Source: an uncultured Verrucomicrobiota bacterium
GTDB taxonomy: Bacteria; Verrucomicrobiota; Verrucomicrobiia; Limisphaerales; UBA1319
DNA: 64,000 nt
Direction of reading: 5' to 3'
Assembly: GCA_903845125.1 (NCBI GenBank)
Contig: CAIMWS010000463.1
Span: 1 to 64,000, forward strand
A model generated the notes under the pieces. The model was not told where the DNA came from and made no database searches. It worked only from the letters and a program-made list of their open reading frames with translations. Below are positions 1-64,000 of this stretch, piece after piece; positions within the stretch are counted from its first letter, which is position 1; every line of letters starts with the position of its first letter. A program made the position numbers and the translations under genes.

Positions 1-706
1 CCCGTGTGTAAGCGGCGTAGCGCCCGGGTTCCGAGGTCAGTTTGGCTCGAACCTCCTTGGCGAACTCGTCGTCGGGATTGGCGGCAAGCCATCGGCGCAT
101 GGTGAGCCATTTGGCGGCCTCGTATCGGTCCCAGCCGTCCTGGTCAGCCAGGACCATTTCCACGACGTCGCAGCCAAGGCGGCCGAAAGAGGCGAGCAGT
201 TCTGGAAGCAGGAGAAAGTCGGAGATGGAGCTGGCAAGACATCCCTGGGCAACACCTTCCGACGGAGGCAACTGCCGCCAGTAGGGCTCACCGATGAGGA
301 TGATCCCGCCGGGGCGCAGGCTCCGGGCCAGAAGGCTGATGGTGCCGGCGGCTCCCCCGCCGATCCAGGTGGCGCCGAGACAGGCTGCCACACCCACCTT
401 CTCTTCAGAGACGTAGCCGGCCGCATCGCCATGGATGAACTGGACGCGATCGGCGACACCGAGTTCTTCAGCACGTCGTTTCGCCTGCGCAGTGAACAAC
501 GGGCTCAGGTCGATGCCGGTGCCGAGGATGCCGTGGTCGCGGGCCCAGGTGCACAGCATCTCCCCCGAACCGCTGCCGAGGTCCAGCACGCGGGTCCCTG
601 TTTCCAGACGCAGCGCCGCCCCGAGGGTGGCGAGCTTTTCGGGTGTGATCGGGTTGTGGATGCGGTGAGCACTTTCAGTGATGTTGAATATTCGTGGGAT
701 GTCCAT
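1..706 (-). CDS. SAM-dependent class I methyltransferase (partial, runs off the left edge)
   Basis: Reverse-strand translation MDIPRIFNITESAHRIHNPITPEKLATLGAALRLETGTRVLDLGSGSGEMLCTWARDHGILGTGIDLS... has the VLDLGSGSGE motif I and an acidic GTGID motif. Open to position 1; not in the ORF track because it is truncated. Confidence 0.85.
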   Translation of the reverse strand, partial: MDIPRIFNITESAHRIHNPITPEKLATLGAALRLETGTRVLDLGSGSGEMLCTWARDHGILGTGIDLSPLFTAQAKRRAEELGVADRVQFIHGDAAGYVSEEKVGVAACLGATWIGGGAAGTISLLARSLRPGGIILIGEPYWRQLPPSEGVAQGCLASSISDFLLLPELLASFGRLGCDVVEMVLADQDGWDRYEAAKWLTMRRWLAANPDDEFAKEVRAKLTSEPGRYAAYTR

Positions 707-720
707 GGTGATACAGTTCG

Positions 721-1125
721 TTACGAGGGTGGTACCGCGCAGAGCTGCTCGACGAGCGGCCTCGAGCATTCCCAGCTCAAAAACGGCCCGGGTGATTGCA
801 CCCGCAAACTCCCGAGGTGGGGGCCATCCACATATTCCAGGGAGATGAACGGGGCTTCACCCCCGGCAGGGTGGAGGTCCTGGATGCGTAGGATAGGCGG
901 ATGCGACAGCTTGCGGCTCTGGAGGGTTTCGCGCTGCAATGCATCCAGGGCGGCCACATCCTGATGAATTTCCGGGGGCAGGAACTTGAGGGCAGACTGT
1001 TCGTTGAGACGGCCGTCCTGGGCCAGCCATACTTCGCCCATGCCACCCCGGCCCAGCAGCTTGAGGAGGGTGAAGCGTCCGGTGCCGGCCGTCTGCCCCG
1101 GGGTCAATGCCTGGCTCATTTTCAT
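721..1125 (-). pseudogene. Truncated Ser/Thr protein kinase (N-lobe only)
   Basis: 134 aa with LGRGGMGEVW glycine loop and SALKFLPP lysine; stops at ...VEQLCAVPPS, before the HRDLKPAN/DFG C-lobe present in the neighbouring full-length kinase. Confidence 0.7.
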
Positions 1126-1190
1126 AGGAAGAATGGATTTTGCCCAATCCAGCGCCTGCCGCCAAGCTTTAACTTCGGTTGGGTTTGGCC

Positions 1191-1219
1191 TTGAACGGCA
1201 CTTTTTGCACAGTTATAAT
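1191..1219 (+). promoter_or_regulatory. Candidate sigma70-type promoter for the kinase gene
   Basis: TTGAAC (1191-1196), 17-nt spacer, TATAAT (1214-1219); ATG at 1240. Confidence 0.5.
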
Positions 1220-1239
1220 CAACCCACACGAAGGGCGAA

Positions 1240-3456
1240 ATGACTAGCGGCCAGGAATTCAAACCCGGACAGCCGATGGGCGCAGGACGCTATACCCTGA
1301 CGCGGCAGCTGGGCCAGGGTGGCATGGGGTTGGTATGGCTGGCCCGGGACGAACGCCTGCGCAAGGAGGTGGCCTTGAAATTCATCCCACCGGCGGTTCA
1401 GCAGGAGCCCGACTGCATCGAGGATCTGCGGCGTGAAACCGCGCGCGCCCAGCTGTTATCCCACCCGAACATTGTCCGCATCCACGACTTGCACGAGTTT
1501 CCCGAGGAACCGGTTTTTATTTCCATGGAATATGTGGCGGGCCGGACGCTGGACGAATTGCGCCGCCAGCAGCCGAACCTGGTGTTCCGCTGGGAAACCA
1601 TCCGACCTTGGGTGGGCCAGCTATGCGGCGCGCTGGCCTACGCGCATGCCCACGGAGTCATTCACCGCGACTTGAAACCGGCCAACATGCTGGTGGACCA
1701 GGACGGGATGCTGAAGCTGGCGGACTTTGGGATTGCGGCCATGGTGAGCGATTCGATGAGCCGGATTTCCGTGCGCGAACCGACCAGCGGCACGCTGGCT
1801 TACATGAGCCCGCAGCAACTGCTGGGCCAGACCCCCAGCGCAGCCGATGACATTTATGCATTGGGATCCACGCTGTATCATTTGCTGACCAGCCAGCCGC
1901 CCTTTCGCATGGGGAACATTACCTACCAGGTGATCCACATCATGCCCAGCTTGATGGATAAACGGTTGTCGGAGCTGGGATTGGCCAATTCCATTCCACC
2001 CGAAGTGGCCTCCATGGTCATGGCCTGCCTGGCCAAAGAGGCTGAGCAACGCCCGCCGAGTGTCCGGGCCATGGCAGAATGGATTCAACTGCCGCCGGTG
2101 GCAACAACGCCCGGGGCAGGATTGGATGGCGGCACCGTTCCCGCGGGGGCCAAAGCCCAGGCGGCACCGGCAGCCGCGATGAATGGGACGTCAGAACCGA
2201 TGGTGCAGGATCCGCACCCGCCAGATGCCAATGAAGCGGGAACGCCGGAAGAGCAGATCTGCTGGGAGGGGGGAACCTGTTTGGCTCATTACGTCCCCGG
2301 GCTTCTGTATGCGGCGGCCTGGTTCCTGGCCTGGGGCATGGTCAGATCGCGGATGGAAGAGATCATCAACCTGGCCAGCGGGATTTCGACCGGTGAAGGG
2401 AAAACTCTCGCCCTGGAGCTGGCGGGTTATTCACGCTATTTCTGCTGGATGACCTACGGATTTTCCTGTTTATGCGTCTGGGGCATCCTGCGCCGGGTGC
2501 TGGAATTCCTGAACGCCCGCATTTGCATCACCACCCGGCGGATCAAGCTTAAGTCGGGGGCGCTTTCCCAAACCACGAGCCACATCGACCTGGCGCGCAT
2601 CAAGGACACAGCGATGTGGCAACCGCTGCTGGGCCGGGTTTTCAATTACTCCAATATCCGGCTGGTTGCCACGGACAGCGTGGCTGACGTGTTGCTTTGG
2701 GCCGTGCCGGACGGCGAAGCGAAACTGGAAATGATCCAGGCCGCCATGGCTGCGGCCACCACACCCGGGGCGTCCCGCCCGCCGACGGTGCCAGAGGCCG
2801 CCCCCAACCGGCCACCCACTGTGGTGAACCAGGATGCGGCACCGCCGGAAACCGTTGAGCCGGGAGGGCAGGAGGAGCGGGTCTGCTGGGAGGGACGGCC
2901 CTGTTTTGCGCATTACGTTCCCGGACTGCTGTGGGCGGCAGCCTGGGGCCTCGTCTGGGCCAGGACGGCATCCCGATGGGATGGAATATATGGTTTAGTG
3001 GACCGGATGTGGGCCGGAGAAGGGAAGGCCCTCGCCCTGAAGCTCGAAGGTATTTCCCCCTATTTTTCCAGCGTGGCCTATGGCCTGGCTGGATTGTGCA
3101 TCTGGAGCATCGTGTGCCGCATCCTGAAATACCTGAACGCCTATTTTTTCATCACCACCCGCCGGATCCGGATCAAGATGGGGACCTTCTCACAAACCAG
3201 CAGCCAGATCGAACTGGCGCGGGTGAAGGACATCGTGACCTGGCAGCCGATCCTGGGCCGGATTTTCAATTACTCCCATGTCCGGCTGATCTTGACTGGC
3301 GATGCGGTGGCCGATGTGTTGTATGCCGTGCCGGATGGGGAAAACAAATTGGAGCTGGCCCTGGCGGCGGCCCGGCAGACCACGCCCGAAACCGGAAGCG
3401 GCTCCGTTCAGCCGGGCCAAAAGAATTTCAGCCGCCCGGCCAACGCAAGCCTTTGA
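1240..3456 (+). CDS. Ser/Thr protein kinase with two tandem C-terminal bPH2 (DUF304/YdbT-like) domains
   Basis: LGQGGMGLVW, VALKF, HRDLKPANML, LADFG, GTLAYMSPQQ; two CWEG...(I/F)TTRRI(K/R)...QT(T/S)S.I(D/E)LAR(I/V)KD...VPDGE.KLE repeats beginning at 2257 and 2881. Confidence 0.92.
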   Translation: MTSGQEFKPGQPMGAGRYTLTRQLGQGGMGLVWLARDERLRKEVALKFIPPAVQQEPDCIEDLRRETARAQLLSHPNIVRIHDLHEFPEEPVFISMEYVAGRTLDELRRQQPNLVFRWETIRPWVGQLCGALAYAHAHGVIHRDLKPANMLVDQDGMLKLADFGIAAMVSDSMSRISVREPTSGTLAYMSPQQLLGQTPSAADDIYALGSTLYHLLTSQPPFRMGNITYQVIHIMPSLMDKRLSELGLANSIPPEVASMVMACLAKEAEQRPPSVRAMAEWIQLPPVATTPGAGLDGGTVPAGAKAQAAPAAAMNGTSEPMVQDPHPPDANEAGTPEEQICWEGGTCLAHYVPGLLYAAAWFLAWGMVRSRMEEIINLASGISTGEGKTLALELAGYSRYFCWMTYGFSCLCVWGILRRVLEFLNARICITTRRIKLKSGALSQTTSHIDLARIKDTAMWQPLLGRVFNYSNIRLVATDSVADVLLWAVPDGEAKLEMIQAAMAAATTPGASRPPTVPEAAPNRPPTVVNQDAAPPETVEPGGQEERVCWEGRPCFAHYVPGLLWAAAWGLVWARTASRWDGIYGLVDRMWAGEGKALALKLEGISPYFSSVAYGLAGLCIWSIVCRILKYLNAYFFITTRRIRIKMGTFSQTSSQIELARVKDIVTWQPILGRIFNYSHVRLILTGDAVADVLYAVPDGENKLELALAAARQTTPETGSGSVQPGQKNFSRPANASL

Positions 3457-5020
3457 GCCGGTACGCCGGCAGGTTTCCCTCCTGGGAAGGCACGGTGGTC
3501 TTTTCCGCCTGCACTTCCCCATAGACCCGCTGGTAAAGGTCGGCACTGAGGATTATTTCGCCGGCCCCGGCGGCGTCGCAATAACGGCAAGCGCGGTTCA
3601 CGGGATCGCCAATGACGGTGTATTCGAGCCGGTCGACGGTGCCAATGAAACCGTGAAACACCTCGCCGCAATGCAGGCCCACGCGCATTTCGCAGTTGAT
3701 ATCGCCGCGCTTGGATCGGAGCTGGCTGGTCGCGCGCACCGCCTCCTGGATTTCCCACGCGGCCCGGATCGCCTCGCCATACTGTTTGGGATCGGGGTCC
3801 GGGCTGCCGAAGACGGCCAGCGCGGCGTCGCCAATGAATTTGTCCAAAGTACCCTCGTGCCGGAGAATGATTTCCACCACGGGCTGAAGATAGTCGTTCA
3901 ACAGGTCCACCACGTCATGAGCGTCCATGGTGGAGGATTTCCTGGTAAAACCGACGAGGTCGCAGAAAAGGATGGCCACCTCCGATTTGACGCCGCCGGG
4001 ACGCAGTTTGCCGTGGCGGGCCTGCGCGATCAACGTGGCGCGGACTTTGGTGGAGAAATTGGCCAGGAGGCGATCCACCAGGCGCTGGCTCCGCTCGAGG
4101 TCGTCCCGGCGTTGCTGCTCGCTCAGGGCCATCGCGGCGTAGTGCCCGATAGCCAGCAGAAACTTCAGATCCTCTTCCTGGAACGAATCGGCTGCCTCCG
4201 GGCTGTCCACGCAGATGACCCCAAAAACCTGGCCCTGCCATTCCAACGGCGCATACATCCCGTGCATGATCTGATGCTGGCGGGCGCTGCGGCTGGGATC
4301 CCCGGACTCGCTCGAATGCCAAAGGAAGCCCCGCCGCTCGGTCAACGCACGCCGGGCCAGAGTTTCGCTCACGGCCGGTTCATCGGTGGAAACGTAGGCC
4401 TTGAGCAGCAAGGCATCCTGTCTGGGATCGCGCAGGAGCAGCGCGCCCCGCCGGGCGTTGGGGATGACACTCACCACGCGGTCCATGATCAGCTGGAGCA
4501 GCGCACTGTGATTCGCCTGGGCGCCAAACTGCGCCGGCAAATCCAGCAGCAACCGGAGCCGCATTTCGGCCGGCGAGCCGGAGGCTGCCGCGCTGCCAAA
4601 CCAGGGGCCGCCGGTGTCCAGCATCCGGGTGATTTGCAGGCTGGTCGCGGGCGGGCCAGGTTCGGAGGCTGGCGGCGGTGACGAGCCATCCGCACCGGAC
4701 AAAACCGTAACGCGCAGAGTGGTTTCGCCGATCCTGATCATATCCTCAGGATTAAGCCGGCACTCGCCCTGGCCGCGGATTTCGCACCCGTTGACCTGGG
4801 TGCCGTAGGTGCTGCCCAAATCCGCCAGGCAGACCACGCCGTTCCGGACTTCAAGGACTGCGTGCTGACGGGATACGAAGGGGTCCGCCGCCAGGTCCAG
4901 AATGGAGCCAGCCGCTTCGGCGAACCGGCCGATAAACAGGCGGTTGGCATCGAACTCGCGGACGGTTTCCGTGCCCTTGTAAGCCAGCGTGATTTGCAGT
5001 GCCATACTTGACCAATCCAC
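3428..5020 (-). CDS. FHA-GAF-class III adenylate/guanylate cyclase
   Basis: FHA: FIGRF...SRQHAVLEV...DLGSTYGTQVNG; GAF-like middle; cyclase: AILFCDLVGFTRKS, LDKFIGDAALAVFG, VGLHCGEV, YTVIGDPVNRACR. Alternative start at 5005. Confidence 0.9.
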   Translation of the reverse strand: MDWSSMALQITLAYKGTETVREFDANRLFIGRFAEAAGSILDLAADPFVSRQHAVLEVRNGVVCLADLGSTYGTQVNGCEIRGQGECRLNPEDMIRIGETTLRVTVLSGADGSSPPPASEPGPPATSLQITRMLDTGGPWFGSAAASGSPAEMRLRLLLDLPAQFGAQANHSALLQLIMDRVVSVIPNARRGALLLRDPRQDALLLKAYVSTDEPAVSETLARRALTERRGFLWHSSESGDPSRSARQHQIMHGMYAPLEWQGQVFGVICVDSPEAADSFQEEDLKFLLAIGHYAAMALSEQQRRDDLERSQRLVDRLLANFSTKVRATLIAQARHGKLRPGGVKSEVAILFCDLVGFTRKSSTMDAHDVVDLLNDYLQPVVEIILRHEGTLDKFIGDAALAVFGSPDPDPKQYGEAIRAAWEIQEAVRATSQLRSKRGDINCEMRVGLHCGEVFHGFIGTVDRLEYTVIGDPVNRACRYCDAAGAGEIILSADLYQRVYGEVQAEKTTVPSQEGNLPAYRLKGLRWPGG

Positions 5021-5106
5021 TCCCGGTTAAAGGCGGCCCGGGGATTCACCGCCCTCACGGTCCGGACCAATGCGGGAAGCTGCCCGTGTCGAACGCCCGC
5101 AGGTGG

Positions 5107-5137
5107 CCGCCCATTATTCATAGCATACCATGGGCGG
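5107..5137. promoter_or_regulatory. Inverted repeat (possible operator)
   Basis: CCGCCCAT (5107-5114) / ATGGGCGG (5130-5137), perfect 8-bp arms, 15-nt spacer, in the divergent intergenic region; overlaps a minus-strand TTTACA-18-TATGAA promoter candidate (5117-5146). Confidence 0.35.
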
Positions 5138-5267
5138 GACTGTAAACGAAAAATCCAACCGCAAAAGCCCGTTGGGAATTCCCTGCCCCCCGACGCCGGG
5201 GGCGATTTTAGCGCCCACCCGAGGGGCAAACCTTGACAGGGCGGGCCGGGGATTTCATTGTGGAAAC

Positions 5268-6785
5268 ATGACCAAGATCCAATTCGTTTTCCTGGGCTGG
5301 CTGGTGGCGCTGGCGGGCCAGGCAGCGGAGCCGTTGAGCGGCCGGCGGCCCAACATCGTGTTCATCCTCAGCGACGACCAAGGCTACGGCGACTTCTCCT
5401 GCCACGGGAATCCGGTCCTGAAAACGCCGAACCTGGATCGGATCCACAACGAGAGCGTGCGGTTCACGGATTTCCACGTGAGCCCGACCTGCGCGCCGAC
5501 GCGCAGCGCCTTGCTATCCGGCCGGCACGAGTTCAAGAACGGCGTCACGCACACCATCTTCGAGCGCGAGCGGATGAGCCTGAAGTCCACCACCATCGCG
5601 CAGGTGCTCCGCCAGACGGGCTATACCACGGGGATCTTCGGCAAGTGGCACCTGGGGGACGAAGCGGAATACCAGCCGGGCCGGCGCGGCTTTGACGAGG
5701 TGTTCATCCACGGCGGCGGCGGCATCGGGCAAACCTATCCCGGGTCTTGCGGCGATGCGCCGGGCAACCGCTACCTGGACCCCGCCATCCTGCACAACGG
5801 CCGGTTTGAAAAGACCAAGGGCTATTGCACGGACGTGTTTTTCGCCCAGGCGATGAAATGGATCGGGTCGGTGAAGGACCGCCAGCGGTTTTTCTGCTAC
5901 CTCCCGATGAATGTGCCGCATGCCCCTTTGCAGGTGCCGCCCGGCTATGAGCAGCTTTATGCGGGCCAAACCACGCCGCTGGCCGCGCAGTTCTTCGGCA
6001 TGCTGGCCAACCTGGACGACAACGTGGGACGCCTGCTGGCCCGGCTGCGGGAGTGGAACCTGGAGCGCGACACGCTGGTGATCGTGATGAACGACAACGG
6101 CGGCACCGTGGGCTGCCCGATTTGGAACGCCGGCATGCGGGGGGCCAAAGGCTCGCCGTGGGAAGGGGGCACACGCGCGGCATCGTTCTGGCGGTGGCCG
6201 GGGGTGCTCGAGCCGGGCGTGGTGGACCAACTGGCCGCGCACATCGATTTCTTCCCCACCCTGGCGGAACTGGCCGGAGCGCAGCTGCCGGCGGAACTGG
6301 CCGCCAGCCTGGATGGACGCAGCCTGGCGCCGTTATTGCAGGATCCCAAAGCCGGGTGGCCGGAGCGCTATCTCATCACGCATGTGGGGCGGTGGGCCCG
6401 GGGCCAGGCGGCGGCAGCGAAGTATGCGCACTGCCGCATCCGCAACAGCCGTTACAGCCTGGTGAGCGATGCCCGGGATGGCGCCAGGAAGTGGGAATTA
6501 TTCGACCTCAAGAGCGACTACGGCGAACAAACCGATCTCGCCGCGCAGCGGCCGGAGGTGGTGAAAGAATTCGACGCCGCCTACAGCCAATGGTGGGACG
6601 CGGTCCAGCCGCTGCTGGTGAACGAAAATCTCAACGGCCCCAAGGTGAACCCCTTCAAGGAACTTTATTGGAAACAGTTCGGAGGCGGCCCCACGGCGGC
6701 GGAGCTGCGGGAGATGGACCCCAGCCGCACCGATCTCGGCGGCGCCCCCAAAGCGAAGGCCAAAGCGAAGGCCGGCGGTTCGTAG
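5268..6785 (+). CDS. Sulfatase (arylsulfatase family), signal peptide
   Basis: PNIVFILSDDQGYGDFSCHG, CAPTRSALLSGR (Cys-type formylglycine motif), GIFGKWHLGD. ORF open from 5130; start chosen before the signal-like MTKIQFVFLGWLVALAGQA. Confidence 0.93.
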   Translation: MTKIQFVFLGWLVALAGQAAEPLSGRRPNIVFILSDDQGYGDFSCHGNPVLKTPNLDRIHNESVRFTDFHVSPTCAPTRSALLSGRHEFKNGVTHTIFERERMSLKSTTIAQVLRQTGYTTGIFGKWHLGDEAEYQPGRRGFDEVFIHGGGGIGQTYPGSCGDAPGNRYLDPAILHNGRFEKTKGYCTDVFFAQAMKWIGSVKDRQRFFCYLPMNVPHAPLQVPPGYEQLYAGQTTPLAAQFFGMLANLDDNVGRLLARLREWNLERDTLVIVMNDNGGTVGCPIWNAGMRGAKGSPWEGGTRAASFWRWPGVLEPGVVDQLAAHIDFFPTLAELAGAQLPAELAASLDGRSLAPLLQDPKAGWPERYLITHVGRWARGQAAAAKYAHCRIRNSRYSLVSDARDGARKWELFDLKSDYGEQTDLAAQRPEVVKEFDAAYSQWWDAVQPLLVNENLNGPKVNPFKELYWKQFGGGPTAAELREMDPSRTDLGGAPKAKAKAKAGGS

Positions 6786-6819
6786 TCCCTGGCAGCCACT
6801 CCCGAACCTCCGACCCGTT

Positions 6820-8322
6820 ATGAACCAAAACCCAGCCGGCCGGCCCAACGCATGGGGTGGACTCGTGAAGCTTTTCGCCCTGGCAGGCACCTTGATGGCC
6901 AGCCTCCTCCATGGCGCCGCGCCGGCCACCCCCGCCCGGCCCAATATCGTATTCATCCTATGCGATGACCTGGGCATTAACGATCTGCACTGTTACGGCC
7001 GCCCGGACCATCATACCCCCAACCTGGACCGGCTGGCCGGCCAGGGGATGCGCTTCACCGCCGCCTATTGCGCCCAGCCCATCTGCTCGCCATCCCGGGC
7101 CGCCATCCTCACCGGCAAGGCGCCCGCCCGCCTGCACTTGACCACCTATTTGCCGGGGCGTCCGGATTGCGCCGCGCAGAAGGTGCTGCATCCGGAAATC
7201 CAGATGCAATTGCCGCTCACCGAGAAGCTGCTGCCCCGGTATTTCAAGGCGGCTGGCTACGTGACGGCCGCCATCGGCAAATGGCACGTGGGCGGCAACG
7301 GTTTCGGGCCGCTGGAGCATGGGTTTGACCTGTATCATCCCGGCCAGGCCAATACGAGGCCTTCCGCCACCGAGGGGGGCAAGGGCGAATACGATTTGAC
7401 CGCCTGCGCGGAGCGCTTTATGGAGACCAACCGGAACCGGCCGTTCCTGATCTACCTGGCGCACAACGCCCCGCATATCCCCTACGACGCCCAGCCCACG
7501 CGCATCGCCGGCAATACCCAGGCCTTCGAACCGGTCTATGCCGCGGTGATCGAAACCATCGATGACACCGTGGGGCGGCTGCTGGCCAGGCTGGAGGCCC
7601 TGCAGCTGGCGGAAAACACCATCGTCATCTTCACCTCGGACAATGGCGGCTTGCACGTGCCCGAGGGGTCCCATGCCCGGATCACGCACAACACTCCCTA
7701 CCGGGCCGGGAAAGGATTCGTCTATGAGGGCGGTTTGCGGATCCCCCTCTTGGTCCGCTGGCCGGGCCGGGTGCCGGCCGGGAAAGTGGTGGACACGCCG
7801 GTGATCAACACCGACTGGGTGCCCACGCTTTTGGAAATGGCCGGGATGCCCCAACCGGCCGGCCTGGACGGAGTGAGCCAGGCGCCGTTGCTGCAAGGGC
7901 GGGGTTCCGCGGCCCAGCGCAGCTTGGGCTGGCATTTCCCGCACTACACCAACCAGGGAAGCCGTCCCAGCGGCGCCCTGCGGGAGGGGAACTGGATGCT
8001 CGTGGAGTATTACGACACGGAAACCGCCGAGCTCTACGACCTGGCCGCCGATCCAGCCGAGGCGCAAAATGTGGCGTTGGCCCATCCCGACCGGGTGGTG
8101 AAGATGCGCGCGGCGCTGGCCGCCTGGCGCGAGGCGAACAGCGCGCAAACCAACCGTCCCAATCCCGGTTTTAATCCTGACCGCTACCGGGAGCTTTACG
8201 AGGAGGTTGATGCCAGCCGGTTTGACCCGCTGGGGGCCAGCCGTGCAGTTTGGGAAAAAATGTGGGCATGGCGCCAGCGGATGAACACCGCGGTGCAGGC
8301 GGGCGCCAAAGGCCGGAAATAA
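6820..8322 (+). CDS. Sulfatase
   Basis: PNIVFILCDDLGINDLHCYG, CSPSRAAILTGK, AAIGKWHVG, IVIFTSDNGG. Confidence 0.93.
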   Translation: MNQNPAGRPNAWGGLVKLFALAGTLMASLLHGAAPATPARPNIVFILCDDLGINDLHCYGRPDHHTPNLDRLAGQGMRFTAAYCAQPICSPSRAAILTGKAPARLHLTTYLPGRPDCAAQKVLHPEIQMQLPLTEKLLPRYFKAAGYVTAAIGKWHVGGNGFGPLEHGFDLYHPGQANTRPSATEGGKGEYDLTACAERFMETNRNRPFLIYLAHNAPHIPYDAQPTRIAGNTQAFEPVYAAVIETIDDTVGRLLARLEALQLAENTIVIFTSDNGGLHVPEGSHARITHNTPYRAGKGFVYEGGLRIPLLVRWPGRVPAGKVVDTPVINTDWVPTLLEMAGMPQPAGLDGVSQAPLLQGRGSAAQRSLGWHFPHYTNQGSRPSGALREGNWMLVEYYDTETAELYDLAADPAEAQNVALAHPDRVVKMRAALAAWREANSAQTNRPNPGFNPDRYRELYEEVDASRFDPLGASRAVWEKMWAWRQRMNTAVQAGAKGRK

Positions 8323-8360
8323 GCGGCGGCCGGAGTTAATCCTGAATCTGAAAGGCAGAC

Positions 8361-9797
8361 ATGAAAAATCGTTTTACCTGGTGGTGGCTGGCGGCGTGGT
8401 GGATCGCCCCCCTGGCTGGCGCCGCGGCGCCGGCCCGCCAGCCGAACATCCTGCACATCCATGCCGACGACCATCGCGCCGATGGCCTGCAGGCGCTGGG
8501 CAACCCGGTGCTGAAAACGCCCAACCTCGATACGCTGGTGGAGCGTGGCCTGACGTTCACCCGGTGCTACACCCAGGGCTCGATGGTGGGCGCGGTGTGC
8601 CTGCCCAGCCGCACCATGCTGCTCACCGGGCGCTCCTGGCTGCGCCTCGAGACGCCCGCGCAGGCAAAAGCCTCGGGGTATGCCCGGGCGGCCTCCTACC
8701 TGCCCAAAGTGCTCGGCGCCGCGGGCTACGAAACCTGGCACATGGGCAAAAGCGGAAATGAATTCGGCCCCGCGATCCAGGCGTTCCACACGAACCTCGT
8801 CGACGACGCGCGGGGCATCGCAGAGGGCCCGGACAGCCGGTCGGGAGCCGGCCGGCGGCTGGCGGATGCCGCCATCGATTTCCTGAAACGGCGCCCGGCG
8901 GACCGCCCGTTCTATATGTATCTGGCCCCGCCAGTGCCGCACGATCCCCGCCTGGCGGAGCCGGAGTTCAGCAAGCTATACCAACCGGAGCGCATCCCGC
9001 TGCCGGCCGCTTTCCTGCCGGTGCATCCCTGGGACAACGGTGAAATGACGGTGCGCGACGAACAGCTCGCCCCATGGCCCCGCACGCCGGAAAACACCCG
9101 GCGGCAAATCGCCGACTACTATGCCTGCATTTCGGCACTCGACCATCATCTCGGCCGGATTTTCGCCCAGCTCAAGGCGGCGGGAGAATTCGAGCGCACG
9201 ATCATCATTTTCACCGGCGACAACGGGCTATCCCTCGGCGAGCACGGATTGTTCGGCAAACAGAACCTCTACGAGTTTGGCGGCATGCATGTCCCGCTGG
9301 TCCTCGTTGGCCCGGGCATTCCCCAAGGTCGGAGCCAGGCGCTGGTTTACCTGATGGATTTGTACCCCACCTTCTGCGAGCTGGCTGGGGCGGCGATCCC
9401 GCCGCCGGTGGAGGGCAAAAGCCTCCTGCCGGTCATCCAGGGCCGGGAGCCCAAAGTGCGCGAGGCGCTTTACACCGCCTACCGGGACTGCCAGCGGGCC
9501 GTCCGCGACGACCGTTGGAAGCTCATCCGCTACCCGCTGGTGGACAAAACACAACTCTTCGACCTCACGGCCGATCCGCATGAGCTGGCGAACCTGGCGG
9601 AGCAGCCCGGGCACGCGGCCACCCTGGCCCGGATGACCCGGTTGCTCGAGCAGGAGATGGCGAGGTATGGCGATACCGCACCGCTGAAGACGGCCCAGCC
9701 CAAACCTGCCGAATGGAAGCCCCCGGTGCCCGGCGGAAAAACCGCACCCAAGGCTAAAACCAAGACCAAGGCGAAGGCCAGCCAGGCAGGGTCGTGA
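8361..9797 (+). CDS. Sulfatase
   Basis: PNILHIHADDHRADGLQALGNP, CLPSRTMLLTGR, HMGKSGNEFG, IIIFTGDNGLSLGEHGLFGKQNLYE. Confidence 0.92.
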   Translation: MKNRFTWWWLAAWWIAPLAGAAAPARQPNILHIHADDHRADGLQALGNPVLKTPNLDTLVERGLTFTRCYTQGSMVGAVCLPSRTMLLTGRSWLRLETPAQAKASGYARAASYLPKVLGAAGYETWHMGKSGNEFGPAIQAFHTNLVDDARGIAEGPDSRSGAGRRLADAAIDFLKRRPADRPFYMYLAPPVPHDPRLAEPEFSKLYQPERIPLPAAFLPVHPWDNGEMTVRDEQLAPWPRTPENTRRQIADYYACISALDHHLGRIFAQLKAAGEFERTIIIFTGDNGLSLGEHGLFGKQNLYEFGGMHVPLVLVGPGIPQGRSQALVYLMDLYPTFCELAGAAIPPPVEGKSLLPVIQGREPKVREALYTAYRDCQRAVRDDRWKLIRYPLVDKTQLFDLTADPHELANLAEQPGHAATLARMTRLLEQEMARYGDTAPLKTAQPKPAEWKPPVPGGKTAPKAKTKTKAKASQAGS

Positions 9798-9815
9798 AAA
9801 AACCGGAGGATCACC

Positions 9816-11477
9816 ATGAGCATTGATCGCGGCCAGGTCACCCGTTTTATCCTCCTGCTGCTGGTTTATGGCACCGGGCAAACCGCGGCGGAAGTTGCCT
9901 CCCCGGGCCCGGAGGCCCCAGCGCTCTCCCGCCCGGATGCCGGCCGGAAAGCCAGCGGCCGCGAGTTTTGGGTGGCGGATTACGGCGCCAAAGGGGACGG
10001 CCGCCAGCTCGACACCACCGCCCTACAAAGCGCCATCGATGACTGCGCGGAGCGCGGGGGTGGGACGGTGATCGTGCCCAAGGGGGACTATCCCACCGGT
10101 GGCTTGGTGCTGAAGGACCACGTGATCCTGCACCTCTCAGCGGGGGCCAGAGTTCTGGGCACCGGCCAGCCGCAGGACTATCGGAAACATGGCTGCCTCC
10201 TTTATGCCAGCGAGGCGAAAAACATCGGGCTGAGCGGCCCCGGAATCATCGATGGGCGGGGCGCCGGGGTGCGCCAGAACCGGTATTTGATCGCGTGCTT
10301 CCGCAACTGCCGGCAAATCTCGCTGGCCGGGGTGACCCTCAAGGACTCCGCCGCCTGGGGTGTTCACCTGATCGAGTGTGACCAGGTCCGGGTGGATGGC
10401 ATCCGGATCGACAGCGTGGTCAACGCCAATAATGACGGCCTGGATTTGGATGGCTGCCAGAACGTCTTCATTTCGAATTGCCATTTCCGCTGCGGCGATG
10501 ACGCCATCGCGTTAAAAACCAACCGCCGGGTGCCGTGCAAAAACATCACCATCGCGAACTGCGTGTTATCCAGCCGCTGGGCGGCGTTTCGTTTCGGACC
10601 GGAATCGCGGGGGAATTTCGAAAACATCGCGGTTTCAAACTGCACCATTGAGGATACCTTCGGGTGCGGCATCAAGCTGCAGATGGCCGAAGGGGCGCAA
10701 ATGAAGAACATCCTGTTCGCCAACCTGGTCATGGACAACGTCACCGGCCCCATATCCCTGCGGCTGGGCAATTGGGTTTCCGGCATCCTGGCGCGCGATG
10801 GGAATGCCGGCCGCGCCATTGGAACCTTCCAGGATGTGCGTTTCAGCAACATCCGCGCCCGGGTGGCCGCCAACGCGCAAACGGAGCGCTACAGTTCCAC
10901 GGTCTTCAACGCGGGCACCCCCTTCCCCGGCGAGGAAAAATCGTGCATCTCGATCACCGGTCTGCCCGGCCATCCCATCACGGGAATTTCCCTGAGCGAC
11001 ATCCACATCACCTTCCCCGGCGGGGGGACGGCTGCCGAAGCCGCCCGCCGGGAAGTGCCGGACCTGCCGGATACCTATCCCGAATATTTCATGTTTGGCG
11101 TGCTGCCCGCCTACGGTCTCTATGCCCACCACGTGAAAGGCCTGGTGCTGAACCACGTCCAGTTCGACCTGGCGGCCCCCGACCTGCGCCCCGCGATCGT
11201 GACGGACGATGCCGAGGATCTCACCTTGGCGGACTGCCAGGCCCAAGGGGACCGCAGCGCCGGATGCCTGGTGCGTCTGCAGCAAACCCGCCAGGCATTT
11301 GTCCACGGCCTCCGGGCGCTCAACGAGGTGGGGACCCTGGTGAGGGTGGAGGGGCGGGATACACAAGCCATCGGCCTCACGGGCAACGATGGCCGCCGCG
11401 CCGACCGGCTCGTGGAATTGGGGGACGGCGTGGACAAAGCCAAAATCGATTGGGGCGCCAACTTGGGGAGGCACTGA
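9816..11477 (+). CDS. GH28-like (polygalacturonase-type) right-handed beta-helix protein
   Basis: ADYGAKGDGRQLDTTALQSAIDDCAERGGGTVIVPKGDY, NNDGLDLDGCQNVFISNCHFRCGDDAIALKT; RBS-like GGAGG upstream. Confidence 0.85.
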   Translation: MSIDRGQVTRFILLLLVYGTGQTAAEVASPGPEAPALSRPDAGRKASGREFWVADYGAKGDGRQLDTTALQSAIDDCAERGGGTVIVPKGDYPTGGLVLKDHVILHLSAGARVLGTGQPQDYRKHGCLLYASEAKNIGLSGPGIIDGRGAGVRQNRYLIACFRNCRQISLAGVTLKDSAAWGVHLIECDQVRVDGIRIDSVVNANNDGLDLDGCQNVFISNCHFRCGDDAIALKTNRRVPCKNITIANCVLSSRWAAFRFGPESRGNFENIAVSNCTIEDTFGCGIKLQMAEGAQMKNILFANLVMDNVTGPISLRLGNWVSGILARDGNAGRAIGTFQDVRFSNIRARVAANAQTERYSSTVFNAGTPFPGEEKSCISITGLPGHPITGISLSDIHITFPGGGTAAEAARREVPDLPDTYPEYFMFGVLPAYGLYAHHVKGLVLNHVQFDLAAPDLRPAIVTDDAEDLTLADCQAQGDRSAGCLVRLQQTRQAFVHGLRALNEVGTLVRVEGRDTQAIGLTGNDGRRADRLVELGDGVDKAKIDWGANLGRH

Positions 11478-11501
11478 ACCAGACCCAGATTGCAGACCAT
11501 C

Positions 11502-13649
11502 ATGCTTATGAAAAAACCAACACCAGGCCGCCTCGCGGCCATCCTGGCCGCCTGCGGGGCGATGTGGTCCGCCGGCCCCGCACCGGCCGCCGGCGCGGCG
11601 CATTTTTCCGGTCCCCACGTGGAAGGTGAGGGAGACCTCCAGATCCTGGACGCGCTGGATGCGGCGTTCGCCACCACGCGGCCTTCACCTTATGTGGCCA
11701 GCCTGCCGCTGCTTTACAAGCGGGATTGGGACGGCCTGGTGGAAGGTCCCGTCTGGCCTTGCTGGTGGATCCAGAACACGTTCGGCGCCACCTATGCCAT
11801 GATGCCCTTCCTGGGCGAGGAGCCCTATGCCACGTGGATCGCCAATTCCCAGGCCATGTGGTTCGAACTCATGGGCGACGGCCGGCGCAAGGATGCCCGG
11901 GGCCTGGTGGCACCCGATGGCTGCCTGTGCGACGCCGCGTTTTTCTGGCTCAACGGGGGGAGCGAAAACGGCTTCGGCGATCCGCGCCTGCCCGGGGGCG
12001 GGGTGGGCAAGGTACGGGATGGAAAAATCCACGAGCAGGGGGTGTGGTATAACCAGGGCGATGGCGCCACCGACGCGGACTGGTTCATCGGAACCACCGT
12101 CGCCGGACTGGTCCTGGAGGCGGACCGCCTGCTGGTCCGGCACGAGCCGGCGGCCGCCCGGGAGCGGCTGGGCCAGCTCCAGAGGGTGGCGGCCTTTCTC
12201 GACACCCGGCGCGATCCGGACGTGAACCTGCTCCGGGCCGGCAAAGGCTGCAACCTCCTGGCGCCCTCCTATGCCCCGCGGAACCAGGACGGAAGCCCGG
12301 GCCAGGGATATCTCACCGAGCTTTCGGTGAACTATGTGGCTGGCCTGGAGCGCCTGGCCGAGGTCTGCGACCTCTGCGGACAGGGGGGCCAGGCGGCGGC
12401 CTACCGGGCCACCGCCGGCCGGGTCCGCCAGGCGCTGCCGCGCTTGCTGACGCCCGAGGGTTGTTTCATCCGGGGTGAGGATCTCGCCGGCACGCGCCGG
12501 GGGGTGTTCGGCGCGGCCAAACACGGTTACTTCGAGGCGCAGCCCAACCACTACGCCGGCGCCTTCCGGGTGACCGACGATCCGGCCAACCGGCGCATCA
12601 TCCGGTTCATGCTGGACCAGGTCAAAGGCCCGCAGCCGCCCGGCGGCCTCGCGCCGCACGGGCTGGTCATCCCGAATTATCCCGGCTACGACGACCACGC
12701 GGGCGAGGGGGACATGACGTACGGCTTTTGGTGCAATGGCGGCGGCTGGCCAGCCCACCAGGGAACCATGGACATGGCCTGCTTCCGGGCGGGAGAATAC
12801 GCGCATCCGCTGGCCGCCTGGGCCGCGATGCGCCCGATGCTGGAAGCCTTCCGCGCCGAGGCGCCGCTGCGCTCGTGGGGATTGCTGCCCTGGCCCGGAA
12901 CCCTCAGCCAGCCGTACAACATGGTGTATGATTGCTGGGGGGCTCCCGCCGGGCTCCTGCGCGGTCTGTTTGAATACGGCTACACCGCCCGGGGGCTGCG
13001 CCTGTGGCCTCACATCCCGCCCGGGATCACCCGCCTGGTGCAGAAAATGCCTGCCGCTTTTGGCCGGACGCGTCTCTACCTCGCCGTCACCGGCCAGGGC
13101 AAGCCATCCCGGGCGGTCATCGACGGCCAGCCCCAGCCGCTCGAGGCGGACGGCTCGGTGTTCCTGCCGCTCGACGGGGAAAGGCCCCGGGTGACGGTGG
13201 AGTTTTTGCTGGGCGATGCCCAGCCCGAGGGGGTGCCCGCAGCCGCTCTCCCAACCAGCATTCCCGCCGCCGGGGATCAGGCTTTCTGGAATCCGCTGCC
13301 CGGCCCGGAGGCCGCCGGGTTTGCGGCGGTGGGCGTTTTCCTTGCGGCCATGGAAAAAGCGCGGCTCGGCGAGGGGTATGAGGCGGGCCAGGCCCGGGTG
13401 GTGGTGCAGGTGCTGGCCGCACTCCGGGACCGCCGCCAACTGGCGGCCACGGGCCGCCTGCGCATTCCCCGCCTGGAGGGCATACCCCCCACCAAAACGG
13501 ACGCCGTGGAACGGCTTTACGCCACCCAGGCGCGCTACCTGCTCGGTGGCTTGCAGGATCACCTGGAGGGCTTGTCCCTGTGGAAGCACCCGGTGCAACC
13601 CGATATCCGGCGGATGGCCTGGGAAAGCGGCCTGATCCAAAAGCCATGA
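11502..13649 (+). CDS. Secreted six-hairpin-like glycosidase, family not assigned
   Basis: N-terminal signal; aromatic/acid-rich helical segments (GPVWPCWWIQNTFGATYAMMPFLGEEP, GVWYNQGDGATDADWFIG, GFWCNGGGWPAHQG). ORF extends to a TTG at 11490; ATG at 11502/11508 preferred. Confidence 0.6.
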   Translation: MLMKKPTPGRLAAILAACGAMWSAGPAPAAGAAHFSGPHVEGEGDLQILDALDAAFATTRPSPYVASLPLLYKRDWDGLVEGPVWPCWWIQNTFGATYAMMPFLGEEPYATWIANSQAMWFELMGDGRRKDARGLVAPDGCLCDAAFFWLNGGSENGFGDPRLPGGGVGKVRDGKIHEQGVWYNQGDGATDADWFIGTTVAGLVLEADRLLVRHEPAAARERLGQLQRVAAFLDTRRDPDVNLLRAGKGCNLLAPSYAPRNQDGSPGQGYLTELSVNYVAGLERLAEVCDLCGQGGQAAAYRATAGRVRQALPRLLTPEGCFIRGEDLAGTRRGVFGAAKHGYFEAQPNHYAGAFRVTDDPANRRIIRFMLDQVKGPQPPGGLAPHGLVIPNYPGYDDHAGEGDMTYGFWCNGGGWPAHQGTMDMACFRAGEYAHPLAAWAAMRPMLEAFRAEAPLRSWGLLPWPGTLSQPYNMVYDCWGAPAGLLRGLFEYGYTARGLRLWPHIPPGITRLVQKMPAAFGRTRLYLAVTGQGKPSRAVIDGQPQPLEADGSVFLPLDGERPRVTVEFLLGDAQPEGVPAAALPTSIPAAGDQAFWNPLPGPEAAGFAAVGVFLAAMEKARLGEGYEAGQARVVVQVLAALRDRRQLAATGRLRIPRLEGIPPTKTDAVERLYATQARYLLGGLQDHLEGLSLWKHPVQPDIRRMAWESGLIQKP

Positions 13650-13676
13650 ACGGTTTTTCAAGCGTCCCATCGAGCC

Positions 13677-13699
13677 CCGGCCAGCCCCGGTCTGGCCGG
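13677..13699 (+). terminator. Intergenic hairpin (terminator/attenuator-like)
   Basis: CCGGCCAG-CCCCGGT-CTGGCCGG perfect 8-bp stem, 7-nt loop, between the 11502 and 13732 genes; no strong U-tract. Confidence 0.35.
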
Positions 13700-13731
13700 T
13701 TATGCAAACCCCAAACCAGCGGAGTGATTTT

Positions 13732-15729
13732 ATGAAAAACCAGATTGCCGTTCTCAGTGCCTGGCTCGCCTGCACCACGATGGGGGTCCCCGGGGACGCG
13801 CCGGTTCCCGCGCCCGTTCCCTACGGCCCGGTGCCCTCCGCGCGCCAGCTCCAATGGCACGAGCTGGAGCTTTACGGCATGGTGAACTTTTCCACCATCA
13901 CCTACTATGGCAAGGAATGGGGCTACGGGGACGAAGATCCCGCCCGGTTCGACCCCCGGGAGTTCGACGCCCGGCAGATTGTGCGGGCCGCCCGCGCCGG
14001 GGGCTTGCGGGGATTGATCATCGACGCCAAACACCACGGCGGCTTTTGCCTGTGGCCCTCGAAATACACCAGCTACTCGGTGCAGCGCAGCCCGTGGCGG
14101 AAGGGCCAGGGCGATATGGTGAAAGAGCTGGCGGAAGCCTGCCGCGCGGAGGGGCTCCAGGTGGCCATCTACCTTTCCCCCTGGGACCGGAACCACCCGG
14201 CTTACGGCCGGCCCGAATACGTCACCTATTTCCGCAACCAACTGACCGAGTTGCTCAGCGGGTACGGGCCGGTTTTCGCGGTCTGGTTCGATGGCGCCAA
14301 TGGCGGTGACGGTTATTACGGCGGCGCCCGGGAAACGCGCAACATTAGCCGCCGAACCTACTACGATTTCCCGGACATCATCCGCACCATCGTCCACCGA
14401 CTCCAACCCGGCGCCTGCGTCTTCTCGGACCTGGGCCCCGACATCCGCTGGAACGGCTCGGAAACGGGCATTTCCGGGGATCCCTGCTGGGCCACCTTCA
14501 CCCCCAAATACCGGGCGACCCACGAAGAGGTGCGCCTCAATCCGGAAACGGGATATTTCTACGAGATGCCCGTAGGCGACAGCAATTACGACGAAGCCCC
14601 CAACGGCCACCGCCACGGCAAAATGTGGCTGCCGGCCGAGGCCGATTTCCCACTGCGGGGGGGGTGGTTCTGGCAGCCGGGCGACCGGCCCAAAACCCCC
14701 GCGCACCTGGTGAATCTTTACTTTGCTTCCGTGGGCCGCAACAGCGCGCTGGATGTCGGCCTCGCTCCCGATCGCCGGGGCCTCATTTGCGACGAGGACG
14801 CCGCGGCGCTGGCGGAGTTTGGCCGCCGCCTGCGGGATATCTTCGGCACCGATCTGGCCCAAGGCGCCCAGGCCTCCGCCAGCCAGGTCCGGGGCGGCGA
14901 CCCGCGATATGCGGCGGCCAATGTCCTGGCCGGCGAAAAAGGCCGGTATTGGGCCACCGACGATGCCGTGACGGCCGCCGAACTCACGCTCGATTTTGGC
15001 CGGCCGGTTGAATTCAGTGTGGTGAGTTTGCGCGAGCAGATCACCCTGGGCCACCGCGTCGATGAATGGGCCTTGGACGCGGCGGTGGACGGCGGGTGGC
15101 GGGAATTCGCCTCCGGCACGGCCATCGGCGCGCGGCGCCTGTGGCGGGGCCAGCCGATCACCAGCGCCAAGCTCCGGCTGCGCATCACCCAAGCGGCGGC
15201 CTGCCCGGCCATCGCCGGGGTGGCCGTCCACCTGGAGCCCGCCTACAGCCGCGCAGAAGCGGGGAACGCGCTGGCGGCCCGCCGGGAGCCAGGACTCTCC
15301 CGGGAGGGCTGGAAAATCATTTCGGCCAGCTGCGAGGCGCCCCCCGGCGGCGCGGCCGCCAACGCCATCGACGGCCAGCCCAACACCTTCTGGCACACCC
15401 ATACCGAGGCGGGCCGCCAACCGCCCCCGCAGGAGATCGTGGTGGATACCGGCCAAGTGCGGGAAATAGCCGGTTTTCTTTACCTGCCGCGCCAGGATGC
15501 CTGCACGGTGGGCAACGTGGCCGAATACGCGTTTTACCTGAGCGAAAACGGGAGGGATTGGGGCGCTCCCGCGGCGCGGGGCGAGTTCGGAAACATCAAG
15601 GCCAATCCCATTCAGCAGAAGGTGATGTTCGCCAAACCGGTCCCGGGCCGTTTCTTCAAATTCGTGGCGCTCCGCAGCGCGGATGCCCCGTGCATCAATG
15701 TCGCGGAATTGGGCCTCGTCGGAAAATGA
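13732..15729 (+). CDS. Alpha-L-fucosidase, GH29-like, with C-terminal discoidin/F5-8-like module
   Basis: WHELELYGMVNFSTITYYGKEWGYG, GLIIDAKHHGGFCLWPSKYT, YLSPWDRNHPAYG, FAVWFDGANG (nucleophile Asp region); C-terminal ...NAIDGQPNTFWHTH... typical of F5/8-type modules. Confidence 0.87.
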   Translation: MKNQIAVLSAWLACTTMGVPGDAPVPAPVPYGPVPSARQLQWHELELYGMVNFSTITYYGKEWGYGDEDPARFDPREFDARQIVRAARAGGLRGLIIDAKHHGGFCLWPSKYTSYSVQRSPWRKGQGDMVKELAEACRAEGLQVAIYLSPWDRNHPAYGRPEYVTYFRNQLTELLSGYGPVFAVWFDGANGGDGYYGGARETRNISRRTYYDFPDIIRTIVHRLQPGACVFSDLGPDIRWNGSETGISGDPCWATFTPKYRATHEEVRLNPETGYFYEMPVGDSNYDEAPNGHRHGKMWLPAEADFPLRGGWFWQPGDRPKTPAHLVNLYFASVGRNSALDVGLAPDRRGLICDEDAAALAEFGRRLRDIFGTDLAQGAQASASQVRGGDPRYAAANVLAGEKGRYWATDDAVTAAELTLDFGRPVEFSVVSLREQITLGHRVDEWALDAAVDGGWREFASGTAIGARRLWRGQPITSAKLRLRITQAAACPAIAGVAVHLEPAYSRAEAGNALAARREPGLSREGWKIISASCEAPPGGAAANAIDGQPNTFWHTHTEAGRQPPPQEIVVDTGQVREIAGFLYLPRQDACTVGNVAEYAFYLSENGRDWGAPAARGEFGNIKANPIQQKVMFAKPVPGRFFKFVALRSADAPCINVAELGLVGK

Positions 15730-15902
15730 TCAGGACCCGCCGGCGACGGCCAACGGCAGGCCGCCATCAGCAACGGTGGCATCGCCACGCCCGTGCGCCG
15801 CGCCAGGGACACGGTCCTGACGTTGACGGGGAAGCGCAAAGCCAGCCGGAAAACGCGGGCATGGCGAATCAATACCAGCGTGGAACCCTCGGTGATTCCT
15901 GA

Positions 15903-18900
15903 TCAAGGCACCTCCACCACCCGTAAAAACCTTTTCGAGGAATCCGCTACGTTCAGCGTCGTGGAGAGGCTGGTCCCGGTGGCGGTCGCAGGGGCACCGA
16001 GTGGCTGCCAGGTGGGCTGGTTCAGATCGTCTTTCCATTCGATGCCATAGACATGCCCCGGAATCGTGGCCCAGCCGAGGGTCAGTTGAGTTCCGCTCAA
16101 CAGGACCTGGTTGAACCGCGGAGCATTGCCGCTGCCCCCGTTATTCGGCGCCCCCGGAGAGACCACGAAAAAGGCCATGCGCTCGAGGGGTTGGCCATCC
16201 GGGAAAGATCCAAAGGAATGGCCGGCGCCCACGGCAGGGTAATTGATATAATCGAGCACCTGCGGCTGGCCGTTTTCCAAACGGACCAGCGCGACCGAGC
16301 CGGAATCCACTGGCAATTGGAAATTCGCATGCAACTCCTCCGCCGAGGAGAGCTCGGGCTGGCCATCGGCGAAGATCACCTTGAATTCACCCGGATTGAT
16401 TTGCGCGTCCGCGGGAAAGGCCCATTGGGTGAGCTGGGTATAATTGGTGGCGAGATAAAAGGCATTGAGTGAAAGCGTGTTGGTCCCGGCATTGTAGAGC
16501 TCGATCCACGGCTTGGGCTGGCCGGTGCCATCGCGGAGGCCCGTGGAATTTAACGGCTCCACTTCGTTAAGCCACAGGGGTGGGAACTCGGTCAGCGCCG
16601 CGGCGACGTTATTGGCGGCGCCCGGGGTGCGGAAAGGAGAGGCCGCGCTGGCGGCCCAATTGGCGGCCCGCCGGGTGTCCCGGGTGGGATCGATCAATTG
16701 CAGCGACACGCCGCTTCCGGATCCGATCACCGGCCAGGGAGTCGTGCTTTCGTAACGCAGCTCACTAATGACCAGATCCTGATCCGGCGTGGCGCCCGGT
16801 TTGAGCAAGCGCACAATTTCGCCGCCCGACTTAAGATTGCCCGGGAACTCCCCGGCCAAGGGGATGGTGGCGCCATAGGCGGCAGCGAACGCGGCCGATT
16901 GCCTGGCGACGACCAGATAGCGATTGGGTTGAATAAAGGTCCCGGGAGCGAAATAGAAGCCAGTGCCACTCAGCTTACAGCCCGAAAGGTCGAAAGCATA
17001 GCTCGGATGCCGGTTGAACAGCTCGACATACTCCCCGTTCGGCTGCGCGGGCTGGCACATGATTTCGTTGATCACCACCCAATCCTGCGGCTGGGGAGCG
17101 GCCCCGGTGTATTCGACGGTCACCTGGCCGGCCGCTCCAGGATAGAGCTGTCCGCGAAGATCTCTCCCGACAATTTGCAGGGTATTCGTCGGCCCGGTAA
17201 GGGGCACCTTGATGGTCCACGCGGTATTGCCAGTCCAGGTTACGGGATAGGCCGTGCCGTTGATCTCAATCGTGGCCACGCCAAACGGCGCCACGCCCGT
17301 GATCGTGGCCATGGAAGTCGACGAAGTGAAATTCCGGGTGGTGACCGAGAAGGCCGCGGCATCGGCGCTCTTGATTTGCGTTTGCAGGAAGCTGCGGCGC
17401 GCGGTGACGTAGCTTTTCAAGGAGGTGGGGGCCGTGGCGGTGACATTATTTTTGAGGAGAGCCGCCCGCCGCGCGTCGAATTGAGCATCGGAGGCCACCT
17501 TTTGCAAAGGCCCGTTCACCGCGTCCTGATACCCCCGCCACAACATCCGGCGATAAGCGGGGACATTGAAGAGCGCGCCAATCACGCCATCCTCCCCTGC
17601 CGTGAAGAGCTGGTTCACCGAGGCGCCTTCGCCCAACCCCAGCACGAAATCCAGGTCCCAGGAAAAAAGCGCCGCCCGCTGCCCCAGCGGCGCGTAGAGG
17701 TACATGTTTTGGCCGGTGTTGTAGCTCCAGGAGTCCCAGTCGCCGATCATCCGCCGATGGGCGAAGGTCCGCATCCATTGTTCCACGTTGGCGAGATTCA
17801 TCAGCTGCGTCACCTTGTCGGTGGCGGTGGAGGCGGTGATAAGGTTGAAGATCAGCGTGTGGTTGTTGGCGGTTCTTCCGCCGGGGTGGGAGAGCCAGTT
17901 GAAGCGATAGGCGGCCTGTTTGTAGGGAGGGGCGGTGCTGGGTTTTTTCTGGAAACTGGCCCAGACGAGGGAGCCGGGGCCGTTCCCATTGCTATCGTCG
18001 TATTCGAACCAGCCGGAAACCTTGAAGAGGGTGTCATCCAGGCCGCCGCCGCCGTACCAATCCTTGGCGATCGAGCGGTCTGGCACTTCGATATCATAAT
18101 CAACCGGGTAATGCAGAATGCCGTTGCGGTACAAACGCGTGTAGCGGGTATGACTGAAGGGCAGGCCCATTTGTTCCGCCATCCAGTAAGCGACCGCGCC
18201 GGCCATTTCGGTGGACTCGTCCGCGGCGTTGCCACTGGATCTGAACACATGCCGGTCGCTGCCCAGCAGCCGGTCGTCATCCGCGAAAGTGGTGGAGTAC
18301 GAACCCAGGCCCCCGTGAAAGGGGCTGCCTTTGTTGCACCAGCCCGCATTGTAAATCACCCGCGTATCATAAACGATCGTGCAGTCGCGCGTTTTCCGAT
18401 CCTGTCCAGGCTTGGTCGCCAGGTCATTGGCGTAGGCCGTCGTGCTCCACAAATGGTGATGCGGAAAGGAGCCGAACGGAGTCGGATCCGCCCACCGGAT
18501 CAGGCATTCGCGGGTGGGTGCGTCCTCCGGGAACAGGCTGGTGGCGGGAACCGCCGCGGCATCCTGCGCCTGGATCCGGTAAGCCACCAAGCCGCTGGCG
18601 CGCGCCGGAATGGTGGCGGTGTAAACCCCACCTCGGACGCCATCCTCCCGCATCGTCACGGTCGCCGTGGTGGTGCTGGGATCCACCCGATAGATCAACT
18701 GCGGTGCGGCCACTCCGTCCGGGTCCGAAATCCGCGCGGTGACGACCACCGCCTGGCTGGCCGCCGGAACCGGAGGGAAATGAACCACCTCGCTGATGGA
18801 AGGTCCGGCATTATCGACCCGCCGGCTGTTGGGCAGGCCGGGGGTTCCCAGATTGGCCGGAACCCGCAGGGCCACCGGCAGCTCCATTCCGTTCCCACGC

Positions 18901-21398
18901 ACCCGGAAGAGAATTTCAGGCCAGCCCGAGAGCCAGCGGGCTTTGACGCGGATAGTGACGACGGCATTGGCGGCCAGCGTCGTGGTCAGGCTGCCACGAA
19001 TCGAATTGGGCCCTTCGTCCCCCACGTCGGTGGAGCGGAGGCGCAGGCAATTGTTGCCCGCGAAGGCGCCATTATTCTCGATGCTGGAGGCAATATGGGT
19101 GCCATAAAAATTCCAGCCGGTCTTGCCATTCTCGAATCCGGGATTGGTCAGCACGTTGGTGCCGCCGGTCTTGAACACCTCGATATCGTCTATCAAACAC
19201 TCACTCTGGCCGAGCGAGAGGATAAAAAACTTGTTCGCCGCAACGGTCTGGTTGGCCTGGTTCAGCACGCCGGTAGCCTCATACGATGCCCAGGACGCCT
19301 TCTGGGTTTCATCACTCGCCGCCCAGTTCGAGGCCAGGAGCGGGTCGGCATGAGCATCCTTTAACTCCAGGCTGGATCCGCCGCCATTGGCCAGCTCCGG
19401 CCAGCGCCCGCCAGAGGCGCAGGTGACCTCACAGACCGTAATGTAGATGAGGTCTTTGCCTTTAACCGCCGGTTTGGCCAGGGCCAAGCGGTCCCCGCCG
19501 CCCTTTAATTTCCCACTGAAGTTGCCCAGGGCATTCGCCGGATTGAGCTGGGGATAGTTGGCCAGCAGGCGTGGGAGGTTCCGCGCCACCACCAAATAGC
19601 CGCCAGGCGGGATCGAGCTTCCCGCGGGAAAAGAGAAGCTCACGCCATCGGTAAAACTCCAGCCGCTGAGATCGGCGGCGCTGGCGGAGCGATTGTATAG
19701 CTCAATGTATTGGTCATCCGCATCGCCGCTGATGGGCGCGTACATCAGTTCGTTGATCACCACTCCTTCCGGTCGCCAGGCCGCGTTGGCCTGGCCCGGG
19801 GTTGGATTGGCGAGCCGGCGCACCACCGGGCCGCCATCCGGAGAACGTCCCGAACTCACCCCCTCCTCCTGCGCTTCAAAACGGATCGCATCCAGGACCC
19901 GCGACTGGTCCGCACTCTCCAGGCAGAGGGTTTCCCCGGCCGCGCTCAGGCCAAAACCCGTCTGTGCCTCGCTGAAGGAAATCCAGCTGTGGGCCGCCAA
20001 TATGGTTCCGTCCGGAATGCGGAATTTATTGGTTTCAGCGGAATCGGTCAGAAAACAGCCGGAAAGATCCACGGCGGACTGGCTGGCGTTGTATAGTTCA
20101 ATGAATTCCGCCTCCCCGGTGGCTGGTTTGGCGAGGAATTCATTGATCACCACACCCGCCCAAGGGTTGGGGACGATCGGATCATCCCAGCCGGGCGAAC
20201 CACCCACCAACTGGCTCGCGCCCCAGGCCCGGGGATCCGCCTCGCCGTAGCTGGGCTTGAGGCACACCAACGAATGGCCCGAGCCAGCGGCCGCAGCGGG
20301 CCACGGAGGGGCCGCCGAGTAGTCAAGGTCCGCCCGCACCGCCCCCGCCGGGTTGAGCAAAGTGAGCGTGCCTTTGATGTGGTTCAACTGCCCTTGGTAA
20401 GGACCCAACACCCCCTGGATCCCATAAACCGATTGGACCGCCTGGGGATCCGAAGCAATCACCACGAATTGTCCGGCCACCAGGCAGAACCCCTCTGGAA
20501 AAGTGAAATCGACCGCGCCGGTGATCCGCCAGCCGGCCAGGTTTAGGAAGATCTCCTCCCCGTTGTAGATCTCAATGAATTCGAGGTTCTGGCCATCGGC
20601 CCGGACCTTGGGATGATACATGATTTCCGAGAAGATCAAACTGGTCCGGCGGTTGGAAGGCCCGATGGCCTCGCGGCTGGGCGCATAGGTAAAGGAGGCG
20701 GGGTTTTCGGCCGGGCCAAGGTCGCGGAATTTCGCGGTGGCCGGCGCATTGGTCGCCCCGCTGGTCACGGCCATGCCCAAAAGGACCTGGGAAGGAAGCG
20801 CCAGATTGACGGCACCGAGCTGCTGCCAGGCTTTCCCATCGAAACCGGCGTAACCGGTGAAATCGTTTCCGCTCCTCCGCAGGCGCAACCACGCCCAAGG
20901 ATAATTGCTGGGGAACTTGAGGCTCGGGCCGTTCATTTTGGCGGCCGCTGAAGCCGTGCTCCGCGACTCAAAAAAGCTGCCCAGCTGCGGCGAGGAGGCG
21001 AACACCGCGGCAAAACGCGCCGTGTCCAGCACGCTCTCGCGAACCATCAAGCCCGCCTTCACGTACGGATCGCTCACGCTCAGGTCCGCCAGGCGCACCC
21101 GGAAATCGAAATCGCCGCTCTGTGGCTGGTACGCCAATTGAAACTGGTCCCTGGTTCCGCCAATATCCGCGCCGCCGCCGGTGAGATCGCAGCCTCCGGG
21201 CACCTCCACGATCCTGCCCGGAACCGCCGGATTGCCGATGTCCAGCGAAGTATACGCCGCCCCGGAGGAGGTGTTTCCGGTATCCGCGGCCACCTGGTAG
21301 GTGCCTCCTTCAGCCAGGGGAATCAACATCCAAAACCACAATAACGCGGCCGGAAACGGGAACCTCCACTGCCCCGGTTTGCTCTGATCATATTTCAT
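15903..21398 (-). CDS. Very large secreted protein: multiple lamin-tail (LTD) domains around a CotH kinase-like domain
   Basis: Repeated VVINE(F/L/I)(L/M)..P..GE..(F/Y)(I/V)E(L/I)(Y/F)N segments; CotH signatures IGDWDSWSYNTGQNMYLY and FSWDLDFVLG; C-terminal WKDDLNQPTWQPLG...RFLRVV common in Verrucomicrobiota secreted proteins. Upstream in-frame start at 21488 possible. Confidence 0.85.
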   Translation of the reverse strand: MKYDQSKPGQWRFPFPAALLWFWMLIPLAEGGTYQVAADTGNTSSGAAYTSLDIGNPAVPGRIVEVPGGCDLTGGGADIGGTRDQFQLAYQPQSGDFDFRVRLADLSVSDPYVKAGLMVRESVLDTARFAAVFASSPQLGSFFESRSTASAAAKMNGPSLKFPSNYPWAWLRLRRSGNDFTGYAGFDGKAWQQLGAVNLALPSQVLLGMAVTSGATNAPATAKFRDLGPAENPASFTYAPSREAIGPSNRRTSLIFSEIMYHPKVRADGQNLEFIEIYNGEEIFLNLAGWRITGAVDFTFPEGFCLVAGQFVVIASDPQAVQSVYGIQGVLGPYQGQLNHIKGTLTLLNPAGAVRADLDYSAAPPWPAAAAGSGHSLVCLKPSYGEADPRAWGASQLVGGSPGWDDPIVPNPWAGVVINEFLAKPATGEAEFIELYNASQSAVDLSGCFLTDSAETNKFRIPDGTILAAHSWISFSEAQTGFGLSAAGETLCLESADQSRVLDAIRFEAQEEGVSSGRSPDGGPVVRRLANPTPGQANAAWRPEGVVINELMYAPISGDADDQYIELYNRSASAADLSGWSFTDGVSFSFPAGSSIPPGGYLVVARNLPRLLANYPQLNPANALGNFSGKLKGGGDRLALAKPAVKGKDLIYITVCEVTCASGGRWPELANGGGSSLELKDAHADPLLASNWAASDETQKASWASYEATGVLNQANQTVAANKFFILSLGQSECLIDDIEVFKTGGTNVLTNPGFENGKTGWNFYGTHIASSIENNGAFAGNNCLRLRSTDVGDEGPNSIRGSLTTTLAANAVVTIRVKARWLSGWPEILFRVRGNGMELPVALRVPANLGTPGLPNSRRVDNAGPSISEVVHFPPVPAASQAVVVTARISDPDGVAAPQLIYRVDPSTTTATVTMREDGVRGGVYTATIPARASGLVAYRIQAQDAAAVPATSLFPEDAPTRECLIRWADPTPFGSFPHHHLWSTTAYANDLATKPGQDRKTRDCTIVYDTRVIYNAGWCNKGSPFHGGLGSYSTTFADDDRLLGSDRHVFRSSGNAADESTEMAGAVAYWMAEQMGLPFSHTRYTRLYRNGILHYPVDYDIEVPDRSIAKDWYGGGGLDDTLFKVSGWFEYDDSNGNGPGSLVWASFQKKPSTAPPYKQAAYRFNWLSHPGGRTANNHTLIFNLITASTATDKVTQLMNLANVEQWMRTFAHRRMIGDWDSWSYNTGQNMYLYAPLGQRAALFSWDLDFVLGLGEGASVNQLFTAGEDGVIGALFNVPAYRRMLWRGYQDAVNGPLQKVASDAQFDARRAALLKNNVTATAPTSLKSYVTARRSFLQTQIKSADAAAFSVTTRNFTSSTSMATITGVAPFGVATIEINGTAYPVTWTGNTAWTIKVPLTGPTNTLQIVGRDLRGQLYPGAAGQVTVEYTGAAPQPQDWVVINEIMCQPAQPNGEYVELFNRHPSYAFDLSGCKLSGTGFYFAPGTFIQPNRYLVVARQSAAFAAAYGATIPLAGEFPGNLKSGGEIVRLLKPGATPDQDLVISELRYESTTPWPVIGSGSGVSLQLIDPTRDTRRAANWAASAASPFRTPGAANNVAAALTEFPPLWLNEVEPLNSTGLRDGTGQPKPWIELYNAGTNTLSLNAFYLATNYTQLTQWAFPADAQINPGEFKVIFADGQPELSSAEELHANFQLPVDSGSVALVRLENGQPQVLDYINYPAVGAGHSFGSFPDGQPLERMAFFVVSPGAPNNGGSGNAPRFNQVLLSGTQLTLGWATIPGHVYGIEWKDDLNQPTWQPLGAPATATGTSLSTTLNVADSSKRFLRVVEVP

Positions 21399-21541
21399 AA
21401 ATTCGGCAGAGGAGGCATGCTGGACCATGCCTTTTGGCCCCGCAAGCCATTTCGACAAAGCCATTTCGACAAACAACCACGGGGTCACGCCGGGAATCGC
21501 CGGCTGGCCCCGATGGAATCCAGTGGGTCCCCCAGCATTAT

Positions 21542-21769
21542 TCAGCTCTGCCCGGGGTTTCCCAGGAGGCCCAGTTCCGGGTCGCGCAGCGGTTCAAAAT
21601 CATAAGGCTTGGCCAGGAAAGCCGGGGGCAATTCCGCGTGGCTGCCGGCCATCACCTGGGCCACGCGGTAGCCGCGGGTCAGGATCACCGGGCAGCCGGG
21701 ATATTGGGCCACCCCGGAGCAGTCCGTTCCGATTTTTGCCTCCGCCAGCGCCGGGTTGGGTTGCAGCAT
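21542..21769 (-). CDS. Small hypothetical protein (75 aa) just downstream of the multidomain gene
   Basis: MLQPNPALAEAKIGTDCSGVAQYPGCPVILTRGYRVAQVMAGSHAELPPAFLAKPYDFEPL...; ORF open from a TTG at 21799 that overlaps the upstream stop. Confidence 0.3.
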   Translation of the reverse strand: MLQPNPALAEAKIGTDCSGVAQYPGCPVILTRGYRVAQVMAGSHAELPPAFLAKPYDFEPLRDPELGLLGNPGQS

Positions 21770-21795
21770 AAGTCCAGCCGCGGCAGTTGCCGATT

Positions 21796-24700
21796 TCAAG
21801 GCCGGGTTTGTTTCAGGAAGAAATCGACCAGGGCGCGGTTATGGAAAAACTCCGGGCAGACCTCATGCCCTTTGCCGGGGATGATGATCAATTGCATGTC
21901 GCCGCCCAGGGCCTGGTAGCGCCGCGCCAGCTCGCCGCTGTTGCGCTCCAGGGGCACCACGGTGTCCGAATCGCCATGCAGGTGGAGGATCGGGACGCGG
22001 GCTTTGGCCAGCGGCCCCAAGCGGCCGATGGGATTGTGCTGGTCCAGGCATTGGGCCAGCTCCGCCGCGCCCAGCCCGTAAGCCGGGCTGGAGTGGCTCA
22101 AGCCGGGCCAGCTGGATTGGTCGCACACGGTGTAGATGCCGCCGACGCACTGCACCAGGTCCGGGTGTTCGGCCGCCCAGTTGTAGAGCATCAGCCCGCC
22201 GCGGCTTTGCGGCAGCAGGCACGCTTTGGGGGAGAGCCCGTAGCGCTGGACGACGGTGCGGTGGTACTCCGTGAACACCGCGCGCCCCGCCGGATTCCCG
22301 TAGGACTCGCCCACATCCACGCCGCCGATGGCGAAGCCATTGGTCAACCACTGGTCGAACATCCAGGTGTGGCTCGGATCGGGAAGCCCGCCGCCGGGCT
22401 GGACAAAGGTGGGGGCATACCACACCCAGGGCCGGGGGCCGGCCGCCGGTTCCCGGCGCGGCAACAAGATGAAGCCGCGGTTCTTTTGGGTTCCGACCAG
22501 GAAATCTTCACGGGTGGTTCCGTATTGGGTCGAGATGGCAACTTGCGCCACATAGCGTTTGCGGGGAGCCTGGCACTCGTGGAACCGCCGGATCATTTCG
22601 GCGAGCAGTTCGGGGTGCCTGGCCGCCATATCGGCGGGGCCGGTGTTGTCCCCCCAGCCATTGGAAAGGCCCTGCGGCAGACCCCATTCCACGGCGTTCG
22701 TGCGGTTATAAGCCCGCTGGCGGGTGATGGGTTCCCAGGCGCAGCTCCACAGGCTGTTGCGGTAGTTCGGGAACAGCCCGCCGGCCCAGCGTCCGGGGTC
22801 GGCGCCGCTGTCCTGGTAGGTGCCGTGCGCCACCAAGGCGCTGGGCGGTGTGTTACCCGGCAGCCCGTAGGTGGGGTCGCCCTGGATGTCGGAAGTGAGA
22901 AACACCAGCCGGCCGGCGCTCTGGGTTTGGGCCAGTTGGGCCAGTTGGGCCACGAGCGTCATCATCGCCCGGTCCGCGTAAGCGGGCTGGTCCGGCCGGG
23001 TGGCCGAGATCCACTCGCGGCGGATGTAGAAAGATTCATCGAGCACAAAGCCGTCGGTCTCTTCGCCCACCTCGCGGAGGAGGGCGCGCAGGTAATCCAG
23101 GTAATGGGCGCGCACGGCCGGATGAGCCGGATCCTGGTAGCGGTTGTCGCCCAGCGTGTCCGGCCCCTTCCAACAGGGAAACTGGGTGCGGCCGCCGCCA
23201 TCCACATACACCCGCCGCGGGTCGAATCCGGGCGCCTTATCGTCAGCCAGAACGCCATCGGCGAAATAGAGCAAGGGATGGAAACCCCGTTCGCGGGCGT
23301 AGCGCAGCCGTTGCCGCAGATCCTCCGGGGTCATCGGTTTATTCCGAGTTTGCGGGAACGGAATCCATTGGCGGGCCAGGGCGCCGGTGGCTTCGTCGAA
23401 GGCGTAGCGGCCCAGGTAATCGTACCAGCCATGGAGGCAGAGGGCGACTTTCGCGCGGTCCGCCCGGTCCGGCAAGCGCCGGGCCAATTCGTCGATGTCA
23501 CGGAACCAGCCCTGGCCATCCTGGCTCAAGTAGTCGTAGTAAACCAGGCGGACGCCATGCACCCAGGCCGGGGCGGGTTTGAGCTCCGGCACGGTGGCGT
23601 AAAACGCGGCGAAGGGCGCATCCAAACGGTTCGGGTGGGCCGCCAGGGCCAGGGTGCGCCGCTCCTCGCGCAGGGGGACACGGGCGCCCAGGTAGGTGGT
23701 GGAGGCTTCGATCCGCAACCGCCCGGGTTCGGCATGGCGCCAGCGGAAGGCCACGCCGCAGAAGGGATCGAGCGCCAGGCCGATGGTGGCGCCTTTTTTC
23801 GTGAGGAGCCCGATGGCGGGCAGGGCCAGCTCAGTGCCGGCTTGGGGGCCGGCCGCTCCCTGGCCGAGCACGTAGCGGGCAGGCCACGCCGTGGGATGGT
23901 CCAGGGCCACCTGCCGCACCACCCCGTCCAAACCGGGCAGGATCGCCGCCACCACGGAGTCCTGGTCGATTTCCACCGCGGCGGTCACGGTAACGTTGCT
24001 CCGGCAAGGCTCCGCAAACGCCAGGGTCCAGGTGCGAACCAGTGCCTTCCCTTCCGGCGCTTCCGTGGCCAAGGGGCCGAGATCGCCCGGCGGCGTGGCC
24101 TGAACCTGGCTTTCGAGGGTGCCGCCCCCGGCATCCACCGCCGGCTCCGGCAGGCTGAAGCGCAAGCCGCCCACCTCGCCGGCCACGGCGACGGGGGTGA
24201 TGGGGACCTTGCAGAAGGTGAGGGCGGCGAGGCCGTTGGCGCCATAAAGCAGGTTGTTCACATCCCAGCGCTGGCTGTCCAGGTAGGTGATTTTTCCGGC
24301 TGATCCGGCGCCCGCCAGCTTGAGCGTGATGACGTTATCCCGGGCCGATCCGGAAAGCACCTTGGCCTGGCCACCATCCAGGTAAAACTGGCTCACCAGG
24401 GAATCGTGCCAGGCCATGGGCTGGTCGAACTCCAGCGCCAATTCGTCCTTCTGAAGGCTGGTGAACCGGGCCTGCCGGAGATTGGCGGCGGTGATGGGGC
24501 CGGGGAAAACCTTGTGGTAAAGGTCCCGTTCCAGGAGGGGGCAGATCAACCGCGCGATCTCCGCGTAGCCGGCGGGGGGATAGTGGCAACCGCCGGGCGG
24601 TTTGATCCCCAAGGTGGACATCACATCCAGGTGGGAGAAACAGGCAGGCAGGGTCCGCTGCACTTCGCGCAGTTGGTTGTCGGAGCCGTTCACCCCCATG

Positions 24701-27156
24701 GAGCAGGCCTTGGGCCAGATCTGGAAGACGTAGTAGTGCTGGATATTGGGGTAGTCCTGTTTCCAGGCGGCCGCCAGGTCGATGAAGTAATCCCGGTAGG
24801 TCTCCCAGCCGAAACCGCCCGTGGGGCCATCGGCGCCCTGGTCGTTTTCGCCCTGATGCCACAGCACGGCGCGGATGCCGTGGGTCAGCCCGGCCCGCCG
24901 CACCCGCCAGAGCAGCCGGCCATAAATCGTGGAGACATCCTCGGGATTGGCCGGGTTCCGCTGGTGCTGATCGATCCGCGTGCCGCCCACGGCGCCATTG
25001 AGGATGCAAATGGGGATCTGCTGGTTTTCCAAAAGGCGGCGGGCCAGTTCCAGCCCCCAATAGCCCACCTGGGCCTGGCCGCCCTGGCGGCTGCGGCAGA
25101 CCGCGTTACCCCAGTAATCGAGCCGGGCGCCCTCGGGATGGCCGGCGGGGCTGCCGAAACTGCGGATCCAATCGCTGGTGTAGGGCGGGTCCGTGGGGCC
25201 TACATCCGTGGCCTCCGCATTGGATTGGCCGTTGATGATATAGGCGTCCCCGCAGACCAGGTTGGTGGCCGTATGCAGCACGGTTTCGCGGTGGCCGCTT
25301 TGCGTCCCCATTTCGGCCCGGTATTTGATGAGTCCCGGCTGAAGGCGGGCAGCCAGGGCGTAGCTCCGGTCCGCGGCCGGGGGCAGACTTTCATCGTGAA
25401 CCAATTGATCCCCGGCATAAACCCGCAGGAAGACCTTGTCCGCGGCGGCGGCCAGGGTTCCCCGATAATGGAGCCAGCCTTCGTTCCGGTCGTCGCGGGC
25501 GAAGAACTGGTTATCCTGCGGTGTTTCCTCGCGGCCGGGAGGCTGGGGCACCCACGGGTCGGTGGCCGGCTCGGTGACCTTGATGGCGGCGGATTGGATG
25601 GTGGCGGCCCCGCCATTGTCCACGGCCAGCGTGATGGCGAGGGTGCCGCTGTTCTGGGCCCGTTCCAGAAGGAGTTTGCCGGGAGCGATCTCCTTGATGA
25701 CCGCCGGCCCCGCCTGATTCCAATGGTAATGCAGGACGCCGGCGCCCTTGGCCTGCATCTCAGCCAGGTTGGCCACCACCGGCACCACCACGAGGCTCCG
25801 CCGCCCGTCCCATTGGGCCGGCGCGGGAAGGGTGAAGACTGGTTCCTGGATGTCTTCCTTGATGGTGACCGGGATATCCAGGGTTTTGATGCCATCCGGG
25901 TAAACCGCCCGGAATTGCAGATGGAAGGATTGGTCTCCCGTCACCCGTCCGGCGTCCAGTTTGAACCTCAAACGGTCCACCGCGGCCACGGTTTCGCGGC
26001 AATTCCGCTGGAGGATCCAAAAGGTTTTCAGGGCACCGCCAGCCTGCGCGGAGATCTCCGCGCTCCGGCCTTCCAACAGGCTGAGCTTCGGCGTGGAGAC
26101 AGACAAAGCGTTCCCCGGCGGCACCACCAGCCCCACCAGGGTCTGCAGCGGCTTTTGGTTCTCATACTCGAGCTTGATCCAGGCGGCGGAGCGGGCCACC
26201 CGGGAAATGCGCGCCTCGTCGATGTCCCCTACGAAATCGTAGTGGTGGTACCAGCCGCCGATCCACAGGCGGGCCGGGCTCCTGATGTTCAACGGGGCGC
26301 CCCGGTTTTTCGAGGTGCCATCCAAGACGCCATTCACGTAGATCCGGGCCTCGCCTTGATGAAAGGTGTGGGCCACATGCGTCCACTCCCCCAGGGGGAC
26401 GGCGCTACTGCCCGCCACGTTTCCCGCGGAGAAATAACAATCCATTTCGGCATGGGGCGGACTGCGGAAATTCATCACCACCTTGCCTTGCCCTTGTTCA
26501 TTGCCCCAGCCCAAAACCCGGCCGTTGGGCTTTTCCGGGCGGAACCACACCTCCGAGGTATGGGAACTGCCGCCGGCGGGCAAGCTGGTAATTTTTTCCC
26601 CGCCGAATATCCCCTGGCCGCCGGCCAGGTGGCGGGCCGGCCCGATCACCCCCACCGTGGCGGTCGTGCCGTCATCCCGGGCAGGGATGGTGCCCACGGC
26701 ATCCTGCACCGGAGCATTCATGTGCCACACGCTCGCATAGCCATTGGCCTCGTTGAACACCGCCCCGCCGTTGGATTCACTGGTGGCCCCCGCCTTGCCC
26801 CAGTGCATGGATATTTCCTGGCGGGCGTTGCCCTGGATGACCGGAATGCGCACCCAGAAGCTGGCGGTGCCTTCGGCTGGGTCCCATTCCTCGACCTGGA
26901 AGGCCAAGGGCTGGCCGCCGCTGGAAAAGCGGATGTCCTCGCCGTGGGCGCCGGCTTCGCTGAAATTGAAAAAGTCGCGGTGCAGCCGCACGAGCAGGGG
27001 GAAGTCTTTTTCCCGGGCCTCGGCCGGCAGGTCCGCCCCGGCGGGCGTGGTCAGGAGGTGGAGGGAGCCGGAGTGTTGCCAGCCGGGGTATTGGGCCCGG
27101 GCGGTTGGCAGCCAGGCCGCCAGCAACAGGAGAGCGGGGAGCATGGGTTTGGTCAT
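21796..27156 (-). CDS. Multi-catalytic secreted protein: DUF2341/LamG + SASA-type sialate O-acetylesterase + glycosidase-like barrel + alpha/beta hydrolase
   Basis: Signal MLPALLLLAAWLPTARA; DUF2341-like FPLLVRLHRDFFNF; LamG GEWTHVAHTFHQGEARIYVNGVLDG; SASA CGDAYIINGQSNAEATD, ILNGAVGGTRID, VLWHQGENDQG; barrel region LCLHGWYDYLGRYAF...GFHPLLYFADG...GFVLDESFYIRREW; C-terminal hydrolase LLPQSRGGLMLYNWA, PILHLHGDSDTVVPLE, IIIPGKGHEVCPEFF. In-frame start at 27213 possible. Confidence 0.85.
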   Translation of the reverse strand: MTKPMLPALLLLAAWLPTARAQYPGWQHSGSLHLLTTPAGADLPAEAREKDFPLLVRLHRDFFNFSEAGAHGEDIRFSSGGQPLAFQVEEWDPAEGTASFWVRIPVIQGNARQEISMHWGKAGATSESNGGAVFNEANGYASVWHMNAPVQDAVGTIPARDDGTTATVGVIGPARHLAGGQGIFGGEKITSLPAGGSSHTSEVWFRPEKPNGRVLGWGNEQGQGKVVMNFRSPPHAEMDCYFSAGNVAGSSAVPLGEWTHVAHTFHQGEARIYVNGVLDGTSKNRGAPLNIRSPARLWIGGWYHHYDFVGDIDEARISRVARSAAWIKLEYENQKPLQTLVGLVVPPGNALSVSTPKLSLLEGRSAEISAQAGGALKTFWILQRNCRETVAAVDRLRFKLDAGRVTGDQSFHLQFRAVYPDGIKTLDIPVTIKEDIQEPVFTLPAPAQWDGRRSLVVVPVVANLAEMQAKGAGVLHYHWNQAGPAVIKEIAPGKLLLERAQNSGTLAITLAVDNGGAATIQSAAIKVTEPATDPWVPQPPGREETPQDNQFFARDDRNEGWLHYRGTLAAAADKVFLRVYAGDQLVHDESLPPAADRSYALAARLQPGLIKYRAEMGTQSGHRETVLHTATNLVCGDAYIINGQSNAEATDVGPTDPPYTSDWIRSFGSPAGHPEGARLDYWGNAVCRSRQGGQAQVGYWGLELARRLLENQQIPICILNGAVGGTRIDQHQRNPANPEDVSTIYGRLLWRVRRAGLTHGIRAVLWHQGENDQGADGPTGGFGWETYRDYFIDLAAAWKQDYPNIQHYYVFQIWPKACSMGVNGSDNQLREVQRTLPACFSHLDVMSTLGIKPPGGCHYPPAGYAEIARLICPLLERDLYHKVFPGPITAANLRQARFTSLQKDELALEFDQPMAWHDSLVSQFYLDGGQAKVLSGSARDNVITLKLAGAGSAGKITYLDSQRWDVNNLLYGANGLAALTFCKVPITPVAVAGEVGGLRFSLPEPAVDAGGGTLESQVQATPPGDLGPLATEAPEGKALVRTWTLAFAEPCRSNVTVTAAVEIDQDSVVAAILPGLDGVVRQVALDHPTAWPARYVLGQGAAGPQAGTELALPAIGLLTKKGATIGLALDPFCGVAFRWRHAEPGRLRIEASTTYLGARVPLREERRTLALAAHPNRLDAPFAAFYATVPELKPAPAWVHGVRLVYYDYLSQDGQGWFRDIDELARRLPDRADRAKVALCLHGWYDYLGRYAFDEATGALARQWIPFPQTRNKPMTPEDLRQRLRYARERGFHPLLYFADGVLADDKAPGFDPRRVYVDGGGRTQFPCWKGPDTLGDNRYQDPAHPAVRAHYLDYLRALLREVGEETDGFVLDESFYIRREWISATRPDQPAYADRAMMTLVAQLAQLAQTQSAGRLVFLTSDIQGDPTYGLPGNTPPSALVAHGTYQDSGADPGRWAGGLFPNYRNSLWSCAWEPITRQRAYNRTNAVEWGLPQGLSNGWGDNTGPADMAARHPELLAEMIRRFHECQAPRKRYVAQVAISTQYGTTREDFLVGTQKNRGFILLPRREPAAGPRPWVWYAPTFVQPGGGLPDPSHTWMFDQWLTNGFAIGGVDVGESYGNPAGRAVFTEYHRTVVQRYGLSPKACLLPQSRGGLMLYNWAAEHPDLVQCVGGIYTVCDQSSWPGLSHSSPAYGLGAAELAQCLDQHNPIGRLGPLAKARVPILHLHGDSDTVVPLERNSGELARRYQALGGDMQLIIIPGKGHEVCPEFFHNRALVDFFLKQTRP

Positions 27157-27231
27157 AAGCTTTGAGGTCAAGGCGTGGCCGATCCGGCCCCAGGATGGGC
27201 CGGGGGATTTCAAGCGGGCGGCGGGGCGGGG

Positions 27232-28053
27232 CTACTTCCTGCGGGTGGAGCGCTCCATCATCCAAAACATGTCCTGGTTGTTGGGTGAGGAAACATTCAG
27301 GTCCAGCTTCTGCCCTTTTTTCAACAAGGGCATGGTCCTGGCATCCCGCCATTTTTTGATTTCCGAATGGCCGTCCGCGAACGAAAGCCCGCCCGCCCCG
27401 CCATGGTAGCTGGCAGGGTAATCCACGATCCGCCATTGGGTCGGCTGGTCCGGATACCCGGTCATGCCGATCACCATTTCCCCATCGTTGATGCTGTCCT
27501 CCCGCTCATCGAGGAACACCCAGGTGCGGGCGGGACCGGGGTTGAAAACATCGCTCATTTTATAGTAAATGCGGAACCCCGAGCCGAACCCATCCACATC
27601 GGTCGAGTTGAACCACGCATTCATGGCGATGCTGCGCACCCGGGGGTAAACCTTGCCGCTGACCGTCACCGAACTGCGGTCCGCCGGGCATTTCCAGATA
27701 TCCGCGTTTTTACCGCAATAGGTCCAGAGGAGGCTGCGGGCCAAGTCCTGCTTGACGTCCCAGTTGCTGGTATTGGCGCTGAAATCCAGATCCCCGTTGA
27801 CCCACTGGTTGGGACCGAAGGACTGGGGCACCTTGTCCTGGTTGTCGTCCACGTACATGCGCCAGGCGTGCATCATCTGGCGTCCGCTGCCGAGGCATTT
27901 CACCCCCTGGGCCTTGAGCTTGGATTTGGATAGCGCCGGCAGCAGCATGCTCGCCAGGATGGCGATGATGGCGATGACTACCAGCAGTTCGATCAGGGTG
28001 AAACCTGGAGTGTGCCTCCCCCGCCTGGGCATTGGAAAGTTGCGTTGGTGCAT
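27232..28053 (-). CDS. Prepilin-type N-terminal cleavage/methylation protein with H-X9-DG motif
   Basis: GFTLIELLVVIAIIAILASMLLPALSKSK; YHGGAGGLSFADGHSEIKKW (H + 9 residues + DG). Confidence 0.92.
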   Translation of the reverse strand: MHQRNFPMPRRGRHTPGFTLIELLVVIAIIAILASMLLPALSKSKLKAQGVKCLGSGRQMMHAWRMYVDDNQDKVPQSFGPNQWVNGDLDFSANTSNWDVKQDLARSLLWTYCGKNADIWKCPADRSSVTVSGKVYPRVRSIAMNAWFNSTDVDGFGSGFRIYYKMSDVFNPGPARTWVFLDEREDSINDGEMVIGMTGYPDQPTQWRIVDYPASYHGGAGGLSFADGHSEIKKWRDARTMPLLKKGQKLDLNVSSPNNQDMFWMMERSTRRK

Positions 28054-28065
28054 ATGATCTGAATC

Positions 28066-28093
28066 AACATAACTTTTTGCCTTTCCGATGCAA
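28066..28093 (-). promoter_or_regulatory. Candidate promoter of the pseudopilin gene
   Basis: Minus strand TTGCAT (28093-28088), 16-nt spacer, TATGTT (28071-28066); start codon at 28053. Confidence 0.3.
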
Positions 28094-28228
28094 GCCCAGA
28101 TGCGATCAGGGTGCGGAGCTCGAGGCCACCGCCGCGAGGGCCGGGCCGCCGGTGATCCGGACCTGGTTTTGCGCAGGGCGCCAACCGGCGTGGCCCGGCT
28201 TTCCCCCCAGGCCAACCTGTAGGAAGAA

Positions 28229-28250
28229 GGCTCCGTAACCAAACGGAGCC
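28229..28250 (-). terminator. Terminator-like hairpin downstream of the MFS gene
   Basis: GGCTCCGT-AACCAA-ACGGAGCC perfect 8-bp stem directly after the stop at 28258; downstream minus strand is CTTCTTCCT (weakly U-rich). Confidence 0.6.
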
Positions 28251-28257
28251 GGGATCA

Positions 28258-30048
28258 TCAGTGGCCCCCAGGGGACTTCACGGACTGCATCGACTCGACG
28301 CCACTGAGCCGGGGCCAAAAGTAGCCGTAGAAGGCCACAAAGGCGAAGCAGAACATGGGCACGATGAAGCCGCGCGACATATCATACTGGTCCGCCACGT
28401 AGCCCATCAGCTTGGGCAGGATGGCGCCGCCCATGATGGCCATGACGATATAAGCGGAGGCCTTTTTGGCGCGAACCCCGAGGCCGTGGATGCCGAGGGC
28501 AAAAATGGTGGGGAACATGATGGACATGAAGAAATAGCTCAGGAATACGCAGGCCACCGACAACCAGCCCGCCTTGCAGAATATCACCAGGCAGGTAAGG
28601 ACGTTCATAACGCCATACAGGCCCAGAATCTTGTGGGCGGAAAGCTTCCGCAACAGCCCAGCGCCGGTGATGCGCCCGATCAGGAAGCAGAAGAAACCAA
28701 CCGAAGCCAGGAAGGAAGCGCCCTTGTCACTGATGGTGAGGGAAGCATCATTAAAGGCAATTTCCTTCGGAAAGGCATCCTGCAGGAGGTGGCGGTTGAT
28801 CTGGGCCAGGCTCACTTCTTCTTTTTTTGCCTTCGCGGCCAGCAATTGCCTGGTTTTCCCGCTCAAAGCGACCCCGCTGAACCGTTGTTCATCATAGAGC
28901 AACTGTTCGGCTTTCACCCGGGTTGGATCCTGCTTGACCAGCTTGTTGAGGTCTTGCATCAGGGCCAATTGCAGCGGCTTGGGATTGGCGGTGGCAGGGG
29001 AATAGTCCGCCAGCAAGGTGGCGGTTTCGCTGGATAACTGGCCGTTGATGAACGTGGAGACCGCGTCCGTCTTTTGTTTCAGTTTGGTGGCGAAGGCGGG
29101 AAAATCCAGGAGGTCTTTGGGGACCAGGCTCGTCTGCACTTCGATATATTTTTTCGTGGAGCCGGCATTCCAATCGGGGGGAATGGACGGAACCTCCGAG
29201 GTCATGTAATTGATGAAAAAGCTGAAGATGCCAGCCTGCGCGGCGACGTAGAGGAACTGGGCGAGCACGGCCATGGAAAAGTGGGGGTGTTTCCAGATGG
29301 AGTGGGAGGCGCTGGCCTGGTCGTCATCGAGGTGATAATCATCCTCGGTTTTCACGTCCGGGATATAGGCAAAATAGAAAGCCACCGCCAGCACGCAAAC
29401 CACCACCCCCACGATAACGTAAGGGATATAAAGCGTCTCGCTGCCGATGCTGCGCCCCGTGATGGGATCCTTGGCATAGAAGAACTGGCCGCCAATGATC
29501 GGGCCGAAGATCCAGCCAATGCCGTTGCAGGACTGCGCCAGGTTGATGCGCGTGGCGGCGAAACGCGAAGGGCCCAGTACCGTCGTATAGGGATTGGCAA
29601 TCGTTTCCAGGAAGGTCAAGCCGGCGGCTATGGCACAAACTCCGAAAAGATAGGCGACAAATGCCGTGTTCGGCGACACGGTTCCAGCGTGGACCAGCGC
29701 ATTGATCTTCGTGGCCGGGATAAACCAAAAGCCACCGACGGCCACCAGGAGCAAGCCGGAGATGAGCCCCCCTTTGTAGCCCAGCCGTATCGCCAGCCAA
29801 CCCGCGGGCAGGGCCATCAGGAAATATCCCAGATAGTGCGCAAACTGCACCCAGGCGGACTGCGATTTGCTGAGGTTCAATTCGTCCTGGAAGTGCTTGT
29901 CCATCACGTCAATCATCCCGTTGCAGACACCCCAGAGCAGGAACAGCGAACTGACGAGAATAAACGTGATCACCACGTTCCTTCCATCGTTCATCACGAA
30001 CATGCTTTGCTTTTCGGTGGCGGGAACTGTTTTTACGTTCTGGCTCAT
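28258..30048 (-). CDS. MFS sugar permease, FucP (L-fucose:H+ symporter)-like, with large hydrophilic insertion
   Basis: FILVSSLFLLWGVCNGMIDVMDKHFQDELNLSKSQSAWVQFAHYLGYFLMALPAGWLAIRLGYKGG, GLTFLETIANPYTTVLGP; MSQNVKT start. Confidence 0.88.
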   Translation of the reverse strand: MSQNVKTVPATEKQSMFVMNDGRNVVITFILVSSLFLLWGVCNGMIDVMDKHFQDELNLSKSQSAWVQFAHYLGYFLMALPAGWLAIRLGYKGGLISGLLLVAVGGFWFIPATKINALVHAGTVSPNTAFVAYLFGVCAIAAGLTFLETIANPYTTVLGPSRFAATRINLAQSCNGIGWIFGPIIGGQFFYAKDPITGRSIGSETLYIPYVIVGVVVCVLAVAFYFAYIPDVKTEDDYHLDDDQASASHSIWKHPHFSMAVLAQFLYVAAQAGIFSFFINYMTSEVPSIPPDWNAGSTKKYIEVQTSLVPKDLLDFPAFATKLKQKTDAVSTFINGQLSSETATLLADYSPATANPKPLQLALMQDLNKLVKQDPTRVKAEQLLYDEQRFSGVALSGKTRQLLAAKAKKEEVSLAQINRHLLQDAFPKEIAFNDASLTISDKGASFLASVGFFCFLIGRITGAGLLRKLSAHKILGLYGVMNVLTCLVIFCKAGWLSVACVFLSYFFMSIMFPTIFALGIHGLGVRAKKASAYIVMAIMGGAILPKLMGYVADQYDMSRGFIVPMFCFAFVAFYGYFWPRLSGVESMQSVKSPGGH

Positions 30049-30384
30049 AGGTTGATTAGGAATTTGACTGTGAATTGAATCCAACGGGAGATAAATAGCC
30101 AAGCGGCCGGCCATGAATTACAACCGCACCGGATTCCGCGGAGTGCACAACAACCCGAATGCAATCAATGCCCACCAGGGCGAGCCTGGCTCCCCCGGTG
30201 GCGAATATGGGATGCAATGTCATATTGTTGTGGCCGAACTTGGTAAAGGATTCCGCTCCGCCAGTCAAGTATCAATGCCCGGGGAAAGGCTTCGGACCGG
30301 GCTGGATCGGCCATCTCCAATCCATTGCGCCCGTGCAGGTTAAGAATCCAACCGCCTTTTTTCCGAGGCGCTGGTTTTAAAGAA

Positions 30385-30412
30385 ATAAAAAAGGCGGGGG
30401 AAATCCCCCGCC
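30385..30412 (-). terminator. Rho-independent terminator of the Spy/CpxP-like gene
   Basis: GGCGGGGG-AAAT-CCCCCGCC stem (30393-30412); A6 run at 30387-30392 becomes U6 after the hairpin on the minus strand; 23 nt past the stop. Confidence 0.85.
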
Positions 30413-30434
30413 TGGGAAAAATCAAGGATGGCGC

Positions 30435-30857
30435 TTATTGGTTGCCACCACCGGCCTTACGGCTCTGGCCGCGGCGGCTCTGCTGTTCCTTCAGGTATTT
30501 ATCCCACTTTTCCGTCTGTTCGGCGGTCAAAATCTTTTTGACCTTGTCCGTGGTTTCGGTGCGCATTTTGCGCATGGCTTCGCCGCGCTCCTGCTGGGAG
30601 AGTTCGGTTTTCTTGCGCAGTTCGGCGGATTTGTCAGCCTCATCCTTATAGATGGCGGTGATTTTGGTCTTTTGCTCATCGCTCAGCTTGAGCTGGGCAT
30701 CCATCTGTTTGACACGTTCCTCGGGGGTGAAGCGGGCGCCACCGCGGGGAGCTTGTTTGGTTGCCGGGGCATCTTCAGCAGCCCGGGTCATCGGGCTGAA
30801 AGTGACCAACGTGCCGAGGGCGATCATTGCCGCCAAAATGAATTTGGGACTCTTCAT
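30435..30857 (-). CDS. Spy/CpxP-like (LTxxQ-type) periplasmic protein
   Basis: Signal peptide; RFTPEERVKQMDAQLKLSDEQKTKITAIYKDEADKSAELRKK...ILTAEQTEKWDKYLKEQQ. Confidence 0.7.
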   Translation of the reverse strand: MKSPKFILAAMIALGTLVTFSPMTRAAEDAPATKQAPRGGARFTPEERVKQMDAQLKLSDEQKTKITAIYKDEADKSAELRKKTELSQQERGEAMRKMRTETTDKVKKILTAEQTEKWDKYLKEQQSRRGQSRKAGGGNQ

Positions 30858-31240
30858 ACTTTTAATTTGTTTTTGGTTTTGGCATGGCCAAGCCAAACCA
30901 CTCGGTCCAGCCAGGCCGACACCTTTTCTACTCAGTCAGACGCCAGGCAATTGAGCCTGGTTACATTTTGTTTATTCCGGCCGCCGCCGAGCCCGTTTTT
31001 ATTTCCGGATTCTCCAACGCCGGCCAAGGTTTGGACTGGGGAGGTAGTGTTGGTATTCATTTGGGGATTGACAGCCAGCCCCCAACCGGTTTGCATAGGT
31101 TCCCAGTTCACCATGGTCATATGTGCAAAACAGGCCTGCACACTGGACGGCGGATTCCAGGATCGGCCGCGGCGCGCGAAGCCAACCGCGCCACGAGCCG
31201 GAGGCTTGGTTTGGCGTATGGCACAACCCCCACCTGACCC

Positions 31241-32521
31241 ATGCAAACCAGAAGCTCATTAACCCGGCGGGAATTTCTGCAAACCACCCTGGCCGCCTCA
31301 GCCCTGGCGGCCGCCCCCAACCTCCCCGGAGCGGAGGCCAAAGGCCAGGGCCGGACTTACAAGGTGGCGCTGATCGGCTGTGGCGGCCGGGGCAAAGGGG
31401 CCGCCGAGCAGGCGCTGCAGGCGGGGCAAACCCTGGGCTTGAAGGTGCAGATCGTGGCCCTGGCGGACTATTTCCGGGAGCGGGCCTTGCAGGCCGCCAG
31501 CCATTTCGGGGTGGCCCCGGAACGCTGTTTCGGCGGCCCCAAATGCTATGAGCCGGTGATGGAGACCGACGCTGATATGGTTTTGCTGGTCACCGCCCCG
31601 CTCTTCCGCCCCATCCACCTGGAAGCGGCGGTCAAAGCGGGAAAACATGCCTTCATCGAAAAGCCGGTGGCGGTGGATCCTCCCGGCTGCCGGCGGGTGA
31701 TCGCCGCCGGGGAGGAAGCCCGGAAAAAAGGGCTGTCCATCATTTCCGGCACGGAAATGCGCCATGATTTCGCCTTCCGCAAAACCCACCAGGCCCTGGC
31801 CGTGGAAAAAGCCTTCGGCCGGCTTTTCTCCGGCCGGGTGTCGTTTTGCATCGCCCGCATGTTTGCCGACCAGCCCATCAACCCCAGGACGGCCGATGAC
31901 CTGGTCCGCACGTGGCAGAATTGGATCGCCCTTTCCGGGGACCACCTGGTGGAACAGCATGTGCACAACATCGACATCGCCAATTGGTTTTGCGGCCGGC
32001 CACCCGTGAGCGCGGTGGGGTTTGGCGGGAGGGCCCGCCGCAACGCCGGGGACATGTACGACTTTTTCAGCGTGGACTATCATTACGGGCAAGACCTGCA
32101 CATCCACTCCATGTGCCGGCAAGTGACCGAGTGCTGGGACTGGGTGGGCCACGAATTCATATATGAAAAGGGCAAGACCAATGGCACGGACTATCCCAAC
32201 CCGCAACAATCGCCCATCCCCAAGGATCTGCCCCAGGGCCGCACCAGCAGCCACCAGGAGCAGATCGATCTGCTCTATTATGTAAGCCGGGAGGAGCCCA
32301 TGATCCAGGCGCGGGAAGTGGCCGAATCCTCCGCCACCGCGGTCATGGGCCGCCTCTCCGCCTACACCGGCAAGCAGGTGCTGTGGGAGGAAATGATGGT
32401 GGACCCGCAGAAAAACCCCGCGGTTTACCATCACGCTTTGAAGCCCACGGCGGAGGATTTTGAATTGGGCACGGTGGTGATTCCCAAAGAAAATGAAATC
32501 CCGCGGCCCGGCCGGTTTTAA
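31241..32521 (+). CDS. Gfo/Idh/MocA family oxidoreductase with Tat signal
   Basis: TRREFLQTTLAASALAAAP Tat-type leader; YKVALIGCGGRGKGAAEQ Rossmann motif; AFIEKPVAVDPPG. Confidence 0.93.
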   Translation: MQTRSSLTRREFLQTTLAASALAAAPNLPGAEAKGQGRTYKVALIGCGGRGKGAAEQALQAGQTLGLKVQIVALADYFRERALQAASHFGVAPERCFGGPKCYEPVMETDADMVLLVTAPLFRPIHLEAAVKAGKHAFIEKPVAVDPPGCRRVIAAGEEARKKGLSIISGTEMRHDFAFRKTHQALAVEKAFGRLFSGRVSFCIARMFADQPINPRTADDLVRTWQNWIALSGDHLVEQHVHNIDIANWFCGRPPVSAVGFGGRARRNAGDMYDFFSVDYHYGQDLHIHSMCRQVTECWDWVGHEFIYEKGKTNGTDYPNPQQSPIPKDLPQGRTSSHQEQIDLLYYVSREEPMIQAREVAESSATAVMGRLSAYTGKQVLWEEMMVDPQKNPAVYHHALKPTAEDFELGTVVIPKENEIPRPGRF

Positions 32522-32553
32522 CCGCAAAAGATAAAAAATAAAAAAACCAGTGT

Positions 32554-34065
32554 ATGAATATGAACCCAAGTTGCCGTCTCCCCAATGGAAAGGGAATCTG
32601 CGGGACCGCGAATGCGGCGGCCTGTTCCCGGTGTGCCGTGGCGATGGATCGCCGCCACTTCCTGAGAACCACCCTGGGCCTCGGGGCCGGCCTGCTGGCC
32701 GGCCGCCCCTGGAACCCGGTGGCCGGAGGGGATGCCCCCGCCCAGCCGCGGCATCCGCAAGTCACCATTTATGTGGTCTATGTGGGAGGGGCCGGGGCCT
32801 GGCCCAAACCGGAATTCGATGCGGCCGCGGAAAAAACCAAGTTCGAGCGCCAACTTCGGGAGGTGGAGCGGAGTTTCCCGGAGGTCCGGTTTGTGGGCGG
32901 GGAATTGACCGATTCCTCGGCCAAGGTGGTGGAGCAAGTCAAAGCGCGCCCGGAGGTGAGCGGCATCCTCTGTTTCCACCTGGGCATGCGTGATATCACC
33001 AGCATCGTCAACGCGGGCAAGCCGGTGGTGGTATTCAGCCAGCCATTCAGCGGCCACGAATGGATGCTGGTGAGCCAGCTGCAGCAGCAAGGCAAAGCCG
33101 TGGCGCTATTCTCCACGCGGGACCTGGGGGAAATCGGGACGGCGGTAAGCCTGCTTAAAGCGGTGGGGCAGATGCGGCAGAGCAAAATCCTCCTGGCGGC
33201 CGACCGGGCCGGCAAGCGGGCCCAGGATATCAAAACCAATGTGGGCTGCACCATCCAGGAGGTCACCACCGAGGAATTGATCGCGGCCCACCAGGCGGTT
33301 CCGGAGGAACTGGCCCGGGCGGAGGCGGAAGAGCGCTGGCTCAAGGCGGCCCGGCAGATCGTGGAACCGAACCGGGCGGAAATCATCAAATCAGCCCGGA
33401 TGTACTGGGCGATGAAACAGCTGCTGGCAGCGAACCAGGCCCAGGCCATCGCGGTGAACTGCCTGGGAGGAATTCCCATCCAAACCCTCGGCTATCCATG
33501 CCTCGGCTTCGCCCAGTTATGCGACGAGGGCCTGGTGGGCGCCTGCGAAGCAGATCTGGACAGCACGTTGACAATGCTGCTCTTCAGCTACGCCTTCAAA
33601 AAGCCGGGGTTCATCACCGACCCGCTGTTCGACCTGTCCCGCAACGCGGTGATCCATGCGCATTGCGTGGCACCCACCCGGATGGATGGGCCGGGCAATG
33701 CGCGCGCCCCCTTTGCCATCCGCACGCACCGGGATGACAATCGCGGCGCCTCACTGGAGGTGGACCTGCGGGTGGGGCAAGCGATCAGCTGCGCGCGGTT
33801 CATGGATGACGAGGCGCTGCTGTTCAGCACCGGCAAGATCATCGAGGGGAAACAAGCGGAGTTCGACGACCGCGGGTGCCGGACCCAGATCACGGTGGAG
33901 GTGAACGGAAGCGCCCAAAAAATGCTGGAAGACTGGTCGTCGGCCATGCGAAAATACCGCGACATCCGCACCTTGCTGCACCGGGTGGTGTTTTATGGCG
34001 ATCACACCCGGCAGGTGAAACACCTGGCGAGACTGATGGCATTAAAAGTGATCGCCGAGTGTTAA
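32554..34065 (+). CDS. L-fucose/L-arabinose isomerase-fold protein with Tat-like leader
   Basis: MDRRHFLRTTLGLGAGLLAG (internal start 32644); VNCLGGIPIQTLGYPCLGFAQLCDEGLVGACEADLDSTLTMLLFSYAF...DPLFDLSRNAVIHAHCVAPTRM. Confidence 0.75.
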   Translation: MNMNPSCRLPNGKGICGTANAAACSRCAVAMDRRHFLRTTLGLGAGLLAGRPWNPVAGGDAPAQPRHPQVTIYVVYVGGAGAWPKPEFDAAAEKTKFERQLREVERSFPEVRFVGGELTDSSAKVVEQVKARPEVSGILCFHLGMRDITSIVNAGKPVVVFSQPFSGHEWMLVSQLQQQGKAVALFSTRDLGEIGTAVSLLKAVGQMRQSKILLAADRAGKRAQDIKTNVGCTIQEVTTEELIAAHQAVPEELARAEAEERWLKAARQIVEPNRAEIIKSARMYWAMKQLLAANQAQAIAVNCLGGIPIQTLGYPCLGFAQLCDEGLVGACEADLDSTLTMLLFSYAFKKPGFITDPLFDLSRNAVIHAHCVAPTRMDGPGNARAPFAIRTHRDDNRGASLEVDLRVGQAISCARFMDDEALLFSTGKIIEGKQAEFDDRGCRTQITVEVNGSAQKMLEDWSSAMRKYRDIRTLLHRVVFYGDHTRQVKHLARLMALKVIAEC

Positions 34066-34131
34066 ACCGCCACACCCGAAAGCGCGACACTACTCAAAGG
34101 AAAGTAACAACCAACCAAGAGCATCATCATT

Positions 34132-35238
34132 ATGCTAAAAGCAGGCATCCTGGGATTGCCGAATGTCGGCAAATCCACCTTGTTCAACGCGGTCACCCGC
34201 AGCCGCAAGGCAGCGGCGGCCAATTACCCGTTCTGCACCATTGAACCCAATGTCGGCGGCGTGAACATCCCGGACCCGCGGCTGGAGGCGCTGGCGCCCA
34301 TCGCCAAGACCAGCACGCTGATCCCCACCGCCATCGAGTTCGTGGATATCGCGGGCCTCGTCAAGGGGGCTTCCAAGGGGGAGGGGCTCGGCAATAAATT
34401 CCTCAGCCACGTGCGGGAAGTGGATGCGCTCATCCACGTGGTGCGCTGTTTCGAGGACCCCAACGTGGTGCACGTGACCGGCTCCATCGATCCGATCCGC
34501 GACATTGAGATTGTCACCACTGAACTGGTGCTGGCGGACTTGGAGGCGGTGCACCGGAAAAAGGAAAAGATCTCCAAGGACTTCAAGCATGGGGACAAGC
34601 ATGCCATCATCGAGACGGAACTGCTGATCAAGCTGGAAGCGCACTTGAATACGGGCAAACCGGCCAATACCCTGGCCTTGAGCAAAGAGGAGCGGACGCT
34701 GGCGAAAACCTTTTTCCTGCTGACCACCAAGCCGATCATCTACGCGGCCAATGTCCAGGACGCGGACCTGGCCCGCGCCGGGGAACACCCCGCCGTGGCC
34801 AAGGTTGGGGAATACGCCCGCACGCATCACGATTGCGGGACGATCGTGATCAGCGCCCAGATCGAAAGCGACCTGGTGGATTTATCCGCCGCGGAACGCC
34901 AGGAATACCTCAAGGAACTGGGGGTGCAGGAATCAGGAGTGGAGGCCCTGCTGCGGGCGGCCTACCAGGTGCTGGGCCTCCGCACGTTCTTTACCTTCAA
35001 CGAAAAAGAGGTGCGCGCCTGGACCATCCATGCGGGCGACACCGCGCCCAAAGCGGCGGGCGCCATCCATACCGACTTCGAAAAAGGCTTCATCAAGGCC
35101 GACATGATCTTTTGGCAGGATCTGGTGAGATGCGGCTCGGTGGCCGCCGCACGCGACCGGGGCTGCTACAAGAGCGAAGGGCGGGAATATGTGGTCCGGG
35201 ACGGGGACGTGCTGCTGTTCAAATTCAACGTCACCTGA
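34132..35238 (+). CDS. ychF: Redox-regulated ATPase YchF (OLA1-type GTPase family)
   Basis: LKAGILGLPNVGKSTLFNAVT, NYPFCTIEPNVG, FVDIAGLVKGASKGEGLGNKFL, C-terminal TGS-like KGFIKADMI...GKY-like end. Confidence 0.97.
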   Translation: MLKAGILGLPNVGKSTLFNAVTRSRKAAAANYPFCTIEPNVGGVNIPDPRLEALAPIAKTSTLIPTAIEFVDIAGLVKGASKGEGLGNKFLSHVREVDALIHVVRCFEDPNVVHVTGSIDPIRDIEIVTTELVLADLEAVHRKKEKISKDFKHGDKHAIIETELLIKLEAHLNTGKPANTLALSKEERTLAKTFFLLTTKPIIYAANVQDADLARAGEHPAVAKVGEYARTHHDCGTIVISAQIESDLVDLSAAERQEYLKELGVQESGVEALLRAAYQVLGLRTFFTFNEKEVRAWTIHAGDTAPKAAGAIHTDFEKGFIKADMIFWQDLVRCGSVAAARDRGCYKSEGREYVVRDGDVLLFKFNVT

Positions 35239-35243
35239 ACGGC

Positions 35244-35594
35244 ATGAGCGACCTCGAATTGCTGCGCCAGCGCATCCGGGAATTCCGCGATGCGCGGGAA
35301 TGGATGCAGTTCCACACGCCCAAAAACCTGGCCTGCTCCATCTGCATCGAGGCCGCCGAACTGCTGGAGCATTTCCAGTGGCTGGACCCCGGGGCGCCCG
35401 GAACGGCACCCCCGGAAAAACAGGAGGCGATCGCCCAGGAGATCGCGGATATCGCCACCTACCTGATCGAACTGGCCGACAATCTCGGCATTGATCTCCA
35501 GCAGGCCATCCTGGCCAAGCTGAAGATCAACGAACAAAAATACCCGGTGGCCAAAGCCCGGGGCTCGGCGAAAAAATACACCGAGCTGGGCTGA
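35244..35594 (+). CDS. MazG-like nucleotide pyrophosphohydrolase
   Basis: IEAAELLEHFQW...AQEIADIATYLIELADNLGIDL (ExxE...ExxD pattern), KYPVAKARGSAKKYTEL. Confidence 0.9.
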   Translation: MSDLELLRQRIREFRDAREWMQFHTPKNLACSICIEAAELLEHFQWLDPGAPGTAPPEKQEAIAQEIADIATYLIELADNLGIDLQQAILAKLKINEQKYPVAKARGSAKKYTELG

Positions 35595-35599
35595 GGGGA

Positions 35600-38500
35600 T
35601 TACTCCAATTCCAGGGCAAACAAGGTCACGCTGCAAGCCGCCACGGATAATTGGCCGGCGAGGCCGCTGACCTCGGTGGTTTCGATCCGCACCCGGGCCC
35701 CGCGATCCGGGTCGTTGCAGGCCATGGGATCGGAGCCGGCGATTTGCCAGCGCTGGCCACGGCCGGTCACCTTCGCCCCTTTGATCTCCAGCGGCACCCG
35801 CACCGGCTGCAGGGTGGGATTGACCACGGAAACCGTGAGGGTTTTACGATCGGCCGACAAGGCGGCCATGGTGTCGTAAACGGAGCTGCATTCGGTGACC
35901 ACCGGCAAAACCCCGAAGTGCTCGCGGTATAATTTCAAGACCAAACCGGTGGTTTCGAACGCGGCCGCCTTTTTGCTGGTCTTGATGCAGCCGATGACAT
36001 TCACGGTCTGCGCGTAGTTGGCCATATAGAAAAGGCCGCTGTTGCGGGCCATTTCATGAAGGCCGGCGGCGATGCCCAAGGCATCCTTGAGGAAGTAGCG
36101 GGTGCCCAGCTCGCCGAACACATGCGGGCCGTACCAGTAGTTCCACTCGTCCAGGGCGATCCGGATATCCTTGCCTTTCAGCGAGTCCAGCTGCCGCCGG
36201 TAGCCTTGGTGAGCCACGGCTTTGGCATGAGCGGCGCGCGGGATTTGCTGCACATGCTCGATCAGGCCGGGGCGTTCCTGGCAGTAGAAATGCTCACTGA
36301 TCAAGTCCATGTGGTCGGCGGCGCCGCGCATCATGTTCTCGCTCCATTTCCCGGCGTCCCCCACCGCCACCACCTTGATGGAGGGATCCACCGCGCGCAT
36401 GGCGTCCACGAACGCGTTGTGTTTCTGGATGTACTTGTCCTGGGTCATGTGACCCAGCTGCCAGTCGCCGTACATCTCATTGCCGATGCTCCAGAAGCGA
36501 ATCCCATAGGGCTCAGGATGGCCATTGCGGGCCCGCCAGGCACCCATGGGGGTGGAGGCGGCGCCGTTGGCGTATTGCAGCTCATCCACGGCGCCCTGGC
36601 TGTCGCCCAGGCCACTGTTGACGGCGAGGTAAGGGTCGGTCCCGAGGAACCGGCAGAAAGCCATGAATTCATCGAGGCCGAAATCGTTGTGCTCGATGCC
36701 CTGCCAGGCGGGGTTTTTGCGGGGCGGGCGGCGGTCGGGATCACCAATGCCATCCTTCCAATTGTAGCCGCTGACAAAATTCCCGCCGGGCCAGCGGTAA
36801 ACGGGGGAGTTCAATTCCTTGAGCAGCTGGAGCGTATCCGCCCGCATGCCCCCGAGGTGGTCGGCGGGCATCAGGGACACGGTGCCCACCAGGAATTGCC
36901 CCTGGCCGGCGGCCGAGATCTCCAGGCGCCCATCATCCGTAGCCGCCCCGGCGGTGAAGTTCAGGGGGGAACGGGCGAAATCCGGGCCGAGCTTTTCGAT
37001 GCGCACGGTCTGCCGGTCCCGCGGACCGCTCCCCCAGGCGAGGGTGACCTCCACCGGCCCGGCGCCGGGATCCCCGGCCAGCCAGATGCGGCCGGTGTAA
37101 GCCATCCCTTTTTTCAAAGCCAGCGCGCCTTGGGCGAAGCCCCGGCGGGCGCCGTCGCCCGCGAGCCGCACCTGCGGGGTGTGCTGGCCGACGAACGGTT
37201 TTTCGCGCACCATCGCCACCGCTTCCGGCCCGCCCACCGGTTTCCAGGGGGAATTTTTGGATCCCACGGCCTCGAAGAACTTGCGGTCCTCCAGCATCTC
37301 GGCCCAGATGCCGCCGTAGATGCAGCGGCCCAGGTGCTCGATGAACTGGCCGTAAATATACTTTGAAATCGGCTCGCCTACCTGGTTGACATCGATCGCC
37401 GCACGCGGCGGGGGAACCGGCTGGATATCGACGAGGCCGGCGTCGATATACTGGCCGCCGCTGGTCTGGCGGCAATGCACCGCCAGGATGTTCCGGCCCG
37501 GCTTCAAAACGGCCCGGCCTTCGGCGGTGAGCGGCTGCGCCTCGTAGGCGGTGGAGTAACCGCCCAGCTTGGCGGCCAGGACGCCGTTGATATAAAGCTC
37601 GGCGTCCTCATCATGATGCACCCGGAACTGCAGCGCCTTGAATTCGCGATCCGGGAAATTGAAGTCCCGCCGCAGCCAGATGTCCGCGGTGTTCCATTCG
37701 GTGCGCACCACCGATCCGGGCGTGCTCTTGGTGCCGAAACCGCCCGGGCCCCGCTTCCACGCGGAAGCGTCGAAGGCGGGCTGGAACCAGCCATCACCCG
37801 GTTTTTCAAAGGTATAACGCCAATCCATACCGCGGGCCTCGGAAGTGGGCACCACCGTGGTGACAATCGGCGGCGGCGGCATGCGGGAAAAGTCGCCCCG
37901 GTTGACCGCGGCGATGCGCTCCAGGTCGGGTTTGATGACGGCGCGATCATAGGTCAGCAAACCGTTGCATTCCACCTCCACATCGGTGATCTGGGTGTAA
38001 ACGGCGGCGCAGAGGCCGGGGGAATCCTTGAACTGGTAAACGCTTTGCAGGAAGGTTTCGTACTTGGCCGTCAATTGATCCTGGTTGGCCATGCCTTGGT
38101 AACCCCAGTGCTCCGCTTTCCAGGTGTGCCCGGGGATGGCCAGGCCCAGGCCGCCGAACTCACCCAGCACGACGGCCCGGCCGGGCTCAGCCGGCGGGGA
38201 TTGCGGCGCCGGATAAGCGTGGATGTCATTCACATCCCCCACCTTCTGGTCGGTCCATCCGCTGGCGTTGTTGACCAGCCGGCTGGGATCCTGGCGCTTG
38301 ACCCAATCGGTGAGGCGGCCGGTGTCGAACTGGCCCCAGCCTTCATTGAAGACCACCCACATGATGATGGAGGGATGATTGATATGGGTCTGGATCAACC
38401 GCCCCAGCTCCAGCTCGAACTGCTTTTTCGCCTCGGCGGTGCGGTTGTCCCCCGCGGGCATGTCCTGCCAGACCAGCAGGCCGAGCTTATCCGCCCAATA

Positions 38501-39670
38501 ATACCAGCGGTCCGGCTCCACTTTCACATGTTTGCGGGTCATGTTGAAACCGAGCTTCCGGGTGATTTCGATGTCGTATTTAAGGGCCTCGTCCGTGGGC
38601 GCCGAGTAGATGCCGTCGGGCCAGAACCCCTGGTCCAGCGGGCCGACTTGCATCACAAACTCGCCGTTGAGCAGGAGCCGGTTGATGCCCTGCGCATCGC
38701 GGGCAACCTCGACTTTGCGCAGGCCGAAATAGCTGGTGACTTCGTCCACCTGCTGGCCGCGCTGGTAAAGGGTCACCTTGAGGTCATACAGATTCGGCTG
38801 GGCGGGCGACCAAAGCCGGGCTTCCGGCAGGGCCAGCGCCAGGCTGGGGGAGACGGGGCCAGCCGTATCGCTGGACTGGGTGATCTGCGCTTCCGTGATT
38901 TTACGCCCCCCCTCGAACACCGCCACCCGCACCCCAATCTCGCCGCTCACCGGGGTGATGCTGGCCCGCACCGTCACAGTTTTGGGGTTGATTTCGGTCT
39001 GGATTTTCAAAGCCTCAATGTGAACCGGGGCGACCGGCTCCAGCCAGGCCGTCTGCCAGATGCCGGAGGCCGGGGTATACATGATGCCGCCCGGGTTGCG
39101 CACCTGTTTGCCGCGGGGCTGGTTGCCCGCATCCGAAGGATCGAAGACCCCCACCACCAACTCCTGGGGCCCCTCCGGCTTGAGCGCATCCGTGATATCG
39201 AAGGAAAAGGCGTCGTAGCCGCCCCGGTGCTCACCGAGTTTTTGGCCATTCACATAAACGGTGGCTTCCCAATCCACCGCCCCGAAATGCAGCAGCGCCC
39301 GCTGTCCCGCAAAGGAGGCCGGCAACTGGAACGTCCGGCGGTACCACATCCGCTCCATCTGCTTCATCACGCCGGACAGGGCCGATTCCACCGGGAACGG
39401 CACGAGGATCTGCCCCGGCAACTCGCGGCCCACGGGCGCCTCATCGCCATCCCGGGCCTCGGCAAACTGCCAGAGCCCGTTCAGGTTCAGCCATTCGGCC
39501 CGGGCCAGTTGGGGCCGCGGATATTCCACCAAGGCATGGGCGGGAGAAACATCCTTGGCCCACCGGGTCAGCAACGGCCCCTTGGCGGGCTGCCATTCGG
39601 ATCGCACCACCGCACTGGACCAACCCAGCGCAGCCAGAGTGAGGATTGAGATCAGTTTACGCATATGCAT
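35600..39670 (-). CDS. GH2-like glycosidase fused to GH51-like alpha-L-arabinofuranosidase
   Basis: GH2: LNGLWQF, ASGIWQTAWLEPV, IIMWVVFNEGWGQFD, VVLGEFGGLG; GH51: IYGQFIEHLGRCIYGGIWAEML, SPVYRWPGGNFVSGYNWKDGIGDPDRRP, IRFWSIGNEMYGDW, IRIALDEWNYWYG. In-frame upstream start at 39841. Confidence 0.9.
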   Translation of the reverse strand: MHMRKLISILTLAALGWSSAVVRSEWQPAKGPLLTRWAKDVSPAHALVEYPRPQLARAEWLNLNGLWQFAEARDGDEAPVGRELPGQILVPFPVESALSGVMKQMERMWYRRTFQLPASFAGQRALLHFGAVDWEATVYVNGQKLGEHRGGYDAFSFDITDALKPEGPQELVVGVFDPSDAGNQPRGKQVRNPGGIMYTPASGIWQTAWLEPVAPVHIEALKIQTEINPKTVTVRASITPVSGEIGVRVAVFEGGRKITEAQITQSSDTAGPVSPSLALALPEARLWSPAQPNLYDLKVTLYQRGQQVDEVTSYFGLRKVEVARDAQGINRLLLNGEFVMQVGPLDQGFWPDGIYSAPTDEALKYDIEITRKLGFNMTRKHVKVEPDRWYYWADKLGLLVWQDMPAGDNRTAEAKKQFELELGRLIQTHINHPSIIMWVVFNEGWGQFDTGRLTDWVKRQDPSRLVNNASGWTDQKVGDVNDIHAYPAPQSPPAEPGRAVVLGEFGGLGLAIPGHTWKAEHWGYQGMANQDQLTAKYETFLQSVYQFKDSPGLCAAVYTQITDVEVECNGLLTYDRAVIKPDLERIAAVNRGDFSRMPPPPIVTTVVPTSEARGMDWRYTFEKPGDGWFQPAFDASAWKRGPGGFGTKSTPGSVVRTEWNTADIWLRRDFNFPDREFKALQFRVHHDEDAELYINGVLAAKLGGYSTAYEAQPLTAEGRAVLKPGRNILAVHCRQTSGGQYIDAGLVDIQPVPPPRAAIDVNQVGEPISKYIYGQFIEHLGRCIYGGIWAEMLEDRKFFEAVGSKNSPWKPVGGPEAVAMVREKPFVGQHTPQVRLAGDGARRGFAQGALALKKGMAYTGRIWLAGDPGAGPVEVTLAWGSGPRDRQTVRIEKLGPDFARSPLNFTAGAATDDGRLEISAAGQGQFLVGTVSLMPADHLGGMRADTLQLLKELNSPVYRWPGGNFVSGYNWKDGIGDPDRRPPRKNPAWQGIEHNDFGLDEFMAFCRFLGTDPYLAVNSGLGDSQGAVDELQYANGAASTPMGAWRARNGHPEPYGIRFWSIGNEMYGDWQLGHMTQDKYIQKHNAFVDAMRAVDPSIKVVAVGDAGKWSENMMRGAADHMDLISEHFYCQERPGLIEHVQQIPRAAHAKAVAHQGYRRQLDSLKGKDIRIALDEWNYWYGPHVFGELGTRYFLKDALGIAAGLHEMARNSGLFYMANYAQTVNVIGCIKTSKKAAAFETTGLVLKLYREHFGVLPVVTECSSVYDTMAALSADRKTLTVSVVNPTLQPVRVPLEIKGAKVTGRGQRWQIAGSDPMACNDPDRGARVRIETTEVSGLAGQLSVAACSVTLFALELE

Positions 39671-39920
39671 ATTTTGGATTCGCTCCCGGGATATTGGCGA
39701 CCTGGGCAAGCGCCGTCCAGCCTGAATCCAGCGCAAGAGCCTGAATCGAGGCGAACCACGATTAATCCGGGCGTAATTCCGATGGGGCCAAGCCATGGCA
39801 ATGACTTTCAACCACGGCGCGGCCAAACGAAACAAGCGCACCCCGAACCGGCCGGTTTTCCCTGAAGGCCACTGAAAACCAAATGGTGGAGAAACCGATT
39901 AGGCTGCCTTATTTGGAGGC

Positions 39921-39949
39921 TTGACGGTGAACTGGCCCTTACCCAGAAT
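39921..39949 (+). promoter_or_regulatory. Candidate promoter of the SGNH hydrolase gene
   Basis: TTGACG (39921-39926), 17-nt spacer, CAGAAT (39944-39949). Confidence 0.35.
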
Positions 39950-40007
39950 CATTAGCAATGTAAGTGAATGAACCTGATTCTTTTGGCGTCAATCGATTTG
40001 AGTAATT

Positions 40008-41363
40008 ATGAGATTTAGCTTTACCGCGATTCTGGCCGGTTGGGTGGCGCTCGGCGCCCCGGCGGCTCGTTTTCAACTCCTGGCGGCGGATGCGCCGCCC
40101 CCTCCGGCGGCGGCCACCGCGGCCCCGGCCAGTTCGTCCACCGAAGCTTTGGCGGAAAAATTCAAGCCTGCTCAAGCAATTGCCCCGCAGGGTTTTATGT
40201 TGAAACAGGGGGACCGCCTGGCCATTTGCGGCGATTCCATCACCGAGCAGAAGATGTATTCCCGGATCATGGAAACCTACCTGACGGTGGCCTTGCCGGA
40301 GTTGCGGATCGCGGTGCGGCAATATGGCTGGGGCGGGGAAACGGCGCCCGGATTCCTGGGCCGGATGACGAATGATTGCCTGCGTTTTGCACCCACGGTA
40401 GCCACCACTTGCTACGGGATGAATGACCACCGCTACCGGGCCTACGAAGAGGCCATCGGAGCCAAATACCGGGAGGCTTCCACGGCGATAGTGAAAGCCT
40501 TCAAAGCAGCCGGCGCCAAAGTGGTGCTGGGGTCACCTGGTTGCGTGGGGCGAAATCCTGCCTGGTCGGAAGGCAAAACCAACACGGTGGATGATCTGAA
40601 CCTGAATTTGTGTACTTTGCGCAATATTGGCATCGAAATTGCCAAGGCTGAACAGGTTGGTTTTGCGGATGTTTTCTGGCCGATGCTAACCGCCGGGGCC
40701 GCCGCCCAGAAAAAACATGGCCCGGAATTCGCCATCGCGGGCAAGGATGGTGTGCATCCCGGCTGGGCGGGGCAGTTAGTGATGGCTTACGCCTTCCTGA
40801 AAGCCCTGGGGGTGCCAGGCGAAATCGGCACTTTCACGGTGGATATGCAGTCGCGCAAGGTGGTGGTTTCGGCCGGGCACGAGGCGGTCTCGTTCAACAA
40901 CGGCGAACTGGTGGTCAAAAGCAGCCGGTTCCCTTTCTGCGCGCCAGCGGGGAATTCCGCCAAGGATGACAACTTGCACGCGGGCATGGCCTTGGTGCCC
41001 TTCAACCAGGAATTGAACCGGTTCGTGCTCGTGATCAAAAGCGGATCCTCCACAAAATTCCGCGTCACCTGGGGTGCTGAGAACCACACTTACACGGCCG
41101 AGCAACTGGCCAAAGGCATCAATCTCGCGGAAGAATTCCCGGTCAATCCTCTGAGCGAGGCCTTCAACCGGGTGGACGCCGCCGTGCAAGCCAAGCAAAA
41201 CTACGAAACCCGGCAGATCAAGGATCTTTTCCACGGACCGGAAGGCCGGGTGGATATCGCCGCCACGGCGGAGTTGACCGAAAAGGCCCGGGCACCCCTG
41301 GCCAACGCCATTTGGGAGTTGATGACCCCGGTGGCGCACACGATCAAAATCGAGCCACTTTGA
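40008..41363 (+). CDS. Secreted SGNH/GDSL-type hydrolase
   Basis: LKQGDRLAICGDSITEQKMYSRIMETYL (GDSI), GWGGETAPGF, YGMNDHRY, DGVHPGWAGQLVMAYAFLKALG (DxxHP). Confidence 0.88.
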   Translation: MRFSFTAILAGWVALGAPAARFQLLAADAPPPPAAATAAPASSSTEALAEKFKPAQAIAPQGFMLKQGDRLAICGDSITEQKMYSRIMETYLTVALPELRIAVRQYGWGGETAPGFLGRMTNDCLRFAPTVATTCYGMNDHRYRAYEEAIGAKYREASTAIVKAFKAAGAKVVLGSPGCVGRNPAWSEGKTNTVDDLNLNLCTLRNIGIEIAKAEQVGFADVFWPMLTAGAAAQKKHGPEFAIAGKDGVHPGWAGQLVMAYAFLKALGVPGEIGTFTVDMQSRKVVVSAGHEAVSFNNGELVVKSSRFPFCAPAGNSAKDDNLHAGMALVPFNQELNRFVLVIKSGSSTKFRVTWGAENHTYTAEQLAKGINLAEEFPVNPLSEAFNRVDAAVQAKQNYETRQIKDLFHGPEGRVDIAATAELTEKARAPLANAIWELMTPVAHTIKIEPL

Positions 41364-41413
41364 GGCGTGGCTGAAGGACGGTTTACCCCGTCGCCCAGCC
41401 CGCGCGTGAGCCA

Positions 41414-42286
41414 ATGAAGGGAATCAGAACCGAACCGCAAGCGGGCATCCCCGGCGAGGGGAAGCGGGCGGCCTTGATTTCCCTGCTGGCCGACGAAGAC
41501 CCGGGCGTTTACCAAACGATCCGCAAGACCATCCTGGGTTACGGGGCCGAGGGCGTATCGTGGCTGCAGGCATTCACCGCCCACCCGGACCCAGTGCTGC
41601 GCCGCCGGGCGCTGGAGATCATTCAGTTCTGGTCCAGCCAGCAGGCTGATAATGAAATGTTGGCCTTCTGTGTCACCCATGGGGAGGATTTGGACATTGA
41701 AGAAGGGGCCCTGCTCCTGGCCCGGACGCGGTATTCGGATATCAGCCTGGAAGCCCACCGGGCTTTGTTCGATCAGTATGCAGCCGATTTGGCGGATGCG
41801 GTTTACGCCGCCCACGATGCGGAAACCACCCTGGCCCGGATGAACGAATACCTGTTCGGCCGCCAGGGTTTCCGCGGCAATGAAAACCATTATTACGATC
41901 CTGAAAACAGCTATATCAACCGCGTGGTAGCGCGCAAGCTGGGCAACCCCATCGCGCTTTGCCTGGTGTTCCTGGTGGTGGCCAGACGGTTGAGCTTGCC
42001 CATGGTGGGCGTGGGCCTGCCCGGCCATTTCCTCTGCCGTTACCAGTCTCCCAAGGCCGAATTTTTCATCGACGCCTTCAGCCAGGGCAAGGTTTGGACC
42101 AAGGCCGAATGCATCCGCTACCTCACGGAATCAGGCCACGGATACCTGGAAAGTTACCTCGCCCCCATCACGCCGCGCCGGATGCTCCTGCGCATGTGTG
42201 CCAACCTGCACCAGATTTACATCGACCTGGAAGCCGCGGCCGATGCCGCCTTGCTGCAGCGCTACATCATTGCTTTATCCCGCTAA
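41414..42286 (+). CDS. SirB1-type transglutaminase-like protein
   Basis: NENHYYDPENSYINRVVARKLGNPIALCLVFLVVARRLSLPMVGVGLPGHFLCRY...FFIDAFSQGKVWT. Confidence 0.85.
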   Translation: MKGIRTEPQAGIPGEGKRAALISLLADEDPGVYQTIRKTILGYGAEGVSWLQAFTAHPDPVLRRRALEIIQFWSSQQADNEMLAFCVTHGEDLDIEEGALLLARTRYSDISLEAHRALFDQYAADLADAVYAAHDAETTLARMNEYLFGRQGFRGNENHYYDPENSYINRVVARKLGNPIALCLVFLVVARRLSLPMVGVGLPGHFLCRYQSPKAEFFIDAFSQGKVWTKAECIRYLTESGHGYLESYLAPITPRRMLLRMCANLHQIYIDLEAAADAALLQRYIIALSR

Positions 42287-42299
42287 TCAAAGCCATTCG

Positions 42300-42342
42300 C
42301 GGGCGCCCCAGCCCCGGCCCTGGCCCCGCGGCGGGGCGCCCG
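42300..42342 (+). terminator. Terminator-like inverted repeat
   Basis: CGGGCGCCCC (42300-42309) / GGGGCGCCCG (42333-42342), perfect 10-bp arms directly after the SirB1-like stop; no U-tract. Confidence 0.45.
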
Positions 42343-42390
42343 TCCCCGTTCTTCCGTCGGCTAAATTAAGCAGGTGACTTGGCATCCCGC

Positions 42391-42420
42391 TTGATGTTAG
42401 ATTGCCGTTAATAATATAAC
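42391..42420 (+). promoter_or_regulatory. Candidate promoter immediately upstream of a GTG start
   Basis: TTGATG (42391-42396), 18-nt spacer, TATAAC (42415-42420); GTG at 42424. Confidence 0.4.
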
Positions 42421-42423
42421 GCC

Positions 42424-45400
42424 GTGAAAACAACCTTGCTGACCGCACTGCTGGGGGCCGTCCTTTCCGGATGGGCCGCCGCTCCCGAATCCCCAAACCG
42501 CCAACCTGCCGCAACCACCGGCGAACCGGTGCTGACCGGGGTGCCCCTGATCGCCCACTGGACCTTCAATGAGCCGGAGTCGTCGCTGGCGATCCGCGAT
42601 GCCGCACGACCCGGCGGCCTGGACGCCCAGGCGAACCGGGCGATTCCGCGCTGCCGGGGCATCCACGGCGGCGCCTTGAACTTGCGCGGGGACCACGCCC
42701 TGCGGGCGAGCCTGGCCACCCTCGGCCCGGAGTTGGCGGGCATCACTTTTTGTGCCTGGACGCGCCCCGCCACATTGAGCGGATTCCGGGAAATTTTCCG
42801 GCAGGAATGCGATCGCCGGCTGCTCTTTTCCTTCCAGGACGGCGGCGACCACCTGACGCTGGGGCTGAACATCGGCGGCTACCTGGAATGCGATGCCAGG
42901 ATCGATCCCACCCGGGTGGTGGACGGACGCTGGCACCACTGCGCGGCCACCTTCGATGGCGAGTGGATGCGTGTTTACCTGGACGGGGCGGAAGTGGGCT
43001 CCCTGCAGCGGCCAGGCCGGATTTCTCTGCAAAATGATGCCCCTGGCTTCATTGGTTCCAGCGGGGGCGGCGGTGAATTCTTCCAAGGTTCGCTCGACGA
43101 CCTCCGCATTTACGCCCGAGCCTTGACCCCCGGCCAGATTGGCGTGCTGTATCAAAGCGGTGCGGAGGCGGCCCAGCGCCTGGCTGGGGAGCTGGAACAG
43201 GCCGTCACCCAATATTTTGTGCCCGGTAACACCTTCGCCGAATCCCTGGCTGCCACCCGGAAAAAAATCGCCCAAAACAGCTCCGGGCTGGAAGCGGACC
43301 TGGCCGGCATCATCCAGGCCCGATTAAAATCCCGCTTTCCGGAAGACCACGACCACTTCACCCAGTGGGCGGGCATCAACCTGGCTGATTACCTGGGATC
43401 CGCCGAGGCCGGCCTGGATGTGCGGCTGGCGGCCCGGCTCATGGACCTGGCGCTGGAATACAAGCCGCTCACGGAGCAGCAATGGAAAAAACAGACCGAA
43501 GAAGAGCGCCGCCAATGGGCCAGGATGGACGCCCTGAAAGCGCGCTTTGACCAGATGGCCGCCAACGCGGCCGGCTCGCAATTTTCACCCGCCTGGATCC
43601 AGCTGGTACTGGAGGCCGGTGGACAGATCCAATTCCGCCCGCTGCAGAATGAGCCGGTGGCCCCCTACATTAAACCGGCCACTCCACCCCTGCACCGCTT
43701 AAGCGCCAATGAGGGCCGCGCCCAACTGGAAGAGGATTGGCTCCACCAGGCCCGCCATCAGCTCACGTATGAGCGGATCACCCAGGAAATCCAATGGGCC
43801 CGCGAGCTGGCGAACCGCCTCCAGTCCGCCAGCGACCGCCCGGTGGACTGCGCTGCCGAACGCGGAGCGCTGGACACGGCCGAAAAACAGGCCGCCGCGC
43901 GGAGCGTCCCCGAGCGCGCCCTCTATTTCCAGGTGCGCCAGGCCAAACGGGGGATCATGCTGAAGAACCCGGCGGTGGATTTCGAGCGCATCCTGCTGGT
44001 GGACATGCCCTTCCCGCAAGGCTCGGAGTGGCAGCATGAAACCCGGCACCGCCTGGGCTATATGGCGGTGCCCGGCGGCCGGTTGCTGGTGCTGGAAGGA
44101 TTACGGCCGGATGCCCCGGTGCGGCAGATCATGCCCCAGGAGCCGCTACACGGCTCCTTCTGGCGGCCGGATGTGTCCTGGGACGCCACCAAGGCGTTGT
44201 TCTGCTTCAAGCCGCACAATGAAAAAGCCTTCCATTTGTATGAGGCCGGCCTGGATGGCTCCGGCCTGGTGCAGCTGACCGACGGGCCTTACGACGACCT
44301 GGACCCGGTCTACCTGCCCGATGACCGGCATATCGCCTTCAGCACCACGCGCGGGCACACCTATGTGCGGTGCATGCCGCCCACCAGCGCTTTCGTGCTG
44401 GCCCGCTGCGACCGCGCCGGCCGCGATATCTACCTCATCTCCGCCAACAACGAGCCGGACTACCTCCCGTCCGTGATGAACGACGGCCGATTGATCTATA
44501 CCCGCTGGGAATACACCGACAAACCCCTCTGGCGCGCGCAAAAGCTCTGGACCGTGAACCCGGATGGCACCCAGGTGAGCACCCTGTGGGGCAACCAAAG
44601 CGTCTGGCCGGATGTGGTCAAGGATGCCCGGGCCATCCCCGGCAGCCGGCGGGTGATGTTCACCGGCAGCGCCCACCACAACTGGTTCAGCGGGGCGGTG
44701 GGCATCCTGGATCCCAGCCAGGGCTTTAATTTTCCCAAAGGCATCGCCAAGGTGACGGCCGAACTGCCGTGGCCGGAGTGCGGCAACGGCCCGGTCGATC
44801 CCGTGGAATCCCCCCGCTACCATGCCAGCGGCGCTTATGCGGCCTACTATTCACCTTATCCGCTGAGCGAGCGGGATTTCCTGGTGTCCGCCCAGCGCGA
44901 CGGCAAATTTGTGCTCTATCTCATGGATGTGGAGGGCAACCGCGAGTTGATCTACGAAGGCGCCAACCAGGTGCTGCACGCGATGCCGGTCAAGCCGCGG
45001 GTCAAACCGCCGGTGATGCCGGACCGCGTGGCGTGGCCCACCCGGCAGGAGCCGGGCACGCAGCCGGGCGTGTTTTACAGCACCAGCGTTTACCAGGGCG
45101 CGCCGGAGGCTTTACGGGGCCAGGCGAAGTTCCTGCGCATCTTCAGCATCGACCACAAAACCTACACCTACTGGTATAAGCGGCCCTACATTTCCACCGG
45201 CCCGGTGGTCTCCGCCGTGCAATCGGAAGGGGTCAAACGCCTGCTGGGCACGGTGCCGATCGCTGAAGATGGCTCGGTTTCCTTCAAGGCGCCCACGGGG
45301 GTGGCGCTGCATTTCCAGCTGCTGGATGGCGAGCAACGCGCCCTGCAAACGATGCGCAGCTTTGTCAACCTGATGCCGGGGGAGAGCCGCGGCTGCCTCG

Positions 45401-46023
45401 GCTGCCATGAATCCCATTCGCGAACGCCCGACACCCAGCACAAATCCTATACCCTGGGCCGGCAACCGGCGGAGATCCAGCCGCCCCCCTGGACGGATGA
45501 TACGGTGAGCTATCCGCGCTACGTCCAGCCGGTGCTCGACAAATATTGCGGCAAATGCCACCAGGGCGAGGGCGAGGCGCGCAAGGTCCTGGATCTCGTC
45601 GAGCGGCCCAGCTCCCCCATCTTCACCGAGCCGTACCTGACGTTGATCGGCCGCCCGACCTGGGGCGCCCCTTACGAAATGCCCGCCAAGCCGGTGCCTG
45701 GTTTTGGCCTCGCCGGCTGCCTCCTGGTGGAGGCTTACAGCACCACCGATCCCAAGGCCTATGTGACACCACCCCCGATGACCTCCCTCTCCTACCGCAG
45801 CAAGCTCATCGACCTGGTCTCCAACGGCCAGCACTACGGCGTGAAAGTGGACCCGATCAGCCGGCAACGGCTGATCGTATGGGTGGATGCCATGTGCCCC
45901 TACCTGGGCGACGACGAGGTGCGCCAGATCCCGGACCCGGTCTTCCAGGGGGTGGACTGGCTGTCGGTGCGCCCCAAGATCGCCTCCGCCCCGCATATCA
46001 ACCGGCCCGGCCCGGTGGATTAA
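42424..46023 (+). CDS. Secreted LamG + WD40/PD40-like + C-terminal CxxCH protein (hydrazine synthase alpha-like architecture)
   Basis: LamG IAHWTFNEPESSLAIRD, RWHHCAATFDGEWMRVYLDGAEVG; PD40-like LDPVYLPDDRHIAFSTTRG; heme motifs CLGCH (45394-45408) and CGKCH (45547-45561). GTG start. Confidence 0.8.
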   Translation: MKTTLLTALLGAVLSGWAAAPESPNRQPAATTGEPVLTGVPLIAHWTFNEPESSLAIRDAARPGGLDAQANRAIPRCRGIHGGALNLRGDHALRASLATLGPELAGITFCAWTRPATLSGFREIFRQECDRRLLFSFQDGGDHLTLGLNIGGYLECDARIDPTRVVDGRWHHCAATFDGEWMRVYLDGAEVGSLQRPGRISLQNDAPGFIGSSGGGGEFFQGSLDDLRIYARALTPGQIGVLYQSGAEAAQRLAGELEQAVTQYFVPGNTFAESLAATRKKIAQNSSGLEADLAGIIQARLKSRFPEDHDHFTQWAGINLADYLGSAEAGLDVRLAARLMDLALEYKPLTEQQWKKQTEEERRQWARMDALKARFDQMAANAAGSQFSPAWIQLVLEAGGQIQFRPLQNEPVAPYIKPATPPLHRLSANEGRAQLEEDWLHQARHQLTYERITQEIQWARELANRLQSASDRPVDCAAERGALDTAEKQAAARSVPERALYFQVRQAKRGIMLKNPAVDFERILLVDMPFPQGSEWQHETRHRLGYMAVPGGRLLVLEGLRPDAPVRQIMPQEPLHGSFWRPDVSWDATKALFCFKPHNEKAFHLYEAGLDGSGLVQLTDGPYDDLDPVYLPDDRHIAFSTTRGHTYVRCMPPTSAFVLARCDRAGRDIYLISANNEPDYLPSVMNDGRLIYTRWEYTDKPLWRAQKLWTVNPDGTQVSTLWGNQSVWPDVVKDARAIPGSRRVMFTGSAHHNWFSGAVGILDPSQGFNFPKGIAKVTAELPWPECGNGPVDPVESPRYHASGAYAAYYSPYPLSERDFLVSAQRDGKFVLYLMDVEGNRELIYEGANQVLHAMPVKPRVKPPVMPDRVAWPTRQEPGTQPGVFYSTSVYQGAPEALRGQAKFLRIFSIDHKTYTYWYKRPYISTGPVVSAVQSEGVKRLLGTVPIAEDGSVSFKAPTGVALHFQLLDGEQRALQTMRSFVNLMPGESRGCLGCHESHSRTPDTQHKSYTLGRQPAEIQPPPWTDDTVSYPRYVQPVLDKYCGKCHQGEGEARKVLDLVERPSSPIFTEPYLTLIGRPTWGAPYEMPAKPVPGFGLAGCLLVEAYSTTDPKAYVTPPPMTSLSYRSKLIDLVSNGQHYGVKVDPISRQRLIVWVDAMCPYLGDDEVRQIPDPVFQGVDWLSVRPKIASAPHINRPGPVD

Positions 46024-46035
46024 AGCCACCCAAGT

Positions 46036-48033
46036 ATGAAACACGCCCCTTTGTTGGCGCTGCTGCTCCTGCCGGGCCTGGGGGCGGAGCACGCCACCGG
46101 CCAGTGCCTGCCGGTCGATTTTGGGCAGACCGCGCCCGGGTTCCAGGATGATTTCATCGGGAATGCCCGCAATCCCCATTGGGTGGCCAGCCTGGCCCAC
46201 CAGGAGGCCTATGTGCAAGCCAATGGCGTACTGCAGGTGGCAGTGCGCCGGGGGAATCCGAACCATCTGCTGTTCCAAGCCGATGGCTATGACGCCACGC
46301 GCCAGGAAGTGCTCGCCCGGGTGCGCTTGCGCCGTTTCGCCGGAGGCGCCAACGCCCGGGCGGGGATCGGCGTGGGAGTGGACCCGGAGACCAGCCAGGG
46401 CATCAACCTCCTGTTTGTCCAGTTTGAGACCGGCAGCCCTTACGCCCAGGGGACGTGGGGCCGCCAATTCAAGCTGATCGATGATGTCCGCGCCTGGGGG
46501 CCGCCCGGCCTGGCGGCCGGGTGGGAAACCAATACCTGGTATTGGCTGCGGTTGCGGCAAACCGGGGCCGGGACCGACCAGCCCAACGTCCTCGGCAAGG
46601 CGTGGCCCGCCGACGGCGCCTCGCCTGAACCATCCGCATGGCAGCTGTCCTGGTCGCGGCCAGCCCGCTCCGGCCTGGCGGGCATCCTGGGTGGCTCCGG
46701 GGCGGAATCGGATTTCGAGGTTGATTACTTCCTCCTCAAGGCCGACGGGTTGCCGCGGATCCGCCTCGGTCCGCAATTGCTGTTCTTCAAAGAGCCGGAA
46801 GACGTGGTCCTGCGTCCCGGCCAGGTGGCCACCTTCCAACTGGCGGCCAGCGGTTCAGGGGGCCGCTCCCACCAGTGGCAGTCCGCCCGGCCCGGCCCGG
46901 CGCCATTCCTGGATATCCCGGGGGCCACGGAGGCAAGCTATACGACCGTCCCCCTCCAAGCCGCGGATCACGGCACGCGTTACCGCTGCCTGGTGACCGT
47001 GGAAAGCGGGCGCGTGGCCACCCGGGCCGCCACGGTGACCGTGGATGCCCAACCGCCCCAACTGGTTTCCGCCCGGACGCTGGGCCGTTCCCAACAGGTC
47101 ACGGTGGTTTTCGATGAGCCCGTGTTTGGCGATCCGGGCATACCCGGTGGCCTGGGCCGCTTCAGCCTCGCCCCCGGCATCCAAGTGCTGGGGATTTCTC
47201 CCGGCCGCCAGCCCGGGATCCTGGAATTGGCCACCAGTCCCCTCCCGGCGGGGGCCACCCACACGTTGACGGTGAGCGGCCTCCGGGATTGCGCAGGCAA
47301 CGAGATCGCGCCGGATTCGCGCATCGCCATCGATCCATCCGTGGAGGTGCCGGAGGATTACGGAACCGTGGTGGCCGGTTACCAGGATGATTTCGAAGCC
47401 CCCCAACTGGCGGCTGGCTGGCGGGCCATCCCGGCGGGCAGCGTGGCCCTCGAGCAGGCGGAAGGGCGGCTCAAACTCCGGCCCGTGGGCAGCGTCGCAG
47501 GCCACGTGGCCTATCAAGGGGCCGCTTATGACGCGGTGGAGCAGGAGGTGCTCGCGCGGGTGCGCCTGGCGGGAAGCTCCGGTTCTCCAGCCCGCGCCGG
47601 CGCCAGCGTGGGCGTGGATCCCGCCTCCGGGGAAGGCCTCAACCTTTCCTTCCGTGAGCACGATCAAGCCGGGATTTTCGGCCGCCAATTCGGCCTGGTG
47701 GATGACCGCCTGGCCTGGGGCCCCCCGGTGGCCGATCTACCCTGGGAAGCCGGAGCCTGGTATTGGCTGCGGGTGCGCCAGACCCGCGGGGCCACCGCGG
47801 ACACCGCTGTGCTTTCCGCCAAAGCCTGGCCCGCCGACGGCCTGGTGCGTGAACCGTCTGAATGGCAGGCGGTATGGAAGCACTCCGGCCGCGCGGGGCT
47901 GGCCGGCCTGCTGGGACCGAACGCCGCGGCCGCCGCCGGGCTGGAGGTGGATTACCTGCTGATCAAGGCGCGAGGCCTGCCGTCCATCAAAGTTGCCCCG
48001 CACGCGTTTTCCCTCGTTCCAGAACGTCGTTAA
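46036..48033 (+). CDS. Secreted protein with two copies of a LamG/concanavalin-like module flanking Ig-like segments
   Basis: Repeated (F/Y)QDDF...QEVLARVRL...GV(G/D)...NL.F...GRQF.L(I/V)DD..AWGPP....WYWLR(L/V)RQT......KAWPADG...EPS.WQ; Ig-like VATFQLAASGSGGRSHQWQ...YRCLVTVE. Confidence 0.75.
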   Translation: MKHAPLLALLLLPGLGAEHATGQCLPVDFGQTAPGFQDDFIGNARNPHWVASLAHQEAYVQANGVLQVAVRRGNPNHLLFQADGYDATRQEVLARVRLRRFAGGANARAGIGVGVDPETSQGINLLFVQFETGSPYAQGTWGRQFKLIDDVRAWGPPGLAAGWETNTWYWLRLRQTGAGTDQPNVLGKAWPADGASPEPSAWQLSWSRPARSGLAGILGGSGAESDFEVDYFLLKADGLPRIRLGPQLLFFKEPEDVVLRPGQVATFQLAASGSGGRSHQWQSARPGPAPFLDIPGATEASYTTVPLQAADHGTRYRCLVTVESGRVATRAATVTVDAQPPQLVSARTLGRSQQVTVVFDEPVFGDPGIPGGLGRFSLAPGIQVLGISPGRQPGILELATSPLPAGATHTLTVSGLRDCAGNEIAPDSRIAIDPSVEVPEDYGTVVAGYQDDFEAPQLAAGWRAIPAGSVALEQAEGRLKLRPVGSVAGHVAYQGAAYDAVEQEVLARVRLAGSSGSPARAGASVGVDPASGEGLNLSFREHDQAGIFGRQFGLVDDRLAWGPPVADLPWEAGAWYWLRVRQTRGATADTAVLSAKAWPADGLVREPSEWQAVWKHSGRAGLAGLLGPNAAAAAGLEVDYLLIKARGLPSIKVAPHAFSLVPERR

Positions 48034-48035
48034 GC

Positions 48036-48050
48036 CGGTGGTGCCCACCG
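48036..48050 (+). terminator. Short hairpin between adjacent co-directional genes
   Basis: CGGTGG-TGC-CCACCG followed by AATATTTGTT, in the 30-nt gap between stop (48033) and next ATG (48064). Confidence 0.4.
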
Positions 48051-48063
48051 AATATTTGTTGCC

Positions 48064-50709
48064 ATGAAAAATGCGAATCACTTGTTTGGCCGCCGCCAAT
48101 TCCTCCGCACCGCCTGCCTGGGGGCCGCCGGAGCCGCCGGAGCCGCCTGGCAGCTGGCCGCCGCCGGGGAAAGCCCGGCCGCCGGGGGCGTCTGCGTCAC
48201 CCTCTGCAACCATTGGAGCTACCTCGGCATTGGCTGGCAGCTGGGGATCGAATCGGTCGTGTTGTCCGCCACGGATGCGATGGAAATGGCCGACCGTCCG
48301 CCGGGAGTCAAAACGTGCATCAACCTGGACGCCCGGGCTTGCGAGTTTCTGGCTGAGAAATTCCCCGAGGTGGCGGCCCGCTTCAAAAAATACCTGGCGG
48401 CCGGAAAGGTGGAATTGATCGGTGGCACCTATGGCCAGCCCATGGGCACCACCATCAGCGGGGAGTCCAACATCCGCCAGATCGTGGCGGGACGGGAGAC
48501 CATCCTGAAAGCGCTGGATTACGAGCTGGCCACCTTCCTGGAGGAGGAGGAATTCAGCCACCCGCAGCTGCCCCAGCTGGTGGTGGGCGCGGGCTTCAAG
48601 TATGCGAGCCTGGCGCAATTGGACACCTGGGGCCGGGCGGGCATACCGGTCATCGAGGTGAATGCCTTGCACTGGCAGGGGCTGGACGGCACAACGATCC
48701 CCAGCACCCCGCGGAATCCGCTTTTTGGCTACAATCCGGACCTCAAGCAACTGGCCGCGCTGCCGGCCTTTGCGCGGCTCCAGCGCCTGGGCAAACCGCT
48801 GCTGTTCACCTGGGCTGAATTTGGCTGGGAGTCCCCGGAGACTCCCTCCTACCTGACCGCCCCGGAAAGCTACCGGAAGCTGGCGGCGGAGATGCCCGTG
48901 GAGTTCGTGACCCTCAAGGAATACATGGACAAGTATGGCGCCCGCCCCCGGGAGACGGCCTATTTGAACATGGATTCCTGGCACAAATCGCTCACCTGGG
49001 GCATCGGCGGCGACCAACTGCGCATCCTGGACCGCCAGGTGGAAGGCCTGCTGCTGGCGGCCGAGCGTTTTGACGCGGTGGCGTCCGCCCTGGGGTCCCA
49101 GCCCCACACGCCCCAGCTGGGCAAGGCGTGGAAAAATCTCCTGGCCTCCCAGAGCCACGATGTGGGCCTCTGCGAATACTCCCGCTGGCAGGGCGACCGG
49201 ATGGCCCCGCTGGACCGGGTCGAGGATCTGCACAATTTCACCTGGGGCGCCCTGGGCTACCAGCATCTGGATGCCGCCCAAGCCCAGGGCCGCGAGGTGC
49301 TGGACGCCGCGCTGGGCAGCCTCGCCGGGCGGATTGGATCGGCGCCCACGGCGCCAGGCCCGTGGACGATTACGGTCTTTAATCCCAGCGGCTGGACCCG
49401 CAGCGAGGTGGCCTTGACGGGCCGGATTTACCCCATCCCGCCCAACACGCGGGGTTTGGTGATAAAGAATGCCGCCGGCCAAACCCTCCCCTCCCAGGTG
49501 ATCAAGCGGGAGACCGATGCCGCGGGCCACCTGGAGATGGCGGAACTGGCTTTTATGGCGGACCAAGTCCCCAGCGTGGGCTACCGGACCTTTTACCTTA
49601 CGCCCACCGCTTCGGCGGAACCTCCCGCCGCCACCGGCCTGCGCGTCGACGAAGCCGGCTGGGGCCTGGAAAACGAACACCTCAAACTGCGGCTGGATCC
49701 GAAGACCGGCGCGGTGGGCAGCCTGGTGGATAAAAAATCAGGGCGGGAAATGCTGGCCGGCGCCGCGGGCGCGTTCCCGATCTTCAAAGGCCGGCCCAAT
49801 CCGGATTATCCCCTGCGCAGCATTTTCGGCTCGAAGAACGTGGCGATCCCCGCTTTTTACGACAGCGCGCAATCCCAGGCGGAAATCCAATGGCTGGAAA
49901 AAGGCCCCCTCCGCGCCCGGATCCGGGCGCGCCACCATTGGCCGCTGTTGAAATTCGAGACCCACATCACCCTGACCGCCGGGAGCCGCCAGGTGGAAGT
50001 CGTGAGCCGGGTGCTGGCGGAAGTGCCGCCCGCCACGGACACCAGCCCGCCGGATATCCAGGAAGGCTACTGGCTTTCCTGCAAACCCGGGTTCCAGCCG
50101 GCGACGGTCTGGCGCGATTTCCCCTTTGGGATAGAACCCACCATCCACGCCAAGTTCCACGGACTGACCTTGGTGGATTTGGCGGCCCGGGATTTCGGTT
50201 TGCTGGTCTTGCACGCCGGCACGCAATACTTCCGGCAGGAAAAGGAGGGAGCGATCGCCAACCTGCTGATGCGCGAATGGGAATCTTTTTGGACTGGCGA
50301 ATATGGCTGGCCGCGCTACGCCGAATACCGCCACGCCCTGCTGCCGCACGGCGCGGATTTCACCCATGCCGACCGCCTCCGGGCCGCGGCCCAGTTTGGC
50401 CAGGGGCTCCTCAGCGTGGTGGGCCAGCCGCACCCTGGGGATCTGCCGCTGGACAAGAGCTTCCTATCGGTCACCCCCGCCCATGCCCTGTTATCCGCGT
50501 TCCGCCGCCGGGAAGGGAAAGGTTATGAATTGCGCGTGGTGGAAACCGATGGCCGGGAAGGCGCTGTTTCCGCCAGCCTGGCGCTCCCGTGGGCCTCGGC
50601 GGTGGAAACCGATCTGCTGGGCAACCAGACGGGAACCGTGGAACGCCGCGGCAGCCAGCTTGAATTCCGCCTCCCGCCCTGGAAGGTGAAGACCTTTTCG
50701 GTGGCGTAA
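48064..50709 (+). CDS. GH38-like (alpha-mannosidase superfamily) protein with Tat signal
   Basis: GRRQFLRTACLGAAGAAGA leader; KYLAAGKVELIGGTYGQPMGTTISGESNIRQ, FSHPQLPQLVVGAGFKYASLAQLDTWG, LLASQSHDVGLCEYS. Confidence 0.75.
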   Translation: MKNANHLFGRRQFLRTACLGAAGAAGAAWQLAAAGESPAAGGVCVTLCNHWSYLGIGWQLGIESVVLSATDAMEMADRPPGVKTCINLDARACEFLAEKFPEVAARFKKYLAAGKVELIGGTYGQPMGTTISGESNIRQIVAGRETILKALDYELATFLEEEEFSHPQLPQLVVGAGFKYASLAQLDTWGRAGIPVIEVNALHWQGLDGTTIPSTPRNPLFGYNPDLKQLAALPAFARLQRLGKPLLFTWAEFGWESPETPSYLTAPESYRKLAAEMPVEFVTLKEYMDKYGARPRETAYLNMDSWHKSLTWGIGGDQLRILDRQVEGLLLAAERFDAVASALGSQPHTPQLGKAWKNLLASQSHDVGLCEYSRWQGDRMAPLDRVEDLHNFTWGALGYQHLDAAQAQGREVLDAALGSLAGRIGSAPTAPGPWTITVFNPSGWTRSEVALTGRIYPIPPNTRGLVIKNAAGQTLPSQVIKRETDAAGHLEMAELAFMADQVPSVGYRTFYLTPTASAEPPAATGLRVDEAGWGLENEHLKLRLDPKTGAVGSLVDKKSGREMLAGAAGAFPIFKGRPNPDYPLRSIFGSKNVAIPAFYDSAQSQAEIQWLEKGPLRARIRARHHWPLLKFETHITLTAGSRQVEVVSRVLAEVPPATDTSPPDIQEGYWLSCKPGFQPATVWRDFPFGIEPTIHAKFHGLTLVDLAARDFGLLVLHAGTQYFRQEKEGAIANLLMREWESFWTGEYGWPRYAEYRHALLPHGADFTHADRLRAAAQFGQGLLSVVGQPHPGDLPLDKSFLSVTPAHALLSAFRRREGKGYELRVVETDGREGAVSASLALPWASAVETDLLGNQTGTVERRGSQLEFRLPPWKVKTFSVA

Positions 50710-50729
50710 TCCCACAGCAGGAGCCGACC

Positions 50730-53700
50730 ATGATCCAACTGATTAGCGCGGTGGTTTCCCAACGATGGCTCGGCTGGCTGTTGCCCGCGTGGGTGGCGGC
50801 CCTGCCGGCCATGGCCGGCGAGGTGGCCCCAACCGCGGCCCCCCTGCCGCCCGGAGTGCAGGCCGTCTGGGACCTGGCCAAGGCTTATCGCGAAACCACG
50901 CCGTCCCGGGAGCGCATTTGCCTGAATGGGCTGTGGCAATGGCAGCCCGCGGAGGCCCAGGCCAGCCAGCCGCCGCCGGACCATTGGGGCTATTTCAAGG
51001 TGCCGGGCTGCTGGCCGGGCATCACCGATTACCTGCAGAAGGACTGCCAGACCCTGTTCCCCCACCCCGCCTGGGCGGGACGCAAACCGGGAGGGGTCAC
51101 CTCCGCCTGGTACCAGCGGGAGCTGGCCATCCCCGGCGGCTGGGAGGGGCGCCGGATCCTGCTGGCCGTCGAATATTTGAACTCCCACGCCGAGGTGTTC
51201 CTGGATGGCCGGCGCGCGGGCGAAATCCATTTTCCTGGCGGCGAGCTGGATATCACCCCCGCCTGCCGGCCCGGTGGCCGGCACCGTTTGACCCTGTGCG
51301 TCACCGCCCTGCCGCTGAAAGGGGTGCTGCTATCGTACACCGACAGCGCTTCCGCCCGCGAGGTGCGGGGCGCCGTGGCCCGGCGGGGATTGTGCGGGGA
51401 CGTCTTCCTGGCCAGCCGGCCGGCGGGACCGCGGCTGGGCGAGCTGCAGGTAAGCACCTCGGTGCGCCGGCGGGAGATCTCCCTCAACGCGGCGGTGGAA
51501 GGCCTGGCCGCGAACCAGCCCTGTCGCCTGGCCGTGCGGATCCTGGAGGACGGGCGAACCATTCAATCCTTCACCAGCCCGCCATACGAGCCGGACCGCC
51601 GGGCGGGGGGGCGGCTGGAGTTGGTGGAGAAATGGCTGCCGGAGCGGCTCTGGGACATCCACACCCCGCACCACACCCTGGAACTGGAGGTCTCCCTGCT
51701 CGACGACGCCGGCAACCTCCTGGACACCGCCGCGCGGCAGCGGTTCGGATTCCGCGAGTTTTGGATCGACGGGCGCGACTTTTACCTGAACGGCTCCCGC
51801 ATTTTCCTCTCGGCTGTCCCGCTGGACAACGCCCAGGTGGGCGCCGCCCTGGCCACTTACGCCGCCGCCTGCGAAAGCCTGCAGCGCCTGAAAAGTTTCG
51901 GCATCAACTTTGTCTATACCCACAACTACGGTTGTGAGCCGGGCAGCCACCTCGGGTTCGAGGAAATCCTCCGGGCGGCCGATGACACCGGGATGCTGGT
52001 GGCATTTTCCATGCCGCATTTCAGCCACTACGAGTGGCCCTCCCCGGCGGCAGACGGCACCAATGGCTACGCGCGACACGCGGCCTTTTACGCCCGGGCG
52101 GCGCAAAACCATCCCTCGGTGGTCCTGTATTCGATGAGCCACAACGCCACCGGCTACAACGAGGACATGAACCCCGACCTGATCGACGGCATCCACGAGG
52201 TGCGCGACACCTGGGCCGCCCGGAACGTCAAGCTCGCCTTGCGCGCGGAGGCGATTGTGAACCGGCTGGATCCCCGCCGTGTGGTTTACCACCATGCCTC
52301 GGGCAACCTCGGGACGCTCCACGCCATCAATTTCTATCCGAACTTCGTCCCCATCCAGGAATTGTCCGACTGGTTCGAGCATTGGTCCACCGAGGGGGTG
52401 AAGCCGGTCTTCACCTGCGAATACGGCGCCCCGTTCAGCTGGGACTGGACGATGTACCGCGGCTGGTTCCGCGGCCAGCGCGAATTTGGCAGCGCCAAGG
52501 TTCCGTGGGAATTGTGCGTGCCGGAGTGGAATGCCCAGTTCAGCGGCGACGAGGCTTTCCAGCTCAGCGAGCCGGTCCGGGCCAACCTGCGGTGGGAAGC
52601 GCGGCAATACGCCGCCGGCAACCTCTGGCACCGCTGGGATTATCCCTACCCCGTGGACTCCATCCGTTTCGACGAACGCTACCCGGTGTTTGCCCGCTAT
52701 ATCACGGACAATTGGCGCGCCTTCCGCGGCTGGGAAGTCTCCGCCAATTCGCCTTGGGAACACGGCCATTTCTGGAAGCTGCGCGAGGGTGTGGACCGGC
52801 GCCGCCGGGAACTGCCGGTGGATTGGGAAAACCTCCAGCGGCCGGGCTTCAGCCCCGATTACCTCGATCAACGCTACGAGCGGATGGACCTGGCTTTCGA
52901 GCGGGCCGACTGGATCCCGACCCCCGCCGCCGAGGCGCTGCTGCGCAACAACGGCCCCCGGCTGGCCTGGATCGGCGGCCCGCCGGACCGCTTCACCAGC
53001 CAGGCGCACAATTTCCGGCCAGGCGAAACCGTCATCAAACAGCTCATCCTCATCAACAATTCCCGCACCCCGGCCACCTGCGACTGCCGCTGGACGCTCG
53101 CCCTGCCGCAACCGGTCACCGGCCGGCAGCAGATCCAGGTGGCCACCGGCCGGCAGGAGCGCGTGCCGCTGCGTTTCACGCTGCCCGCCACCCTGCCCCC
53201 CGGCAGCTACGAGCTCCGGGCCGGATTCCAGTTCGCCTCCGGAGAACACCAGGAGGACTCGTTCACCATCGACATCCTCCCGCCGCCGGCCGCGCCGCCG
53301 CCGGCCGCCGGCCGGATCGCGCTGTTCGATCCACGCGGGGAAACCGCCGCGTGGCTCAAGGGCCTGGGCATTCCGTTCCAATCCGTTTCAGAGGTCAGCG
53401 GTCTGGCGGCCGGCGATCTGCTGATCGTGGGCAAAGCCGCGCTCTCCGCCACCGGCCCGGCGCCGGATCTGCGGGCCGTGCGCCAGGGCTTGAAGGTGAT
53501 CCTGTTCGAGCAGACCGCCGAAGCCCTGGAAAAACGGCTCGGCTTCCGCGTGCAGGAATACGGCCTGCGCCAGGTGTTCCCCCGCGTGCCGGATCACCCG
53601 GCCCTGGCGGGCCTCACCGCCGCCCGGCTGCGGGATTGGCGGGGTGCGGCCACCCTCGTGCCCCCGCGCCTGGCCTATGAATCAAGGCCGCGCCAAGGCC

Positions 53701-54653
53701 CCACCGTGCAGTGGTGCGGCCTCCCGGTCCCGCGGCTCTGGCGCTGCGGCAATTGGGGCAGCGTGGCCTCGGTGCTGATCGAGAAACCGGCCCGGGGCGA
53801 TTTCCTGCCGCTCGTTGATGGCGGCTACGGCCTCCAATACAGCCCGCTCCTGGAATTCCACGAAGGCCGCGGCCTGGCCCTGTTCTGCCAGCTGGACCTG
53901 ACCGGCCGCACCGAAGCCGACCCCGCCGCCGGGCTGCTGCTGCGGAATCTCCTGCAGTATGCCTTGGGCTGGCAGCCGGCCCCCCGGCGCAGCGCTTTCT
54001 ACGCCGGGGAATCCGCCGGGCGGGCCTGGCTGGAATCCGCCGGGGTGCCGGTGGCCGGCCTGGCGGGAACCGTCCCAGCGCCGGGACAGCTGCTCCTCCT
54101 GGGGCCGGGCAGCGGCGCCACCCTCGCGGGCCACAAGGCCGGCCTCGCCGAGTGGCTCCAGACCGGTGGCAGCCTGCTCGCCATCGGCCTGGACCAAAGC
54201 GCTGCGGACACCCTCCTGCCGGTTTCGCTCACCGTGAAAAAAACCGCTTATATCTCCGGCTTTTTCCCACCCTTCAGCTGGAGCAGCCGCTTCGCCGGCA
54301 TCAGCCCCGCCGACCTCCTGAACCGGGATCCCCGCGATCTGCCGCTCATCACGGCCGGAGCCAGCACTTTCGGCGGCGGAATCCTGGCCCAGGCCGGGGA
54401 CTGGAATATCTGGTTTTGCCAGGCCGCCCCCTGGCAGTTCGACGCCCGCCAGCCGGCCAATCTCAAGCGCACCCATCGCCGCCTGGCCTTCGCTCTATCG
54501 CGCCTGGTAGCCAGCCTGGGCGCGGCGGAAAACACCCCCCTCCTGGACCGCTTCGCCCAGCCCGCCGGCGCCCAGGAACAACGTTGGCTCACCGGCCTCT
54601 ACCTCGACCAGCCCGAAGAATGGGATGATCCTTACCGGTTCTTCCGGTGGTAG
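50730..54653 (+). CDS. GH2-like glycosidase superfamily protein (large)
   Basis: ICLNGLWQWQPAEA, SAWYQRELAIPGGW, FREFWIDGRDFYLNGSRIFLSA, FGINFVYTHNYG, FTCEYGAPFSWDW. Confidence 0.78.
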   Translation: MIQLISAVVSQRWLGWLLPAWVAALPAMAGEVAPTAAPLPPGVQAVWDLAKAYRETTPSRERICLNGLWQWQPAEAQASQPPPDHWGYFKVPGCWPGITDYLQKDCQTLFPHPAWAGRKPGGVTSAWYQRELAIPGGWEGRRILLAVEYLNSHAEVFLDGRRAGEIHFPGGELDITPACRPGGRHRLTLCVTALPLKGVLLSYTDSASAREVRGAVARRGLCGDVFLASRPAGPRLGELQVSTSVRRREISLNAAVEGLAANQPCRLAVRILEDGRTIQSFTSPPYEPDRRAGGRLELVEKWLPERLWDIHTPHHTLELEVSLLDDAGNLLDTAARQRFGFREFWIDGRDFYLNGSRIFLSAVPLDNAQVGAALATYAAACESLQRLKSFGINFVYTHNYGCEPGSHLGFEEILRAADDTGMLVAFSMPHFSHYEWPSPAADGTNGYARHAAFYARAAQNHPSVVLYSMSHNATGYNEDMNPDLIDGIHEVRDTWAARNVKLALRAEAIVNRLDPRRVVYHHASGNLGTLHAINFYPNFVPIQELSDWFEHWSTEGVKPVFTCEYGAPFSWDWTMYRGWFRGQREFGSAKVPWELCVPEWNAQFSGDEAFQLSEPVRANLRWEARQYAAGNLWHRWDYPYPVDSIRFDERYPVFARYITDNWRAFRGWEVSANSPWEHGHFWKLREGVDRRRRELPVDWENLQRPGFSPDYLDQRYERMDLAFERADWIPTPAAEALLRNNGPRLAWIGGPPDRFTSQAHNFRPGETVIKQLILINNSRTPATCDCRWTLALPQPVTGRQQIQVATGRQERVPLRFTLPATLPPGSYELRAGFQFASGEHQEDSFTIDILPPPAAPPPAAGRIALFDPRGETAAWLKGLGIPFQSVSEVSGLAAGDLLIVGKAALSATGPAPDLRAVRQGLKVILFEQTAEALEKRLGFRVQEYGLRQVFPRVPDHPALAGLTAARLRDWRGAATLVPPRLAYESRPRQGPTVQWCGLPVPRLWRCGNWGSVASVLIEKPARGDFLPLVDGGYGLQYSPLLEFHEGRGLALFCQLDLTGRTEADPAAGLLLRNLLQYALGWQPAPRRSAFYAGESAGRAWLESAGVPVAGLAGTVPAPGQLLLLGPGSGATLAGHKAGLAEWLQTGGSLLAIGLDQSAADTLLPVSLTVKKTAYISGFFPPFSWSSRFAGISPADLLNRDPRDLPLITAGASTFGGGILAQAGDWNIWFCQAAPWQFDARQPANLKRTHRRLAFALSRLVASLGAAENTPLLDRFAQPAGAQEQRWLTGLYLDQPEEWDDPYRFFRW

Positions 54654-54995
54654 GAAACGGGGACGACGGCTGGTGGCAAAAGGGATGATGCGCCACCCTA
54701 AATTCGCCCCCACGCGCTGCCCCTGCCGGAAGCACCCACCGAACCGGTAGCGGTCCGGCCGCCGCCCCACCGGCGGGATCGATTGGCTCAAGCGGTGTTT
54801 TCACCAGGCGGCTCATGGAAACAAAAGGCGGTCGAAAGGGTCCGCAAAACGGTTGCCGCCATTCCCATCCAATCCAGATCACCCGCCTTGGCCTGGCCAC
54901 GAATGCTCCAGGGCCGGAGGCCGGATGGTTTTCCACGGGAAGGGATGGCGATGAGGGGGTGTAACTTTCGGTTGCCAGCCTTTCGAGAAGGGGCT

Positions 54996-55023
54996 TTGCA
55001 CAGGCCCTGGGAGTGGTTATTTT
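54996..55023 (+). promoter_or_regulatory. Candidate promoter of the MscS gene
   Basis: TTGCAC (54996-55001), 16-nt spacer, TATTTT (55018-55023). Confidence 0.3.
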
Positions 55024-55050
55024 AGCAGCAGGTTGAGGCCTTGAAAAAAG

Positions 55051-56241
55051 ATGAAAAGGAAACTGACATTATTATTGATGGGGGTGGGATTATGGATGGT
55101 GCTGGCGATCCGCGCTGAACCAGCCACCCCGGAATCGAAATCCGCACCCACCACCGAGCTGGCCGGCCCCGTAGCGGCAGCGGCCCACAGCAGCCTGGCC
55201 GTGCGCCAGGAGCCGCTGCTGATGGGCGAACCGGCGTGGAAATATGCGGCCTTTGCGCTTTATATCATCCTGGCCTTTTACCTCGCCCGGCTGTGCGATT
55301 ACTTCGTGCAAACCAGGCTGGAGCGGATCGCCCGGCCCGGCGCTGGATCGCGGGATGGCACCTGGATGGAGTTGATCCATGGCCCGGTGAAGCTGGTGAC
55401 GTTTGTCATCCTGCTGCACATCGGCCTGGACCTGTTCCACTGGCCGGCCTGGCTGCAAAATTATTTGTCCAAGGGGATGAAGCTGCTGGTGGCCATTTCG
55501 CTGACTTATGTGTCGCTGAAGTTCACGGATCTGCTGCTCGGGTATTGGCGCAACCGCGTGGCCCCGGGGGCGGACAAATCCTTCCACGAGCATTTATTCC
55601 CCCTGGTGCGGAAAACCCTGCGGGTATTTTTGATCCTGGTCGCGGTGCTGGTGACCTCCCAGAACCTCGGCCTCAATATCACCGGCATTCTGGCCTCGCT
55701 TTCCATCGGCGGCCTGGCGGTGGGCCTGGCGGCGCAGGACACGCTGGCCAACCTGTTCGGGGCGGTGGCCGTGTTCCTCGACAAGCCGTTCGTGGTGGGG
55801 GACCGCATCAAAATGGACTCCATCGAAGGCACCGTGGAAGCCATCGGCATGCGCAGCACGAAGGTCCGGAATTCCGACGGGCACCTCGTGGCCATCCCGA
55901 ACAAGACGATGGGCAATTCCACCATCACCAACATTTCGCGCCGGCCCAATATCCGCACCGAAATCAACCTCAGCCTCAGCGGAGATCTGCCCCCGGAAAA
56001 GATCCTGCAGGCAGTGGCCATCCTGGAGGAGATCCTGAAAAAGCACCCCCAGACGGCGGACCTGCAGACCACCTTCAACCGGTTCACCGATTCCGGCCCG
56101 AACATCCAGGTGGTGCATTGGTGGAAGTCCACGGACTCCAAAGCCTGCCTGGCCGGCTGGCAGGCTTTCAACCTGGAAATCAAGCGCCGGTTCGACCAGG
56201 AAGGCATCCGCCTGGCGACCGCCCTGGCGGCGGCCAAGTAG
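55051..56241 (+). CDS. MscS-family mechanosensitive ion channel
   Basis: LGLNITGILASLSIGGLAVGLAAQDTLANLFGAVAVFLDKPFVVGDRIKMDSIEGTVEAIGMRSTKVRNSDGHLVAIPNKTMGNSTITN. Confidence 0.95.
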   Translation: MKRKLTLLLMGVGLWMVLAIRAEPATPESKSAPTTELAGPVAAAAHSSLAVRQEPLLMGEPAWKYAAFALYIILAFYLARLCDYFVQTRLERIARPGAGSRDGTWMELIHGPVKLVTFVILLHIGLDLFHWPAWLQNYLSKGMKLLVAISLTYVSLKFTDLLLGYWRNRVAPGADKSFHEHLFPLVRKTLRVFLILVAVLVTSQNLGLNITGILASLSIGGLAVGLAAQDTLANLFGAVAVFLDKPFVVGDRIKMDSIEGTVEAIGMRSTKVRNSDGHLVAIPNKTMGNSTITNISRRPNIRTEINLSLSGDLPPEKILQAVAILEEILKKHPQTADLQTTFNRFTDSGPNIQVVHWWKSTDSKACLAGWQAFNLEIKRRFDQEGIRLATALAAAK

Positions 56242-56315
56242 GCGGGTCGGCGGCCAGCAATCCCCGCCGCGGCGCGCCAGGGGATCACCCGCACCTTCGG
56301 AAAGGAAGCCAGTTT

Positions 56316-58700
56316 ATGCACCCATCGCAACCCGGTCTTTGCTCCCGGCGGCCAGACGTCTGGGCCGGACTCCTCCTAACTCTTTTACTCGGGATCGCCG
56401 CCGGGCGCACCCACGCCAGGGTGACAACCAACCTGGTGAACGGCGGATTTGAGGAGGCCCAGCCCACCAACGGCTGGGAATTGCATGTGTATGGGGCGGC
56501 GCCCAAATTGGCGCTGGATACCGGAACCTTCCACGCCGGCCGCCAAGCCCTCCGGATTGAGGCGGACGAGCCTTCGGACACCGCCCTGGGCCAGGAATTG
56601 CAGCTCCGGCCAAACGGATGGCACCGCTTCGGCGGGATGGTTCGGACCCGGGCGCTGGACCCGCGCGGATCCGACACCAGCGCCACGCTGCAGGTCCAGC
56701 GGCCGCAAGGGGCAGGGCTCATTACCTCCGGGGCCAGCCACCGGGGCGATACCGGGTGGACCCCGGTGGCCACTTATTTCCAGGCGCCGCCCGATGGGCG
56801 CGTCCGTTTGTGCCTCTTTTTTGTCGGGTTCGGGAAGGGCACCGGCACGGTTTGGTTTGACCAGGTCCAGTTGGAGGAGATCGATCTGGCCCAGGGGGAA
56901 ATCCGGGTGGCCAGCGAACCGCTGGTGGCGGGGGAAATCAGCCCCCTGCAATATGGCCAATTCGTGGAGTATCTCTGCGACCTGGTGCCGGCGATGTGGG
57001 CGGAAAAAATTTACGACGGTGGCTTCGAGGGCCTTTCGGCTTACAAGTTCGCCTTCATCAAGGAGACCGATTTCCAGGAAAAGCCGTGGTATCCCACCGG
57101 GGCGGTGAACCGCGGCCGCTATGCCCTGGATCGCTCGGCTAAAATCAGCGGGGAAACCTCGCAAAAAATCGAAGTCCGCGAGGCAGTCCCCTGCACGTTG
57201 GGGCTGGCGCAGGACGGAATTTATGTGGACCCCGGACAGGCGCTGGATCTGCAGTGCTGGCTGAAGGTGGCGGAGGTGGCGGGGCCGGTGCGCTGGCGAC
57301 TGCACCAGGAAGGCCGGATTTACGCCCGGGGCGAATTCCAACCGGGCCCGGATTGGCGGAAATTCACCACCCGCCTGACGCCCGCGGGGCGGGATGCCAA
57401 CGCCACCCTGGCCTTCGAGTTCCGCGGCCCGGGCACGCTCTGGCTGGACAATGTTTCCCTCCGGCCGGTCGATACCGTGGGCGGCTGGCGCCGGGACGTG
57501 GTGGAGGCCGTCCGGGCGCTCAAGCCGGGGGTGATCCGTTTTGGCGGCAGCGCGCTCGACGAACCGTCGCTGGGGGAATTCAATTGGCAGGACACCATTG
57601 GCGATCCCGACCGCCGCCGACCATTCCGTGCCTGGGGCGGCCTGCAGCCCACCGGGCCGGGGCTGGAGGAGTTCGTGCAGTTCTGCCAGGCGGTGGGGGC
57701 CGAGCCGCTGATCTGCGTACGCTGCTCCCAACGGACCCCGCGCGACGCTGCCGGAGAGGTAGAATACTTCAATGGGTCCACCAATACCCCCATGGGCGCC
57801 TGGCGTGCCCGCAACGGGCACCCGGAGCCGTACCGGGTGCGGTTCTGGCAGGTGGGCAACGAGCTGTCCGGCAGCGAGTACGAGGCGCAGGCGCCCGGAT
57901 TTTGCGCCGCCATGAAAGCGGCGGATCCCTCCATCCGGCTGTTTTCCTCATTCCCCACGGCCGGGCTGCTGCGGCAGGCCGGGCAATATTTCGACTACGT
58001 GTGCCCGCATCATTACACGCCCGACCTGGCGGCCTCGGAAAGCAGCCTGGCCACGATAGCCCGGCTGATCCAGGAAAACGCCCCGGGCCGGAATATAAAA
58101 GTGGCGGTCACCGAGTGGAATACCACGGCGGGCGACATGGGCCTGGGCCGCGCCAAGCTGATGACCCTGGAAAACGCGCTGGCCTGTGCGCGGTATCACA
58201 ACCTGCTGCACCGCCACTGCGGTCTCGTGGAAATCGCGAACCGGTCGAACCTCATCAACAGCTTCGGCTCGGGCATCCTGCACACGGACAACCACCGCCT
58301 CTACCGGCGGCCCACCTACCATGCCCAGCAGCTCTATGCCACCCTGGCGGGGCGGCACCCGCTGCGCATCCACTCGGAATACCCCGTCAACACCGGCCTG
58401 GATTTGAGCGCCACCCGGTCGCGGGAAGGGGCGGAAGTGGCACTTTTTGTGGTGAATTACACGCTCCAGGAGCTGGCCCGAACGGTGGATTTTTCAGCTT
58501 TCGGACGGAGCGGCCAGACGCTGACCGTCCACACCCTGGCCGATCGCGATCAGGCCGGTGAGCCCGACGCCCAGAATTCCTTCGGCGATCCCGACCGGGT
58601 GGCCGCCCGGGCCTCAACCCACGCGGTGGGCACCCCCCGCTTCACCTACCGCTTCCCGGCCTTGTCTTTGACGGTGCTGACCTGGCACGTGGAAAAGTGA
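56316..58700 (+). CDS. GH51-like alpha-L-arabinofuranosidase with N-terminal carbohydrate-binding-like module
   Basis: NLVNGGFEEAQPTNGWELH (CBM-like), PLQYGQFVEYLCDLVPAMWAEKIYDGGFEG, VRFWQVGNELSGSEY, IKVAVTEWNTTAGD. The ORF-track extension to 55236 runs antagonistically through mscS and is rejected. Confidence 0.88.
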   Translation: MHPSQPGLCSRRPDVWAGLLLTLLLGIAAGRTHARVTTNLVNGGFEEAQPTNGWELHVYGAAPKLALDTGTFHAGRQALRIEADEPSDTALGQELQLRPNGWHRFGGMVRTRALDPRGSDTSATLQVQRPQGAGLITSGASHRGDTGWTPVATYFQAPPDGRVRLCLFFVGFGKGTGTVWFDQVQLEEIDLAQGEIRVASEPLVAGEISPLQYGQFVEYLCDLVPAMWAEKIYDGGFEGLSAYKFAFIKETDFQEKPWYPTGAVNRGRYALDRSAKISGETSQKIEVREAVPCTLGLAQDGIYVDPGQALDLQCWLKVAEVAGPVRWRLHQEGRIYARGEFQPGPDWRKFTTRLTPAGRDANATLAFEFRGPGTLWLDNVSLRPVDTVGGWRRDVVEAVRALKPGVIRFGGSALDEPSLGEFNWQDTIGDPDRRRPFRAWGGLQPTGPGLEEFVQFCQAVGAEPLICVRCSQRTPRDAAGEVEYFNGSTNTPMGAWRARNGHPEPYRVRFWQVGNELSGSEYEAQAPGFCAAMKAADPSIRLFSSFPTAGLLRQAGQYFDYVCPHHYTPDLAASESSLATIARLIQENAPGRNIKVAVTEWNTTAGDMGLGRAKLMTLENALACARYHNLLHRHCGLVEIANRSNLINSFGSGILHTDNHRLYRRPTYHAQQLYATLAGRHPLRIHSEYPVNTGLDLSATRSREGAEVALFVVNYTLQELARTVDFSAFGRSGQTLTVHTLADRDQAGEPDAQNSFGDPDRVAARASTHAVGTPRFTYRFPALSLTVLTWHVEK

Positions 58701-58703
58701 CCC

Positions 58704-60221
58704 TCAGGAATCAAATCCCATGGCCTCGGCGTAGATGTCCTGGAACTGCGGATCCGCGCTCAGGGAAAGGTGGCTGACCCGGCGGCGGAGATCGTGGTAA
58801 TCGCCATTTTCGGGGTGGCGGGGGAAAAGCGCCATTTTGGCGCCGAGCAAAGCGGTATTGCCGGAGGGCTCCACCTGGTCGGGCGAAAAGTCGAACAAGC
58901 CGATGCGGCGGGCGCTGTGCCGGTTGATGTAGTTGCCGAAGGCGCCCGCCAGGTAAACGCGCGCCACGTCCGAGCTTTTGGCGCCCCATTGATCCAGGAG
59001 CATGCGGATACCGGCGGCGATGGCGCCTTTGGCCAGCTGCAGCTCCCGGATGTCCGCCTGGGTCACGCAAACCGGGGGGGTCAGCCGGATGGGCTCCATC
59101 TTTTTGGCCAGCCGGCCGCTGGGCAGGATGTCGCCCAATTCCAGGCCGGCCGCGACGGCATCCACCAGGCCGCTGCCGCAGAGGCCGCGGGGCTCGCTTT
59201 GCCCCAGGACCTTGCATTGATAGGCACCCCCCGCCACGGTCACTTCCGAGATGGCGCCGGTGGCGGCCCGCATCCCCATGGAAATGCGGGCGCCCTCAAA
59301 GGCCGGCCCGGCGGCCGTGGAGGCGCAAAACAGGCGGTCCCGGTTGCCCACCACCACCTCGCCGTTGGTGCCCAAGTCCAGCAGCACGGTCAGGTCACTG
59401 CTTTGCGCCTGGCCGCAGGCCAGGATGCCCGCCAGGATGTCGCTCCCCACAAAACCGCCGAGGCAGGGAAGGAACTGCACGCTGGTTTGCCCGCCCAGGG
59501 ACCAACCCAGCGCGGAGTCGGTGAATACCTGCCGGTCCAGCTCGGTCGGCTCAAAGGGGTAGCGGGACAGCGGTTCCGGATCCAGGCCGCAGAACAAGTG
59601 GTGCATGACGGTATTACCTGCCAGCACCACCGCATCGACCGGGCTACCCGACCGCCCGCTGCCGGCCAGCAAATCCTGGATCATACTGCCGAGCTGGTGC
59701 CGGATCATCTGCCGCAGCCGGTCCCGGCCTTCCGGGGTCAGGGCATATTGCACGCGGCTCATGATGTCGGCGCCGAATTGCGCCTGCGAATTAAGGGCGG
59801 TGGCCACCGCGAGCACGCTGGCGGTCGGCAGATCCAGCAACTGCGCCACCAGGGTGGTGGTGCCCAAATCCACCGCCACCCCCAGGCCGGGACGGGGGGT
59901 GAACTCAAACTGCGAATGGTCGGTGAGGATGGAGGCCTCCCACTGGGCCAGTTCCAGCACCAACCCGTCCGCCGCCAGGCCCTGGCAGGCCATGCGCCAG
60001 CCCGCCGCCTGCTCCGCCGGCGACAAACGCTCCTGCTGGGGGGGCGTGAGGGGCAGGTCGCCCGCCAGCACCTTCACCCGGCAACCGCGGCAGCGGCCTT
60101 TGCCACCGCAGGGAAACTCCACGCCGTGGGCAAAGAGCACTTCCTGCAGGGGGGTGCCCCCAGGCACCTCCACTGTTTTGCCAAAAGGCTGCAAAACCAG
60201 CCGCACCAGTCGCGTATTCAT
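58704..60221 (-). CDS. 2Fe-2S ferredoxin + ASKHA-domain protein, corrinoid-activation (RACo/RamA-like, DUF4445)
   Basis: VEFPCGGKGRCRGCRVKV...WRMACQ (2Fe-2S ligands); AVDLGTTTLVAQLLDL, LAGNTVMHHLFCGLDPEPLS, LDLGTNGEVVVGNRDRLFCASTAAGPAFEG, GLCGSGLVDAVA, YLAGAFGNYINRHSA. Confidence 0.92.
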   Translation of the reverse strand: MNTRLVRLVLQPFGKTVEVPGGTPLQEVLFAHGVEFPCGGKGRCRGCRVKVLAGDLPLTPPQQERLSPAEQAAGWRMACQGLAADGLVLELAQWEASILTDHSQFEFTPRPGLGVAVDLGTTTLVAQLLDLPTASVLAVATALNSQAQFGADIMSRVQYALTPEGRDRLRQMIRHQLGSMIQDLLAGSGRSGSPVDAVVLAGNTVMHHLFCGLDPEPLSRYPFEPTELDRQVFTDSALGWSLGGQTSVQFLPCLGGFVGSDILAGILACGQAQSSDLTVLLDLGTNGEVVVGNRDRLFCASTAAGPAFEGARISMGMRAATGAISEVTVAGGAYQCKVLGQSEPRGLCGSGLVDAVAAGLELGDILPSGRLAKKMEPIRLTPPVCVTQADIRELQLAKGAIAAGIRMLLDQWGAKSSDVARVYLAGAFGNYINRHSARRIGLFDFSPDQVEPSGNTALLGAKMALFPRHPENGDYHDLRRRVSHLSLSADPQFQDIYAEAMGFDS

Positions 60222-60482
60222 GAGCCCACAAAATGGCGTGATCAAAAAAAATTGCAATGGATAACCGCTCCTTTCCCCGCTTCCGGGATGCAAATGCCAC
60301 TGGCGGCCAGCCGAACCCCGCAACAAGGAAGGGAAACACGGTCCTTTATCACCGCAATCAGGAGTGCAAATGGTCCAGTGCAAAAATCCCGCTGCAAGGC
60401 CCGCTCGCGCATGGTATGGTGAGGGGTGGATGGTCTTATGACTGAGACCCTGCGGCCCCTGCGGCCGGAGGTGAGTCTGTGA

Positions 60483-60511
60483 TTGTGTTAGCGCCAAGAT
60501 GGGCGTATAAT
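60483..60511 (+). promoter_or_regulatory. Candidate promoter with long structured leader
   Basis: TTGTGT (60483-60488), 17-nt spacer, TATAAT (60506-60511). Confidence 0.35.
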
Positions 60512-60714
60512 GCCCGGCAATCGGCGTCCAGAACGCCAAGCCGTTTCCACGCAGTTGGGATACAGGTGATTGCGCCGCAGGTTTTTGCGCAAGACGGCAG
60601 GCAAGCCGTCCCGATCGGATCGGGATCAGTGGCTGGTGATGAATGTCTTGCCCCAAAAGGCCCGGCCAGCACGACGGATCCCATTGCCTGAACACGGGTA
60701 AATGAGGAAAGGCT

Positions 60715-61152
60715 ATGAACAAACAGGAAATGGCAAACCAGGAACCGAGGGCGAAGGGTTCTCCCAGTGAACAACCGCCCCTCCCAAGGAAACACATCCT
60801 CATGTTGGAGGATGAAGTAGAGTTTGCGGCCTTGCTCAAAATGTTCCTGGAATCGAAAAATTTCGAGGTCACCTGCGTGACCAGCGGCGTGGAAGGCATG
60901 CGGAGAGTCGTCGCCCAGGATTTCGACGTCATTTTGAGCGACCTGGTGATGCCAGACCTGCCCGGGGACCTTTTCTACAAAGGGGTGGAGCGGGCCAAAC
61001 CGCACTTGTGCAAACGCTTCGTGTTCATGAGCGGCCATCGGGCGGATCCCTATTGGCAGGAGTTTATCCGCCAGGTCGATGTGCCCGTGATTTGGAAGCC
61101 ATTCCCGATGCGTGAACTGGAAGCCGCCGTCCAAAAAGCCTCGGAACCCTGA
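60715..61152 (+). CDS. Single-domain response regulator receiver
   Basis: HILMLEDEVEFAALLKMFLE, DVILSDLVMPDLPG (phospho-Asp), VIWKPFPMRELEAAV (conserved Lys-Pro). Confidence 0.93.
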   Translation: MNKQEMANQEPRAKGSPSEQPPLPRKHILMLEDEVEFAALLKMFLESKNFEVTCVTSGVEGMRRVVAQDFDVILSDLVMPDLPGDLFYKGVERAKPHLCKRFVFMSGHRADPYWQEFIRQVDVPVIWKPFPMRELEAAVQKASEP

Positions 61153-61198
61153 GCCCATTGCCAGGACCCGACTGCGGTGCGGCGCCGCACCCGCTGCC

Positions 61199-62017
61199 TT
61201 ATCCGCCGGTGGGACCGGTGGCCAGGTGCGGCAGCGGTTCGGAAATCCTTTGGATGTGCGTGGCCCGCCCGGTCTCTTCCTGGATGGTGACGATGACGCC
61301 TTGCAGCAGAACGTGGCCGGTGGCGACGGGAAAACGCTGCGGCTGGCAGGTCATGAATTTCCGGATCACCGGTTCAATTTCGCGGCCCAGCACGCTTTCG
61401 TGAGGGCCGGTGAAGCCCGCGTCCGAGAGGAAAGCGGTGCCGCCGGGGAAAATCTGTTCATCGGCAGTTTGCACGTGGGTGTGGGTGCCGATCACGGCGC
61501 TCACGCGGCCATCCAGAAACCGACCCAGGGCAATTTTCTCCGAGGTGGCTTCCGCGTGGATATCGACCAAAATCAGGCGGGTTTTGGCCCGCAAGCGGTT
61601 CACTTCCACGTCGATGCTCACAAAGGGATTTTCCAGGTCGGGCATGAAAACCCGGCCCTGGAGATTGATGACCGCCAGCGCGGGCTTGAAAGGCATTTCC
61701 ACCAGGGCGCTGCCCTGCCCGATGGTGCCTGCGGGGTAGTTGATGGGGCGCAAAAGGCGCGAGTCCTGGCCCAGCAGGGTATTGGACTCCTTTTGATCCC
61801 ACACATGGTCGCCGGTGGTGATGATATTCACACCGGCGGAAAAAATATCGGCCGCCGTATTGCCAGTAATGCCGGACCCGCCAGCGGCATTCTCACCGTT
61901 GGCCACGACGATGTCCAAATCATGTTGCTTGCGCAGATGGGGAACCAACTGTTTGACCGCCCGCCGCCCGGGTTCCCCCACAATGTCCCCGATAAATAGA
62001 ATCTTCACTGGCAGCAC
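61199..62017 (-). CDS. TIGR00282/YmdB-type metallophosphoesterase
   Basis: VKILFIGDIVGEPGRRAVKQLVP, VVANGENAAGGSGIT, ITTGDHVWDQKE, LVDIHAEATSEKIALG, VIGTHTHVQTADE. Confidence 0.95.
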   Translation of the reverse strand: MLPVKILFIGDIVGEPGRRAVKQLVPHLRKQHDLDIVVANGENAAGGSGITGNTAADIFSAGVNIITTGDHVWDQKESNTLLGQDSRLLRPINYPAGTIGQGSALVEMPFKPALAVINLQGRVFMPDLENPFVSIDVEVNRLRAKTRLILVDIHAEATSEKIALGRFLDGRVSAVIGTHTHVQTADEQIFPGGTAFLSDAGFTGPHESVLGREIEPVIRKFMTCQPQRFPVATGHVLLQGVIVTIQEETGRATHIQRISEPLPHLATGPTGG

Positions 62018-62109
62018 AGTACGTCCTGCGGCTTAATAAACAAGCCCTCTTTCAGAGGTCCACCCCACCGGTCGTCGCAGGCTTTCCGCACCACGGGTTC
62101 CCGCTCCGT

Positions 62110-64000
62110 TCAACTTTTGCGCGCCAGCAACTGCCGGAAGGCCTTGATTTGGGCATGGGTGCCGAGCACCAAAAGCTGGTCGCCCCCATACAGACGCGTC
62201 TGGCCGTTGGGGATGGTATTCATCTCCCCCTGGCGCCGGATGGCCCCGATCTGGATGCGAAACTTGTGGATCAAGTCCAACTCCAACAGCGGTTGATCCA
62301 GCAGGTGGCTGTTTTCGGGCACCAGGACTGTGCCCATGGTCAAATCGTCGAAGCACATGGACTCGGGCTCCGGCGCCACCCGGCCCAGGATTTTAACCGC
62401 CTTGGCCAGTTGGTCCACCGTGCCCAGCAACAGGAGCTTGTCGCGGGGATACAGCGCCATCTCCGCGGCGGGATTGATCAGCCCGAAGCCCTGGCGGTCG
62501 ATGCCGATCAAGGAACAGCCGCAATGCTGGCGCAAAGCGGCTTCCCGGATGGTCTTGCCGCCGAGCACCGTCTCATTGGGCAGCACCACCTCGATGATGT
62601 CCAAGGCCCAGTCGTTGGTGTGTTCCTGCAGGGTGGAGGACCAGGCGGAGGTGGCGGTGGCGGAACTGGCCAGCTTCAATTGCTCCAGCAGCTCCAACTC
62701 CAGCCGGGTGTGCATTTGCTCCAGGCGATGCCGGAAAAACCAGGTCACCAGGATCAGCAGGAGAATGACCGCGCCCGCCACCCCGAGCAACGACCAGCGG
62801 GCGGGCAGCAAGGTCAGCAGCCAGGAGACCAGCACCACCCCGGCCACAGTCTGCAGGGCATATTCCAGCAATGGCTGCAGGAGGGGCTGCCGGACAAGCC
62901 CATGCGTGGCGCTTTCGGCGAAAATCTTCACCAAGGCCGAAACATTGCGCCACAACGCCACCAGCGGCATGATGGCCACCAGGCCCAGCGTGCCCCAATA
63001 AACAAAGGGAAAGCCATTGGGGAACAGCTTGGAAAGGGAGGTCTCCACCCGGATTTTCTGATACAGGGGCGTGGCGAAGACCAGCAACGCCGACACAAAC
63101 GACAGCTGCAGCAGGGACATGGCCAGCCGCCCTTTGACCAGCCGCCAGATGATGCTGGCGGAATAAATGGAGCGTACATGCGCCAATCCGTTGTGGTAAT
63201 AGCCCAGCCAATTTTGGAAAAGCCGCGGCGTGCGGTCGATGATCCGCTGGCTCCAGGGGCCGGCCCGGCGGGTGAGCCAGGGGGCGCCCAGCGCGGTCAG
63301 CAAGGAAGCGCCCACCGCAACGGCGTAGGTGGATTCGGGCACCACACGGTGGGTCATGCCCAACTGCGCGATGATGAAGGAAAATTCGCCCAGCGGGGCG
63401 AGGGTGAGGCCGGCCTGGACGGCTTCCCGGCTGGGGTGGCCGGCCGCCAGGAACCCGAGACTGCAGGCCAGCGGCCGCAGGGTGAAGGCCAGGCCGGTCA
63501 CGCTTAAAACGACCGGCCAGGATTTGAGCAGGAGATTGACATCCACCTGCATGCCCACCGCCACGAAAAAAACGGCGCCAAAAATGTGGCGGACGCCGGC
63601 GAACGCCCGTTCGATGTCCGCTTTATATTGGGTGCTGCCCAGGATGGTTCCGAAAACGAAGGCGCCCAGCGCCAGTGAATAACCGAGCTGCACCGCCACG
63701 CTCGCCAGGGAAAGGAGCATGCCGCTGATCACCAGCGTGCGGATCTCGGGCTGCGTTTTCCGGTTCAAACGCAGCAGCAGCCGGGGCGCCAGCAGGAGCG
63801 CCACCAGGCCGATCAGGATCACGAAGGCCGCCACCGCGCCCAGAGTGGCCAGCACCGGCGGAGGCTGGCCGCCTCCCCCCAGCTTGATCATCGAGGTCAA
63901 GGCCGCCATCATGGCCACGGCCACCACGTCTTCCATGATGGTCATCCCCAGCGCCAGCTGCCCGGAGCGCTCGTAGCTCAGCCGCTGTTCCTCCAGGGCC
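62110..64000 (-). CDS. CPA2-family (Kef-type) cation:proton antiporter with C-terminal TrkA-C/RCK-C-like domains (partial, runs off the right edge)
   Basis: YERSGQLALGMTIMEDVVAVAMMAAL, SLALGAFVFGTILGST, FGAVFFVAVGMQVDVNLLL, TLAPLGEFSFIIAQLG; C-terminal VLVPENSHLLDQPLLELDLIHKFRIQIGAIRRQGEMNTIPNGQTRLYGGDQLLVLGT. Confidence 0.92.
   Translation of the reverse strand, partial: ALEEQRLSYERSGQLALGMTIMEDVVAVAMMAALTSMIKLGGGGQPPPVLATLGAVAAFVILIGLVALLLAPRLLLRLNRKTQPEIRTLVISGMLLSLASVAVQLGYSLALGAFVFGTILGSTQYKADIERAFAGVRHIFGAVFFVAVGMQVDVNLLLKSWPVVLSVTGLAFTLRPLACSLGFLAAGHPSREAVQAGLTLAPLGEFSFIIAQLGMTHRVVPESTYAVAVGASLLTALGAPWLTRRAGPWSQRIIDRTPRLFQNWLGYYHNGLAHVRSIYSASIIWRLVKGRLAMSLLQLSFVSALLVFATPLYQKIRVETSLSKLFPNGFPFVYWGTLGLVAIMPLVALWRNVSALVKIFAESATHGLVRQPLLQPLLEYALQTVAGVVLVSWLLTLLPARWSLLGVAGAVILLLILVTWFFRHRLEQMHTRLELELLEQLKLASSATATSAWSSTLQEHTNDWALDIIEVVLPNETVLGGKTIREAALRQHCGCSLIGIDRQGFGLINPAAEMALYPRDKLLLLGTVDQLAKAVKILGRVAPEPESMCFDDLTMGTVLVPENSHLLDQPLLELDLIHKFRIQIGAIRRQGEMNTIPNGQTRLYGGDQLLVLGTHAQIKAFRQLLARKS

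Follow-up and report, generated by a model that had tools for sequence, protein, structure and literature searches.

A secreted three-module protein with two serine hydrolases around a glycosidase-like barrel in an uncultured Verrucomicrobiota bacterium

How should a single bacterial frame that appears to encode two hydrolases with a glycosidase-like barrel between them be read: as one enzyme, as separate genes joined by assembly, or as independent activities that share a signal peptide? We consider this question for a frame on the minus strand of a 64,000-nucleotide contig segment from an uncultured Verrucomicrobiota bacterium, the whole of which is hereafter called the window.

The reading frame and its junctions

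The frame comprises 1,786 codons from ATG to stop with no interruption (Table 1). It opens with a typical signal peptide, MTKPMLPALLLLAAWLPTARA, followed by QYPGW, a mature start that the paralogs of the protein share. Three modules lie end to end with no linkers between them: A (aa 1-990), B (about aa 991-1540), and C (aa 1541-1786). The original prediction had proposed just such an uninterrupted frame from signal peptide to stop, with DUF2341/LamG, SASA, barrel and alpha/beta-hydrolase segments in a single polypeptide; both points are borne out, and the motifs it quoted are all present in the translation close to where it had placed them. GQSN occupies aa 643-646 and PQSRGG aa 1649-1654, with WHQGEND beginning at aa 766, DGFVLDES at aa 1368, HGDSDT at aa 1727, and GKGHE at aa 1761. 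Pfam models for DUF2341, Laminin_G_3, and SASA score above their curated cutoffs on the ORF; a search of NCBIfam returned no match above cutoff for any module.

Long ORFs of 919 and 838 aa also lie on the strand opposite the gene; these are a by-product of high GC. For the fusion frame itself, every module has homologs, with identities of 53-63% over about 980 aa for A, 41-46% for B, and up to 70% for C, which excludes a chance frame, and base composition does not account for its openness. GC3 is 0.81-0.86 in every module and even across them. Promoter-like sites in the region of the gene did not rise above those of shuffled sequence.

Table 1. Features of the fusion gene and selected neighbors, in window coordinates
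Feature	Residues	Coordinates	Strand	Evidence
Whole ORF, fused A-B-C secreted protein	1,786 aa	21796..27156	(-)	frame, Pfam, homolog search
Signal peptide	1-21	27094..27156	(-)	sequence
DUF2341	72-135	26752..26943	(-)	Pfam PF10102, 54.3 bits, cutoff 23.4
LamG-like lectin domain (Laminin_G_3), putative carbohydrate binding	195-328	26173..26574	(-)	Pfam PF13385, 77.3 bits, cutoff 27.6
SASA (SGNH) acetylesterase domain	about 636-880	24517..25251	(-)	Pfam, conservation
Module B N-terminal beta-sandwich	about 991-1195	23572..24186	(-)	alignment, AF2 model
Module B glycosidase-like barrel	1196-1540	22537..23571	(-)	alignment, AF2, Foldseek, conservation
Module C alpha/beta hydrolase	1541-1786	21799..22536	(-)	alignment, model, triad conservation
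FucP-like MFS sugar symporter, two genes upstream of fusion		28258..30114	(-)	TIGR00885, 254.7 bits, below equivalog cutoff 280.4
GH29 alpha-L-fucosidase-like protein with F5/8 type C domains		13702..15729	(+)	context
Three consecutive sulfatases		5130..9797	(+)	context
GH28 family protein, nearest model rhamnogalacturonidase BT4146		9816..11477	(+)	context

Module A (aa 1-989) occurs twice more in the same genome. One copy (L002, 57% identity) stands alone in a 1,006-aa frame; the other (L003, 55% identity) lies in a 1,531-aa frame, where a GH29 alpha-L-fucosidase and its C-terminal domain follow. L003 shares with the fusion an identical module A layout and a glycosidase directly after SASA but has GH29 and the fucosidase C-terminal domain in place of B and C.

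Homologs that are split into separate ORFs are what the original prediction had named as a sign of assembly-joined genes, and the source genome is a 561-contig draft. The homologs are indeed split: relatives on bacterial contigs match aa 998-1540 only (L008-L011) or about aa 1536-1786 only (L007, L012-L015). However, the two in-frame junctions fall at the ends of mature proteins. Separate B proteins (L009, L010, and L011), each with a signal peptide of its own, end in ...RYLAP or ...RYLTP exactly where B meets C in the window. Separate C proteins (L012 and L013) likewise have their own signal peptide, which in L012 is followed by an STQYG segment; the C module of the window begins AISTQYG. At the other junction, module A of L002 ends within a few residues of the start of B. 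Both inner signal peptides, that of B and that of C, are absent from the fusion, and neither module has a further close copy in the genome that could have been mis-joined (best other C, 40%; best other B, 28%). A random join would not be expected to remove two signal peptides, stay in frame at both junctions, and coincide with mature ends. Three mature proteins thus appear to have been joined head to tail without their inner signal peptides and, judging from these features of the sequence, the ORF is a genuine gene fusion of proteins that relatives secrete separately and not a misassembly. The evenness of GC3 and the paralog L003, in which A is fused to a different enzyme, argue in the same direction, the latter indicating that such fusions occur in the lineage. 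We therefore rejected the reading in which three neighboring genes were wrongly joined in a metagenome contig, to which we assign only a very slight chance.

The two hydrolase modules and the barrel

Module A is a DUF2341-LamG-SASA acetylesterase. The SASA profile PF03629 matches aa 701-800 with 41.3 bits (curated cutoff 24.8), compared with 48.4 bits in L002 and 48.6 in L003. Both the catalytic Ser645 (25222-25224, in GQSN) and His858 (24583-24585) are conserved in 22/22 homologs. The Asp of the DxxH motif, three residues before the catalytic His, is absent from the module A homologs, which have GGCH or similar at this site; only L091 among them has an Asp near the His, two residues before it. 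The active site may possibly work as a Ser-His dyad or with a distant Asp.

At the other end of the protein, Pfam alpha/beta-hydrolase models match aa 1628-1767 of module C below cutoff, and its predicted structure (pLDDT 82, pTM 0.83) is an alpha/beta hydrolase. The triad of Ser1651 (22204-22206), Asp1731 (21964-21966), and His1764 (21865-21867) is complete, each residue being kept in 37/37 sequences. Foldseek places S9 acylaminoacyl peptidases and carboxypeptidases at the top of the matches to the model (TMq 0.66-0.79), and several relatives of C exceed the Pfam Peptidase_S9 cutoff of 22.6 (L025, 36.8; L051, 30.0; L041, 27.5), the C module of the window not being among those listed. By its model, C lies nearer in fold to S9-type acyl hydrolases than to any named carbohydrate esterase. 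These matches also favor a reading in which C is an S9-type peptidase or general acyl hydrolase that acts on a peptide or another acyl group instead of a sugar ester. Against this, C has no beta-propeller domain, its profile matches include MHETase-like enzymes and acetyl xylan esterases (E 1e-5 to 9e-5), and members of its family recur in fusions with GH106, sulfatase, and SASA domains, so that we consider a role away from sugar esters unlikely. The two different esterases that the original prediction saw around the barrel stand as two different serine hydrolases; that C is an esterase we only infer, given its S9-like fold. In one relative (L015, 7890-8779) the C-module gene is split over two overlapping frames, reflecting a frameshift or sequencing error.

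Module B appears to consist of an N-terminal beta-sandwich and a (beta/alpha) barrel, as predicted in an AF2 model of low confidence built from five sequences (mean pLDDT 52.5, pTM 0.63), in which an N-terminal beta region precedes alternating strands and helices. The beta-sandwich starts later in the window than in separate B proteins, its first strands apparently being missing or replaced. The barrel matches no Pfam or NCBIfam model. Searched against the PDB with Foldseek, the model finds the GH36 FpGalactosaminidase (8x1b, E 4.6e-9), the GH129 enzyme ZgGH129 (5opq, 7.6e-9), and a GH31 cycloalternan-degrading enzyme (5i0g, E 2.3e-8), with further matches to MYORG (7qqf), GH129 NagBb, and GH101; the family numbers are in part those to which we take these entries to belong. 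Because TM-scores for the matches are low (0.25-0.39), they are read at the level of superfamily, which they may support, and not of family. The GH31/GH36/GH129/GH101 alpha-glycosidases have a beta-sandwich followed by a (beta/alpha)8 barrel and an Asp after a mid-barrel strand, an arrangement that B may share; the comparison with B is limited by 9-15% identity, low TM-scores, and no profile-level membership.

Sequence profiles give links that are weak but concordant. Those to GH31, GH13, and DUF6259 all lie at E 0.004-0.7, among them MYORG GH31 (E 0.34) and alpha-amylase (0.11); none reaches significance for a named GH family, the best PDB sequence matches having E 0.11-0.7. The DUF6259 profile (PF19773) shows no match to the B module of the window and matches distant B relatives weakly (E 0.004-0.02; L021, 16.6 bits and L055, 16.3 bits, curated cutoff 28.7), around the DETF region in L021, L055, and L056 and always below the cutoff. 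This DETF motif is found in a remote branch of the barrel family (L021, L023, and L055-L059), some members of which have twin-arginine-like or lipoprotein-like starts.

Asp1208, His1242, Asp1305, Asp1368, Asp1373, and Glu1374 are invariant in 13/13 B sequences, some near 22-28% identity, and Asp1423 is also invariant wherever the alignment covers it. In the predicted barrel, these acids and His1242 lie at the ends of strands or close to them. The Asp1373-Glu1374 pair (23035-23040 on the minus strand, in DGFVLDES) would place Asp1373 at the location of GH31/GH36-type nucleophiles. Asp1449 (22810-22812, in GTYQDS) is conserved only in the close B subfamily by automatic alignment; in the distant subfamily, GDH matches this site by hand alignment only. 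Asp1449 is our preferred candidate for the acid/base, with Asp1423 as an alternative candidate for the second carboxylate.

A glycosidase-like barrel, as first proposed, has thus gained conserved carboxylates and alpha-glycosidase fold matches, on a low-confidence model and with no named GH family, and B would seem to represent a glycosidase family not described before. It might instead have degenerated, or serve only to bind the glycan and offer it to both hydrolases, as the low-confidence model, the want of a characterized homolog, and an Asp1449 that the automatic alignment finds conserved in the close subfamily alone would allow. Yet six acidic residues and His1242 held invariant down to 22-28% identity would be unusual for a dead enzyme, and we judge a noncatalytic barrel improbable.

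Distribution and recombination of the modules

Among 146 related genomes, including that of the window, C was found in 109, full-length A (E = 0) in about 20, and B in 6. No second A-B-C trio was detected in 320 genomes of the order, 384 of the class, or 388 of the phylum, nor a second fused B among the 320 genomes of the order; the B profile, run over the phylum sample of 388 genomes, recovered the genome of the window and only one distant separate relative. The A-B-C combination therefore appears confined to the window, in these genome samples, and the fusion lacks conservation of its own.

Module C also occurs with other partners. The 29 C loci outside the genome of the window divide into 15 frames of a size expected for separate proteins (276-363 aa) and 14 longer fusions (595-1,256 aa). 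Eight of the 29 are SASA-C or C-SASA fusions, so the pairing of SASA with a C hydrolase is a recurrent theme in the order. Other loci join C to a GH106 rhamnosidase (L026, by Pfam; L030, by similarity to L026), to a sulfatase (L048, by Pfam; L042, by sequence), or to a 3-keto-disaccharide hydrolase (L025). With L007, a C plus GH106 protein from a different search than the 29 loci, the fusion of a C hydrolase to a GH106 alpha-L-rhamnosidase recurs in several genomes.

L010, from another MAG, carries B and C as distinct genes within a single run on the same strand, in the order B-DUF6807-C-DUF4185. A gene for a GH29-like protein follows B in L009, and a GDSL gene and then one for a GH95-like protein follow it in L011; these GH29-like and GH95-like neighbors point to fucosylated substrates.

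Genomic context and proposed role

Besides the enzymes in Table 1, the window encodes a GH2 plus GH51 protein and GH38, GH2, and GH51 proteins. In Verrucomicrobiota, GH29, sulfatase, and PF03629 genes co-occur at loci described as fucose-glycan systems, with fucP in the same genomes, and the phylum is reported to specialize in consuming fucose-rich sulfated glycans (PMC8857213).

Several further features of the window stand on their own. The FucP-like symporter matches FucP models in two stretches, on either side of an apparent long mid-protein insertion of some 150 residues. The gene immediately upstream of the fusion encodes a prepilin-type N-methylation protein (27232-28242, minus strand), with a terminator-like hairpin (28250-28229) between it and the symporter. 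Downstream on the same strand, a 1,861-aa protein (15903-21488) contains five lamin-tail domains, a CotH kinase-like domain and, below cutoff, a DUF1349-like region. A 1,413-aa frame at 35600-39841 (minus strand) with GH2 and then GH51-type alpha-L-arabinofuranosidase domains is a second multicatalytic candidate, and a plus-strand frame at 42424-46023 couples LamG with a region that scores 76 bits against PF18582, the hydrazine synthase alpha middle domain.

With regard to a multicatalytic CE-GH enzyme, A keeps its Ser and His, C its full triad, and B is probably a catalytic domain. We consider it probable that the fusion is a secreted multicatalytic polysaccharide-degrading enzyme that arose by genuine gene fusion and combines deacylation with glycoside cleavage on one glycan. 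Its most likely role is to deacylate an acetylated fucose-containing glycan and to cleave its alpha-glycosides, with several catalytic sites on one chain. The LamG domain would dock on the glycan and SASA would take off O-acetyl groups; the barrel would cut an alpha-linked sugar, galactose- or fucose-type residues fitting the fold and context, by a retaining mechanism, with Asp1373 as the nucleophile and the proton donated by an acid such as Asp1449. A second ester or acyl group would be taken off by module C. Fusion would in this way hold deacylation and cleavage together on a single molecule attached to one glycan that is acetylated, contains fucose, and is possibly sulfated. The ordered assembly line of the original prediction, in which deacylation precedes cleavage, is a hypothesis that goes beyond this.

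Three active enzymes could also share one signal peptide and mRNA with no ordered channel between them, acting independently or on different parts of the glycan. The free recombination of the modules with GH29, GH106, SASA, and sulfatase domains is consistent with such co-secretion, as are reports of no synergy for several fused enzymes, namely BeCE15A-Rex8A, FjCE6-CE1, and CkXyn10C-GE15A (PMC8417218). However, B and C in one gene run in L010 suggest a shared substrate, and intramolecular synergy has been demonstrated in one fused CE6-CE1 enzyme, BoCE6-CE1 (PMC7110780). On balance, fusion without cooperation seems somewhat unlikely.

The original prediction could match the architecture to no described enzyme. 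The trio is indeed seen only here among the sampled genomes, and a literature search for three-catalytic-domain CE/GH enzymes yielded none that looked relevant by title and abstract, but the literature already contains multicatalytic CE-CE and CE-GH enzymes (PMC7110780, PMC8417218, PMC8280721). The acetyl-feruloyl esterases BoCE6-CE1 and FjCE6-CE1 (PMC7110780) resemble the fusion in carrying two different serine hydrolases on one polypeptide, encoded in a polysaccharide utilization locus, with an N-terminal acetylesterase and a C-terminal alpha/beta-hydrolase esterase. They differ in having no glycosidase barrel, no DUF2341/LamG, and a xylan context; moreover, module C has an S9-like fold and no CE1 assignment. 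BeCE15A-Rex8A (PMC8417218) and CkXyn10C-GE15A (PMC8280721) likewise join a carbohydrate esterase to a glycoside hydrolase, the former with a very short linker and a very rare architecture, as in the fusion, but they have a single esterase, of CE15, and GH8 or GH10 barrels acting on xylan. In view of the CE6-CE1, CE15-GH8, and GH10-CE15 enzymes, the fusion belongs to a known type; its novelty lies in the combination of three parts, in the S9-like hydrolase as a partner, and in a barrel that has no family assignment. A bolder proposal, which we advance tentatively and at less than even odds, is that B founds an undescribed GH family related to GH31/GH36/GH129 and that the fusion is the only known chain with such a glycosidase between two different deacylases, stripping and cutting a doubly acylated fucose-containing glycan.

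A natural fusion of three enzymes suggests which activities share a substrate. This one ties an uncharacterized barrel family and an uncharacterized C hydrolase family, present in 109/146 sampled genomes, to deacylation-coupled glycan breakdown, and both families are readily testable.
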